Assembly (NCBI RefSeq): GCF_050003625.1 | Contig: NC_134400.1 | Coordinates: 64,772,011-64,836,010, forward strand | Source of the DNA: Haematobia irritans | Taxonomy: Eukaryota > Arthropoda > Insecta > Diptera > Muscidae | Length of the DNA stretch: 64,000 nucleotides | Direction: 5' to 3' | Shown here: positions 1 to 64,000 of the stretch, piece by piece | Layout of the letters: each line of letters starts with the position of its first letter | Numbering within the stretch: position 1 is the stretch's first letter | Notes under the pieces: model-generated | What the model saw: the letters and a program-made list of their open reading frames with translations, nothing else | Database searches by the model: none | Told to the model about the DNA's origin: nothing | Program-made: the position numbers and the translations under genes

Positions 1-12
1 AAACCCCGGACC

Positions 13-1137
13 ATGGTACTGTGCCGTCTGCCGAAATCGAATTCACCATCGGTTTCGGTGAGGTGTAACCGGTGCATGGAATGGGTGCACTTCCGGAACT
101 GCTCCGGCCTAACATCGCTGCGGGAGTATAGTCAAACTGACTTCGTGGCAGGATGCTGTGCCAATGACAGCAGCAGTGGGTCATCTGATTATGTGACCCC
201 ACCGACTTCTCCCGCACAACAATATTCTCCGCCGCAGCATCTTACACCGAATATTGTTGTACCAGTTCCGGAGAGTGCATCATTTTTGCAATTTAATTGC
301 AACGGGCTCCGTGGTAAGATTAGTGAGATCGTAGACTTTATGAATCGGAAAAGGATAAGGGTCGCGGCGATCCAGGAAACAAAGCTGAATCCCACCTGCA
401 GCCTACGACATTGTGATGGGTACAATGTCCTACGGAAGGATCGCACAAGAAATAGAGGTGGTGGCCTGGCTTTCATATTACACCGTTCCGTGCAGTATAG
501 ACCTATCACGCTTGTGCTAGACACTAATGACCCGTACATGGAATGTATGGGGGTAGCAGTTAAGTGTGGGGCTGCCGAAATAGAGCTGTACAATGTGTAC
601 ATACCGCCGGTTGGTAGCTGTGCTCCAGGTTATAGCCCAAACATTGAGTGGTTGTTGAGCGGGCATAACCGATTGGTTCTAGGAGATTTTAATGCCCACC
701 ATGAACTTTGGCATTCTCTCCTGGGTAATGACCAGAGGGGCATAGCTTTGGCAGAGCAGATAGACGACTCCACATTTTGCACGGTGAACGAAGAGGCCCC
801 CACGAGAATTATGGGTGACTGCAGCAGTTCGCCAGATTTATCGTTAGCATCGCCTGGTCTGAAAAATGACGTCTCCTGGCAACCCGTCATTTCATTGGGT
901 TCGGACCACCTCCCCATAATTCTCACCATCAACCGACCCTCTGATTTCATAACCTCTGAACGCCGGACGTTTATTAATCAAAAGAAAGCCAACTGGGAAG
1001 GCTTCAGAGAATACACCGATCGCCGCTTCAGTGAGCTCCCGCCCCCTTACATGTTCATGTTGCCCAGAGGGAGTTCCGGGACATCATCAACGCAGCAGCC
1101 GCTCGCTTCATACCCGCTGGTCGAATTGCCCAAGTGA
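13..1137 (+). pseudogene. LINE-A PHD-like finger and AP endonuclease region (broken frame)
   Basis: Residues about 15-50 form the second half of a PHD-like zinc finger (CNRC, then H and C, then a CC pair). The first half (WYCAVC type) is visible in another frame just upstream, so a frameshift near base 55 splits the finger. The apurinic endonuclease fold follows: FNCNGL near residue 94, IQETKL near 120, GDFNAHHELWH near 224 and GSDHLPI near 299. This domain nicks target DNA for target-primed reverse transcription. After about base 1050 the proper frame moves to the downstream reading frame (REFRDIINAAA), so endonuclease and RT were one polyprotein. Both copies share this break. Confidence 0.85.
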
Positions 1138-3065
1138 GGCCCAACTTCCCAGCCGAAGCGGCGGGACTCGCAGACGAGCGTGATGAACGTCGTCGTGCTA
1201 ACCCTGCTGATCCTAGAATCAGAGAACTAAATCTAGAGATTAGTAAGATAGTCGACGAGCACAAGCGGAACACTTGGTTAGAGCACCTGAAGCAATGTAA
1301 CTTAGGAACAGGAACTGGTAAATTGTGGTCAACAGTTAGAGCCCTCTCGAACCCCTCCACAAGGGATGATGGGATTTCAGTCACATTTGGCGACGTGACT
1401 GTGACTGATCCGAAGAGGTGCGCCAAATACTTCAACCGACAGTTTGTCGAGCATCCCGAGAGTGATAGAGCGAAAAGGAGAGCCACCCGTCGTGTACGTG
1501 GTCTCCGAGCCGATGACACACCACAATTTACTGCAGCCGAAGTTACCAATGTCATCAACAGCGCGAAACCATCTAAGGCGCTGGGCCCTGACGGAGTTTC
1601 AATGCTAATGCTGAAGCATCTGGGAATACTGGGAGTTGAGTACCTGACCAGACTCCTCAATTTGTCTTTGGAATCACACATTATACCCGATGTCTGGAAA
1701 ATGGGAAGGGTGATTCCACTACTGAAACCGGGCAAAGATTCGAGCAAAGGTGAATCGTACAGACCGATATCCCTTCTTTCGCCAGTAGCCAAGACACTTG
1801 AGGCATTACTCCTCCCCAGCCTTGTGGAGAATTTTCCTGCTGCCCACCATCAACATGGATTCCGTAAGGTACATAGTACGACAACAGCCTTACATGCCAT
1901 TTCGACACATATTAATAAGGGACTTAATCAGCCCAGGCCGTGTCATAGGACGGTCCTCGTGGCGCTTGACCTATCGAAAGCATTCGATACGGTCAACCAT
2001 GCCACATTATTTGAGGACATCGAGAATACGTCCCTACCGACAGGAGCGAAGCGTTGGGTGCTGAATTATATGTGTGGACGCCAGTCGTACGTGGAATTCA
2101 GGGACAGAAAGTCAAGACCGCGTAGAGTTAAACAGGGAGTTCCCCAAGGTGGGGTGATATCTCCGGCATTGTTTAACCTCTACATGTCCTCGATTCCACC
2201 CCCTCCTGACGGCGTCGAGATTGTATCATATGCGGATGATTGTACAATCTTGGCATCTGGGCCCAATGTTGATGACATTTGCGATCGGTTGAACGTCTAC
2301 ATAGCTAATCTTACCAGTTATTTCACTGCGAGAAACTTGAGGATATCCCCCACCAAATCCTCAGCCACACTTTTTACTACATGGACGGCAGAAGTGCGCA
2401 GGCAGTTGAATATCAGAGTCGATGGAGTAATAAATCCGACCACAAATTACCCCAAGATTCTTGGGGTCACATTCGACAGCCTTTTTAGGTCATCTGCCCA
2501 TGGTAGAAACAAGGTCCTCAAGTCACTTGCCGGCAGTACTTGGGGTGCGGACAAAGAAACCTTGCTAACTACTTATAAGGCAATTGGCCGGTCAGTGGTA
2601 AACTATGCAGCGCCAGTGTGGACACCGCAGGACAGTGATACGCAGTGGAATAACATACAAACCTGCCAGAACGCTGCTCTTAGAACTGCGACTGGGTGTC
2701 TCCGCAGCACACCCCTGGATCACCTATATGTGGAGACAAAGATCATCCCTGTGCGAAGACACAACTACATGTTGTCAAAGCAGTATCTCCTGGGTTGTTA
2801 TCGCAGTAATCATCCAAACCACCATCTTATGGATACACAACCACCACCCAGGAACGTAACGGTTGATATACATAATCTAGAGCGCGAGATCCAGCGCTAT
2901 AAAAGAGAGCCTCTAGATCAAGCAGCGTACCAGGCAGGTTTGAACAGGATTCATGAGGATACTGTAGCTGAAGCGGTGAGAAGCTACAAGTTTAATCCTG
3001 TTCTTGGAGTCCGACCACCGCCCATAGCACCGGAGGAAGAGACCTCCCACGGCAGACTAGGGTAG
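1134..3065 (+). pseudogene. LINE-A reverse transcriptase
   Basis: About 640 residues carry the non-LTR RT blocks in order: LGPDGVSMLMLKHLG, YRPISLLSPVAKTLE, VALDLSKAFDTVNH (catalytic Asp), GVPQGGVISPALFN and SYADDCTIL (catalytic Asp pair). The frame opens on GTG only because a frameshift separates it from the endonuclease, so this is an internal part of a polyprotein and not a genuine start. Near base 3040 the frame is lost again before the C-terminal zinc motif. RT core residues are present, but the element cannot make a full protein. Confidence 0.9.
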
Positions 3066-3283
3066 TTTTGGCCCAATTAAGATCAGGCAAGTGCAGCCGC
3101 CTCAATTCCTACTTATCGGTGATTGATAGCAGCGTAGCTGACGATTGTCCAATTTGCAACCAAGGGCCACACGACACGCGTCATCTTTTCTCTTGCCCAG
3201 CCAAACCAACCCGACTTACCACCAGATCACTCTTGACACACCCCACCTTAGTCGCAGAGTTCCTTGATCTGCCAACAAGCTGA
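3045..3283 (+). pseudogene. LINE-A C-terminal CCHC-type zinc motif
   Basis: Beginning with LPRQTRVVLAQLRSGKCSRL, this frame contains CPICNQGPHDTRHLFSC, the cysteine-histidine motif found at the C-terminus of many Jockey/I-type LINE polyproteins and thought to bind nucleic acid. It is displaced by one frame from the RT through a small indel near 3040, shared by both copies. Translation would end at 3283, about 60 bp before the CAA tail. Confidence 0.8.
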
Positions 3284-3355
3284 TGTACCAAGCGTATAAC
3301 ATGAAATGGATGAGATCACAATAAACTGTTACAACAACAACAACAAATAAGTTAA

Positions 3356-4191
3356 TACTTTTTGTCAAATTGAAGAAAATTTATTAAAAATAAAAAATTA
3401 TTTCTAATAAATTTTTGTTCAAGAAAATTTCATATGTTGATAGAAAAAACTGGATTTAAAAATGTTAAAATGTCCTTAGCGCTGTACGAAGTTCATGACA
3501 GGTAAAATTTTTGTAAAATTTACTCATTTGAGAGACTATGAACTCAATTTAAGCAAACTTCTGCCATTGTAGGAAGTTATGAACCAATTTTTTAGTAAAA
3601 TTATAGTGCACAAGTTTACTAAAAAAATTGTATACAACTTTTTTTCTTATTTTTAGTTCACGCCATTACTTTTTTACTATGGTGAGATATCAATTTACTA
3701 TTGTGAAAAACAATTGCTAATTTTGATTATTCTTTAACAAATAAAAACTACTTTTTGTTCGTTTTGATATCATCAAAACATGCACAGCATAGTGATTTCG
3801 TAAATGTCAAGTATTTTTTTCTCATCTTTACCATTGAACAAAAAATTCAAACCAAACAAAATTCTGAATATGATGATATCGTAAAATATATTTAAGAAAT
3901 AAAAAACAATAAATATCTTGTTCTTAATATTTTTGTGGTTTTTATAGTTTTTATTCTGATTGTTGTAGTATATAATTTATTAGATCCCCTATCATTGAAA
4001 TAAATTGGCCTGCACTTATTGATAAGACAGCAGTTCACCACTACTTGTGGTATCGCAATGGACTGAATGGCAAAGTGGGCCTGGAGTAACAGGCTACCAC
4101 TATAACCTAATCTAAACCAACGCTGGAATAGTGCTACCGTACATTGTAAGTCTAATGGAAGAATTCGGAAAATGAAGAATAATATACTTAC
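3356..4191. other. Transposase intron sequence and flank of LINE-A insertion, first copy
   Basis: AT-rich noncoding sequence between LINE-A and transposase exon 6. A donor site (gtaagt, complement of 4186-4191) starts the intron at 4191. Apart from a SINE-like remnant at 4006-4122 I see no coding potential or structured repeat. Confidence 0.6.
4006..4122 (-). mobile_element. Remnant resembling the 3' part of a muscid tRNA-derived SINE, first copy
   Basis: Read on the minus strand, it contains a phrase like taacctaatc followed by gtggtagcctgttac, ggcccactttgcc, cattcagtccattgcgatac and aactgctgtcttatcaata. I recall this arrangement (sequence memory only) from a very common interspersed repeat of muscid flies that ends in a tRNA-like head. 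The head is absent here. The same remnant is at 33487-33603. Confidence 0.4.
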
Positions 4192-5992
4192 TCCAATGTA
4201 ACAGCTAGGTTTTCTTTTGGGGTTATGCCATCAATCGGAAGAGTCTTTTTCTTATGTTTTAAACGTCCATGAACCATTCCAAAGAGGCAAAAAAAAGTTT
4301 CAACATCCATATGGAAATTCTCCTTGAATTTATCTTCACACCGAACAAGGTCTTCAAACTAGTGCGGAAAGTCAATATATATAAGTATATATTCAAATTC
4401 GCTCTGTGTACTGAGAATGAATTGAAATGATAATAAGGGGATTTCCAATTGGCAAAATCAAAACAATCATTTTTTCTCATGTCATATTAATAAAAATTTT
4501 GCCAGTTTTCCTGTATCGACAATTACTTCAATAGTGTTGAAGGACTAAAAAAGTTGTTGCTGAACTGTTAAAATCTTTTTAACAGAAAAAATATGTTGAA
4601 GTGTACCCAAACTAATATTCTTAACTATTTTAAATAAAAAGTCAGGAAAATATTTTTTCCGCCGCGTTGATTTATAATAGTGATGAATGACTATATATAT
4701 ACTTACACAAGTCGCAAAACGTCCTTTGTGATTTCTTTCAGCTAGATACGAATTCGTGGGATTGCGTACAATAGTGCATTGCTCAAAATCAACTGCCATC
4801 ATAAGAAATTGGTGGGCGGCCATACAAACAGATGCAACTAATTTTTGGGGAATTCTTCTTTTGTAATTACAAAATGGTCGTTTCCAATTATATAGTGGCA
4901 AGTTTATGTTCCCAAAAGACCCTACTCGTGCAATGTTAGCTGCAACTGAATTTCCTTCACCAATGCTTTCCATGTCAAACTTATCTACATGGTTTTGGAA
5001 ATCGGCTTCCTAAAACAGCAAATATATGCTAAAAATGGGGACGGGACAATAACAAAGACAAATAACATACCATAGGAATTTGTGTTATTTCATCAATTTG
5101 AAATTGTAGTGAATAATCACCGTTACTCTCGTCTATTTCAGAAGAGTTAACTATAGAAGTTTTTAAGGGATCTGTATCTCTAACTGAGGCTTCAAAAGTC
5201 TAAAATAACAATAATTGGTATAAAATATTTATTGAGAATAAGAGACATTCTCATACATTTGAGAGCAATGTATGTTCTTGTCCGTTATGCCACAATGAAG
5301 GCGGCAAGTTCATTTGGTCCATTTCAAAATTTTCATTCATTATTTCTATTTCCAAAGAACAAAGTGTAGGCTCTGAATCTTCCAAATATTCTTCCACATA
5401 TTCAGTGCTTTTGTCGTTTTTCTAAAATGGCAATGATTAGGAACTATGAGATGCTACTAGTTCGATATACATTTTACCATCAAATCCGATTCAGATTGAA
5501 TATATTTAGACGGCTTTTTAGCTGTAATTGGCCAGTTGCTATCAAGGTCATGTATGCTCACATCTAAACTATATAACTGATCTTCGGGAAAAATTTTATA
5601 CCAGGTATGCCTTAAAGCATACATCGATTCCCTCGTTTTTTCATCAACCTGTAATAATTATTATTACTCACGTTTTTATATACTGCATAGTAAATGCTTA
5701 CATTCAAAAAAACTCCACAAAATATGTCAACAATCCTCGTGCTGAACAATTGTGCATATGTACGACTTAGATCATTTTTCGTTATTGAGTCTAATACGTA
5801 AAGCATCGACAAGCTCAAGCCCGGATTAATTGTTTTTAAAAAATTTTCAAAATCTCGCATAATTTCTTTAGCATATTTCACATATTTTAATGCTACCATT
5901 GTTATATGGCTAATTATGTATTTATTATTGTGTGTTAGTTTTAGCAAACTAGATGTAAAATCGCTCGAAACTTGTTTTTCGTTTTGCTCCAT
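4192..5992 (-). CDS. CID-Harbinger transposase, exons 1-6, first copy
   Basis: Exons on the minus strand: 5702-5992, 5478-5648, 5257-5421, 5071-5199, 4707-5009 and 4192-4358. All introns are GT-AG. The first five junctions are phase 0; exon 6 ends in phase 2. Exons 1-2 (residues 1-154) look like the CID of Pcf11: LYVLDSITKN at about 64-73, then TRESMYALRHTWYKIFP and LYSLDV...WPI. Exons 3-4 are acidic linker. Exon 5 ends with ERNHKGRFATC and exon 6 continues FEDLVRCEDKFKENFHMD...ENLAVTLE, typical of the region before the Harbinger nuclease. No stop or frameshift is seen. Exons 7-8 of this copy lie left of the window. Start choice: the first ATG before a continuous CID. Confidence 0.75.
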
Positions 5993-6433
5993 TATTAAAG
6001 ATTTATTACGTTTTTAATTTTATTAATATTTTTGAATTCGTCTTCTTCGAGTTGTAAAAAGAACAACAAAATATTTAACACCAAAATATTTGACAGTTGC
6101 AAGTGATGACAATACTTATTATATCAATAATTAGCGTTTTTTCTTATGAAGAGAGTTAGCTACATTGGTTTAGAAATGAAGTGAAATAAATAAAAATGAA
6201 AACTTTTAGCCGCTAACGAACTTAATACCCACCTTTAATACCCACCTTAAATGCGAAATCTTTGTTTTGAGCATTTTAAAGCACATATTTATACAACCCT
6301 GGATTTAACGCACGAAAAAATAGGCAGGCATATTATTTCGCATAAATAATGTAACATCCCTGGATTTGAGATCCTATATACGGAGATAGATGAAGATATT
6401 CGTTTTTCACAGAAACGAACTTAGTACTAAGCA
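5993..6433. promoter_or_regulatory. Harbinger 5' terminal region, presumed transposase promoter, first copy
   Basis: Noncoding, AT-rich, lying between the transposase start codon and the element terminus, so it must hold the promoter if the gene is expressed. Visible motifs are a near-repeat ttaatacccacc (6221-6248), two copies of ccctggattt (about 6298 and 6358), and the terminal palindrome at 6420-6431. I cannot assign a TATA box with confidence. Confidence 0.35.
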
Positions 6434-6436
6434 TTA

Positions 6437-7830
6437 GGTATGAAAACGACTTTTGATTCCCTCCACTTTCCTGGAATATATGCTAAGTTGATACATCCTA
6501 TATATATCGCCGACAACCAGGGGATAATTCTGTCAGCCACCGCTTGTACTTCCGCCGGAATAATTCCATCAGGTCCGGGGGATTTCAATGATCCACAGCT
6601 ATTTAACGCCCATTTTATTCTAGATTCCGATACAATTTCCTCGATAGGAAATGACCGCTGAGCCACTGTGGCACCGCCAGTACATGGTTCAACCGTCTGA
6701 TTTCCGGGAAAATGTGTGTCCAATAGTACCTCCAGCGTCTCCTCACTGGACGTTGTCCAATTGCCCTCCGATGTTTTAATGAAACTGGAGCGGAGTTCGT
6801 GGATGCTAGAACCTTCCGTAGTCTGGAAGCCTCGGACGTATTCTCAATGCTGCTGCAGTAATCATTCCAAGAGTTATGCTGAGCCTTTCTCAGTTCTCGC
6901 TTGTATCCTCTCAGATTCTTCTTGTAAGCGTCCCAATCCACAGGAGCTCTGGTGGACTTTGCTTTGTTAAAGATCTTCCTGCACGATTTCCTCATATTAC
7001 TTAATTCCGTAGAACACCATGGTGGTCGATTTTTCACCCTTGGCTTCCCTCTAGGGCATGCAGCTTTCAGTGAAATGTTGAAGGCCTTAGTAATCCGCTC
7101 CACTGCGTGTTCGATAACTTGCACAGTGCTCATATTTGTCTCTGGTATTTCCGGTATCATCATATTGAACGATTTCCTATACCTATTCCAGTCAGCTTTC
7201 CTAACATTTGGCGGAAATATGGTCTTGGTGGTATGAACATCAAATTTGAAACTGATGTAGCGATGATCTGAGAAGCTATGTTCACTTAAAATCTGCCAAT
7301 CAGATATCACTTCATTCAGTTCTTGCGAGACCAAGGTGACGTCCAAAACCTCTTGCCTGTTTTAGTAACAAAGGTTGGGCATCTCCCTTATTGCAAACTA
7401 CCAAATTAGTACGCAAAATAAACTCTAGGAGTGAGTTTATGTGTATTTGCATCGCATCCCATAATGAGTTTTGTCTTTGTTTTCAATGACTCCTCAACTA
7501 AGGTGTTAACGGCACATGGAGGCATCTCCCTATCATGTCCCATGTAGACCGAAGATACCAAATATTTGCATTTGGTTATTTCTGAACTGACAACGACAGT
7601 GTCAGTATTGCACATTGAAGGAAGCAGAAACAAGTTGAGCTCGTTTTTAGCAATTATACAGGCTCGATTTACATCATTACCAGTATACTGCAACAGTTTG
7701 AACCCCGGAGTACTTAATTCACATATTTTGTTTCTGTATGTCTATGTCCCATTCATCAGGAGAACTTTTAAGGCAGCACATGCAGCCTTACAATTGTGAA
7801 GATTTATCTGGAGGATCCGTAGGACCATCG
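6437..7830 (-). pseudogene. LOA-B ORF2 fragment: endonuclease and start of RT, first copy
   Basis: From about 7830 leftward: LRILQINLHNCKAACAAL (endonuclease start), an early stop at the GT* after LLMNG, then MGCDANTH, where about 45 bp are missing compared with the relative at 26190-26270. The endonuclease C-terminus follows (SEHSFSDHRYISFKFD), then PPWCSTELSNMRKSC. A one-base loss near 6770 shifts frame before SPGPDGIIPAEVQAV (RT block 1) and GKWRESKVVFIP, where the element is cut by Harbinger. The RT catalytic domain is absent. Clearly dead; several indels are shared with the second copy. Confidence 0.8.
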
Positions 7831-9703
7831 AGATTTTCAACAACCGTCACATCAGCCGTTTCAATCGAGTCATCAAGAATGTCCTCTTCAGAGATCTCGG
7901 TGACTCTCGCAATAACCATAGGTTCAACTTTGGTGAGTTTTGAGGCAGTAGAAACCTCCTCTCGCATACGGTGTCTATCCCCTGCCAACATTTTTTGAAT
8001 TTGGGGTCGCTTCTGAGAAACCCCACTACGTCGAAAACAGTCGTATAGATATCCAAAACTCCTCGGAAAAGCGCCGTCACTATTGAGAAGTTGTACCACG
8101 CCAAGTTACTACAAAAAAGTATCGCATGAGTGCAATTATTAGGTGCCCTTCTGGATACATTTAGAAGGACGCCAATAAGAGCCCCTTCAAAAAAGCAGAC
8201 AAAGTGCATTTTAAGATAGTTGTAAAAGAATCATTGTGGTCAAGTGAAACACGATTATTTAGATGTTTATTAATTTTATTAAACATTTATAAATTCTCAT
8301 AAATATAACATTTATACGTCACTATCACATCACATTTAACATATTTTTACACATTAATAAAAGATTGATGTTGAGTTACAAGGTGCAAGTTATATGTTGT
8401 AGCGTCTATCAGCCAGTACTTTTAGTCCCAATGGAGGCAGCGTGTGTGGAAAAATATTTGAAAAACTATCACTTTATTCCATTTGGAAAGTCAAAAATTG
8501 TTCACCAATATGCCTTTCACAATTTTAAGCGAAATAACTGTTTTCAGCACTTCATAACTATGTTTTCAGCACTTTTTATTTAAATAAATTATAAGAAGCT
8601 AGTTGCGCTTGGTGTTTCACAAAATATAAAATGGCTCTTGTAACAGTAGTGATGGCAAAATACTTTCATGCGAATAGTGATGGCAAAATACTATCAAAAT
8701 TGGCGATTGTTGCAGTGTCACTTACGAGTCTGTGGTAGCGATGAGGATGAAATGGAACTTTGAAATGCTGGCAGGGTCCATGTCTGCATCTTTGGTATCT
8801 CCCTCGACTTTGCAAGAGGATCCGCTTATTTCTGATTCAGACAGAGGCTTGTCGATTTCCGAATCCTTTAGCTGATCGTTTTTATATACCTTCATTTTAT
8901 ATACCTTCATTTGTATATAATGAAAGCCATAACATACACGGCCCTGAGACTTTGCTAGATGCTAGATAGAGTGTTCAATATAAACACTGCATGCCGTCTT
9001 GGTCCATCCACTTCATCCAAACGGCCAACCTTCCAATCAGCTGTTGGAAGATCTGGATAGCATTGTTTCAGTCTATTTAAAATATATTCAGGGTCAGGAG
9101 GGTTTGCAAGTATCCACGCATGTGATCTAGGTCTAGCCGGTATGTCTTTCTTCTCGACACTCTAGAGCAGCTCCTTCCCAAACTTCACCAATTAGTATCA
9201 AAGTAGCTTTAAAACCTTCTATAACCTCTGGTCCTCAAAAGCGACTAGCTTAAATCGTCCTTGATACAAACCAGCCTCTTGGTGTCGAGGATCTAGGCTG
9301 GGAAACTTTTCCAGCACCTGTGAGTAGACGCCAGACAAAGCATTCTCAATTTCATCCGATGTTTGCTTTGGAACCATACCGTCCAATACTCCTTTATTAA
9401 TGATAGCCATCACAAGGCTGTCTTTTAGCAACTGAGGCGATCCCTTTTTCCAGCTTCAAAAATTCCTTGAACCCATTTTAAGGAATTGCTTTGTTTAGCC
9501 GACAACGTGCTTGGGTCGACTGATCCTAATTTCTTTAGGACAAACAAAGCATTTATGCGTTCCTTGATTCTCTTTCGTGAGGAATTACCTTCTTTTGATG
9601 TCGTTACCTTAGAAAAGGTTCGACTTGTCAGAGTGTCGCCACCTGTCGACCCGTCTACAGTTCGACTAATTGGGCCTAACTCTAACTCTTGGTCATTGCC
9701 CAA
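7788..9703 (-). pseudogene. LOA-B ORF1 (gag-like) with 797-bp insertion, first copy
   Basis: The ORF1 pieces read leftward: a basic N-terminal part (9425-9703), a central part with MAIINKGVLDGMVPKQ and RHQEAGLYQGRFKLVAFEDQ (9219-9431), a gap with frameshifts, then KNDQLKDSEIDKPLSESE (8722-8910). A 797-bp element splits it after DADMD. The last part, RHRMREEVSTASKLTKVEP, resumes at 7788-7979. The family role is RNA-binding ORF1 of a LOA/I-type LINE. Disabled by indels and the insertion. Confidence 0.75.
7980..8776. mobile_element. 797-bp terminal-inverted-repeat element in LOA-B ORF1, first copy
   Basis: It begins ccctgccaacattt and ends with the inverted match aaatgctggcaggg. Comparison with the uninterrupted relative (25641-25652) shows the original atggatagac, so only GA (tc on the plus strand) is repeated around the insertion. 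There is no coding sequence I recognise, so it is a non-autonomous DNA transposon of unclear superfamily. Confidence 0.7.
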
Positions 9704-9859
9704 ATTTATAACTCCAGTCGATACTACTGGGCCCTGAAGTTAGCAACCCAGTGGATGTCTTTGAATGTCGCCGCATGGTGGCTTAATATCCCACCACACT
9801 TGAAATTCGTAGTAGGTACTTATTACGATGATTTTATCCGCTATTAAAAAACACGTCCG

Positions 9860-12800
9860 TTTGACATCAAGTTGTTGCACATAGAGTTTCATTTCAACTG
9901 CTAAGGCATGTGCAATTCGTACTGTTGAGAGCCTAGTTACTGGCGAAACTGTTTCCGTATAATTCACGCCATATTTTTGGCTACACCCTTTAGCAACTAG
10001 TCTGGATTTATATATTTCTATTTCACCATCCTTGTTTCTTTTTATACTGAAACCCCATTTACTTTTGATTGTCGGCGTATTATTTGGTTTGTCAACGAGA
10101 ATCCATGTGTCCTCGAGATACATGCGTAATGTATTCAGAATTTATGGATTCTAACCACTTGTCTTTATCCTTTCTCGTTAAAATTTCTGACATGGAAGAC
10201 GGCAGGTCTTCTTCATCATTTTTAAAGGATTCCTCGTTTTTCAAGAGTTTATTATATTCTCGTTTTTCAGACCATAGCAATTTGAAATCCAATTCTTCAT
10301 GCTCAGAATCCTCTATTTGATCGGATTGTTCAAGTTGGTGAAAATTTTGAGTAGTGGGCGGAGTAATAACCGACTCCTCTCTTACATCTTGAGTAGTTGT
10401 AAGGTGAACTTGTTCCAGGTTTCCTTCATCTTCAAAAGTTGCCACATCTAATTCCGTTGAATTTCTTGGAGATTTAAATATTTTATAGTCAATATCGCTA
10501 GACTTCTGCATACTTTTCTCGAGAAACTTCACATCACGACTTCTAATAATCTTGTGATTCCCGGTATCCAACATTCTGTAAGCTTTGGATTCGTTGCAAT
10601 AACCAATAAATATGCATTTCCTCTATATTGAAATTTTGTTTTGCCAGGCCGTTTATCCATAACATAAGCCTTGCATCCAAATGTTTGCATATGGGATATA
10701 TTTGGTTTAGCCGAACTCCAGTTATCAATTGGGGTCATGTTGTCGAGTGCACATCTATTTCTAATGTAAACTGACGTACTGACGGCTTCTGACCAAAGAT
10801 ACTCAGGTAAATCTGATTCAATTAGAAGGCATTTGTTGCGGAGTGTACTCAACAGAAAATTGTGTTTTTATCCCAAAAGTTTCCAAACACCCATTAAATT
10901 CTTTGCTAACATACTCCTTTCCATTATCACTTCTTAAGGTTTTTAATTCTTTGGATGTCTGACGTTCAGCAAAATTAAGGAAATTAACAAATGCATTGAA
11001 CACTTCGTTCTTAGACTTAAACGAATATCATTCGTGAAAAATCGTCGACAAACACTACGAAATAACGTACAACTCCTAATGATGAAACCTGCATTGGTCC
11101 ACAAATATCCGAATGAACCACAAATGAATGGTACCCCTTAAGACAACTTCATCACCGCGGTAGACTTTAACATATGTTTCATCAAATACTACTTTAAGCT
11201 TTGATTGTGTCATGTTTTGAACAGATAAGAAATTAAATTGCACTTCTGATACATATAAGACATTCATCAATACCATTGAATCGCCGCATGTAGTATTTAA
11301 TCCAATTTCTCCAATACCTTTGGGGTACAAAGCGTAATTTCCAGCAAGTTCCACTCTCTCTTTGTGATCTTTCAAAAACCTAAAGAGATTTTTATTGCAG
11401 CATATATGGGAAGTGGAACCGCTGTCATCATTCCGTGCAGCAGGGTAGATAATTTCTTTGGACAATCGCGAGCAAAATGCCCTATATCGCCACATGTTAA
11501 ATTTCAACAATTTTTCAAACATTTTTTCAAAGGATTAGTGTAATATTCAAGTTGAGAAATTGTTGAGAAAATCACGATCTCAACAAAAAAACAGACATTA
11601 CCCTCAACAGTAAAATTCAACACATTAACAATAATTTCTCAAGTGTTATCCTCAAATTGAAATGCATCGCTACTCAATAATTTCTCAAACAATTTTCGAT
11701 GCGAGTCAAATTAAAAATTAACATCCGTTGCAAATACTTTTCAACCAAAATTTGTATGAATGATATCCCCACTTCAAATTGAAAGTCAAAGCCAAAATTC
11801 TATGAATTTTGTATAATTTATTCATTTTCGTTAAAATAAATTATATAATGCACTACACTACATAATACACTACAAAACCAATTGAAAAATAATAATCTTA
11901 TTAAACATATCAACAAATAAGAACAAAACAACAAAACTTAAAATATCTTAAACATTATTAGTAAACACTTTTGCATTGATAATTCGATTTCCTTCCTGTT
12001 GGTCTGTTGGTGTCAAAAAACAGCATTAAAATTTATTAATATGCGGGCAATTTGAAATTAGGAACGTACTGGACCGCGTGTTAGAATAGATTTCCAGGAG
12101 AAGGAATTCACAAAATATCCATTTTAAATTGATAATAGGATATAAATTAAACCGACGATGTGATGCACCTTTTCATACAGAAGTTTTTGATTTTACCAAT
12201 ATGTTGTTTTTAACAATTTTAATTGGTTGCACTTTCAAACTTTTCTGGAAACTTTTTCTTGTCGATAAGCCATTCATTTTCATTGGTCAGCTTCTTAATG
12301 TTTGCAAGAATGGTGCATCCAAAGATTTTCAAGAAAAAGGGAAAAACAGTTTTGGAATTTGAATCAATTCTCAGGCCAAAAATTTGAAAATACTCATTTT
12401 TGATAATCAATATACCCTCATACAAACGATATGAACTTTCAAAAATAGAGAAACCCAAATTGATTCGAATTCGAGTGACTGTTTTTCAGTCGACTGGGTT
12501 TTCGTTCGACATACAGAAACAGGGTATTAATTTTTCATATTGACGTACCAATTATTATAAACTATTTGAAGCAGTTCCAGTTAATTGTCCAACATTTTTT
12601 CATCGGTCAGCTTCTTAATGTTTTCAAGAACGTAGAATCCATAATTTTAGTTTTCTGCAAAGAGATATACATTTAGTGACTTCCTTAAAGTTTTATTTCA
12701 TTTTATTTCATATATTATTTACACTTACAAATTATTATTGAAAACTATTTGGAGCAAATTCAGTTATTTGTCTAAAATTTTCCAATTTTTTATTTCTTCC

Positions 12801-13119
12801 AATTGACCACGAACTTCGTTGCACAAATAAGTATTGAAAACCACATCTTCAACACCTTTTCAACATTTTGGCAAATTGGAAGTAATTTGCAAACAATTTG
12901 AAGATGTATTGACGATGAGCTGTTTCAAGTCAAGTTGAATTTATGTTGAAAATTATATTTTCCCTCAAATTGAAAAGTTGTTGCATTTGGGTTTATACTC
13001 ACGTTTCTTCTTTGGTTCAGATTTTTTTACTATTTGATTTTGACATAACATCGGACAAACTTTGCTTATGGTATCTTCTATCATATTCTTCAAGTAATTT
13101 GTTCCTCAATGCTTCTAGA
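9860..13119 (-). pseudogene. Degraded Ty1/copia gag-pol, minus strand, first copy
   Basis: Pieces in 5'-3' order on the minus strand: gag end (LEALRNKLLEEYDRRY then KKKREYKPKC, about 13112-12975), interrupted by TE-Y; zinc knuckle TCGDIGHFARDC (about 11500-11465); protease region DSGSTSHICC; integrase LRSDNGKEYVSKEF; then NKCLLIESDLPEYLWSEAV and QTFGCKAYV (10529-10852); an acidic linker; and RT start ILVDKPNNTPTIKSKWGF to YVQQLDVK, where LOA-B is inserted. Several frameshifts and stops break it. The YVDD box and RNase H lie outside the window, beyond the LINE and Harbinger insertions. No LTR is seen. Confidence 0.85.
11500..12972. mobile_element. AT-rich element 'TE-Y' interrupting the copia zinc knuckle, first copy
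   Basis: It separates copia sequence KPKC (right) from TCGDIGHFARDC (left), which should be adjacent. Its ends have loosely similar inverted sequence (left caacaatttttcaaa, right complement caacaacttttcaat). The interior is rich in ttgagaa, ttcaac and aaattg phrases, with no credible coding frame. Exact borders and the target duplication are uncertain by tens of bases. Confidence 0.5.
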
Positions 13120-13958
13120 CTACACGGACGAAAAAGACTGTTTTTCATATGTTTGGGTATAAACATTATATGTTTGGAACTCAAATTTTTAAACACAATA
13201 TTTTTGAGTGCAAATATATAATGTTCATAAACTAGCATAATATGTTTGGGACATATATGTTAATATGTTAGAACATATTATGTTTGGGACATAAAATGTT
13301 TGTAAATATAATATGCTTGGATTCAAACATATATTAATTTAGAAATAGCCCATAAACATATATGTGTTTACAAAGAGAGACAAAGTGTATGCTGGAAGTA
13401 AAATAATGAAAGTAACCAATTGGCACATTACAAATATATATACACAAAGAAAATTTCATTAAATATAGGAAAAATACTACGTGTGAATATAAACAAGTAT
13501 AAATTTACATATTATGAGTAAACATATATATGTTGTGATATAAGATTTCGCCAAAAATTGTATATGCTTAAGTAAAATATTAAAATGAGTATTCGGAGAG
13601 AAAATTCAATCGGAACCAAGATAAAATATATTTGAAAAAAAAGAGCATGATTTTTGTTTATCATTTTCGCATTACGGGCACAATTTTTTTGTTTCGTCAA
13701 AACAAATCGGAACGTAGGACGAGTAAGTCAAAATATTCAAACAAAGGTAATTAAAGGGATCTTCATAAAAACTAACGAAAGGGCACTATAAACTGAACAA
13801 AAAGCATGTCCGGTTCCAAAGATTGTGTCTCCACTTTAACAATTTTGGTATTGATTCCGAACCAAAGAAGCGGAGAATACAAGTAAGGATGCTTTTAAGA
13901 CACAATTCTCTTTTAAATGGGGTTTTGTGTACTTGACTCTACGAAGCACATTTCAATT
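13120..13958. mobile_element. TE-X, left 839 bp only, cut by the duplication junction
   Basis: Identical in layout to 47047-47885. It starts ctacacggacgaaaaag after the target sequence ttctaga (13113-13119). The first 400 bp repeat variants of catatgtttggg and acatatatgttt. At 13959 the sequence switches to Harbinger accessory-gene sequence, which is the junction between the two duplication units. Confidence 0.8.
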
Positions 13959-14445
13959 ACCAAAGAAGGTAATTTGTTACAGTTTTATGAGTTTCGTAAA
14001 ATTTATTTTGCATATTTTTAGCACATTTTCAACAGTGGTGCTTGAAACAACTACCGAAAATGAGCCTCTCCAAAATACGCAGTCATCTTATTCATATGTA
14101 AGTTTTCGAAAAAAGCATGCTCTAGTCTATGTAATTTTTGATTCTATATATATTCTATTATATTTTAATACGATTTGTTATTTTAAGGATACATCGACAT
14201 CTACTTCAGCTTCATCTGCTAGAATGCAATATATGAAGGACATGACGGAAAATAGTTACCATATCAAAGAAAGCATGGATCGAATGGCGGGTTTAGCAGA
14301 ACATGAACAGAGTCCTCATGCACGCTTTCTACATCACATAGAATCGATAATGGATACATTTTCATCAAGGGAGCTGCTTATTTTTAAACGGCGTGTCAGT
14401 GATATAGCATATGATATGCAACAAGAACAACTAGAAAATAACTAG
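13959..14445 (+). CDS. Harbinger accessory protein with BESS-like tail, 3' exons only
   Basis: Three exon pieces: up to 13968 (then gtaattt), 14022-14097 and 14188-14445, with acceptors tttttag and ttttaag and consistent phases. The readable tail is acidic and polar, then HARFLHHIESIMDTFSSREL and FKRRVSDIAYDM, which fits a BESS-type motif: a short helical protein-interaction motif of MADF-BESS proteins. PIF/Harbinger elements usually encode a Myb/MADF-like DNA-binding partner convergent to the transposase, as here. The N-terminal exons are missing because the duplication breakpoint falls inside the gene. In the intact first copy they would lie outside the window. Confidence 0.6.
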
Positions 14446-14607
14446 ATAAAAAATTAAACTTTTTAACATCTTTTTTATTTTTTTATATTTTTTTCCACAC
14501 ACTTTATTGTTTTAACCACAACTAAACGTTGTAAGCAAATTATGTTCAATTCTACTTTGACTGAATTTTTTTCCAATTCGATATTAGCTTTTTTTTATTA
14601 TTCTAGT
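14446..14607. other. Harbinger 3' intergenic sequence left of BEL insertion
   Basis: AT-rich sequence after the accessory gene stop. It ends with ctagt (14603-14607), the left copy of the BEL target duplication. With the BEL element removed, the two convergent Harbinger genes are about 330 bp apart. Confidence 0.6.
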
Positions 14608-15133
14608 TGTCTAAATTGCATTTAGACAAATATACTTTTTTTTGTTGAAATATTAATAATGTTTAGAGAATTTAAATATTAACGTAATTTTATTAACTAT
14701 TGTGAATTTAATAGTAACGATAACGAATATGCTTGATTAATTTTTATACTTTATCGATATTAAAACCTGGAATTTTTCCAGCTACATTTGTATCTTTAGA
14801 AAGAAACAAATCTGAAATTGAAATGAAATATGAAATTATATAGTCACTTTGTGAAATAACCTCCAGCGGTGAGCATCAAATAAAATTAATTACTCTTCCC
14901 AAACCGAATTTTGACTGGTTTTATTTCTTGTATAATTTCCGCTTTATATATTTCCCCACATTGTACCATCATCATTCTCTTATGAGAAATTACATGCGGT
15001 ATTTGCAATAACAATTGTTGCTCCCCCTTTTTGGTTCGTCACCATCATTTGGACAACTACTCATATTTGGTCATCATTGGTCACCACATATTTCACTCGC
15101 CCTCGTCCAGAGTAAGGCCCCCCCTTTTCTACA
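14608..15133 (+). repeat. BEL/Pao 5' LTR
   Basis: 526 bp, TG...CA type, paired with 22363-22888 without any difference I can find. It contains short inverted phrases near its start (tctaaattgcatttaga). Transcription start and poly(A) signals cannot be assigned with certainty. Confidence 0.95.
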
Positions 15134-15150
15134 TGGTCCTTCGAAAAGAG
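15134..15150 (+). other. BEL/Pao primer-binding site, Tyr-tRNA type
   Basis: Directly after the LTR is tggtccttcga. This is complementary to the 3' end of an insect tyrosine tRNA, whose acceptor stem begins CCTTCGA (from memory of the tRNA sequence). The match runs 11 bases including the CCA complement and then stops. Confidence 0.55.
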
Positions 15151-16613
15151 AGCAGAACCAGCAATTGAAGATCATATTCACCACAGCTAAGAAATGAGGT
15201 AAATTATGGATTACATTCATTTGCATGATTAGTTCTTACTCGGAATCGGTGAGTGTATGACACATGATAGTCGGTTGGTATAGAATTAGAGTTAATGTGA
15301 CCTACAATAGCTCATAAAATTTGTAAGGAAAAAGGAAAAAAGAGAATTAAGTGTATTTAACCGGAAGGAAAGGTGGAAAATCAATTTTTTGGTGCTTAGA
15401 TGTGATAATGATCCAAATTTGGAGTATTGCTTAGCAAATTTCGCCAAGTTCAAAAATATATATTTCTATAACGTGAAGCGAGAATTTAATTTCTATGGCA
15501 TAAACCGTAAAATTTGCTCGTCCGTTTAACGAAGAATAATTAAAATCTTGTGAAACCCCCCTTTTCTAAATTCTAAATTTTATACGTGTATTTCAATATT
15601 CTTGGATTAGCCGCTTCGACAGAATCAAGTTTCAAGAAAATCACATCGATGTAAGTTCCAAGTTAACTCTTTTCCCTCATTTCAAATTTTATTATAAAAT
15701 ACCTATATATAACAAAGTAAAAATTTGGCATATATAACGGTTTAGTTTATTGCATAAGAAATATCTTAAAGGAGAAAACGAGAATTTTTACCAAACATAA
15801 CGGTTTAAACTCGAACATAATGATTTTAACTCGTTTTACTTTATTACTCGTTTGAAAGTTGTCAAGGGCATTAAATGTCACCCATATGCAATATTTTGAC
15901 ATTCTCTCATTCATCACCTACGAAACGCATTTTTCGAAAATGAGGGTAAAACATAATAACTAGAAGCATAAAGAAAGAGGACAGTAATGAAATGAGAAAC
16001 ATTGGTGCGGAAAAACACATCGAGTAAATTATCCATGATCTTCTTTACACTAATATTAGCAGTGGACAATGGCAGGGCGGTCATTTGAAATTATTGTCGT
16101 ATGATGGGAATTTAATTGGAATTAAATCATAATAGAATTGTTTATGATTATTACTATTGAAATCTTATGATTAATGCTATTGAAGTAATATGGTGTATCA
16201 CAATGACTACAAGTTTTAAAACTCTGTAGATTATTCTGAAAATTGTCAACCATTTGGAATTTATGCTAAATAAGTATTTTTTGTTTTTTGGATCTTCAAT
16301 TACAAAGTTTAACACTACGACCTTGGGGTCACTTGGAAATCTATGTCTATTTATTTTAATTTTGACCTTTGGCAAGAATAATTAGACGGAACCACTGGTT
16401 CAATACTGCTTATCGATCCTCTGGATTACGCATTTTCATTTTGGTAATTTCACATTATTGCACTTATGGTGCATTTGCTCATTGCAATCAAATTCAGCAA
16501 AATTCTCATAGATATCATTCACCGCACAAAACTCAATAATTTCCATAAGTCTCCATAATCTCATTATTTTTGTAATAATTCTTGAATTTCGTGGTGTGAA
16601 TTTCATATTGAGA
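15151..16613 (+). other. BEL/Pao 5' leader
   Basis: About 1.46 kb of noncoding, AT-rich leader between the primer site and gag, with many stops in all frames. It should hold the packaging signal. I see no clear structure. Confidence 0.6.
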
Positions 16614-18824
16614 ATGGGCCAGGAATCCACTGCTACAGGTAGCAATTCATCAAGTGGGACACGAAGCTCTTCACAAATTGAAAGCAAGTTTTTTTTCGAG
16701 TGCGATCATATTCGTATGTTCTGCACCAATCTTCAACGACATGACATTGTCGATCATACTGATTCCCTGCTCGAGGTAAAACTCGAGGATTTGGATAATC
16801 GGTGGAATAGGCTTCAAGGTGCTTTTGAGGAGTTAATGATAGTGTCGGAGACGGATGGATGTGTCGAAGTCGTGACAAAAGCCCAATCAGACTACACTTC
16901 GTCCTCTGAGGCATACTATTCCGCACGGGCGTCAATTATGGACATTTTGCGACTGACACAGGCCTCACATCACCCAAATGTTACATTAAGGAGAAGCAGG
17001 CCCACGACTGGTTCTCTCGACTCAAGATTCCTCTCACATCCCGTGAACGATGGTGTGGATAATTGTATCAAAGTCCCACCATGCGATACTGAGATTTTCA
17101 AAGGGGGATACGAGGAATGGCCGTCTTTCCGTGACATGTTCACGGCGGTCTATGTGAATCACCCACGTCTCACCCAGGCTCAGAAATTGTACCACCTCCG
17201 AAATAAAACTAGGGGTAGTGCAGGGGCAATTGTGAAAAGATATGCCTTGTGTGACGACAATTTTGATCTGGCGTGGAAGGCATTAAGGGACAGGTTCGAG
17301 AACAGGCGCGTGTTGGTAGATAATCAGTTGAAGATTTTATTTAATATCCCTTCTGCTAATGTCGAGACGAGTGAATCTATTCAAAAGGTTCAATCCACAG
17401 TAAGGGACTGTCTTGCTACGTTAAAGGCTTTGAGTGTTAATACCGAGGGGTGGGACCCAATCCTGATTTATTTGATTTCTACCAAGCTTCCGGAGGAGAC
17501 TCTTTCTCAATGGGAGCAATCCTTGAAATCACATCGGGAGTTGCCGATGTGGGATCAAATGGATTCCTTTCTAGTAGACCGGTTCGAGGTTGTAGAAAGG
17601 ATACGAAATATACGAGATACGAAGGAAAGGTACGGTTTTCCCTCTGGACAGAATTCCAAGGTTCAGACGTACTATTCACAGGAAAACCTTTCAATAGAGT
17701 GCAGACTGTGTTCTTCTAATCACTGCATAAGGACATGTCAGGCATTTCGGAGACTAACGGTGCCTGAGCGCATAAAGTTTGTTTTAGACAACGACTATTG
17801 CAATAACTGTTTATCTTCGAACCATACACGATCTGAGTGCAAGAGCAAGAGTACTTGTCTAACGTGCCGTAAAAAACATCATACCCTACTCCATCTTCAA
17901 CAGAAACCGTTGGCCAGGAAGTATCAGGGTAACTTTAAGGCACAATCTCCAGCGGAGGCCGTAGTATCCCCACATGAGGAAAACTCAAATTCTGTAGAGC
18001 AAGTATGCTCAAATCAACCCTCTACTTCAGGCGGGAATACAAATATTCAGGTTCAGGCTAATTTTTCTACTGGCAGTGAAGAGATTCTCCTTAGAACGGC
18101 TCTAGTTCAGATAGAACACGAAGGAAATTTCTTCACCATTAGAGCTTTGATAGACCCTGGTTCTCAGAGAACTTTCCTCTCTGAAAAGGTTAGATCCCGC
18201 CTTCGCATCCCGTATCAAAGATCGAATTACGAAATTGTAGGCATTGGTGAACAAACGCAGTCAGCTACAAAACAATGCCAACTTAAATTGTTCTCCAGTA
18301 AATACAATATAAGCTGTGATATAATGGCTATTATTTTGCCTAAACTCACGAGACGCATTCCTGCCGTTTCGTTTGAGATACCAAGTCCAAACAATCTCCA
18401 GGATCTCGATCTGGCAGACCCTAAATTTAACAAATCTTCTCAAATCGATATAATCTTGGGTAATGACTCGGAAAGATTTATCAATATTGACGGCATTCGG
18501 AAAAATGTATGTGGAGAGTCATCCGCATACAACACAATCTTTGGATGGGTATTGAGTGGTCCAATGACCACTCAAGTTCATTCGTTTTCTACTTCAGTCA
18601 GAACATCGGAGGATTCCGTACTGGCAGACATATTGCGTAAATTTTGGGAGCTGGAGGAAATACCAAATAGTTCTCCATTATCCGATGAAGATCAATACTG
18701 TGAGAATTACTACAGATCTACAACTGTACGTCTGGATAATGGCCGCTATATGGTAAGACTCCCTTTCAAAGAAAAGTTTTCGGAGAAGAGAAGAACCCAC
18801 AATTTCACAAGAGGTGGTGGTTGA
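16614..18824 (+). pseudogene. BEL/Pao gag, protease and RT start (frame broken)
   Basis: The ATG at 16614 begins MGQESTATGS; the frame is open further upstream only to a GTG. The Gag core follows (GYEEWPSFRDMFTAVYVNHP, LYHLRNKTRG, LPEETLSQWEQ), then two zinc-knuckle units near 17700-17890 (CRLCSSNHCIRTC; YCNNCLSSNHTRSEC with CLTCRKKHHTLLH). The BEL-type protease has its active-site phrase LIDPGSQRTFL near 18150. The RT fingers begin at VRLDNGRYMVRLPF. Right after this, the normal stretch before YLPHHAVV is missing and the frame is lost. Gag and protease could still be made. Confidence 0.9.
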
Positions 18825-21800
18825 CGGGAAGTATCGCTCATTTTATCTTCCTCACCATGCCGTAGTTAGACCCGAGCATAAAACAACCAAAGTAAGGATT
18901 GTATTTAATGCTTCCAGAAAAAGTAAGTCTGGCGTTTCTCTCAATGACATGCTCTGTACTGGTCCCACTTTACAGCGGGAACTCATTTCAACGATCCTCA
19001 ACTGGAGGAAATATAAATTTGTCTTCGGGGGTGATATTCAGAAAATGTACCGACAGATTATGGTACACCCTGAAGACAGACCCTACCAAAGGATTTTGTT
19101 TAGGCAAAACGGTTCGATAAATGATTTTCAACTAAAGACAGTTACTTTCGGCATAAATTGCGCCCCTTTTTTAGCCATACGCACACTAGTGCAACTAGCA
19201 TCAGATTCAGAAGTACAATACCCTAAGTCGGCTTCAATTTTGCGAAACGAAACATACGTGGACGACATTCTTTCGGGTGGTTACACAATAGATGGCACTC
19301 GAGAAGCCCAGAGCCAACTCATTTCGTGTTTACAATCTGCTGGATTTATATTAAGGAAAATTACGGCTAATGATCCCCAGCTGCTAACCCATCTTCCATC
19401 TGAATATTTGTATGATTCAGATTTTCTCAAGTTCAGCGAAACAAGCACTACGAAAACTTTAGGCATTAAATGGAATGCCATCTCAGATACGTTTTCCTAT
19501 GCATTTTCCTTTGAAATTTCACCATCGAAGGTGACCAAACGTTCAATTCTCTCTGCTGTGGCTCAACTTTTCGACCCAGCTGGGTGGATTACTCCGGTCA
19601 TAATACAGGCAAAGATTTTAATGCAACAGTTATGGTTGGAAGGTTTGCAATGGGACGAGGAAGTAGGTTCGGATACTTTGGAGAAGTGGAACTCCATTAT
19701 TGCTCACCTTCCACTAATAGAAGACATCTCAATACCGCGTTGGATACAATACATGCCGTCTGATACTATACAGATACATGGATTCTCCGACTCCTCGAAA
19801 CTGGCTTATTGTGCATGTGTGTATATAAGATGCCAAACATCAGAATATGTTGTGCTATCGAATTTATTAGTGGCGAAAAGTAAAGTGGCACCTATAAAAC
19901 CGGTTAGTTTGCCGCGTTTGGAATTGAATGGCGCCGTTTTATTAGCGAAACTCGTACGTTATGTTATCTCTTCTCTTAGTATTCCACACAAAGATATAAT
20001 ACTCTGGACGGACTCATCAATAGTGTTAGGTTGGTTATCAAAACCACCGTGGACATGGGAGACATACATAGCGAACCGTACTGCAATGATCCACGACCTT
20101 CTTCCAAACTTCACATGGCGACATATAGCCACTCATGACAACCCCGCCGACCTTGGTACACGTGGGTGTAGACCACAAGATTTGAAAAATAGTCAACTGT
20201 GGTGGCATGGTCCATCCTGGCTTACTAATCCCATATCATCTTGGCCCAAAAAAAATCCATTGGAAACTCCTGTATTGGGCAAGAGGGTACAATCTTTGCA
20301 CACACTTTCTCCCGACCCCGATATTTTGGAAAGATTCTCATCTTTTAACAGGGCCCTTCGGGTCCTTTCATATGTTTTCCGTTTTTTACATAATTCCCAC
20401 AAGAATTTTCAATCTCCCGTTAAAAGTAAATCACTTAATTTATCTCAAGCGGAGGTGAACTTTGTCAAAATCCGTCTCATAGCACTTTCGCAAGAAAGGC
20501 ATTACAAAGATGAAATTAAGCTAATTAGAAAAAACCAGCCTATCCCTAACAAGAGCAGCCTATGTCCACTAAATCCTTTTATGGACTCAAACGGTATATT
20601 AAGAGTAAATGGGCGTTTGGCAAACTCTTTTCTGCCCTATCGAGAAAGATATCCTATAATTTTGCCCGGAAATTCATTATATTCTCATTTATATCTCTCC
20701 GAATTACATAAATTTCTGGGACACGGTGAAATAAGTATCATGACTAGAATGGTTCAAACGGAATACCACATTTCCCGGTTGAAATCTCGAATCAAGAATG
20801 TAATTTTTAAGTGCAAAATATGTACCATACACAAGCATAAGGCAAGTTTCCAAATTATGGCTCCCCTGCCTCCCGAAAGATGCGCTATCACACCCCCATT
20901 TCATGTCACTGGCATTGATTTCGCGGGTCCCTTTGAGATAAAGAGCTCATTTTTACGAAAGGCACCAACACTGAAAGCCTACGTTTGCGTATTTGTATGC
21001 TTTTCGACAAAAGCAACCCATCTCGAATTATGTTCTGACTTATCATCTGCCGCGTTTGAGGCTGCATTTGCCCGATTTGTTGGGAGGCGGGGCCTCCCCC
21101 ATAAAGTCATGTCGGATAATGGGCGAAATTTTCTGGGTACAAGCAGAACATTATCTAGAGAATTTGCACGATTTCATAAGTGTATATCAAATGATATTTC
21201 ACAAAAATATGTGTCTCATGGCTTTGAATGGTGTTTTATACCTCCTCACGCCCCACACATGGGCGGTCTGTGGGAAGCTGCAGTAAAAAGCTTCAAATTT
21301 CATTTTAGACGAATCGCAGGCGCCCATAAGTTTACATTTGAACAAATGGCAACTTTACTTGCTCGTATTGAAGGCTTATTAAACTCTCGGCCTATCTCTG
21401 CATTGTCGGAAGATCCCTCTGACATTAACGCGTTGACACCTGGCCATTTCTTGAAAGGAGCTCCATTAGTATCTCTCCCTGAGCCTATTTCCCAAAATTT
21501 ATCACTCATTAACAGATGGGAGAAACTCAAGGCTATGCATCACCAGTTCTCTTTGCGATGGAAGGAAGATTATCTAAAATCTCTCCAAAAAAGATACAAG
21601 TGGAAAACTACCACACCCAACATAAAAAATGATGATCTGGTCGTAGTCATGGATGATTTGTTGCCCCCGAACGAGTGGCGTCTAGGCAGAGTACAAAAAA
21701 CATTCATGGGTTCTGATAACAACGTAAGAGTGGCAGAAATTCGGCTTTCGACGGGAACGATAACTCGTCCCATAGTTAAGTTGTGTGTATTACCCTACCA

Positions 21801-21828
21801 TAACGATGGTAGTACTAACCACCTTTAA
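18814..21828 (+). CDS. BEL/Pao RT, RNase H and integrase
   Basis: A long open frame of about 1000 codons, entered through the frame break rather than by a genuine start. RT: YLPHHAVV, VRIVFNAS, DIQKMYRQI and YVDDILSGG (catalytic pair) near 19255-19280. RNase H: DSSKLAYCACV and LWTDSSIVLGWL. Integrase: zinc-binding HKFLGHGE...CKICTIHKH near 20705-20845, then catalytic GIDFAGPF, MSDNGRNF and HMGGLWEAAVKSF near 20915, 21110 and 21260. It ends with a typical C-terminal domain (VVVMDDLLPPNEWRLGRV). All enzyme motifs are present, but the preceding deletion separates them from gag. Confidence 0.9.
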   Translation: MVVDGKYRSFYLPHHAVVRPEHKTTKVRIVFNASRKSKSGVSLNDMLCTGPTLQRELISTILNWRKYKFVFGGDIQKMYRQIMVHPEDRPYQRILFRQNGSINDFQLKTVTFGINCAPFLAIRTLVQLASDSEVQYPKSASILRNETYVDDILSGGYTIDGTREAQSQLISCLQSAGFILRKITANDPQLLTHLPSEYLYDSDFLKFSETSTTKTLGIKWNAISDTFSYAFSFEISPSKVTKRSILSAVAQLFDPAGWITPVIIQAKILMQQLWLEGLQWDEEVGSDTLEKWNSIIAHLPLIEDISIPRWIQYMPSDTIQIHGFSDSSKLAYCACVYIRCQTSEYVVLSNLLVAKSKVAPIKPVSLPRLELNGAVLLAKLVRYVISSLSIPHKDIILWTDSSIVLGWLSKPPWTWETYIANRTAMIHDLLPNFTWRHIATHDNPADLGTRGCRPQDLKNSQLWWHGPSWLTNPISSWPKKNPLETPVLGKRVQSLHTLSPDPDILERFSSFNRALRVLSYVFRFLHNSHKNFQSPVKSKSLNLSQAEVNFVKIRLIALSQERHYKDEIKLIRKNQPIPNKSSLCPLNPFMDSNGILRVNGRLANSFLPYRERYPIILPGNSLYSHLYLSELHKFLGHGEISIMTRMVQTEYHISRLKSRIKNVIFKCKICTIHKHKASFQIMAPLPPERCAITPPFHVTGIDFAGPFEIKSSFLRKAPTLKAYVCVFVCFSTKATHLELCSDLSSAAFEAAFARFVGRRGLPHKVMSDNGRNFLGTSRTLSREFARFHKCISNDISQKYVSHGFEWCFIPPHAPHMGGLWEAAVKSFKFHFRRIAGAHKFTFEQMATLLARIEGLLNSRPISALSEDPSDINALTPGHFLKGAPLVSLPEPISQNLSLINRWEKLKAMHHQFSLRWKEDYLKSLQKRYKWKTTTPNIKNDDLVVVMDDLLPPNEWRLGRVQKTFMGSDNNVRVAEIRLSTGTITRPIVKLCVLPYHNDGSTNHL

Positions 21829-21898
21829 TCGTTTATGTTACAAGAAAATACAACCAACAAAGTTTCACTAGTTAAAAATCAAACACTCCACTAAAATT

Positions 21899-22369
21899 TT
21901 GATAATATTTACTACTTGCAGTGCTTCCAATCGAAATAGGAGAAATTCTAATATATACAAATGCAAAATTTGCCAGAGATATCACTCAATTCGATTTTGT
22001 AACCAGTTTCTACGGATGTCTATCCAAGAAAGGGAAAGGGTCGTAGAAAGACATCGCTATTGCAGAAATTGTCTTGCAAGAAGCCATAGCTCAACGGAGT
22101 GTACATCAACAACGACATGTATGAAATGCAAAAGATTTCATCATACACTCCTACATCCACAACATCCGAGAGTTCAGCCACCCCTAAGTGCTAGAATTCG
22201 ACGAAATAAGAAGACGAATGACAACCGGCAACGAAATAAGCCAAGGAAATCTAGCGAGTCGATTGTTCCAAATCAAAACATTCTTGCGGAGGCATTGCAT
22301 TCCATCGCTGCAGTCTTATGTGTTACGACCAAAAACATTGCACAAGTGCAAGGCCGGCGCCATGTCTAA
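21899..22369 (+). CDS. Extra zinc-knuckle frame between pol and 3' LTR
   Basis: A frame of up to 156 codons with CKICQRYHSIRFC and then YCRNCLARSHSSTEC followed by CMKCKRFHHTLLH. This is the same arrangement as the element's own Gag knuckles but with clearly different residues. A splice-acceptor-like ctacttgcag directly precedes it at 21912-21921. The stop codon falls inside the 3' LTR (GTC TAA). It is not env-like: no signal, furin site or membrane segment. It may be a captured Gag-derived gene of another BEL/Pao lineage, expressed from a spliced RNA, or a passenger fragment. Confidence 0.55.
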   Translation: MIIFTTCSASNRNRRNSNIYKCKICQRYHSIRFCNQFLRMSIQERERVVERHRYCRNCLARSHSSTECTSTTTCMKCKRFHHTLLHPQHPRVQPPLSARIRRNKKTNDNRQRNKPRKSSESIVPNQNILAEALHSIAAVLCVTTKNIAQVQGRRHV

Positions 22370-22888
22370 ATTGCATTTAGACAAATATACTTTTTTTTGT
22401 TGAAATATTAATAATGTTTAGAGAATTTAAATATTAACGTAATTTTATTAACTATTGTGAATTTAATAGTAACGATAACGAATATGCTTGATTAATTTTT
22501 ATACTTTATCGATATTAAAACCTGGAATTTTTCCAGCTACATTTGTATCTTTAGAAAGAAACAAATCTGAAATTGAAATGAAATATGAAATTATATAGTC
22601 ACTTTGTGAAATAACCTCCAGCGGTGAGCATCAAATAAAATTAATTACTCTTCCCAAACCGAATTTTGACTGGTTTTATTTCTTGTATAATTTCCGCTTT
22701 ATATATTTCCCCACATTGTACCATCATCATTCTCTTATGAGAAATTACATGCGGTATTTGCAATAACAATTGTTGCTCCCCCTTTTTGGTTCGTCACCAT
22801 CATTTGGACAACTACTCATATTTGGTCATCATTGGTCACCACATATTTCACTCGCCCTCGTCCAGAGTAAGGCCCCCCCTTTTCTACA
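22363..22888 (+). repeat. BEL/Pao 3' LTR
   Basis: 526 bp, apparently identical to the 5' LTR. The bases just upstream (caaggccggcgcca) do not form a clear polypurine tract, which is unusual for a recently inserted element. Confidence 0.95.
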
Positions 22889-23062
22889 CTAGTAGTTTCC
22901 TTTTTATATATAATATATATTTCAAATAAGACTGAAAGCAGTAGAATTGTTTTTTATTTAACATTTTATTTTATTTTTTTATTTTATTTATAAGTTAAAA
23001 ATGTTGTTAGTAATTACTTATAATATATAAATAAAAAACGTTTGTTAAAAAATATTATTTTA

Positions 23063-26000
23063 TCATTCCAAAAATGCTTTTTTCCTTTGCCATGGTACGG
23101 ATCCCTCTTGAGAGTTTACAAATTCCATTATTCTTTCTCTCACAGCAGATCCACTCCCATCAACTCTTCCCCGGGAAGCTGGCAATATGTCAGAAAAGAA
23201 TAGGGAATCTCTACTAATAAGATTTCTGAAATTCCCATTTATTACTTGTCCTCTTCTGTTTTTCCTATCGGCTAAATTAGTTGGGCAATATTTATCTCTT
23301 CTGGTTCTCAACAAGAAATTATGAAGGTAAGCACAAGTTTTAATTATAGACTTTGCTCTGTCCGGACCACACGACATTGTTTTAGAAAGACAGTAGCTTT
23401 TAGAGCACATTATTCCAAAAGCATTTTCAATGCATCGTTTAGCTCTGCTAAGTCTATAATTAAAAATTCGTTTATTTTCGTCCAAAGCGTTGTTTTTACT
23501 TGGCTTATATGGCTTCATTATTCGTTGTTGAAGGGGAAACGCATCGTCAGCAACGAAAGTATAAGGAGTACTGTTTTCTTCGTGTACGGGGAAATTCAAT
23601 CGATTCTCCATTATAGCTTTGTCAAGTGCACATTTTGAAAAAATATTTGCATCTCCTTCCGATCCATATGCTCCAACGTCGAAATATACAAAACGGTAAT
23701 CTCCATCTGACACTGCAAGAAGCACTATGCTGAAGAATCCCTGAAATGTAAAAATGTATGTTAAAAATATTCACATATATAAGCTTGTAGAGAAATACCT
23801 TGTAATTATAAAACATGCTTCCCGATTTTTTCGGACATTTTATGGAAATATGCTTGCCGTCGATTGCACCAACGCAATTTGGAAAATTCCACTTTATAAA
23901 CGTATCGGCATTTCGTTGTATGTTAAAATTCGTCATTGGTGGAATTTCGTCGATCAAGACTTCACATATTGCACTGCACACTTCATCTACAATCTTACCA
24001 AAGTGCTGCTTACTAATCCGATATGCCGACGCAATATGCCTTTGCAAAATTCCACATGCAAAATATCTACAAAATGCAAAAAATCAATAAATAATTCACA
24101 ATGACCAAATTATGTAAATACGTACGAAGTTAAAAGTGAACCCTCCATGATAGAAAAGTTATCCCAGAAACATTTTGCCAAACTATAATACATTACAAAT
24201 ACAATTAAGTTAATAGATTTTCTCCAACTAAATATTTCAAAACTGTTAGAATGTCTTTATAGTCTCCATGCGTTTGCTACCAAAATTGTTTGAATACAGA
24301 AAACAGTCCCAGCAGTTACCAAAAGTAATATAATTCATCATTAAAACCAGCGTATGAATCACCCTGTAGTAATTAAAGCACGGCAAATAACGAATGGAGT
24401 GGAACTTTTGTACGCTGTGGTGGTATAATGACAAGAAATATTATATTTTTGTTTATACCGTGTCGTCAATTTCTGGCTCCAGTCAAAATATCTTCATAAG
24501 AAGACAAAATCAACCACCGATTCTCTATTCAACCGTCGAACGGAACGGACGTGTTTTTCAATAGCGGATAAACTCATCGTAATAGGTACCTACTAAGAAT
24601 TTCAAGTGTGGTGGGATATTAAGCCACCATGCAGCGAAATTCCAAGTCATCCACTGGGTTGCTAACTTCAGGGCCCAGTGGACGGGTATCGACTGGAGTT
24701 ATAAATCTGGGCAATGACCAAGAGTTAGGCCCAATTAGTCGACCTGTAGACGGGTCGACAGGTGGCGACACCATGACAAGTCGAACTTTTTCTAAGGTAA
24801 CGACATCAAAAGGAGGTAATCCCTCACGAAAGAGATTCAAGGAACGCAGAAATGCTTTGTTTATCCTAACGAAGTTAGGATCAGTCGACCCAAGCACAAA
24901 GCGATTTCTTAAAATGGGCTCAAGGAATTCTTGAGACTGGAAAAAGGGAACGATCGCCGGATGAGCTGCCATCCTCCAAAAGGGATCAAAGATCGTTTGC
25001 CTCAGTTGCTAAAGACAGCCTTGTGATGGCTATCATTAATAAAGGAGCATTGGACGGTATGGTTCCAAAGCAAAAATGGGGGGAAATTGAGAATGCTCTG
25101 TCTGTCGTCTACTCACAGGTGCTGGGAAAGTTTCCCGGCCCAGATCCTCGACACCAAGAGGCTGGTTGGTATCAAGGACGATTTAAGCTAGTCGCATTTG
25201 AGGACCAGAGGTCTATAGAATGTTTTAAAGCTGCTCTGATACTAATTTGTGAAGTTTGGGAAGGAGCTGCTCTAGAGTTAGTCGAGAAGAAAGACACCGG
25301 CTAGACCTAGAGCACATGCGTGGATACCTGCAAACCCTTCTGACCCTGAATCTATTTTAAATAGACTGAAACGATGCAATCCACATCTTCCAACAGCTGA
25401 TTGGAAGGTTGGCCGTTTGGATGAAGTGGATGGACCAAGACGGCATGCAGTGGTTATATTGAACACTCTATCTAGCATCTAGCAAAGTCTCAGGGCCGTG
25501 TATGCTATGGCTTTCATTATATACAAATGAAGGTATATAAAAACGATCAGCTAAAGGATTCGGAAATCGACAAGCCTCTGTCTGAATCAGAAATAAGCGG
25601 ATCCTCTTGCGAAGTCGAGGGAGATACCAAAGTTGAAGACATGGATAGACACCGTATGCGAGAGGAGGTTTCTATTGCCTCAGAACTCACCAAAGTTGAA
25701 CCTATGGTTATTGCGAGAGTCACCGAGATCTCTGAAGAGAACATTCTTGATGACTCGATTGAAGCGGCTGTGTGACGGTTGTTGAAAATCTCGATGGTCC
25801 TACGGATCCTCCAGATAAATCTTCATCATTGTAAGGCTGCATGTGCTGCCTTAAAAGTTCTCCTGATGAAAGGGGCCATAGATATAGTTCTTATTCAAGA
25901 ACCATATGTTTATAGAACCAAAATATGTGAATTAAGTACTCCGGGGTTCAAACTATTGCAGTATACTGGTAATGATGTAATTCGAGCCTGCATAATTGCT

Positions 26001-29000
26001 AAAAACGAGCTTAACTTGTTTCTGCTTCCTTCAATGTGCAATGCAGACACTGTCGTTGCCAATTTAGAAATAGCCAAATGCAAATTTTGGGTATCTTCGG
26101 TCTATATGGGACATGACAGGGAGATGCCTCCATGTGCCGTTAAGACCTTAGTTGAGGAGTCACTGAAAACAAAGACGAAACTCATTATGGGATGCGATGC
26201 GAATGCACATCATAGTATATGGGGAAGTAGTGATACTAATGCAAGGGGAGAGTCGCTAATAGAGTTTATTTTGCGTACTAATCTGGTAGTTTGCAACAAG
26301 GGAGATGCCCCAACCTTTGTCACTAAAACCAGGCAAGAGGTTTTGGCCATCACCTTGGCCTCGCAAGAACTGAATGAAATGATATCTGAGTGGCAGGTTT
26401 TAAGTGAACACAGCTTCTCAGATCATCGCTACATCAGTTTCAAATTTGATGTTCATATCACCAAGACCATATTTCCGTCAAATGTTAGGAAAGCTGACTG
26501 GAATAGGTATAGGGAATCGTTCAATATGATAACAAGGCAAAGTCCACCAGAGCCCCTGAGGACTGGGACGCTTACAAGAAGTATCTGAGTGGATACAAAC
26601 GAGAACTGAGAAAGGCTCAGCATAACCCTTGGAATGATTACTGCAGCAGTATTGAGAATACGTCCGAGGCTTCCAGACTACGGAAGGTTCTAGCATCCAC
26701 CAACTCCGCTCCAGGTTTCATTAAAACATCGGAGGGCAATTGGACAACGTCCAGCGAGGAGACGCTGGAGGCACTATTGGACACACATTTTCCTGGAAAT
26801 CAGACGGTTGAACCATGTACTGGCGGTGCCACAGTTGCTCAGCGGTCGTTTCCTGTCGAGGAAATTGTATCGGAAACTAGAATAAGATGGGCGCTAAATA
26901 GCTTTGGACCATTCAAATCCCCCGGACCTGATGGAATTACTCCGGCGGAGTTACAAGCTGTAACTGACAAAATTATCCCCTGGTTGTCGGTGATATATAA
27001 AGGATGTATCAACTTATCATATATCCCAGGAAAGTGGAGGGAAACAAAAGTCGTTTTCATACCTAAAGCGGGAAAAGCCTCTCACTCGAGGGCGAAGGAT
27101 TTCCGACCAATCAGCTTATCCTCATTCCTACTTAAGACTCTGGAGAGGATGATAGATATTTATCTTGGAACTAGCATCGATTCAAGTTTGTTCTCGAAAC
27201 GACAGCATGCATACTCGAAGGGCAGGTCTTCTGAGCTCACTATCTGTCAAAGAATACACAATCGTGGCGTTTCTAGACATCGAAGAGGCGTTCAATAATG
27301 TCCATCCGAGCTCGATATTAAATGGACTGACAACTCTGAATGTTGATCCATGTATACTTAGGCTGTTAGACGAACTGCTAATGAAGAGACGTATTTCAGC
27401 CACACTAGGACAAGCAAACATACAAAGGTATGTGAACAGAGGCACTCCCCAAGGAGGAGTTCTATCACCTCTTCTTTGGAATGTTGCTATAAATAGCCTT
27501 CTGGTTACTCTAGAAAAAGAAAGGATAAAAGTGGTGGCATACGCAGATGATGTGGCTCTGGCAGTCAGGGGAAAATTCCCATCCACAATCAGAGATATTA
27601 TTCAGAGAGCCCTCCGGATAACTGAGAAATGGGCGAAAGACAATGGTCTTGGGGTAAATCCTGCAAAGACGGAATTAGTCATGTACTGCAAAGATCGCAA
27701 AACTCCCACGGTTAGGCCTATTTCCTTAGGGGGTATTGAAATTCCCTTTGGTGATTGTGCAAAATACCTTGGCGTTATTTTGGACAGGAAGCTGAACTTT
27801 AAGCTTAATATTGAAGAAAGGGCGAGAAAGGCAACTGTAGCTTTGTACTCGTGCAAAAAGGCAATAGGAAAAAAGTGGGGACTAAAACCAAAAATTGTGC
27901 ATTGGCTATACACGACAGTGGTTAGACCTATAATGCTATATGGTGTTGTAGTCTGGTGGCCTGCACTTCAGAAACCGACTTGTTTAGATAAAGTTCAGCG
28001 TATGGCGTGTTTGTGTATTTCAGGCGCATTCAGCAAGACAGGAACAAATTCCCTTAATGTCATGCTGCATCTATTGCCTTTAGACATTTTGGCCAAACAG
28101 TCAGCTGCAACAACGGCTGTGCGGTTGCGCGAACTATCGCTGTGGTCGGAAAAAGGTTACGGTCACAGTTCTGTCCTCAAAATAATGCCAGATGTGCCTA
28201 ACGTAGTGGATTACACTTTTCGACAAAAAGTTTGAGACTCTAATCCCCAACAGTGAGGCGTGGTGCACACAGACCCCGGGGAATAAAGAATATATAGATT
28301 TCTACACTGATGGCTCCAAATTGGATGGACAAGTGGGTTTCGGAGTATATTCTAATGATCTGGAACTTTGAATAGCGAAAAGATTACCTAATCACTGTAG
28401 TGTTTTTCAGGCTGAAATATTAGCAATAAGAGAGGTGGCGAATTGGCTGAGAAGTAATGTTCCAAAAAATGTGGGCATTAATATATACTCAGACAGTCAA
28501 CCTGCAATAAAATCCTTGGACTCTGTGTTCCTCAACTCGAAAACGGCCATCGATTGCCGCAAATCTCTCAATGAGATGGCTGAGCAGTACAATATTCACC
28601 TAATATGGGTGCATGGCCATAGGAACATACCGGGGAACTGCGAAGCGGATGAGTTGGCAAGGCTAGGGACTACCTTACATATTCCAGCGGAACTAGAATT
28701 TGTTGGTATGCCCCTAGCTACCTTCAAGCTCATGCTGCGTGAGAAGGCTGTTATGATGGCAAATGTTCGATGGGAGAATTGCAAGGGTTGTAACGACACC
28801 AAGCAAATATGGCCCCATTTCAACTTAAACCGCACACTAGATATGCTAATGTTCTCGAGACGTCAGATATCACTCCTGATATCTTCTATAACGGGTCGCT
28901 GCCTGATAGGAGATTTTGCAAAAACTATTGGCGCGAAGTATAATGACTATTGTATGAGCTGTCATGATTTTTTGCGGAGATGGAGCAAATGCAAGGACCT

Positions 29001-32000
29001 TCATCGACAGATCATTGACAGAATGCCACCTTTATCTACCTTATTTTGGTAAATTTTATTGTTTTTGTTAATTATCACTAGAGTGATTTAGAAAATATGC
29101 TACATGCTGTTGGCGAAATTTTTTGGAAAATCATCCTGGTGCTGGATACACAAGGAGTATAATTTTTGTATCGTAAAATGTGTGAAATGTGGTTGAATTC
29201 GGTTAAAATGTAGATATAGCTGCCATTTATATCTTCCGCGCAATTAAGACTAATATGACAACAGAGGCAAATGTTAACTCCGATATACTTCTACACCCAA
29301 AAAAAGTGAACCCACCGTTGAATAAAATGTAGACTTATTTGAGAAAATGTTTTCTAATTGCAACATGTTACAAATAAGTTAAGTCAATCCCACGGCGTCG
29401 GGTTCTACGCACCGGATTGACCCGATGGATACCAGCCATCGGCCAGCGGCTGCCACCTCAGTGTACGTGTTGTCTCGTCCGTTTTTTCGTGTTGGAGAAG
29501 GTGCATCCCGGGGAGCCTTCTCCGCCTGCTTTTGGTCCGAGCCGGGATAGAGGAAAACCCCGGACCATGGTACTGTGCCGTCTGCCGAAATCGAATTCAC
29601 CATCGGTTTCGGTGAGGTGTAACCGGTGCATGGAATGGGTGCACTTCCGGAACTGCTCCGGCCTAACATCGCTGCGGGAGTATAGTCAAACTAACTTCGT
29701 GGCAGGATGCTGTGCCAATGACAGCAGCAGTGGGTCATCTGATTATGTGACCCCACCGACTTCTCCCGCACAACAATATTCTCCGCCGCAGCATCTTACA
29801 CCGAATATTGTTGTACCAGTTCCGGAGAGTGCATCATTTTTGCAATTTAATTGCAACGGGCTCCGTGGTAAGATTAGTGAGATCGTAGACTTTATGAATC
29901 GGAAAAGGATAAGGGTCGCGGCGATCCAGGAAACAAGGCTGAATCCCACCTGCAGCCTACGACATTGTGATGGGTACAATGTCCTACGGAAGGATCGCAC
30001 AAGAAATAGAGGTGGTGGCCTGGCTTTCATATTACACCGTTCCGTGCAGTATAGACCTATCACGCTTGTGCTAGACACTAATGACCCGTACATGGAATGT
30101 ATGGGGGTAGCAGTTAAGTGTGGGGCTGCCGAAATAGAGCTGTACAATGTGTACATACCGCCGGTTGGTAGCTGTGCTCCAGGTTATAGCCCAAACATTG
30201 AGTGGTTGTTGAGCGGGCATAACCGATTGGTTCTAGGAGATTTTAATGCCCACCATGAACTTTGGCATTCTCTCCTGGGTAATGACCAGAGGGGCATAGC
30301 TTTGGCAGAGCAGATAGACGACTCCACATTTTGCCCACGAGAATTATGGGTGACTGCAGCAGTTCGCCAGATTTATCGTTAGCATCGCCTGGTCTGATAA
30401 ATGACGTCTCCTGGCAACCCGTCATTTCATTGGGTTCGGACCACCTCCCCATAATTCTCACCATCAACCGACCCTCCGATTTCATAACGTCTGAACGCCG
30501 GACGTTTATTAATCAAAAGAAAGCCAACTGGGAAGGCTTCAGAGAATACACCGATCGCCGCTTCAGTGAGCTCCCGCCCCCTTACATGTTCATGTTGCCC
30601 AGAGGGAGTTCCGGGACATCACCAACGCAGCAGCCGCTCGCTTCATACCCGCTGGTCGAATTGCCCAAGTGAGGCCCAACTTCCCAGCCGAAGCGGCGGG
30701 ACTCGCAGACGAGCGTGATGAACGTCGTCGTGCTAACCCTGCTGATCCTAGAATCAGAGAACTAAATCTAGAGATTAGTAAGATAATCGACGAGCACAAG
30801 CGGAACACTTGGTTAGAGCACCTGAAGCAATGTAACTTAGGAACAGGAACTGGTAAATTGTGGTCAACAGTTAGAGCCCTCTCGAACCCCTCCACAAGGG
30901 ATGATGGGATTTCAGTCACATTTGGCGACGTGACTGTGACTGATCCGAAGAGGTGCGCCAAATACTTCAACCGACAGTTTGTCGAGCATCCCGAGAGTGA
31001 TAGAGCGAAAAGGAGAGCCACCCGTCGTGTACGTGGTCTCCGAGCCGATGACACACCACAATTTACTGCAGCCGAAGTTACCAATGTCATCAACAGCGCG
31101 AAACCATCTAAGGCGCTGGGCCCTGACGGAGTTTCAATGCTAATGCTGAAGCATCTGGGAATACTGGGAGTTGAGTACCTGACCAGACTCCTCAATTTGT
31201 CTTTGGAATCACACATTATACCCGATGTCTGGAAAATGGGAAGGGTGATTCCACTACTGAAACCGGGCAAAGATTCGAGCAAAGGTGAATCGTACAGACC
31301 GATATCCCTTCTTTCGCCAGTAGCCAAGACACTTGAGGCATTACTCCTCCCCAGCCTTGTGGAGAATTTTCCTGCTGCCCACCATCAACATGGATTCCGT
31401 AAGGTACATAGTACGACAACAGCCTTACATGCCATTTCGACACATATTAATAAGGGACTTAATCAGCCCAGGCCGTGTCATAGGACGGTCCTCGTGGCGC
31501 TTGACCTATCGAAAGCATTCGATACGGTCAACCATGCCACATTATTTGAGGACATCGAGAATACGTCCCTACCGACAGGAGCGAAGCGTTGGGTGCTGAA
31601 TTATATGTGTGGACGCCAGTCGTACGTGGAATTCAGGGACAGAAAGTCAAGACCGCGTAGAGTTAAACAGGGAGTTCCCCAAGGTGGGGTGATATCTCCG
31701 GCATTGTTTAACCTCTACATGTCCTCGATTCCACCCCCTCCTGACGGCGTCGAGATTGTATCATATGCGGATGATTGTACAATCTTGGCATCTGGGCCCA
31801 ATGTTGATGACATTTGCGATCGGTTGAACGTCTACATAGCTAATCTTACCAGTTATTTCACTGCGAGAAACTTGAGGATATCCCCCACCAAATCCTCAGC
31901 CACACTTTTTACTACATGGACGGCAGAAGTGCGCAGGCAGTTGAATATCAGAGTCGATGGAGTAATAAATCCGACCACAAATTACCCCAAGATTCTTGGG

Positions 32001-35000
32001 GTCACATTCGACGGCCTTTTTAGGTCATCTGCCCATGGTAGAAACAAGGTCCTTGCCGGCAGTACTTGGGGTGCGGACAAAGAAACCTTGCTAACTACTT
32101 ATAAGGCAATTGGCCGGTCAGTGGTAAACTATGCAGCGCCAGTGTGGACACCGCAGGCCAGTGATACGCAGTGGAATAACATACAAACCTGCCAGAACGC
32201 TGCTCTTAGAACTGCGACTGGGTGTCTCCGCAGCACACCCCTGGATCACCTATATGTGGAGACAAAGATCATCCCTGTGCGAAGACACAACTACATGTTG
32301 TCAAAGCAGTATCTCCTGGGTTGTTATCGCAGTAATCATCCAAACCACCATCTTATGGATACACAACCACCACCCAGGAACGTAAGGGTTGATATACATA
32401 ATCTAGAGCGCGAGATCCAGCGCTATAAAAGAGAGCCTCTAGATCAAGCAGCGTACCAGGCAGGTTTGAACAGGATTCATGAGGATACTGTAGCTGAAGC
32501 GTTGAGAAGCTACAAGGTTAATCCTCCCTCCCACGGCAGACTAGGGTAGTTTTGGCCCAATTAAGATCAGGCAAGTGCAGCCGCCTCAATTCCTACTTAT
32601 CGGTGATTGATAGCAGCGTAGCTGACGATTGTCCAATTTGCAACCAAGGGCCACATGACACGCGTCATCTTTTCTCTTGCCCAGCCAAACCAACCCGACT
32701 TACCACCGGATCACTCTTGACACACCCCACCTTAGTCGCAGAGTTCCTTGATCTGCCAACAAGCTGATGTACCAAGCGTATAACATGAAATGGATGAGAT
32801 CACAATAAACTGTTACAACAACAACAAATAAGTTAATACTTTTTGTCAAATTGAAGAAAATTTATTAAAAATAAAAAATTATTTCTAATAAATTTTTGTT
32901 CAAGAAAATTTCATATGTTGAAAGAAAAAACTGGATTTAAAAATGTTAAAATGTCCTTAGCGCTGTACGAAGTTCATGACAGGTAAAATTTTTGTAAAAT
33001 TTACTCATTTGAGAGACTATGAACTCAATTTAAGCAAACTTCTGCCATTGTAGGAAGTTATGAACCAATTTTTTAGTAAAATTATAGTGCACAAGTTTAC
33101 TAAAAAAATTGTATACAACTTTTTTTCTTATTTTTAGTTCACGCCATTACGTTTTTACTATGGTGAGATATCAATTTACTATTGTGAAAAACAATTGCTA
33201 ATTTTGATTATTCTTTAACAAATAAAAACTACTTTTTGTTCGTTTTGATATCATCAAAACATGCACAGCATAGTGATTTCGTAAATGTCAAGTATTTTTT
33301 TCTCATCTTTACCATTGAACAAAAAATTCAAACCAAACAAAATTCTGAATATGATGATATCGTAAAATATATTTAAGAAATAAAAAACAATAAATATCTT
33401 GTTCTTAATATTTTTGTGGTTTTTATAGTTTTTATTCTGATTGTTGTAGTATATAATTTATTAGATCCCCTATCATTGAAATAAATTGGCCTGCACTTAT
33501 TGATAAGACAGCAGTTCACAACTACTTGTGGTATCGCAATGGACTGAATGGCAAAGTGGGCCTGGAGTAACAGGCTACCACTATAACCTAATCTAAACCA
33601 ACGCTGGAATAGTGCTACCGTACATTGTAAGTCTAATGGAAGAATTCGGAAAATGAAGAATAATATACTTACTCCAATGTAACAGCTAGGTTTTCTTTTG
33701 GGGTTATGCCATCAATCGGAAGAGTCTTTTTCTTATGTTTTAAACGTCCATGAACCATTCCAAAGAGGCAAAAAAAAGTTTCAACATCCATATGGAAATT
33801 CTCCTTGAATTTATCTTCACACCGAACAAGGTCTTCAAACTAGTGCGGAAAGTCAATATATATAAGTATATATTCAAATTCGCTCTGTGTACTGAGAATG
33901 AATTGAAATGATAATAAAGGGATTTCCAATTGGCAAAATCAAAACAATCATTTTTTCTCATGTCATATTAATAAAAATTTTGCCAGTTTTCCTGTATCGA
34001 CAATTACTTCAATAGTGTTGAAGGACTAAAAAAGTTTTTGCTGAACTGTTAAAATCTTTTTAACAGAAAAAATATGTTGAAGTGTACCCAAACTAATATT
34101 CTTAACTATTTTAAATAAAAAGTCAGGAAAATATTTTTTCCGCCGCGTTGATTTATAATAGTGATGAATGACTACATATATACTTACACAAGTCGCAAAA
34201 CGTCCTTTGTGATTTCTTTCAGCTAGATACGAATTCGTGGGATTGCGTACAATAGTGCATTGCTCAAAATCAACTGCCATCATAAGAAATTGGTGGGCGG
34301 CCATACAAACAGATGCAACTAATTTTTGGGGAATTCTTCTTTTGTAATTACAAAATGGTCGTTTCCAATTATATAGTGGCAAGTTTATGTTCCCAAAAGA
34401 CCCTACTCGTGCAATGTTAGCTGCAACTGAATTTCCTTCACCAATGCTTTCCATGTCAAACTTATCTACATGGTTTTGGAAATCGGCTTCCTAAAACAGC
34501 AAATATATGCTAAAAATGGGGACGGGACAATAACAAAGACAAATAACATACCATAGGAATTTGTGTTATTTCATCAATTTGAAATTGTAGTGAATAATCA
34601 CCGTAACTCTCGTCTATTTCAGAAGAGTTAACTATAGAAGTTTTTAAGGGATCTGTATCTCTAACTGAGGCTTCAAAAGTCTAAAATAACAATAATTGGT
34701 ATAAAATATTTATTGAGAATAAGAGACATTCTCATACATTTGAGAGCAATGTATGTTCTTGTCCGTTATGCCACAATGAAGGCGGCAAGTTCATTTGGTC
34801 CATTTCAAAATTTTCATTCATTATTTCTATTTCCAAAGAACAAAGTGTAGGCTCTGAATCTTCCAAATATTCTTCCACATATTCAGTGCTTTTGTCGTTT
34901 TTCTAAAATGGCAATGATTAGGAACTATGAGATGCTACTAGTTCGATATACATTTTACCATCAAATCCGATTCAGATTGAATATATTTAGACGGCTTTTT

Positions 35001-35473
35001 AGCTGTAATTGGCCAGTTGCTATCAAGGTCATGGATGCTCACATCTAAACTATATAACTGATCTTCGGGAAAAATTTTATACCAGGTATGCCTTAAAGCA
35101 TACATCGATTCCCTCGTTTTTTCATCAACCTGTAATAATTATTATTACTCACGTTTTTATATACTGCATAGTAAATGCTTACATTCAAAAAAACTCCACA
35201 AAATATGTCAACAATCCTCGTGCTGAACAATTGTGCATATGTACGACTTAGATCATTTTTCGTTATTGAGTCTAATACGTAAAGCATCGACAAGCTCAAG
35301 CCCGGATTAATTGTTTTTAAAAAATTTTCAAAATCTCGCATAATTTCTTTAGCATATTTCACATATTTTAATGCTACCATTGTTATATGGCTAATTATGT
35401 ATTTATTATTGTGTGTTAGTTTTAGCAAACTAGATGTAAAATCGCTCGAAACTTGTTTTTCGTTTTGCTCCAT
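23063..35473 (-). CDS. CID-PIF/Harbinger transposase, all eight exons, second copy
   Basis: Exons: 35183-35473, 34959-35129, 34738-34902, 34552-34680, 34188-34490, 33673-33839, 23799-24066, 23063-23740; all introns GT-AG. Exon 6 ends in TTGGA (phase 2) and exon 7 begins ATATTTTGC, joining as L-E-Y-F-A, the usual Harbinger sequence there. About 723 codons. Residues 1-154: Pcf11-like CID with DSITKN at about 68-73. Residues 155-252: acidic linker. Residues 253-410: Harbinger N-terminal region. Then the DDE nuclease: GAIDGKH (D about 478), FDVGAYG (D about 519), CIENAFGIM (E about 603). No stop or frameshift seen. It catalyses element excision and insertion in the nucleus; the CID is normally a phospho-CTD reader. 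Intron 6 is 9.6 kb through nested LINEs. Confidence 0.75.
24181..24545. other. Harbinger intron 6, segment left of LOA-B' insertion
   Basis: AT-rich intron sequence between exon 7 and the nested LINE. No coding potential matching Harbinger is seen. A short minus-strand frame ending ...DNFSIMEGSLLTS before gtacgt (24123-24180) looks exon-like but has no place in the transposase. Confidence 0.5.
24629..25778 (+). pseudogene. LOA-B' ORF1 (gag-like)
   Basis: The pieces are a basic N-terminal region (GPSGRVSTGVINLGNDQEL..., 24629-24934), MAIINKGALDGMVPKQ and RHQEAGWYQGRFKLVAFEDQ with VWEGAALELVEKKD (25023-25304), RLDEVDGPRRHAVVILNTL in a shifted frame near 25410-25475, and KNDQLKDSEIDKPLSESE to EENILDDSIE (25527-25775). 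It would be the RNA-binding ORF1 protein. Frame changes near 24930, 25300 and 25490 break it. Confidence 0.75.
25791..29052 (+). pseudogene. LOA-B' ORF2: endonuclease, RT and RNase H
   Basis: Endonuclease: LQINLHHCKAA, IQEPYV, MGCDANAHHSIWGSSDTN, SEHSFSDHRY. At about 26530 roughly 210 bp are missing compared with LOA-B (6960-7170). RT: SPGPDGITPAEL, DFRPISLSSFLLKTLE, a frameshift near 27230, then FLDIEEAFNNVHP, GTPQGGVLSPLLWN and YADDVALAV. RNase H: YIDFYTDGSKLDG, a TGA stop at 28369-28371, IYSDSQPAIKSL and WVHGHRNIPGNCEADELAR. Catalytic residues of all three enzymes are visible, but the deletion, frameshift and stop make it inactive. Confidence 0.85.
29081..29369. other. Harbinger intron sequence between the two LINEs
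   Basis: AT-rich and noncoding. It contains ctacacccaaaaaaagtg (29291-29308), which resembles the ctacaccctcaaaaaaa end of TE-X and may be a small fragment of that family. Nothing else is recognised. Confidence 0.4.
29417..30672 (+). pseudogene. LINE-A PHD-like finger and endonuclease, second copy
   Basis: Same domain order as the first copy: PHD-like half finger (CNRCMEWVHFRNC), FNCNGL, IQETRL, GDFNAHHELWH. A 19-bp deletion at about 30334 removes part of the endonuclease and shifts the frame, so the end (SSPDLSLAS, SLGSDHLPI) is read in a second frame at 30331-30672. The finger-splitting and endonuclease-RT frameshifts of the first copy are also present. Confidence 0.85.
30669..32549 (+). 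pseudogene. LINE-A reverse transcriptase, second copy
   Basis: All RT blocks seen in the first copy are kept (VALDLSKAFDTVNH, GVPQGGVISPALF, SYADDCTIL). A 9-bp in-frame deletion removes three residues near 32052, and a 42-bp deletion shortens the C-terminus near 32526. The apparent GTG start is an artefact of the upstream frameshift. Confidence 0.88.
32534..32767 (+). pseudogene. LINE-A C-terminal zinc motif, second copy
   Basis: The same CPICNQGPHDTRHLFSC motif as in the first copy, again out of frame with the RT. A single change near the end (TGSL for TRSL) distinguishes it. Confidence 0.8.
32837..33672. other. Transposase intron 6, right segment, second copy
   Basis: AT-rich and noncoding, matching 3356-4191 with few differences. 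It contains the SINE-like remnant at 33487-33603 and the intron 6 donor gtaagt at its right end. Confidence 0.6.
33487..33603 (-). mobile_element. SINE-like remnant, second copy
   Basis: Counterpart of 4006-4122, with one visible substitution (cacaac for caccac). The tRNA-like head is missing. Confidence 0.4.
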
Positions 35474-35915
35474 TATTAAAGATTTATTACGTTTTTAATT
35501 TTATTAATATTTTTGAATTCGTCTTCTTCGAGTTGTAAAAAGAACAACAAAATATTTAACACCAAAATATTTGACAGTTGCAAGTGATGACAATACTTAT
35601 TATATCAATAATTAGCGTTTTTTTCTTATGAAGAGAGTTAGCTACATTGGTTTAGAAATGAAGTGAAATAAATAAAAATGAAAACTTTTAGCCGCTAACG
35701 AACTTAATACCCACCTTTAATACCCACCTTAAATGCGAAATCTTTGTTTTGAGCATTTTAAAGCACATATTTATACAACCCTGGATTTAACGCACGAAAA
35801 AATAGGCAGGCATATTATTTCGCATAAATAATGTAACATCCCTGGATTTGTGATCCTATATACGGAGATAGATGAAGATATTCGTTTTTCACAGAAACGA
35901 ACTTAGTACTAAGCA
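35474..35915. promoter_or_regulatory. Harbinger 5' terminal region, second copy
   Basis: Counterpart of 5993-6433, with one extra T and a few substitutions. It contains the terminal palindrome at 35902-35913 and must include the transposase promoter if the gene is expressed. Confidence 0.35.
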
Positions 35916-35918
35916 TTA

Positions 35919-37310
35919 GGTATGAAAACGACTTTTGATTCCCTCCACTTTCCTGGAATATATGCTAAGTTGATACATCCTATATATATCGCCGACAACC
36001 AGGGGATAATTCTGTCAGCCACCGCTTGTACTTCCGCCGGAATAATTCCATCAGGTCCGGGGGATTTGAATGATCCACAGCTATTTAACGCCCATTTTAT
36101 TCTAGATTCCGATACAATTTCCTCGATAGGAAATGACCGCTGAGCCACTGTGGCACCGCCAGTACATGGTTCAACCGTCTGATTTCCGGGAAAATGTGTG
36201 TCCAATAGTACCTCCAGCGTCTCCTCACTGGACGTTGTCCAATTGCCCTCCGATGTTTTAATGAAACTGGAGCGGAGTTCGTGGATGCTAGAACCTTCCG
36301 TAGTCTGGAAGCCTCGGACGTATTCTCAATGCTGCTGCAGTAATCATTCCAAGAGTTATGCTGAGCCTTTCTCAGTTCTCGCTTGTATCCTCTCAGATTC
36401 TTCTTGTAAGCGTCCCAATCCACAGGAGCTCTGGTGGACTTTGCTTTGTTAAAGAGCTTCCTGCACGATTTCCTCATATTACTTAATTCCGTAGAACACC
36501 ATGGTGGTCGATTTTTCACCCTTGGCTTCCCTCTAGGGCATGCAGCTTTCAGTGAAATGTTGAAGGCCTTAGTAATCCGCTCCACTGCGTGTTCGATAAC
36601 TTGCACAGTGCTCATATTTGTCTCTGGTATTTCCGGTATCATCATATTGAACGATTTCCTATACCTATTCCAGTCAGCTTTCCTAACATTTGGCGGAAAT
36701 ATGGTCTTGGTGGTATGAACATCAAATTTGAAACTGATGTAGCGATGATCTGAGAAGCTATGTTCACTTAAAATCTGCCAATCAGATATCACTTCATTCA
36801 GTTCTTGCGAGACCAAGGTGACGTCCAAAACCTCTTGCCTGTTTTAGTAACAAAGGTTGGGCATCTCCCTTATTGCAAACTACCAAATTAGTACGCAAAA
36901 TAAACTCTAGGAGTGAGTTTATGTGTATTTGCATCGCATCCCATAATGAGTTTTGTCTTTGTTTTCAATGACTCCTCAACTAAGGTGTTAACGGCACATG
37001 GAGGCATTTCCCTATCATGTCCCATGTAGACCGAAGATACCAAATATTTGCATTTGGTTATTTCTGAACTGACAACGACAGTGTCTGTATTGCACATTGA
37101 AGGAAGCAGAAACAAGTTGAGCTCGTTTTTAGCAATTATACAGGCTCGATTTACATCATTACCAGTATACTGCAACAGTTTGAACCCCGGAGTACTTAAT
37201 TCACATATTTTGTTTCTGTATGTCTATGTCCCATTCATCAGGAGAACTTTTAAGGCAGCACATGCAGCCTTACAATTGTGAAGATTTATCTGGAGGATCC
37301 GTAGGACCAT
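35919..37310 (-). pseudogene. LOA-B ORF2 fragment, second copy
   Basis: Same content and the same breaks as the first copy: endonuclease from LRILQINLHNC, loss of about 45 bp after MGCDANTH, SEHSFSDHRY, PPWCSTEL, a frameshift before the RT start, and truncation at KVVFIP. Shared breaks show it was dead before the duplication. Confidence 0.8.
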
Positions 37311-39172
37311 CGAGATTTTCAACAACCGTCACATCAGCCGTTTCAATCGAGTCATCAAGAATGTCCTCTTCAGAGATCTCGGTGACTCTCGCAATAACCA
37401 TAGGTTCAACTTTGGTGAGTTTTGAGGCAGTAGAAACCTCCTCTCGCATACCATGTCTATCCCCTGCCAACATTTTTTGAATTTGGGGTCGCTTCTGAGA
37501 AACCCCACTACGTCGAAAACAGTCGTATAGATATCCAAAACTCCTCGGAAAAGCGCCGTCACTATTGAGAAGTTGTACCACGCCAAGTTACTACAAAAAA
37601 GTATCGCATGAGTGCAATTATTAGGTGCCCTTCTGGATACATTTAGAAGGACGCCAATAAGAGCCCCTTCAAAAAAGCAGACAAAGTGTATTTTAAGATA
37701 GTTGTAAGAGAATCATTGTGGTCAAGTGAAACACGATTATTTAGATGTTTATTAATTTTATTAAACATTTATAAATTCTCATAAATATAACATTTATACG
37801 ACTATCACATCACATTTAACATATTTTTACACATTAATAAAAGATTGATGTTGAGTTACAAGGTGCAAGTTACATGTTGTAGCGTCTATCAGCCAGTACT
37901 TTTAGTCCCAATGGAGGCAGCGTGTGTGGAAAAATATTTGAAAAACTATCACTTTATTCCATTTGGAAAGTCAAAAATTGTTCACCAATATGCCTTTCAC
38001 AATTTTAAGCGAAATAACTGTTTTCAGCACTTCATAACTATGTTTTCAGCACTTTTTATTTAAATAAATTATAAGAAGCTAGTTGCGCTTGGTGTTTCAC
38101 AAAATATAAAATGGCTCTTGTAACAGTAGTGATGGCAAAATACTTTCATGCGAATAGTGATGGCAAAATACTATCACAATTGGCGATTGTTGCAGTGTCA
38201 CTTACGAGTCTGTGGTAGCGATGAGGATGAAATGGAACTTTGAAATGCTGGCAGGGTCCATGTCTGCATCTTTGGTATCTCCCTCGACTTTGCAAGAGGA
38301 TCCGCTTATTTCTGATTCAGACAGAGGCTTGTCGATTTCCGAATCCTTTAGCTGATCGTTTTTATATACCTTCATTTGTATATAATGAAAGCCATAACAT
38401 ACACGGCCCTGAGACTTTGCTAGATGCTAGATAGAGTGTTCAATATAAACACTGCATGCCGTCTTGGTCCATCCACTTCATCCAAACGGCCAACCTTCCA
38501 ATCAGCTGTTGGAAGATCTGGATAGCATTGTTTCAGTCTATTTAAAATATATTCAGGGTCAGGAGGGTTTGCAAGTATCCACGCATGTGCTCTAGGTTTA
38601 GCCTGTATGTCTTTCTTCTCGACACTCTAGAGCAGCTCCTTCCCAAACTTCACCAATTAGTATCAAAGTAGCTTTAAAACCTTCTATAACCTCTGGTCCT
38701 CAAAAGCGACTAGCTTAAATCGTCCTTGATACAAACCAGCCTCTTGGTGTCGAGGATCTAGGCTGGGAAACTTTTCCAGCACCTGTGAGTAGACGCCAGA
38801 CAAAGCATTCTCAATTTCATCCGATGTTTGCTTTGGAACCATACCGTCCAATACTCCTTTATTAATGATAGCCATCACAAGGCTGTCTTTTAGCAACTGA
38901 GGCATACGATCCCTTTTTCCAGCTTCAAAAATTCCTTGAACCCATTTTAAGGAATTGCTTTGTTTAGCCGACAACGTGCTTGGGTCGACTGATCCTAATT
39001 TCTTTAGGACAAACAAAGCATTTATGCGTTCCTTGATTCTCTTTCGTGAGGAATTACCTCCTTTTGATGTCGTTACCTTAGAAAAGGTTCGACTTGTCAG
39101 AGTGTCGCCACCTGTCGACCCGTCTACAGTTCGACTAATTGGGCCTAAATCTAACTCTTGGTCATTGCCCAA
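37270..39172 (-). pseudogene. LOA-B ORF1 with 797-bp insertion, second copy
   Basis: A better-preserved reading frame than the first copy in its first part: 38684-39172 is open for 162 codons from MGNDQELDLGPISRTVD through RHQEAGLYQGRFKLVAFEDQ, because a 4-bp difference near 38904 keeps the frame. The rest is as in the first copy, split by the 797-bp element. Confidence 0.75.
37460..38256. mobile_element. 797-bp inverted-repeat element, second copy
   Basis: Counterpart of 7980-8776, with the same ccctgcca inverted ends and the same short flank, so it predates the duplication. Confidence 0.7.
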
Positions 39173-41704
39173 ATTTATAACTCCAGTCGATACTACTGGG
39201 CCCTGAAGTTAGCAACCCAGTGGATGTCTTTGAATGTCGCCGCATGGTGGCTTAATATCCCACCACACTTGAAATTCGTAGTAGGTACTTATTACGATGA
39301 TTTTATCCGCTATTAAAAAACACGTCCGTTTGACATCAAGTTGTTGCACATAGAGTTTCATTTCAACTGCTAAGGCATGTGCAATTCGTACTGTTGAGAG
39401 CCTAGTTACTGGCGAAACTGTTTCCGTATAATTCACGCCATATTTTTGGCTACACCCTTTAGCAACTAGTCTGGATTTATATATTTCTATTTCACCATCC
39501 TTGTTTCTTTTTATACTGAAACCCCATTTACTTTTGATTGTCGGCGTATTATTTGGTTTGTCAACGAGAATCCATGTGTCCTCGAGATACATGCGTAATG
39601 TATTCAGAATTTATGGATTCTAACCACTTGTCTTTATCCTTTCTCGTTAAAATTTCTGACATGGAAGACGGCAGGTCTTCTTCATCATTTTTAAAGGATT
39701 CCTCGTTTTTCAAGAGTTTATTATATTCTCGTTTTTCAGACCATAGCAATTTGAAATCCAATTCTTCATGCTCAGAATCCTCTATTTGATCGGATTGTTC
39801 AAGTTGGTGAAAATTTTGAGTAGTGGGCGGAGTAATAACCGACTCCTCTCTTACATCTTGAGTAGTTGTAAGGTGAACTTTTTCCAGGTTTCCTTCATCT
39901 TCAAAAGTTGCCACATCTAATTCCGTTGAATTTCTTGGAGAATTAAATATTTTATAGTCAATATCGCTAGACTTCTGCATACTTTTCTCGAGAAACTTCA
40001 CATCACGACTTCTAATAATCTTGTGATTCCCGGTATCCAACATTCTGTAAGCTTTGGATTCGTTGCAATAACCAATAAATATGCATTTCCTCTATATTGA
40101 AATTTTGTTTTGCCAGGCCGTTTATCCAGAACATAAGCCTTGCATCCAAATGTTTGCATATGGGATATATTTGGTTTAGCCGAACTCCAGTTATCAATTG
40201 GGGTCATGTTGTCGAGTGCACATCTATTTCTAATGTAAACTGACGTACTGACGGCTTCTGACCAAAGATACTCAGGTAAATCTGATTCAATTAGAAGGCA
40301 TTTGTTGCGGAGTGTACTCAACAGAAAATTGTGTTTTTATCCCAAAAGTTTCCAAACACCCATTAAATTCTTTGCTAACATACTCCTTTCCATTATCACT
40401 TCTTAAGGTTTTTAATTCTTTGGATGTCTGACGTTCAGCAAAATTAAGGAAATTAACAAATGCATTGAACACTTCGTTCTTAGACTTAAACGAATATCAT
40501 TCGTGAAAAATCGTCGACAAACGCTACGAAATAACGTACAACTCCTAATGATGAAACCTGCATTGGTCCACAAATATCCGAATGAACCACAAATGAATGG
40601 TACCCCTTAAGACAACTTCATCACCGCGGTAGACTTTAACATATGTTTCATCAAATACTACTTTAAGCTTTGATTGTGTCATGTTTTGAACAGATAAGAA
40701 ATTAAATTGCACTTCTGATACATATAAGACATTCATCAATACCATTGAATCGCCGCATGTAGTATTTAATTCAATTTCTCCAATACCTTTGGGGTACAAA
40801 GCGTAATTTCCAGCAAGTTCCACTCTCTCTTTGTGATCTTTCAAAAACCTAAAGAGATTTTTATTGCAGCATATATGGGAAGTGGAACCGCTGTCATCAT
40901 TCCGTGCAGCAGGGTAGATAATTTCTTTGGACAATCGCGAGCAAAATGCCCTATATCGCCACATGTTAAATTTCAACAATTTTTCAAACATTTTTTCAAA
41001 GGATTAGTGTAATATTCAAGTTGAGAAATTGTTGAGAAAATCACGTTCTCAACAAAAAAACAGACATTACCCTCAACAGTAAAATTCAACACATTAACAA
41101 TAATTTCTCAAGTGTTATCCTCAAATTGAAATGCATCGCTACTCAATAATTTCTCAAACAATTTTCGATGCGAGTCAAATTAAAAATTAACATCCGTTGC
41201 AAATACTTTTCAACCAAAATTTGTATGAATGATATCCCCACTTCCAAGGCCGTATTCAGGGGGGGGGGTGAGGGGGATCAAACCCCCCCGAAATGAATGA
41301 ATAATTTTATATAAAGAAATATATATTTTTAGCTGCATAGGTTTTATTTTGAAAAACGCTTACCTATAAAACTTGCACAAATCATAGAATACTAGTTGAA
41401 AAGCCCGTCAAACGACGGTCGAAAAAAACAAATTGTTTTTCTTCTCGCACCACAAATTTCATTTTTGGAAAATGTATTTCTGCTTTTTATGTGTGTTTGT
41501 TGTTCTTTTTGTGAACATGACTCGCTTTGTTTGGCCATAGCAACAACAACGAAACAGCCAAACACACATGTGTAAATGAAATGGCGCAAAACCTGCGAAA
41601 TGAACCTGCCTAATTCAGCGATGGAAGCACTTGGAGAGTGCAATAAAGAGATATTTCCAAACGTGCATATTCTTTTAAAAATGTTGGTCACTTTGCCAGT
41701 TACT

Positions 41705-42489
41705 CAGGGATGGAAAATACAATTTTTAAGAAAGTACAAAAGAGGTATTTTTTGAGCGGAAAGGTACTTTTTACTAAATTTCAACAAAAATTTCACTGGA
41801 AGATTATTGTCAAGAGACTGAATTTTAAAGAAAATAAAATTTTGACAAAATTTTCTATATAAATAAAATTTTGGAAAAATTTTCTATAGAAATAAAATTT
41901 TGGAAAAATTTTCTATAGAAATAAAATTTTGCAAAAAAATTCTATAGAAAAAAATTTTGCAAAATTTTTTCTATAGAAATAAAATTTTGCAAAATTTTCC
42001 TATAGAAATAAAATTTTGCAAAATTTTCCTATAGAAATAAAATTTTTATAAACTTTTCAATTGAAATAAAATTTTGACAAAATTTACTATAAAAATAAAA
42101 TTTTGCAAAAATTCTATATAGAAATAAAATTTTGACAACATTTTCTACCGAAATAAAAAATCGATAATATAGAATCGCATTCTTTTTTCGACTAAATCAT
42201 TCTTGAAGTTCAATAAAATCCTGTTTTTGACTATGTCTTTTACAAAATCGAGATTTTCTTCCCACATGAACATGTCTGCCATATTTGTAAAAGATTATTA
42301 GCAAATAAGGTTGATAAAGACTTTCTCAATATATTAAAATATTTTGTCGAAGCTATTGTACCATAAATCTGATATCGACTCAAAAATGTCTACACAAAAG
42401 GTACTAAATCATTCGCGGGGGTACTACGGTACTGACCGGGGTGAAAAAGTATTGAAAAAAGTACTTTCGTACTGCATTTTCCATCCCTG
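41705..42489. mobile_element. hAT-type MITE with internal minisatellite
   Basis: The ends cagggatggaaaat are inverted at both sides, flanked by the 8-bp target duplication cagttact (41697-41704 and 42490-42497). The length of 785 bp without coding sequence makes it non-autonomous. Confidence 0.9.
41820..42160 (+). repeat. Minisatellite of about 30-bp units
   Basis: Roughly eleven tandem units of the type ctatagaaataaaattttg followed by caaaattt, varying by a few bases. They lie wholly inside the hAT-type MITE. Confidence 0.85.
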
Positions 42490-42498
42490 CAGTTACTA

Positions 42499-42782
42499 CA
42501 CACAAAAAATTTTTTTCTGATTCAATCACGAAATTAATTGATCCAATGATTTAATTGAAATGTCTTCAATCACAGAAATGATAGTATCAATTAAAAAATT
42601 AATTGAAGGTCAATTAAAAAGTTAATTGATGCAATTAAAAAATTAGTTGATACTATTATTTTTGTGATTGATTTTTGTTTCAATTAAAAAATTTGTTAAA
42701 TCAATTAAATTTTTAATTGAATATTTTTTAAAACTCAATTAAAATTTTAATTGGAAAAATGTTCGTGAAATTTTTTTGTGTG
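42499..42782. mobile_element. 284-bp Tc1/mariner-like MITE
   Basis: The ends cacacaaaaaa are inverted, flanked by TA on both sides (42497-42498, 42783-42784), as for Tc1/mariner insertions. The interior consists of repeated aattaattga and caattaaaa phrases. Joining across it restores the hAT frame. Its left TA overlaps the target duplication of the neighbouring MITE. Confidence 0.75.
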
Positions 42783-43861
42783 TACGTGCTCATCCGAACG
42801 TTCATTTTCAACAATGAAGAGATTAAAGACGTATCTTAGAAATTCGACTAGCGAGAGTAGACTCAATGGATTGGCATTAATGTCGGTTCATCGCCGAATA
42901 AATGTGCCGACTGGAGAAGTCATTGATTTATTTGCTGCCCAAAAAGCCCGTCGGCTTAATTTAATATTATAACAAGTAAGGAAAGTCTAAAGTCGGGCGG
43001 GGCCGACTTTAGACTTTAGACCACTTTGTAGATCTAAATTTTCGATACCATATCACATCCGTCAAATGTGTTGGGTGCTATATAGAAAGGTTTGTCCCAA
43101 ATACATACATTTAAATATCACTCGATCTGGACAGAATTTGATAGACTTCTACAAAATCTATAGACTCAAAATTTAAGTCGGCTAATGCACTAGGGTGGAA
43201 CACAATGTGGCGCAGGGTATAAATATGGGAAACATTTAAATCTGAAGCAATTTTAAGGAAACTTCGCAAAAGTTTATTTATGATTTATCGCTCGATATAT
43301 ATGTATTAGAAGTTTAGGAAAATTAGAGTCATTTTTACAACTTTTCGATTAAGCAGAGGCGATTTTACAAGGAAAATGTTGGTATTTTGACCATTTTTGT
43401 CGAAATCAGAAAAACATATATATGGGAGCTATATCTAAATCTGAACCGATTTCAATCAAATTTGGCTCACAATGCTAATTCTACTCCCTGTGCAAAATTT
43501 CAACTAAATCGGAGTTAAAAATTGGCCTCTGTGGTCATATGAGTGTAAATCGGGCAAAAGCTATATATGGGAGCTATATCTAAATCTGAACCGATTTCAA
43601 TCAAATTTGGCACGCATAGCTACAATGCTAAATCTACTCCCTGTGAAAAATTTCAACCAAATTGGGCCAAAACTCTGGCTATTAGAACCATATTAGTCCA
43701 TATCGGGCGAAAGATATATATGGGAGCTATATATAAATCTGAACCGATTTCAATCAAATTTTGCACACTTAACTGCACTACTAATTGTACCCCTAGTGCA
43801 AAATTTCAAACAAATTGGGCCAAAACTCTGGCTTCTAGGACCATATTAGTCCATATCGAAT

Positions 43862-44941
43862 GATCTACCTGACCAAATTAAGCATAATCATATTCAAATG
43901 TACGCTGATGACGTACAGCTTTACTCCTCATGCAAACTGAATTCCATTGCGACTAGTGTATCGAATCTTAACGCAGACCTGCAACGAATACTGAATTGGG
44001 CCTCAAAGAACTGTTTAATACTTAACCCTAATAAGTCGAAGGCAATTCTAATCCGAAACAGAATTGTTGACATAGGAGATAACGTCAACATTTACTTAGG
44101 ATCCACACAAATTGAAATTGTGGATAAAGCAAAGAATCTTGGGGTAATTTTTAATAAGAATCTTACCTGGTCTGACCTTATTTCTTCAACCTGTGGAAAA
44201 GTATATTCAATGCTTAGAAATCTGTGGACTACCCAACACTTCACACCACTGAATATTAGAATACAGTTAGTAAAAAGCTACATATTACCAACCTTACTGT
44301 ATGCTTCTGAAGTATTCGCTGATATAAATACAACTGACAAAAGAAAACTTCAAACTACTTTTAACAATGCAGTACGATATGCTTTTGGTTTGAGACGATT
44401 TGACAGAGTCTCACAATACTCATTACTGATACTGAAGTTGCCATTGGAAAGATACTTAATTTGCAAATCATTAGTATTGTTACATAAAATAATTCACACC
44501 AGTAAACCTTCATATCTATATGCCAACCTGATGTTCGCCCGATCATCAAGAGGAAAAAACATTATACAAATCGCACACCGTCGTCACTCATCAGAAAGAC
44601 ATTTTTTTATTAGTACGATCCGTCTCTGGAATCAACTCCCTAATGAGCTGCAGCTAATAACTAATACACAACGGTTCAAGAGGAATATTCTGGAATATTA
44701 TTCAATCATGTGAAATATTTTAATATTGGGGACGCTAAATTTTCTTTTTTTTTCACACTAATACACTTTAGAATATTGTTATGTATACTTATATATTATT
44801 TTAATTAAATTTAATTTAATACATATTAATAACAATACTGTAATAATCTAACCATGTTACTCCAGTACTATAATTTATAAGATGTAATCTTGTTGTACTG
44901 GAAATACCATTCAAAAAATGAAATGAAAATGAAATGAAATT
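43862..44941 (+). mobile_element. 5'-truncated LINE (CR1/Jockey-like) in the tandem-repeat element
   Basis: One open frame (43898-44713) from the RT active site to the C-terminus, followed by a 3' region ending in aaatgaaatgaaa repeats. Surrounding repeat units continue on both sides. The 5' truncation just upstream of the catalytic motif is the usual product of incomplete reverse transcription. Confidence 0.85.
43898..44713 (+). pseudogene. LINE RT C-terminal part, open frame of 271 codons
   Basis: It begins MYADDVQLYSSC (the catalytic YADD box), then the thumb region LNPNKSKAILI and KNLGVIFNKNLTWSD, YILPTLLYASEV, and the C-terminal RLWNQLPNELQ typical of CR1/Jockey-type ORF2. No endonuclease or RT fingers are present. 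The frame is uninterrupted, so the insertion is fairly young. The first Met is only the residue before ADD, not a genuine start. Confidence 0.85.
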
Positions 44942-45397
44942 AAAGATATATATGGGAGCTATATCTAAATCTGAATCGATTTCAACCAAATTTGGCGCGC
45001 ATAGCTACAATGCTAAATCTACTCCCTGTGCAAAATTTCAACCAAATTCGGCCAAAAATCTGGCTTCTGGCGCCATATAAGTCCATATCGGGCGAAAGAT
45101 ATATATGGGAGCTATATCTAAATCTGAACCGATTTCAATTAAATTTTGCACACTTGACTATACGACTAAGTGTTATGTTTGTACAAAATTTCAAGCAAAT
45201 CGGTATAAAACTCTGGCTGCTGGGTCCATATTAGTGCATATCGGGCGAAAGCTATATATGGGAGCTATATCTAAATCTGAACCGATTTCTTCCAAAATCA
45301 ATAGGGTTCTATTCTGACCCAAATTAGGAACATGTGCCAAATTTGAAGGCGATTGGATTTAATTGCGACCTAGACTTTGATCACAAAAATGTGTTCA

Positions 45398-45442
45398 CAG
45401 ACAGACAGACGGACGGACGGACGGACGGACGGACAGACGGAC
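45398..45442 (+). repeat. (GACG/GACA)n simple repeat
   Basis: Tandem tetranucleotides cagacagacggacggacgg and so on, inside the tandem-repeat element. Confidence 0.9.
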
Positions 45443-47885
45443 ATGGTTATATCGACTCAGGGACCCACCCTGAGCATTATTGCCAAAGACACCATGTGTC
45501 TATCTCGTCTCCTTCTGGGTGTTACAAACATATGCACTAACTTATAATACCCTGTTCCACAGTGTGGCGCAGGGTATAAAAATATTGTATACATACCTAT
45601 GCATAAAAAAATTTTTCTACACATGAGATTATATGAATATTTTTTTCTAATGTTGAACCCCCCCCCGAATTAAAATCCTGGCTACGGCCTTGCCCACTTC
45701 AAATTGAAAGTCAAAGCCAAAATTCTATGAATTTTGTATAATTTATTCATTTTCGTTAAAATAAATTATATAATGCACTACACTACATAATACACTACAA
45801 AACCAATTGAAAAGTAATAATCTTATTAAATATATCAACAAATAAGAACAAAACAACAAAACTTAAAATATCTTAAACATTATTAGTAAACACTTTTGCA
45901 TTGATAATTCGATTTCCTTCCTGTTGGTCTGTTGGTGTCAAAAAACAGCATTAAAATTTATTAATATGCGGGCAATTTGAAATTAGGAACGTACTGGACC
46001 GCGTGTTAGAATAGATTTCCAGGAGAAGGAATTCAAAAAATATCCATTTTAAATTGATAATAGGATATAAATTAAACCGACGATGTGATGCACCTTTTCA
46101 TACAGAAGTTTTTGATTTTACCAATATGTTGTTTTTAACAATTTTAATTGGTTGCACTTTGAAACGTTTCTGGAAACTTTTTCTTGTCGATAAGCCATTC
46201 ATTTTCATTGGTCAGCTTCTTAATGTTTGCAAGAATGATGCATCCAAAGATTTTCAAGAAAAAGGGAAAAACAGTTTTGGAATTTGAATCAATTCTCAGG
46301 CCAAAAATTTGAAAATACTCATTTTTGATAATCAATATACCCTCATACAAACGATATGAACTTTCAAAAATAGAGAAACCCAAATTGATTCGAATTCGAG
46401 TGACTGTTTTTCAGTCGACTGGGTTTTCGTTCGACATACAGAAACAGGGTATTAATTTTTCATATTGACGTACCAATTATTATAAACTATTTGAAGCAGT
46501 TCCAGTTAATTGTCCAACATTTTTTCATCGGTCAGCTTCTTAATGTTTTCAAGAACGTAGAATCCATAATTTTAGTTTTCTGCAAAGAGATATACATTTA
46601 GTGACTTCCTTAAAGTTTTATTTCATTTTTTATTTACACTTACAAATTATTATTGAAAACTATTTGGAGCAAATTCAGTTATTTGTCTAAAATTTTCCAA
46701 TTTTTTATTTCTTCCAATTGACCACGAACTTCGTTGCACAAATAAGTATTGAAAACCACATCTTCAACACCTTTTCAAAGATTTCTTCAACATTTTGGCA
46801 AATTGGAAGTAATTTGCAAACAATTTGAAGATGTATTGACGATGAGCTGTTTCAAGTCAAGTTGAATTTATGTTGAAAATTATATTTTCCCTCAAATTGA
46901 AAAGTTGTTGCATTTGGGTTTATACTCACGTTTCTTCTTTGGTTCAGATTTTTTTACTATTTGATTTTGACATAACATCGGACAAACTTTGCTTATGGTA
47001 TCTTCTATCATATTCTTCAAGTAATTTGTTCCTCAATGCTTCTAGACTACACGGACGAAAAAGACTGTTTTTCATATGTTTGGGTATAAACATTATATGT
47101 TTGGAACTCAAAATTTTAAACACAATATTTTTGAGTGCAAACATATAATGTTCATAAACTAGCATAATATGTTTGGGACATATATGTTAATATGTTAGAA
47201 CATATTATGTTTGGGACATAAAATGTTTGTAAATATAATATGCTTGGATTCAAACATATATTAATTTAGAAATAGCCCATAAACATATATGTGTTTTCAA
47301 AGAGAGACAAAGTGTATGCTGGAAGTAAAATAATGAAAGTAACCAATTGGCACATTACAAATATATATACACAAAGAAAATTTCATTAAATATAGGAAAA
47401 ATACTACGTGTGAATATAAACAAGTATAAATTTACATATTATGAGTAAACATATATATGTTGTGATATAAGACTTCGCCAAAAATTGTATATGCTTAAGT
47501 AAAATATTAAAATGAGTATTCGGAGAGAAAATTCATTCGGAACCAAGATAAAATATATTTGAAAAAAAAGAGCATGATTTTTGTTTATCATTTTCGCATT
47601 ACGGGCACAATTTTTTTGTTTCGTCAAAACAAATCGGAACGTAGGACGAGTAAGTCAAAATATTCAAACAAAGGTAATTAAAGGGATCTTCATAAAAACT
47701 AACGAAAGGGCACTATAAACTGAACAAAAAGCATGTCCGGTTCCAAAGATTGTGTCTCCACTTTAACAATTTTGGTATTGATTCCGAACCAAAGAAGCGG
47801 AGAATACAAGTAAGGATGCTTTTAAGACACAATTCTCTTTTAAATGGGGTTTTGTGTACTTGACTCTACGAAGCACATTTCAATT

Positions 47886-49248
47886 TTTCGCTTTTTCAGC
47901 TTTTTTTCATATGCTATAAAATGTCCGTTAAAAACAAGACTTCCAGTAGAAATTATGCTATGTTTCAAGTAAAAAAATGTCTTTAAAATAAAGTATTGAA
48001 AAACATATCCTATTTTTTAATGATTTTTGCCTTATAGTCAAGATGCAAAAATGCAACAAATTTAAAGACAGTTTCATTAACTTTAAAGAATTTTTCTGAA
48101 TTATTAAAGTCAAGTTGACCGTAGTCCAAAAATTTGTTCTTTTATGTTATGATACCCATTTTTAAGTCAAATCACTTAATTATAACGACAACACGACTTC
48201 ATTGAAAGTATCGACCTTTGAACATGGAAAAAACTTTATATTTATATTTTGAACATGGAAAAAACTTTATATTAGAGAAATGCGTCTTCTAAGCTAAGCA
48301 AAAGTTGTATTCTTATTTTAAGGACATGAACTCTTTGGCCTCACGACAATATTTTTTCAGCGCACTCTTTTTGGAGTTGTGAAAGTAAAATGAAAACAGG
48401 GCGAAACAGTGAAACATTAAACAGTAAGATCTATAAAAACAAAGATTAGTTCCTCTTTATTAATGAGTAGTCCAAGAGGAGTTGACGGATTTTTTTCGAA
48501 AATAAAAGCGGGCATTGAGTTCGAGTTTTGCCGCTAAAATTATTTCTCATTTTAGCGACAAAACCAGAATAACATTACAACTTTTTCCGGTAAATTGTAT
48601 TATAACATGGTGGGGAAAGATCCAAAGCAACAATTGAATAAGTTTATTTTCTTTAAAAGAAATTACTAAAGAAAAGTAAAAGGGTAAACATGGTCATTTT
48701 AACGCGATAATACCAATTTATACCGGCCTTAAGAATTAAATTAAGTACAAAATTATTCGTTAATAAAAAATCATATTTATTTGTATATCTAAATTATTGG
48801 TGTTACATGCTAGCAAACAATTGTTCACACCAATATAAATGTATGTGCTGTTGTAAAATTACTGTTTAGAATTTAAATATAATGTGCTTTTGAATGGTTA
48901 TCGTTAACCTTAGGATTCGATGGAAAAATATTTTTATATACTCGAATTCACGTTCTTCTTTTGTAAGAGTTTTTGAATTTCTTCGAAAATTTTAAACTTG
49001 TATACAAAAACCTTTATTTGTTACACAATTTTTATTTTTGCAATAAAAAAATAATATTTGATTTGAACTCAGTCCATTTCGTTTATATCAAGCATTTTTC
49101 TTTTCTGACTTTAAGTCTTTTATAAAACACGCTTTACAATTTCGTAGTAAAAATTTAATATAATAGTATGTAATGCTGAACACATTTCGGGAACTTCCGA
49201 ACGAATCTGGAATATATGTTAAAAAATATATTTAAAAAAAATGGTGTT
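47886..49248. other. TE-X interior, noncoding
   Basis: AT-rich with no open frame resembling a known protein. It contains a short direct repeat of ttgaacatggaaaaaactt (about 48219-48266). Nothing else is recognised. Confidence 0.5.
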
Positions 49249-49319
49249 GGTCGAAGCAGGGATCGAACCCAGGACCCCTGTCACGCAAGGCGGACGACCA
49301 ACCACTGCTCCACGCTGCC
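49249..49319 (-). ncRNA. tRNA-like sequence (SINE head or pseudo-tRNA)
   Basis: The minus strand reads ggcagcgtggagcagtggtt, with an A-box-like tggagcagtgg, and later a B-box ggttcgatccc with the usual spacing. It is followed by no recognisable SINE body, and the acceptor arms pair poorly. Probably a tRNA-derived SINE head rather than a functional tRNA. Confidence 0.5.
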
Positions 49320-49445
49320 AACAAATGTATGTTTAACAATGTTATGGTGTTAAACAATGTTATGTTTGCATCGGCTCGTGGGCGCCGCAAGCTATGCTAT
49401 ATAAATATAACTTATAACGATAATTATCTATTGATGACCATAACA

Positions 49446-49516
49446 GCTACGTAGCCCAGTGGTTAGTGTGCTGGCTTACAAACTGTGTGGTCCGCTGTTC
49501 GAATCCCCGTCCGGCA
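49446..49516 (+). ncRNA. Second tRNA-like sequence, opposite orientation
   Basis: The plus strand has tagcccagtggttag (A box) and gttcgaatccc (B box), about 70 bp long, followed by an A-rich tail (gaaaaaaaattataaaattg). The acceptor stem is imperfect. Likely a SINE head or pseudo-tRNA inside TE-X. Confidence 0.5.
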
Positions 49517-49992
49517 AAAGGTAAAATTGAAAAAAAATTATAAAATTGAATTACTTCTTCTACAATGTTTGTATTACAGAAAAAGGCGCTAAGAACTAAA
49601 AAAACTCATGGAAGTGAAAAAATGTGAGGCAATATACAATTAGGCAGAAAAAACAATTTGAGCACACTATTCTTTGGCAGAAAATTCTTCTCAGCATATA
49701 ATATTTTTGGGTCCAAAATGCCTCCAAACATATTATATGTTCACATAATAACATATAGTTTTTTGGAAGACAACATTATTGAATTTGGATGGAAAAATAC
49801 AAAATGTTTGGAACTTAGACTACCCAAACATATTATATTGTTTAGACCAATATGCTTTCAAACATATTATATATTGGAAGAAATCAAACATATAAATGTT
49901 TGGGCAATACCCAAAAATGTATATGCTTGAAGCAAAATATGTTTGGGAGTATATGTTACAGAAGCGATTTTTTTTGAGGGTGTAGTTCTAGA

Positions 49993-51078
49993 AATCATGG
50001 AGCTCATACAAGGTCTGCGGCAAAGGCGAAGAATTTTGATTCAATTAGGGAAACAGGTAGTCCTTTGTCGGATCGGATTCAATCTGAGAGTGTGCCTGTA
50101 AATACTGTTGTGGGCGATCCTAACATTTCGAACACCGCTTTGAAGGAAATTATTTCTTCGATAGTCTCGGAACAACATACTCAATTATTATCAGCTTTGA
50201 CCTCGCAAATTTCTACTTTGGTTGAGAGAAGTGTTGAAGCTAGTATATCGCGTTTGAATTCTGTCAATCCTGTAAATATTTCTCATTCATCTTCACCTAA
50301 TTTGAGGGAAAATCCTCTGACGCGCACATTGCCTGATGTAGAGCAACGTTCATTGGAGCAACTTTTGGGAATACAGCCTCAGGATTCGAATCGAGTTAAC
50401 AATATTAACGTCGTCCCGGGTGTGGGTGAAAATCATTCTAGCCACAATGACACTGTGACTGATTTGTTGTTTCGGCCCGACCGGGTGAGTCAAATTCTGC
50501 ACAATTGGAGACTTAAATTCAATGGTGGTTCGAATTGTTTGCCAGTAGATAATTTCATTTATAGGGCTGAGGCTTTGACCAGACAAACATTAAATGGGAA
50601 TTTTGAAATTTTGTGTGGGAATGCTAGTATGTTGTTCGAAGGCAAGGCAAGTGATTGGTTCTGGCGTTTTCATAAGTCAGCTGGCAGTTTCCGTTGGTCT
50701 GATTTGTGTAAGGCTTTACGTGAGCAATATCGTGATTCTCGTACTGATATGGATTTTCGGGAGATGATTCGTGATCGTAAACAGAGACCTAATGAGCCTT
50801 TTGATGTGTTTTATGAGTCGGTGATTGATTTAGTAGATCGCCTTAATCAACCTTTATCTGATCGGACTCTTGTCGAAATTTTGAGAAGGAATTTACTTCC
50901 GGAGATACACCATGAAATACTGAATATGTCTATTGATTCTGTGGGTCAGTTGCGAGATATATGTCGTCGTCGTGAATTTTTCATTCAGGATATAAAAGCC
51001 AGAAACGGATTTCTGAAATTGAAAGTGACGGTATTGATTCTCCACAATTGCTGGAAATGGAGGAAATCTCTGAGTTGA
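49993..51078 (+). pseudogene. Ty3-type Gag
   Basis: The frame is open from just after TE-X (HGAHTRSAAKAKNFDS...) to 51078 and has no Met near its beginning, so the true start is lost or lies beyond TE-X. A coiled-coil-like stretch (SIVSEQHTQLLSALTSQIST) precedes a capsid region: FRWSDLCKALREQYRD, FREMIRDRKQRPNEPFDVFY and LNQPLSDRTLVEILRRNL. A frameshift near 51000-51040 separates it from the zinc knuckles. Confidence 0.75.
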
Positions 51079-51260
51079 ACTTAATTTGTTGGAATTGCCG
51101 TCAGTCAGGTCACCGGTATCAGGATTGTGTGGCTGAAAGGACAATTTTTTGTTATGGTTGTGGTATGCCTGATATGTATAAACCAAATTGTCAGAAATGT
51201 GCTTCCAATTCAAAAAACTTCCGTGCGAACCCACCGAAGGTGCACTCAAATCAAACCTGA
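51048..51260 (+). pseudogene. Ty3-type nucleocapsid zinc knuckles
   Basis: CWNCRQSGHRYQDC and CYGCGMPDMYKPNCQKC, in a frame shifted from both gag and pol. These knuckles bind genomic RNA. The neighbouring frames are offset by single-base indels. Confidence 0.8.
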
Positions 51261-52503
51261 AGGAATCAAACTAAAATTGTTAACTAATTCTTGTGACGAG
51301 ATACCCAAATGTGACACTGCAATACTGGATACTTTTATGGAAAATAAATATATGACTTCCAATCGAACCACAAGGGTTCCGCCATTGGCTAATTCTAATA
51401 GTGGTCCTAGACCTTTAAAACCTCTACACGAGCGTTTAAGACTGTATTATGAGGCTAGAGCTAGAATTTTTGGTGATGATAAGGGACCTACACGTTCTGC
51501 GATTCGAATGGGGAATTTCTGGAAGAGGGCTAAAACAGTTAGGAAACTTTTTGCTATTTCAGTTATCGATAGTCCTGGTGATGTCCGTCCGTATGCCGAA
51601 GTTTGTCTATTGAACAAAAACCTGCTTGGGTTGTTGGATACCGGGGCAACTGTTTCCTGTCTGGGTGCTGAGGCTGCAAGGGATGTTCTTAATTCAAACG
51701 AAAGATTTCGTAAACTTGCTACCTCAGTTACCACAGCTGACGGTAGGCGGCAGGACGTGAAGGGTGTTTTGGAAACGAAAATAGTTTTTAGAGGAAAAGA
51801 GTCACCCATAACTTTATTTATTGTCCCGAGCTTGTCTCAAAATTTGATTTTGGGGATGGATTTTTGGAAATCTTTTGATTTGTTGCCAGCATCGTTGCTG
51901 CCAGGTGTAGTTCGTGATACCCCGTCTGTTAGTGATGTTTTAGATAAGCGTTTTTTGACTGATGACCAGGAAGTGGGACTTCGGTGTGTGATTGAGAAGT
52001 TTCCGTCATTTTCGAAGGAGGGTCTTGGCAGGACAAACGTGTTGTGCCATATTAATGACACTGGTGATGCCAAGCCTATAAAACAAAGGCATTTTCCCGT
52101 TTCTCCCGCTATTGAGAAACTTATTTATGAAGAGCTCGATCGTATGATTGCGATGGGTGTAATAGAAGAGTCGAATAGCGCTTGGTCATCTCCAGTTGTT
52201 CTTCACAGAAAACCTGGCAAGAACCGATTGTGCCTGGACAGTAGAAAAATTAATTCTGTGACCATCGGCGATGCTTACCCGCTTCCTCACATAGACGGCA
52301 TATTGAGTCGTTTGCCAAAGGCAGAATTTATTAGTAGCATTGACCTTAAGGACGCGTTTTGGCAAATACCCCTGGAGCAATCATCGAAAGAAAAAACAAC
52401 TTTCACTGTACCTGGGAGACCGTTGTATCACTATAAAGTTATGCCTTTCGGATTGTGTAATACTCTCAGGACAGAGGTTTTTGTTTATCTGGATGATCTC
52501 TAG
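51127..52503 (+). pseudogene. Ty3-type protease and RT start
   Basis: The protease active site is LLDTGATVSCLG, near 51640. The RT begins with NSAWSSPVVLHRKPGKNRL, YPLPHIDGILSRL, SSIDLKDAFWQIPL and MPFGLCN. About 17 residues are then missing before TEVFVYLDDL. The frame ends in TAG (52501-52503) directly after the catalytic YLDD box. So it has both an internal in-frame deletion and a stop. Confidence 0.85.
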
Positions 52504-53255
52504 GTGGTATCTGCTACATGTGGGCGTCATTTGCAAGTTTTAGAGGAAGTGGCTAAGTCTTTACGTGCCTCCGGACTGACAATTAATGTTGAGAAAAGCA
52601 AATTTTGTATGACAGAAGTCCGCTATTTAGGTCATGTGGTTGGGGACGGGGTGATTCGTACAGACCCAGAAAAGATTTCCGCTATAACCGATTTTCCGAC
52701 ACCTAGGTCTGTGAAGCAGGTCAGACGATTTTTAGGGATGTCAGGTTGGTATAGGAAATTTATTCGGAATTATGCTGCCATATCAGCCCCTTTAACTGAT
52801 TTGTTAAAGGCTAATCGAAAATTTGTTTGGAATGACGAAGCTCAACAGTCTTTTGAAGAATTGAAATCCATCTTGAGCTCAGTCCCTGTTTTGCATAGCC
52901 CCGATTTCTCACAGCCATTCTACATACACTGTGACGCTAGCGAAACAGGTATAGGAAGCGTACTGGTGCAAAAAAATGCGGAGGGTGATGAGTTTCCTAT
53001 TGCCTTTATGTCTAAGAAACTCAACAAAGCCCAACGTAATTACAGTGTCACCGAACAGGAATGCTTAGCAGCTATGGTAAGCATTAAGAAGTTTAGAGCT
53101 TATGTCGAGGGGCATGAGTTCACGGTGATCACAGATCACGCCTCCTTAAAATGGCTCATGTCCCAAACCGACTTAGGTACAAGGCTAGCTCGATGGGCTT
53201 TAAAGCTTCAGGGATATCGTTTTAAATTGAACACCGCAAAGGCTCTCAGAACATA
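52504..53255 (+). pseudogene. Ty3-type RT connection and RNase H
   Basis: It continues in the same frame after the TAG: KSKFCMTEVRYLGHVV, RRFLGMSGWYRKFI, then RNase H HCDASETGIGSVLV, YSVTEQECLAAMVSIKKFR and TDHASLKWLM. One extra base near 53230 shifts the frame within the sequence that should continue KGSQN...DTLSR. Confidence 0.85.
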
Positions 53256-53256
53256 G

Positions 53257-54458
53257 TTCCGGATACACTTTCTCGTGCCAACACTGATGATCTGTCCGAG
53301 GTTCGTTGTCTGTCTGAATTATAACTCTACTCCAGACTTAAAAGTAATTGATGGATACTTGTACCGTAGGACTGAGCATTCGGTGGGTGAACAGACGACT
53401 GATGACTTGACTTGGAAACTGTGGATACCAAAAGGATTAATTCCTGATATTTTACGCCGTCACCATGATGATCCCATGTCAGCCCATTGTGGCATAAATA
53501 AAACTTTGGAGCGGATTCGTCGTTACTATTATTGGCCCAATCTGGTGCATGACGTGAAGAATTATATAAATGCATGTGAGATATGTAAGACCACGAAACA
53601 TCCTAATTATGTCATGCGTCCACCCATGGGTAGGACAAGTGACACGAATAGATTCTTCCAGAAACTCTTTGTTGATTTTTTAGGTCCATATCCAAGATCT
53701 AAATCTGGTAGCATAGGGATATTTATCGTCCTAGATCATTTTTCGAAATTTCCTTTCATTCACCCGGTTAAGAAATTCACTGCAGATGTGGTGGTAAAGT
53801 TTTTGGAGGAAGAACTGTTTCATGTTTTTGGAGTGCCAGAAACAATTGTTTCTGATAATGGTACCCAATTCAAAGCACATAAATTTAATAATCTTCTTCA
53901 AAGCTATGGCATTGCTCATGTTTATACTGCCGTTCACTCCCCTCAGGCCAATGCTTCTGAGAGGGTGAATCGCTCTGTAATTTCAGCTATAAGATCGTAT
54001 ATAAAAACTGACCAACAGGGTGAGGAATTGAGTAGAATTTCTTGCGCTTTGCGATCCACCATTCATTCCTCGGTAGGTACATCTCCATATGTCATGGCTT
54101 TCGGTCAACATATGGTTACCAATGGATCTACTTACAAACTGCTTAGAACTTTAGGGATGCTCGATGATAGGTCGCTGTACTTTGACCGATCAGATTCCTT
54201 TGATATTGTGCGGTCTAAGGCAACGGAATGTATGCGGAGGCAATTTGAGCGCAATGAGAGGGCTTACAACACAATGATGGTCATTAGGTTTTCCGTAGGA
54301 ATTTTCGACAGAGTAATTTCGAACAGGGATTTAATTCTAAATTGGCACCTACTTTTGTTAAGGCCAGGATAAGGAAACGACTTGGGAACGCATATTATGA
54401 ATTGGAGGATTTGCAGGGCAGGTTTATTGGTAAATATCATGCGAAGGACATTCGTCAG
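53257..54458 (+). pseudogene. Ty3-type integrase
   Basis: Zinc-binding region HHDDPMSAHCGINKTLERIR and CEICKTTKHP. Catalytic core: FVDFLGPYPRSKSG, VSDNGTQFK and HSPQANASERVNR (D, D, E). Near 54270 the frame shifts; the C-terminal region KLAPTFVKARIRKRLGNAYY and GRFIGKYHAKDIRQ is in another frame, to 54458. All catalytic residues are visible. Confidence 0.85.
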
Positions 54459-57400
54459 TAGTATTATCTACAAGCGTGATCATCTTTCGGTTCATGTGAT
54501 TCCCCGAAATCTGATTTTTGTGGGGGGTAAATGTAGAGGCGCTTGTAGATGTGTTGGTATTTTTTTCCGTATCCGTTTTTCAATGGCATATTAGTATGAG
54601 TATTTGTATATTATATTGTTTTTCTCATTGCTTTATTTGACCATAAGACAACAAAACCAATTATGAGGTGTGAGAGAGATATTATGAGGTGTGAGAGAGG
54701 GATATTCACATTTGCTTATATCTGCTTGTAGAAGTCATTGGTCGACAGCACAATGGTATGACATCCGGCTGCGAATCCGAATGTCCAGGTTCGAAACCCG
54801 TCACAAACCAATTTCATTTTTTTTTATTTATTTAATTTTTTCTTGTATTCATTATTGCAGTAACAGTGATTTTATTTTTTTTTTCGTGGGTTTGAACTTT
54901 AGTACAAGGCGAAGAAGTGCATAAAGCGTCAGGGTAATAAATACATTTTCATTGTGCTATGAGGTTATACTCAATTTTGGCAGCCATGTTTGGATTGGAA
55001 TTTTGTAGTGTTGGTGTAATTTTGGAAAGTTTAGGGGGTTTAAAAGCGTAGAGGAATGCTGCGACATGTTTTTTTCCACCCTGAGCTTCCTCCAAGTAAC
55101 ACCGTGTTATATAGTGAAGCCTGAATTTGGCCGTTTTTTTATTTTATTATTTTTTTGGAATTTTGCGGTAAAATTGTTATTTAGTTTCACATAAAATTAC
55201 GTGAACAAATTTATAAGTCCGTAAATTTTTCCTATTATTTTGCTATTCAATCAATCTATAATATTTGGAGTAAGTTTAAATGAACATTCACAAGTGTTCG
55301 CTTTATTCTTACAATATTCAGTTTATAGGCGGTAAATCATTTTTTTTACGCCTGGGGTGGAGAGAATTTTCCAAACTTATTGCATTCTACAAAATTATCT
55401 ACCAATCTCATAGAGAATTCATGGTAAGATTGATCCACGTCTCTCTTATAAATTTTGGGTTGTGACATTGTTTTTTATTTGTCCTCAGCTTTGGAGACTG
55501 CCCAACCAGATTTGACTCTCGCCAACGTGGCCTTCTATGTTTCAATTTAGTCAGTCCGTAAAGTTCACTCGCCGGTGGAGTTTGGTCGGCGGAGATCTCG
55601 TGCCTGAGAATTGGAAAAGGGGAGATTTCGGAGGTGTATTTTGCCAGGGCCTGTGATCTAAGTGATCTCCTCTAACACTTAAACAATTTTTCCCCGGAGG
55701 AATAAGTTGATCTGTACTCCGTTGAATTTGTCCATTATTGGCTCGAGTAGAGATCACCAGATGCATTTGATTGTTCCCGCAAATTAATTGGTGGAAATTC
55801 CGAGAATTGTATATATTTGAATTTCGTCATGGTTCGCTATAACTAGTGTTGTACTAAATAGAAAATAATTTTCCTTAACATTACCGAACATAAAGGCATA
55901 CAAGTGAAGTGTTTTTTTTTCTCTTTCAAAAAAAAAAAAAAGATTTTTGCTCTGAGTGGCATATAATTAGATAATTTACTGCAATTTGATATAAACATTA
56001 CTGACAAAGAACATTGGTTTCGTTGTGACAATGTATATGAAAGATACTTAAGTGAATTTGAATATACACACACGTAAATATCATACAGATCAACATCATG
56101 ATATGTGCATACATAAATATGTTAAACCCTCACTAGCAACATCAAAATCCATTCGTCTTGAAAGGCCTTTCATCGATGGACCTGAGCTAACAAGTAAGTG
56201 ATTTCTTTTAATTTCTCACTATTGCATATGAGACATGCTCTCACTGAATATAACAGAGAACCGTTATAGTTCGGAGAGACGTTTGTCCAAAACATAATTA
56301 AAGTCATTTTAATTTAATTTCTGAAATTGAAATGCATATTTCCTGTCTGTAATTTAAATTTAATATCAATCTTATATATTGATTTCCGTTTTAATGACAG
56401 GATTGCTTTCAATCTCAGAAAAACGAGATAGATGGGTGTTTGGTTAGAGTGCATACGAAATAGTTGTAGTTAGCCTAGTTTGGAAATGATGGCATGAGTG
56501 GTCAGATCCCCAATTTTGTTTATACAGTTTTAAAGTCATTGTTGAAATGTGCATTTGTGCTAACAGTACCCATGCCAACATATAGAGTCTACAACTATGT
56601 CGTATGTCACCATAGAACTTTGAAACACCATTGGAAAACATTGTCGCGATTTTGAAAATTACTTTTGGTATTGCAAACAACATATCTGTTCACATGTCTA
56701 AAGATTAAATTTGAAAATTCATATCACTTGAACTCAATTAACTTCTCCAATTCAATTGCGGGAGACTGTTGCCCAAATATCATTTATGCGTTTAATGAGA
56801 TCAATGATCTACAGTGAATCAGCTGATGTTTTTTTTTGTAGTCCACATGTATGAGACATTTCATTTTCGTTTAACCAAAAGCAAATTGTAAATTTCTAAC
56901 TTAAATTCTTCATTGAACGTAATTCGATTTCTCTTTTATGCCTAATGCCGATTAATTATATGTACAATTACAACTGAATTTTATTACTAGGGCAATTGCT
57001 ATTAACTCATTTAATTAGTTACATGAACTATCACTTTATCTAATCAAGTATTGAAGGCGAAATTAATAGCCGACAAAATTTTTTTTTGCTACTTTATTCA
57101 TTGCTGTTTTCGGATATTAGTATATATAAGGTTCTTAGGCAGTAAATTCTGAATATTATTTCTATGTTAATTTAGAATAAGACGTTGAATTGTATTTGCG
57201 CTGAAAATGAAGATAATTATGAATCATTGAATCTAAACTATCGTAATGAAAAATCATTGTGGGGTTTTGTTTAATAAAAGTGGATTCATTGTCACAATGC
57301 ACTAGACCCAGAACTTAGTTTGATTTCTTCCAGCCGGAATGTAGAAGAGGGGTGGTATCGTGGGTCTATCAATTGAATTTCGTTTGGATACTAGATAGAC

Positions 57401-57703
57401 AGGATGGGTGGGCAATTGGTGGCTAAATATCATCTCAGCCGCATAGCAATCTGTTCCTGAATATCTGTTTCACTTGTACTTTCTTTCTTCTGTCACTGTT
57501 TTTTTGGAAAACAATCGTTTTCGTCTTTATGAGCACGCAGCAATTATTTATTAAAATTTTATGGTAGCGATTCAGGCGAGTGAAATGGCAAGATCCCACA
57601 CCACCACAAGCAAGTAGGCCGGACAGACATGCGTGCTACGCTATTATCACTTTCCACAGCAATGTAGGATCCTTTTCCTATTTATTTTGAACCGTTGTAT
57701 GCT

Positions 57704-57706
<3 letters not shown>
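54459..57706. other. Intergenic or unrecognised, 3.2 kb
   Basis: AT-rich, with no open frame resembling a known protein. The first part may include a 3' LTR of the Ty3-type element. It contains a 19-bp direct duplication (attatgaggtgtgagagag, about 54661-54699), a tRNA-like sequence at 54741-54804 and a poly(A) run near 55930. A GC-richer patch at 55480-55790 is not recognised. Confidence 0.5.
54741..54804 (+). ncRNA. Third tRNA-like sequence
   Basis: The order cagcacaatggtatgaca, then ggctgcgaatccgaatg, then ccaggttcgaaacccg resembles the D arm, anticodon arm and T arm of a tRNA, with a good B box. The 5' acceptor arm does not pair well. A T-rich stretch follows and could stop Pol III. Pseudo-tRNA or SINE head. 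Confidence 0.5.

Positions 57707-57782
<76 letters not shown>
57707..57782 (+). repeat. (TA)n microsatellite
   Basis: About 38 uninterrupted TA units directly abutting the errantivirus LTR. Confidence 0.98.
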
Positions 57783-57786
<4 letters not shown>

Positions 57787-58077
57787 ACGTAATTATAACG
57801 TTATGCATGAATGCTGACGACATGTTAACGATAGACGCGCATGGAAACTTTTTGTTCGTTCACATTTAGTAACAAGATCACCCAACAAAATCAACACATC
57901 AACACTTGCCATAACCATACTACAAAGTGACGAGTCAGCAGTATCAACAAGCAACATCAGGCGATGTTGTTATTGCAGAATTTTAGATTAGGAATAAATA
58001 TTTTTTGAAGTTTTGAATCCAGTCAGTTTCAATAAAGACACAAATGAAACAAGTTCTCCCCTTTTCATTTTATTCCA
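57783..58077 (+). repeat. Errantivirus 5' LTR
   Basis: From agtaacgtaa to ...ttattcca, about 295 bp, shorter than those of 17.6 or gypsy. It contains aataaa motifs near 57994 and 58031 that could serve as poly(A) signals. The right border is set by the primer site and is uncertain by one or two bases. Confidence 0.75.
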
Positions 58078-58078
58078 C

Positions 58079-58096
58079 TGGCGCAGTCGGTAATTA
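58079..58096 (+). other. Errantivirus primer-binding site, Ser-tRNA type
   Basis: tggcgcagtcggtaatta. Its first 14 bases match the primer site known from gypsy, 17.6 and related elements, which is complementary to the 3' end of a serine tRNA. Confidence 0.8.
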
Positions 58097-58496
58097 ACTA
58101 CGTGTAAAGTACAAAAAACGTATAACGTGGTACCGCAGATTTTTAATGGAATACATGTAACGAGGAAATTCGTATAACGTGATAGTGCAAATTTTGATGG
58201 ACTACGTGTAACGTGTAAGCGCATAACGTAGTAGCATTATAAAAAAAAAATAATAATAAACCCTGATCAGAGAAGCCATAGAATTTGTGAGAGGCTATAA
58301 TTCCAATCCGGTTACCTCAAAAAACCCACGAAAGTGCTATGAGCTTAATGCAAAACTTAAAATAAGTGAAAAAGAAATTCATAAACTTAAACTCAAAATA
58401 AGTGGAACCAAAATCGAAAACTTAAACAGAAAAAAAACAAAACTTAAAATTTTTATACTTGAACGAAACGAAATAAAAAACGAACAGGAAAACAAC
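58097..58496 (+). other. Errantivirus 5' leader
   Basis: About 400 bp of leader with a repeated phrase cgtgtaacg/cgtataacg. The gag frame is open from 58287, but a lysine-rich non-conserved stretch precedes the preferred ATG at 58497. The splice donor for env mRNA would be expected here; I cannot place it. Confidence 0.5.
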
Positions 58497-59714
58497 ATGT
58501 CTCTACCAGACCCACCGGCAATGTTATCAGAATCGGAAATGGCGCAGGTTGCACATCAAATTGGAAATGTGGAGAAATTTGATGGGAATCCGAATTCGCT
58601 ATACACCTTTATAAGCAGGATAGATTACATCCTAGCTCTTTACAACACAGCAGAAGCCCGGCAACGCCACATCATCTTTGGACATGTCGAACGCTGCATC
58701 AGCGGAGAGGTAATGTCCAACCTTGGATTGACCGATATTAACACTTGGGCAGACCTTAGAAAGCAACTGATCCTCAACTATAAGACTCAAACCCACAGTC
58801 ATATATTATTAGAGGAATTCCGCAACACCCCTTTCAAAGGAAGCGTGCGATCCTTCTTGGAAATGGCAGAGAAACGGCGGCAAGTTCTAACAAACAAGTT
58901 AGAACTAGAAGGTGATGTACACGAAAAACTATTGTATTCAAAATTAATAAAATCTAGCATAGAAATTTTAATTCAAAAATTACCTCTTAATATATATGTA
59001 AGAATAATAAATTACGACATTAAAGACATTAGAACACTAATCAATATTCTGCAGGAGAAAAATATTTACGAAAATGTTCAAAAAAATGAAACAGAAAAGC
59101 AAAGACCATTCACTAATAACATTAATCACAATCCACAAATAACCTTTCCAAACACTCATCCATACCATAATGAAACAATAACCCATCAAAATCCACAACC
59201 ATACCATAACAAACTAAATTTCCAACCTCCTACCCATAGTAACCAACCTCATCCCAATTACGCACCTCACAATCAACCTACTAGACATTTTCCGAGACAG
59301 AATATTCATAGACAACGCGTATTTGACAACAACCGTTTCACATATAATCAGACCCCAAACCAACAACAACCATCGAATACTGATAGAATGCCAATTAGTC
59401 AATCAAATAAACGGCCAAGACCGTCAGAAAGCGGTCAGAGTAGAATGAGTAGAGACGAGCTCAGGAATCAAGAGATAACTGACTACCAACAACACAACCC
59501 GTACGCCAATTACTACGACTCAACTTATTACTATACAGAACCCTATCCACAACATCCTTATCCTCATGAAACGTTCGTAGATCCTTATGAAACTTACCAA
59601 CACACAAAGTTAAATACCCCCTCTACTGAAGGTGGAACTGAGGAAAGAAAAGAATTGGTTATCGAGGAGGCTGAAAATTTTCGGTGGCCGGTCTTGGAAA
59701 TCAACAATTTATAA
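58497..59714 (+). CDS. Errantivirus Gag
   Basis: About 405 codons from the ATG at 58497 (MSLPDPPAMLSE). The capsid-like region includes KFDGNPNSLYTFISRIDYIL, INTWADLRKQLILNYKTQ and FKGSVRSFLEMAEKRRQVL. The C-terminal half is rich in Asn, His, Pro and Gln, with a basic patch (SNKRPRPSESGQSRMSRDEL), and has no CCHC knuckle, as usual for errantivirus Gag. The frame overlaps pol by about 30 bases (59684-59714) in the -1 frame, consistent with ribosomal frameshifting. Gag forms the particle shell and binds RNA. No break is seen. Confidence 0.85.
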   Translation: MSLPDPPAMLSESEMAQVAHQIGNVEKFDGNPNSLYTFISRIDYILALYNTAEARQRHIIFGHVERCISGEVMSNLGLTDINTWADLRKQLILNYKTQTHSHILLEEFRNTPFKGSVRSFLEMAEKRRQVLTNKLELEGDVHEKLLYSKLIKSSIEILIQKLPLNIYVRIINYDIKDIRTLINILQEKNIYENVQKNETEKQRPFTNNINHNPQITFPNTHPYHNETITHQNPQPYHNKLNFQPPTHSNQPHPNYAPHNQPTRHFPRQNIHRQRVFDNNRFTYNQTPNQQQPSNTDRMPISQSNKRPRPSESGQSRMSRDELRNQEITDYQQHNPYANYYDSTYYYTEPYPQHPYPHETFVDPYETYQHTKLNTPSTEGGTEERKELVIEEAENFRWPVLEINNL

Positions 59715-62700
59715 CGATTAGATACAAGGGAAACGATCTCAAATGCCTCATTGATACCGGATCCACAGTCAATATGACAACTCGTAACTTATTCAATCTA
59801 CCAATCCATAATACCGAATGTCTAATTCACACAAGTAACGGTCCCCTCACTATCAATAAGAGTATAATTATTCCACCCAATAATCTATTTCCGCTACCGC
59901 ATGAATTTTTAGTGCACCCATTTTCCACAAATTACGATCTTTTGATAGGAAGAAATATGTTGGCTCAAGGAAAAGCTATTATAGACTATAATAAAAGAAC
60001 TGTAAAAATTTACAACGACATATACAAACTGATAAACCATAGTACCACACCCGAACAAAGCTATTTTCAAAAAACGTCGAATGAAACTCCTCATGATAAT
60101 GACATACAAATTTCGAATCACAAAATTGACAACAAGTTTTGCCAAATTGTTAGCCCCACGGTGCCAGGATCAGATCCAAAGCACTTCAGATTAGAACATT
60201 TGAATTATGAAGAAAAGACAAAACTCAAGGTATTGCTAAAACAATTTCAGCATATGCAATATCACAATGGTGATAAACTGACATTTACTAACGGAACCAA
60301 ACATATAATTAATACTACTCACAATTCACCTATTTACACAAAATTGTACAGTTACAGGCATATGAAAAGGAAGTCGAGACTCAAATACAGGATATGTTGG
60401 ATCAAGGTATTATACGAGCCAGCAACTCGCCATATAATAGTCCCATTTGGGTAGTACCTAAGAAACGAGATGCATCAGGCAAACAGAAATTCAGAATAGT
60501 AATAGACTACAGAAAACTGAATGAGATAACCATTAGCGATCGATACCCTATTCCAAATATGGAAGAGATCTTGGGGAAATTAGGAAGATGTAACTATTTT
60601 ACCACCATAGATCTGGCTAAGGGTTTTCATCAAATTGAAATGGACACGGACTCAATACCAAAAACTGCTTTTTCCACCAAACATGGGCACTACGAATATT
60701 TGCGTATGCCATTTGGTTTGAAGAATGCACCGGCTAATTGTCTGAAGCTAATCTGAAACTGCAGCTTGACAAATGCGAATTCTTACGATCAGAAACTAAA
60801 TTTTTAGGGCATGTTATAACTAAAGACGGAATTAAACCAAATCCAGAAAAAATAGGAGCTATTCAGAGATACCCATTCCTGCCAAAAAAAACGAAATCAA
60901 ATCCTTCCTGGGATTAACAGGATACTACAGAAAGTTTATTCCGAATTTCGCTGATATTACAAAACCCATGACGAAAGTATTGAAAAAGGGTTCGAAGATA
61001 GATATAAATGACCCAGAATATATCTCAGCATTCCAAAAATTGAAACAATTAATTTCAAACGACCCCATTTTAAAAATACCAAATTTTAACAGAAAGTTTG
61101 TTTTGACAACAGATGCAAGCAATGTTGCACTTGGTGCCGTACTCTCACAAGACGGGCATCCAATAAGTTGCATTAGTCGGACTTTAAACGACCATGAAAC
61201 TAACTATAGTGCTATAGAGAAGGAACTCCTTGCCATTGTGTGGGCAACTAAGACCTTCCGCCACTATTTGCTAGGACGACACTTTGAAATAGCAAGCGAC
61301 CATCAACCATTGTCTTTGCTATATCGAATGAAAGACCCCAATTCCAAATTGACTCGATGGAGGGTAAAATTATCAGAATATGATTTCGACATAAAATATA
61401 TAAAGGGAAAAGAGAATCATGTGGCTGATGCCTTGTCTAGGATCAAAATAGAACAGTAATACTTTACTGAACAGACACAACATAGTTCCGAGGACGATAA
61501 TAGCGATTTAATATTTATCACTGAGAAACCTATTAATACATTTGCCCGACAGATTATATTAGTAAAGGGTACACCAAACATAAGCCACGAGAAATATTTC
61601 AAAAAACAGATAACCTACATTTCCTACGATGAAATGACGCGGGAAAAAGCAGAACAATACTTAATTAACCATTTCTGTGGAAAATTTAGCGCATTGTACA
61701 TAGATAGCGACGGTGATTTTGAGATTATTCAGAGCGCATATAGAGCAGTCATAAACACAAAACACACTAAAATCGTACGTAGTCTCATCCGCCTGAAAAA
61801 TATATTCTCTTATGCAGAATTCAAGGAACTGATTTTGAAGTCTCATGAAAAACTCCTTCATCCTGGAATACAGAAAATGAGTAAACTCTTTAATGAAACA
61901 TATTACTTTCCGAATAGCCATTTACTAATACAGAATATTGTTAATGAATGCCATGTTTGCAATTTAGCCAAGACAGAGCACCGTGATACTAAGATGCCTA
62001 TGAAAATTACCCCTCAACCCAATTTCTGTCGGGAGAAGTTCGTAATAGATATCTACTCATCTGAAGGAAAACATTATGTTAGCTGCATAGACGTATTTTC
62101 GAAATTTGCAACATTAGAACAGATACCGACAAAGGACTGGATCGAGTGCAAAGGCGCTCTTATGCGAATATTCAATCACCTGGGCAAACCCCAATTGCTA
62201 AAAGCCGATAGGGACGGAGCTTTCACTAGTCTAGCATTAAAACGTTGGTTAGAAAGTGAGGGAATCGAACTACAACTGAATACGGTCAAAACAGGGGTAG
62301 CAGATATAGAAAGACTACACAAAACAATAAATGAGAAGATACGCATAATTAAAACGTCGGATAATAATGAGGCAAAACTGAACTAAATTGAGACAATACT
62401 CTATATTTACAATCACAAATCTAAACACGATACTACAGGACAGACACCAGCACACATCTTTCTTTATAACGGACAACCCTCAATAGATACCCAAGAAGAA
62501 AAGGAAAATAGAATAAATAGGATAAATAATAAACGAAAAGAATACGAAATAGATACGAGATATAGAAAGGCACCTTTACAGAAAGGAAAATTAGAGAACC
62601 CATTTAAATTTAACACGAATGTAGAAAAAACCAGTCCAAATCATTATAAGATAACGGAAAGAAATAGGGACACGCATTATTATAAAACCCAATTTAAAAA

Positions 62701-62744
62701 ACAAAAGAAAATTAATGAGAATATAATTTCGCAGGATACTTGTT
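59684..62744 (+). pseudogene. Errantivirus Pol: protease, RT, RNase H and integrase, broken
   Basis: Protease: CLIDTGSTVNMTT near 59745. A frameshift lies between about 60394 and 60454. RT has [13 protein letters not shown] and [10 protein letters not shown], but the following stretch, including the catalytic YVDD-type box, is missing near 60735-60750, where the frame also shifts. Another frameshift lies near 60890. RNase [14 protein letters not shown] and [11 protein letters not shown] (60968-61459), ended by TAA. Integrase (61634-62386): [29 protein letters not shown] and [11 protein letters not shown], ended by a TAA at 62384-62386, with the tail continuing beyond. This copy cannot make a working polymerase. 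Confidence 0.88.
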
Positions 62745-62745
62745 C

Positions 62746-64000
62746 ATGACAATGCTATTGTTCACCATCATCGTGGGCTGTAACGCTCAACATGGTCAAA
62801 TTCAAATAAATAATCTTGATACCGACCACGGATACCTAATCTTCTCAGATAAACCTTTGGAATTTCCGACTGAATTCGAACACCACTGCCTGCGGATCAA
62901 CATTACTGAAATAAACGAAATGAATAACTTTTTCGGGAATTATTTGTCAATTTACTCGAAATCACCCCATCTCAATGATTTATATAGTAAATTGCAACGT
63001 CAATTGAATGGACTTAAACTACATCAAGAAAATCGACAAAAGCGAGGTCTTGTTAATGTAGTGGGTTCAATGTTTAAGTTCCTATTTGGAACTCTAGACA
63101 ATGACGACCAAGTTGAATTCCAAAGACAGCTTGAAAATATTAAACAAAATTCTATACAAATACACGAAGTAAATAACATTATTAATCAAATCAACAACAA
63201 TATACAAAAAATAGAAACGTACGAAAAAAACCGTAGCATGTATGATTCATTCACATACGACCTAATGCACTTCATAGAATATGTCGAAGACATCGAAATG
63301 GGCATGCAACTATCCAGATTAGGTCTCTTTAATCTCAAGTGGTTGAATTATGACAAGTTGGACAATATAAACAATCGAAACATCCTACTAATAAAAACAT
63401 CTACATGGATTGATCACCAAGCCAATATTATACTAATCATATCCCACATCCCAATTAACTTCAAAACAGTAAATACCCAAAAAATCATTCCTTATCCCGA
63501 CCATAATGGATACCAATTAGATTACACAAGCACCACATCATATTACACACTAGACAATAAAGTATTTACTAAAGAAAAAATACCAATTAATGATGAATGT
63601 ATTTCAAAAATTTTAAAACACACAGAACCAATTTGTAATTTCAAACCTATAACCGCAACAGAGTTTATAAGATATGTTGAACCCAATGTCATCATAACAT
63701 GGAACCTAAGCACAACATATGCAAAACATAATTGTCAACCAAATAGTAATCTAAAAATACAAGGAAACAAAATTATTAGAATAAGTGAGTGCACGATACA
63801 AATAAATGACATAATATTGTATGAAAATAAACTATCTGAAATTGATCTAACTCCATTGTATACACCCTTAAATTTAACAAAAATCAAAAATATAAAACAT
63901 GATGACGTTGTTAAAATTGTATATGAAAACAATATTTTATTTTTTTGCACATTTATAGCCATTTTAATTGTATTCCTAATTATATTTTTATATAAAAAAT
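62746..64000 (+). CDS. Errantivirus envelope protein, open to window end
   Basis: At least 418 codons from the ATG at 62746 with no stop. A hydrophobic start ([11 protein letters not shown]) fits a signal peptide. A furin-type site, RQKR, lies near residue 100 and is followed by [20 protein letters not shown], the expected place of the fusion peptide. A hydrophobic segment near residues 395-415 ([16 protein letters not shown]) would anchor it in the membrane and is followed by lysines. Several Asn-X-Ser/Thr sites are present. In the family this is a fusogenic surface protein made from spliced RNA. It is the only apparently undamaged large gene of this element besides gag. Confidence 0.85.

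Follow-up and report, generated by a model that had tools for sequence, protein, structure and literature searches.

The window analysed here, a stretch of 64,000 nucleotides from C4 of Haematobia irritans, contains a minus-strand gene of eight exons that forms, after splicing, a single frame of 723 codons. Exon 1 (35183..35473) provides the start codon and the first part (97 codons) of an RNA polymerase II CTD-interacting domain (CID), the remainder of which is encoded by exon 2 (34959..35129; 57 codons, phase 0/0), whose borders are those of a host Pcf11 exon. Exons 3 (34738..34902) and 4 (34552..34680) encode a linker for which disorder is predicted in the C2 homologue. Exon 5 (34188..34490) encodes the end of this linker and the N-terminus of a transposase that continues through exon 6 (33673..33839), exon 7 (23799..24066), which carries the first catalytic D (AIDGKH), and exon 8 (23063..23740), which carries the second D (VADDAFPL), the E (CIENAFG) and the stop codon. 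All introns have a GT donor and an AG acceptor, exons 1 to 5 end in phase 0, and the phases agree across the eight exons. Splicing into one frame confirms the exons proposed by the initial annotation, including the join of exon 6 (ending in phase 2) to exon 7, which gives LEYFA across an intron of 9,606 bp. This intron reaches 9.6 kb because it harbors two non-LTR retrotransposons; its homologue in the C2 copy is about 1.25 kb long. The NCBI model of the latter (LOC142225916, same assembly) is also 723 aa long and shows 98% identity over 100%.

This gene is carried by a lineage-A element that extends on the minus strand from 13961 to 35716 according to blastn against L042, L043 and L044 and to self comparison. 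Therefore, the interval first annotated (23063..35473) stands for the exons but not for the element, which reaches out to a 5' terminal inverted repeat (TIR) on one side and to 13961 on the other. The 5' end is complete: its 17-bp TIR AGGTGGGTATTAAGTTC lies at 35700..35716 (minus strand) with, directly outward, a TTA (35717-35719) identical to the one that is duplicated at the target site of the complete left copy. The 3' end is missing past 13961, which is the edge of a duplicated segment beyond which the 3' TIR of the window copy is absent. The element has been interrupted by later retrotransposons. The two non-LTR elements of intron 6 (24522..33209, outer limits approximate) have plus-strand ORFs at 25776-29052 and 29378-32549, and match RVT_1, endonuclease and RNase H. 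An LTR retrotransposon (14608..22888) with identical LTRs of 526 bp (14608-15133 and 22363-22888) lies in the 3' part of the element, which resumes past it at 14607-13961. There, a remnant of the MADF partner gene (13961..14445, plus strand) consists of the terminal exon or exons, this copy having lost those that encode the MADF domain. The left copy has exons 1-6 at 4192..5992 (minus strand) and a 5' TIR at 6218-6234, whereas its exons 7-8 and 3' TIR are located left of the window, in L015. Self comparison indicates a segmental duplication, 1-2999 and 3043-11775 matching 29555-41244 with 98.7% and 99.3% identity. Since the left copy sits in this duplication, it does not attest mobility independently, and we rejected it as proof.

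Both domains announced by the initial annotation are recovered by profile searches of the spliced protein. The CID matches Pfam PF04818 over residues 12-124 (E 1e-10; 42.3 bits for a cut-off of 23.9), with 48.8 bits for the lineage B CID, and DDE_Tnp_4 covers residues 477-639 (E 1.4e-25) with an intact D-D-E triad. In an alignment of 34 sequences, D478, D563 and E603 of P0001 fall in nearly invariant columns. By sequence, the closest PDB relative of the CID is Pcf11 (4.4e-8). The structure prediction that had been advised was run with AlphaFold2 on the C2 homologue, from an alignment in which just two rows contain a CID; it gives eight helices (residues 2-132) in a block with a pLDDT of 78-93 (residues 1-140), and Foldseek ranks the Pcf11 CID-CTD structures 1sza/1sz9 first (TMt 0.83-0.84, rmsd 1.6-1.9, E down to 1.8e-4). 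According to this model, the N-terminus of the fusion most likely adopts a Pcf11-like eight-helix CID fold. The Tyr of the CTD groove, the conserved Asp and the KN pair are present in all four lineages of the element (A, B, C and D), and the host Pcf11 CID likewise has the groove Tyr and the Asp. Excerpts of PMC5382271 describe that the groove Tyr stacks on Tyr1 of the CTD and that the substitution D67M of the conserved Asp in Seb1 left CTD binding unaffected; therefore, the Asp is weak evidence for CTD binding by the fusion.

As the initial annotation proposed, the CID was captured from host Pcf11 as genomic exons, to judge by the borders that both genes share. Host Pcf11 and exon 2 of the elements have both phase-0 borders of the second CID exon in common, these borders being read from splice consensus and not from transcripts, and this exon has 57 codons in host Pcf11 and lineages A and D, 55 in B and 53 in C. 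The elements lack the intron that, in host Pcf11, immediately precedes VPPEIKL. The CIDs of the elements show 46-56% identity to that of host Pcf11 over the compared part and, in local alignments, 51-56% identity to Pcf11 versus 21-27% to SCAF. A SCAF or RPRD CID was rejected as the source on the basis of identity, and the genome search matched Pcf11 and not those loci at E <= 0.001. In a tree of the CID alone, the four element CIDs do not separate from host Pcf11, such a grouping appearing in 16% of bootstrap trees. In a tree of transposase exon 8, the CID-bearing lineages are grouped by a weakly supported fork (80/81) along with a truncated copy, E, where no CID was found. This fork and a one-residue insertion after KN that is common to the CIDs of the elements hint at a possible single capture.

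The genome of H. irritans contains 10 CID-transposase loci belonging to four diverged lineages, with 42-58% CID identity between lineages. The CID query has 24 matches in this genome: 20 from the 10 fusion loci, two from host Pcf11, one from a Pcf11 pseudogene and one from a CID fragment. The CID exons lie inside the TIRs in seven two-ended elements, and copies with CID and transposase within one TIR-bounded element, which the initial annotation had suggested looking for, occur on C1, C2, C4 and C5. Six of the seven have matching 3-bp flanks (TTA in four, TTT in one, TAT in one), the flanks of the remaining one, L013, being mismatched (TTA/TAA). The 3' TIR of L044, from lineage A, is shorter by 3 bp, lineages B and C have related TIRs, and for lineage D (two copies, one of them broken) a 5' repeat was found but not the other TIR. 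Copies on C1, C2 and C5 combine TIRs and matching 3-bp flanks with differing immediate flanks. On the evidence of these ends and flanks, the CID-transposase unit transposed as a whole. By blastn, 5.8 kb of the C2 and C5 copies align at 99.7% identity, and such near-identical dispersed copies imply recent transposition. Exact copies of the lineage-A TIR number 4072. In the outer flanks of the copies, a 0.4-kb repeat recurs at varying distances and on either side.

Furthermore, lineages A, B and C carry the MADF second gene, with PF10545 matches of 2.5e-7, 2.9e-10 and 3.7e-10, respectively, for proteins joined by eye and apparently devoid of one small exon; by-eye inspection of L014, from lineage D, did not reveal this gene. 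Since A, B and C retain it, the CID is an addition, and the idea that it stands in for the MADF partner was rejected.

Among 2049 candidates of a protein search (query residues 1-300, second fusion), just two proteins passed, both from H. irritans, and no fusion was found outside this species. The search of related flies called for by the initial annotation was thus carried out at the protein level and confines the fusion to H. irritans among these candidates. A CID-only protein search (154 candidates) recovered the query alone and has a short reach, since it missed the H. irritans paralogue. L054 (C4:47.51M) is a truncated copy that groups with lineage C and is uninformative on CID absence. 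L055 (C2:122.81M) has a normal transposase start, and a scan of 7 kb gave no CID match with an E-value below 0.02; this copy is degraded, neither TIRs nor a MADF gene being found in it, and is therefore weak evidence on polarity. CID-less relatives in other flies, of 398-420 aa, point the same way as L055. The CID check left out C5:175.18M, three short partial matches (54-64% identity) and a group with about 40% identity. In agreement with the initial annotation, no described CID-transposase fusion was found among open-licence PMC papers.

On balance, we favor the view that a Harbinger lineage captured the CID of Pcf11, which would bind the CTD and thereby tether the element to transcribed chromatin. 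Host CID exons were taken in upstream of the normal transposase start, with a disordered linker joining both parts, and the second (MADF) gene was retained, the DDE domain and its MADF partner most likely finding and cutting the TIRs. The N-terminal CID would bind the phosphorylated CTD of RNA polymerase II and may tether the transposition complex to chromatin that is being actively transcribed, probably toward the 3' ends of genes, where Pcf11 acts; such tethering would bias insertion and keep the transposase in the nucleus. CTD binding by the CID of the fusion is quite probable, and it is nearly as probable as its opposite that tethering is the reason for which the CID was retained. Somewhat more doubtfully, the transposon may read Pol II phosphorylation, its CID riding Pol II and targeting transcribed, especially 3', chromatin, thereby helping to build a large family of short insertions with its 17-bp ends.

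Rather than target choice, the CID could act on RNA ends by competing with Pcf11 on the CTD or by altering termination or polyadenylation, either of the transcripts of the element or at insertion sites. Among host CIDs, that of Pcf11 is indeed nearer to the CID of the fusion than those of SCAF and RPRD, and a yeast Pcf11 CID mutant devoid of CTD binding terminates badly (excerpts of PMC4403260); however, CID exons alone were taken and the gene lacks the regions of Pcf11 by which cleavage factors are recruited, and we regard this possibility as rather unlikely. A role mainly in nuclear import, retention, stability or multimerisation of the transposase is improbable: a CTD-binding domain would keep the protein in the nucleus and Harbinger transposases rely on a partner to enter the nucleus (PMC9710019 and PMC9179366, in part), but the MADF partner doing this in relatives is still present in A, B and C.

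The CID may also be a functionless passenger, its exons having been picked up as they are by exon-carrying elements. In other transposon superfamilies this kind of capture is frequent, and constraint is looser on the CID, whose pN/pS is 0.34-0.53 in the six lineage pairs (bootstrap upper bounds all <= 0.69), than on transposase exon 8 (0.18-0.30), pN/pS being used as between-lineage dS is mostly saturated. Nevertheless, these values are well below 1 and, by eye, the linker between CID and transposase is not visibly conserved, while all four lineages, in spite of their divergence and of the broken D copy, keep, upstream of the transposase, an open frame and consensus splice sites. Within lineage A, the CIDs of the window copy and of the other three places are separated by 2-3 nonsynonymous and 0 synonymous changes, numbers that are too small for a conclusion. 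Retention of the CID under constraint in four lineages is thus documented by sequence comparison, the joined form appears to be kept by selection, and a functionless passenger is quite improbable. It is very improbable that two adjacent genes were mis-joined: although the fusion is known here from genomic gene structure, the phases agree, the order is the same in diverged lineages, a single pair of TIRs encloses both parts and the NCBI model has the same length. If a host-transposase fusion gene had been domesticated and multiplied by segmental duplication, the two window copies would be accounted for, but this reading is hardly credible and is contradicted by the TIRs, matching 3-bp flanks and differing immediate flanks on C1, C2 and C5, the ends being kept at several loci and not lost as in an immobile gene. 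A chance origin of the fusion was rejected, the genome having 10 such loci in four diverged lineages.

That host proteins can derive from transposable elements is well known. In host-transposase fusion genes, a host domain is fused to a transposase. The H. irritans element resembles them in this composition, but the traffic is reversed: a mobile element took the host domain, stayed mobile and kept it through several lineages. Like the two-gene PIF/Harbinger elements (as described in parts of PMC9710019 and PMC9179366), it has a DDE_Tnp_4 domain, the D-D-E triad, TIRs, a 3-bp target duplication and a MADF second gene, and differs from them by its additional N-terminal CID (about 145 residues), derived from host Pcf11, and disordered linker. 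Compared with the Pcf11 CID (PF04818; PDB 1sza, 2bf0), that of the fusion is alike in its predicted eight-helix fold, groove residues, exon borders and C-terminal WPI stretch, but has an extra residue after KN, lacks the downstream Pcf11 parts and is joined to a transposase. If it binds the Pol II tail, the element would be a natural DNA transposon tied to transcription and would offer a direct test of whether a CTD-binding domain suffices to steer integration. Retroelements whose integrase is tethered to a polymerase machinery, for example Ty1/Ty3 with Pol III (PMC5911963 and PMC8632968, in part), would be comparable in choosing targets via the transcription machinery, a choice that is solely hypothetical for the H. 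irritans element, which differs from them in being a DNA transposon that would use the CTD of Pol II and a captured domain.

The initial annotation had proposed that a minus-strand gene of the window fuses a PIF/Harbinger transposase to a Pcf11-like CTD-interacting domain (CID). This gene is real: its eight exons have GT-AG at every border and agreeing phases, and give a single frame of 723 codons. Both parts were borne out by profile matches above the cut-off, residues 12-124 matching the CID (1e-10) and residues 477-639 matching DDE_Tnp_4 (1.4e-25). Among solved structures, Pcf11 is the nearest relative of the CID part (4.4e-8). The best protein match to the whole fusion is LOC142225916, the NCBI model of the H. 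irritans copy on C2, which matches it in length and is 98% identical.

Furthermore, the fusion is not confined to this copy. The window is C4:64772011-64836010 in an assembly of 1.17 Gb, and a search of this assembly with the CID protein as query yielded 24 matches, 20 of which come from 10 CID-transposase loci belonging to four lineages: A (two loci on C4 and one each on C2, C5 and C1), B (C1:94.47M, which matches LOC142221434, and C2:93.87M), C (C2:74.20M) and D (C1:56.88M and C4:63.13M). In the C4 locus of lineage D, the CID is broken and exon 8 contains a stop. Pairs of lineages share 42-58% identity in the CID and 64-74% in exon 8. The remaining matches are host Pcf11 (two), a decayed CID fragment (L048) and what looks like a processed pseudogene derived from host Pcf11 (L049, C4:82.87M). 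In searches of ~5.8 billion proteins, the best 120 of 570 matches included just two CID-bearing transposases, both of them H. irritans proteins, and another search found the same two in 2049 candidates; these searches reach annotated or predicted proteins that have exact words in common with the query. No description of a CID-transposase or Harbinger-Pcf11 fusion was found in the open-licence PMC literature, and the main text of the 2018 horn fly genome paper does not mention Harbinger.

Comparison among copies indicates a lineage-A unit of 5.8 kb on C2 (L042) and C5 (L043), the C1 copy (L044) being longer through an insertion. In all three, the unit is bounded by inverted repeats AGGTGGGTATTAAGTTC (TIRs), and the start codon lies 243 bp inward from its 5' end. 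From one copy to the next the immediate flanks differ; on both sides of a given copy they end in the same 3-bp word, which is TTA in the case of L042, L043 and the left copy of the window, and TTT in that of L044, whose 3' TIR is shorter by 3 bp. Further out, L042, L043 and L044 are flanked by a 0.4-kb repeat whose distance from the element varies. Lineage-A copies also directly abut TIR-like ends of other elements (positions 2661 and 8490 of L042; window 35717-35730). Insertion of lineage A into TIR-adjacent TTA sites is suggested. Downstream of the transposase, on the opposite strand, a second gene encodes a MADF domain (PF10545, 2.5e-7). Lineages B and C also have TIRs and the MADF gene (2.9e-10 and 3.7e-10); their flanks match at L012 (TAT) and L045 (TTA) and do not at L013 (TTA/TAA). 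For lineage D, the 5' TIR was found and the 3' TIR was not. Moreover, the exact 17-bp lineage-A TIR occurs 4072 times in the genome (2050 + 2022; reversed control, 0), with 10 plus/minus pairs within 450 bp among the first 100 places listed. Such close pairs are as expected for short non-autonomous derivatives, probably a large MITE family, which lineage A may drive.

The window copy itself has been damaged. Three blocks that are 98.5-99.3% identical define a duplicated neighbourhood (window 1-13958 and 13961-47885): in the self comparison, 1-2999 and 3043-11775 match 29555-41244 (98.7% and 99.3%), and 11768-13958 matches 45693-47885 (98.5%). The two copies would thus result from a tandem duplication with its junction near 13958/13961, where the Harbinger element is cut. 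The right copy (~13961-47885, later insertions included), which carries the fusion gene described above, keeps its coding exons intact; past 13961, its 3' TIR has been lost, as have the exons of the MADF domain; the left one begins outside the window, in the DNA to its left (L015), where its exon 8 contains a stop. Two non-LTR retrotransposons are nested within intron 6 (24522-33209), and an LTR retrotransposon lies inside the 3' part of the element (14608-22888). Since its 526-bp LTRs are identical, the latter inserted very recently. The self comparison also revealed local repeat arrays at 41821-42158 and 43410-45289.

As for the origin of the CID, we compared exon 2 of the elements with the gene at C5:20.775M (L047), which we take to be host Pcf11 from its sequence features. 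The host exon, with borders taken from the splice consensus, starts with VNEK, ends with FLKT and is followed by the coiled-coil region of the gene. It has the same phase-0 borders and 57-codon length as exon 2 of lineages A and D; this exon has 55 codons in B and 53 in C, with unchanged phases. Therefore, the capture was of genomic exons, and the position of the intron came with them. The elements lack an intron that the host gene has further upstream. The groove KN is followed by one additional residue in each of the four lineages (KND versus host KNV), which suggests a single capture. In the exon-8 transposase tree, a weakly supported fork (80/81) unites the CID-bearing loci and a truncated copy (E), and a degraded CID-less locus (F) branches next (87/90); the CID tree does not recover one origin (16% of bootstrap trees). 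For the CID, six lineage pairs give a pN/pS of 0.34-0.53, and no bootstrap upper bound exceeds 0.69; for exon 8, the value is 0.18-0.30. Within lineage A, the window CID differs from L042-L044 by 0 synonymous and 2-3 nonsynonymous changes, too few for a test.

The AlphaFold2 model of the C2 homologue, built from a 34-row alignment with the CID in only two rows (mean pLDDT 76.2, pTM 0.60), has eight helices in residues 2-132 (block pLDDT 78-93). Residues 146-303 form a linker with pLDDT near 33, and most of the transposase is modelled with confidence. The top Foldseek matches of the model are Pcf11 CID-CTD structures (TMt 0.83-0.84; E <= 0.001 in 3 of 312 matches).

Judging by its catalytic residues and MADF partner, the element would use the usual Harbinger chemistry. 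In relatives, the partner takes the transposase to the nucleus and binds close to the element ends (PMC9179366, PMC9710019). The Pcf11-type CID is predicted most likely to bind Ser2-phosphorylated CTD and, once bound, could tether the transposase to transcribed chromatin. The main rival explanations are that the CID acts in nuclear import or retention, or that it affects RNA 3' ends. With regard to the CTD binding favoured here, the CTD-groove tyrosine and the conserved aspartate are kept in all four lineages. In published structures, the CID tyrosine stacks on CTD Tyr1 (PMC5382271); the same paper reports that the D67M change of this aspartate in Seb1 leaves CTD binding unaffected. In Rtt103, an arginine makes a phosphate contact (PMC5452035); in an alignment by eye, this arginine seems to be absent from the CIDs of the elements, as it is from Pcf11.
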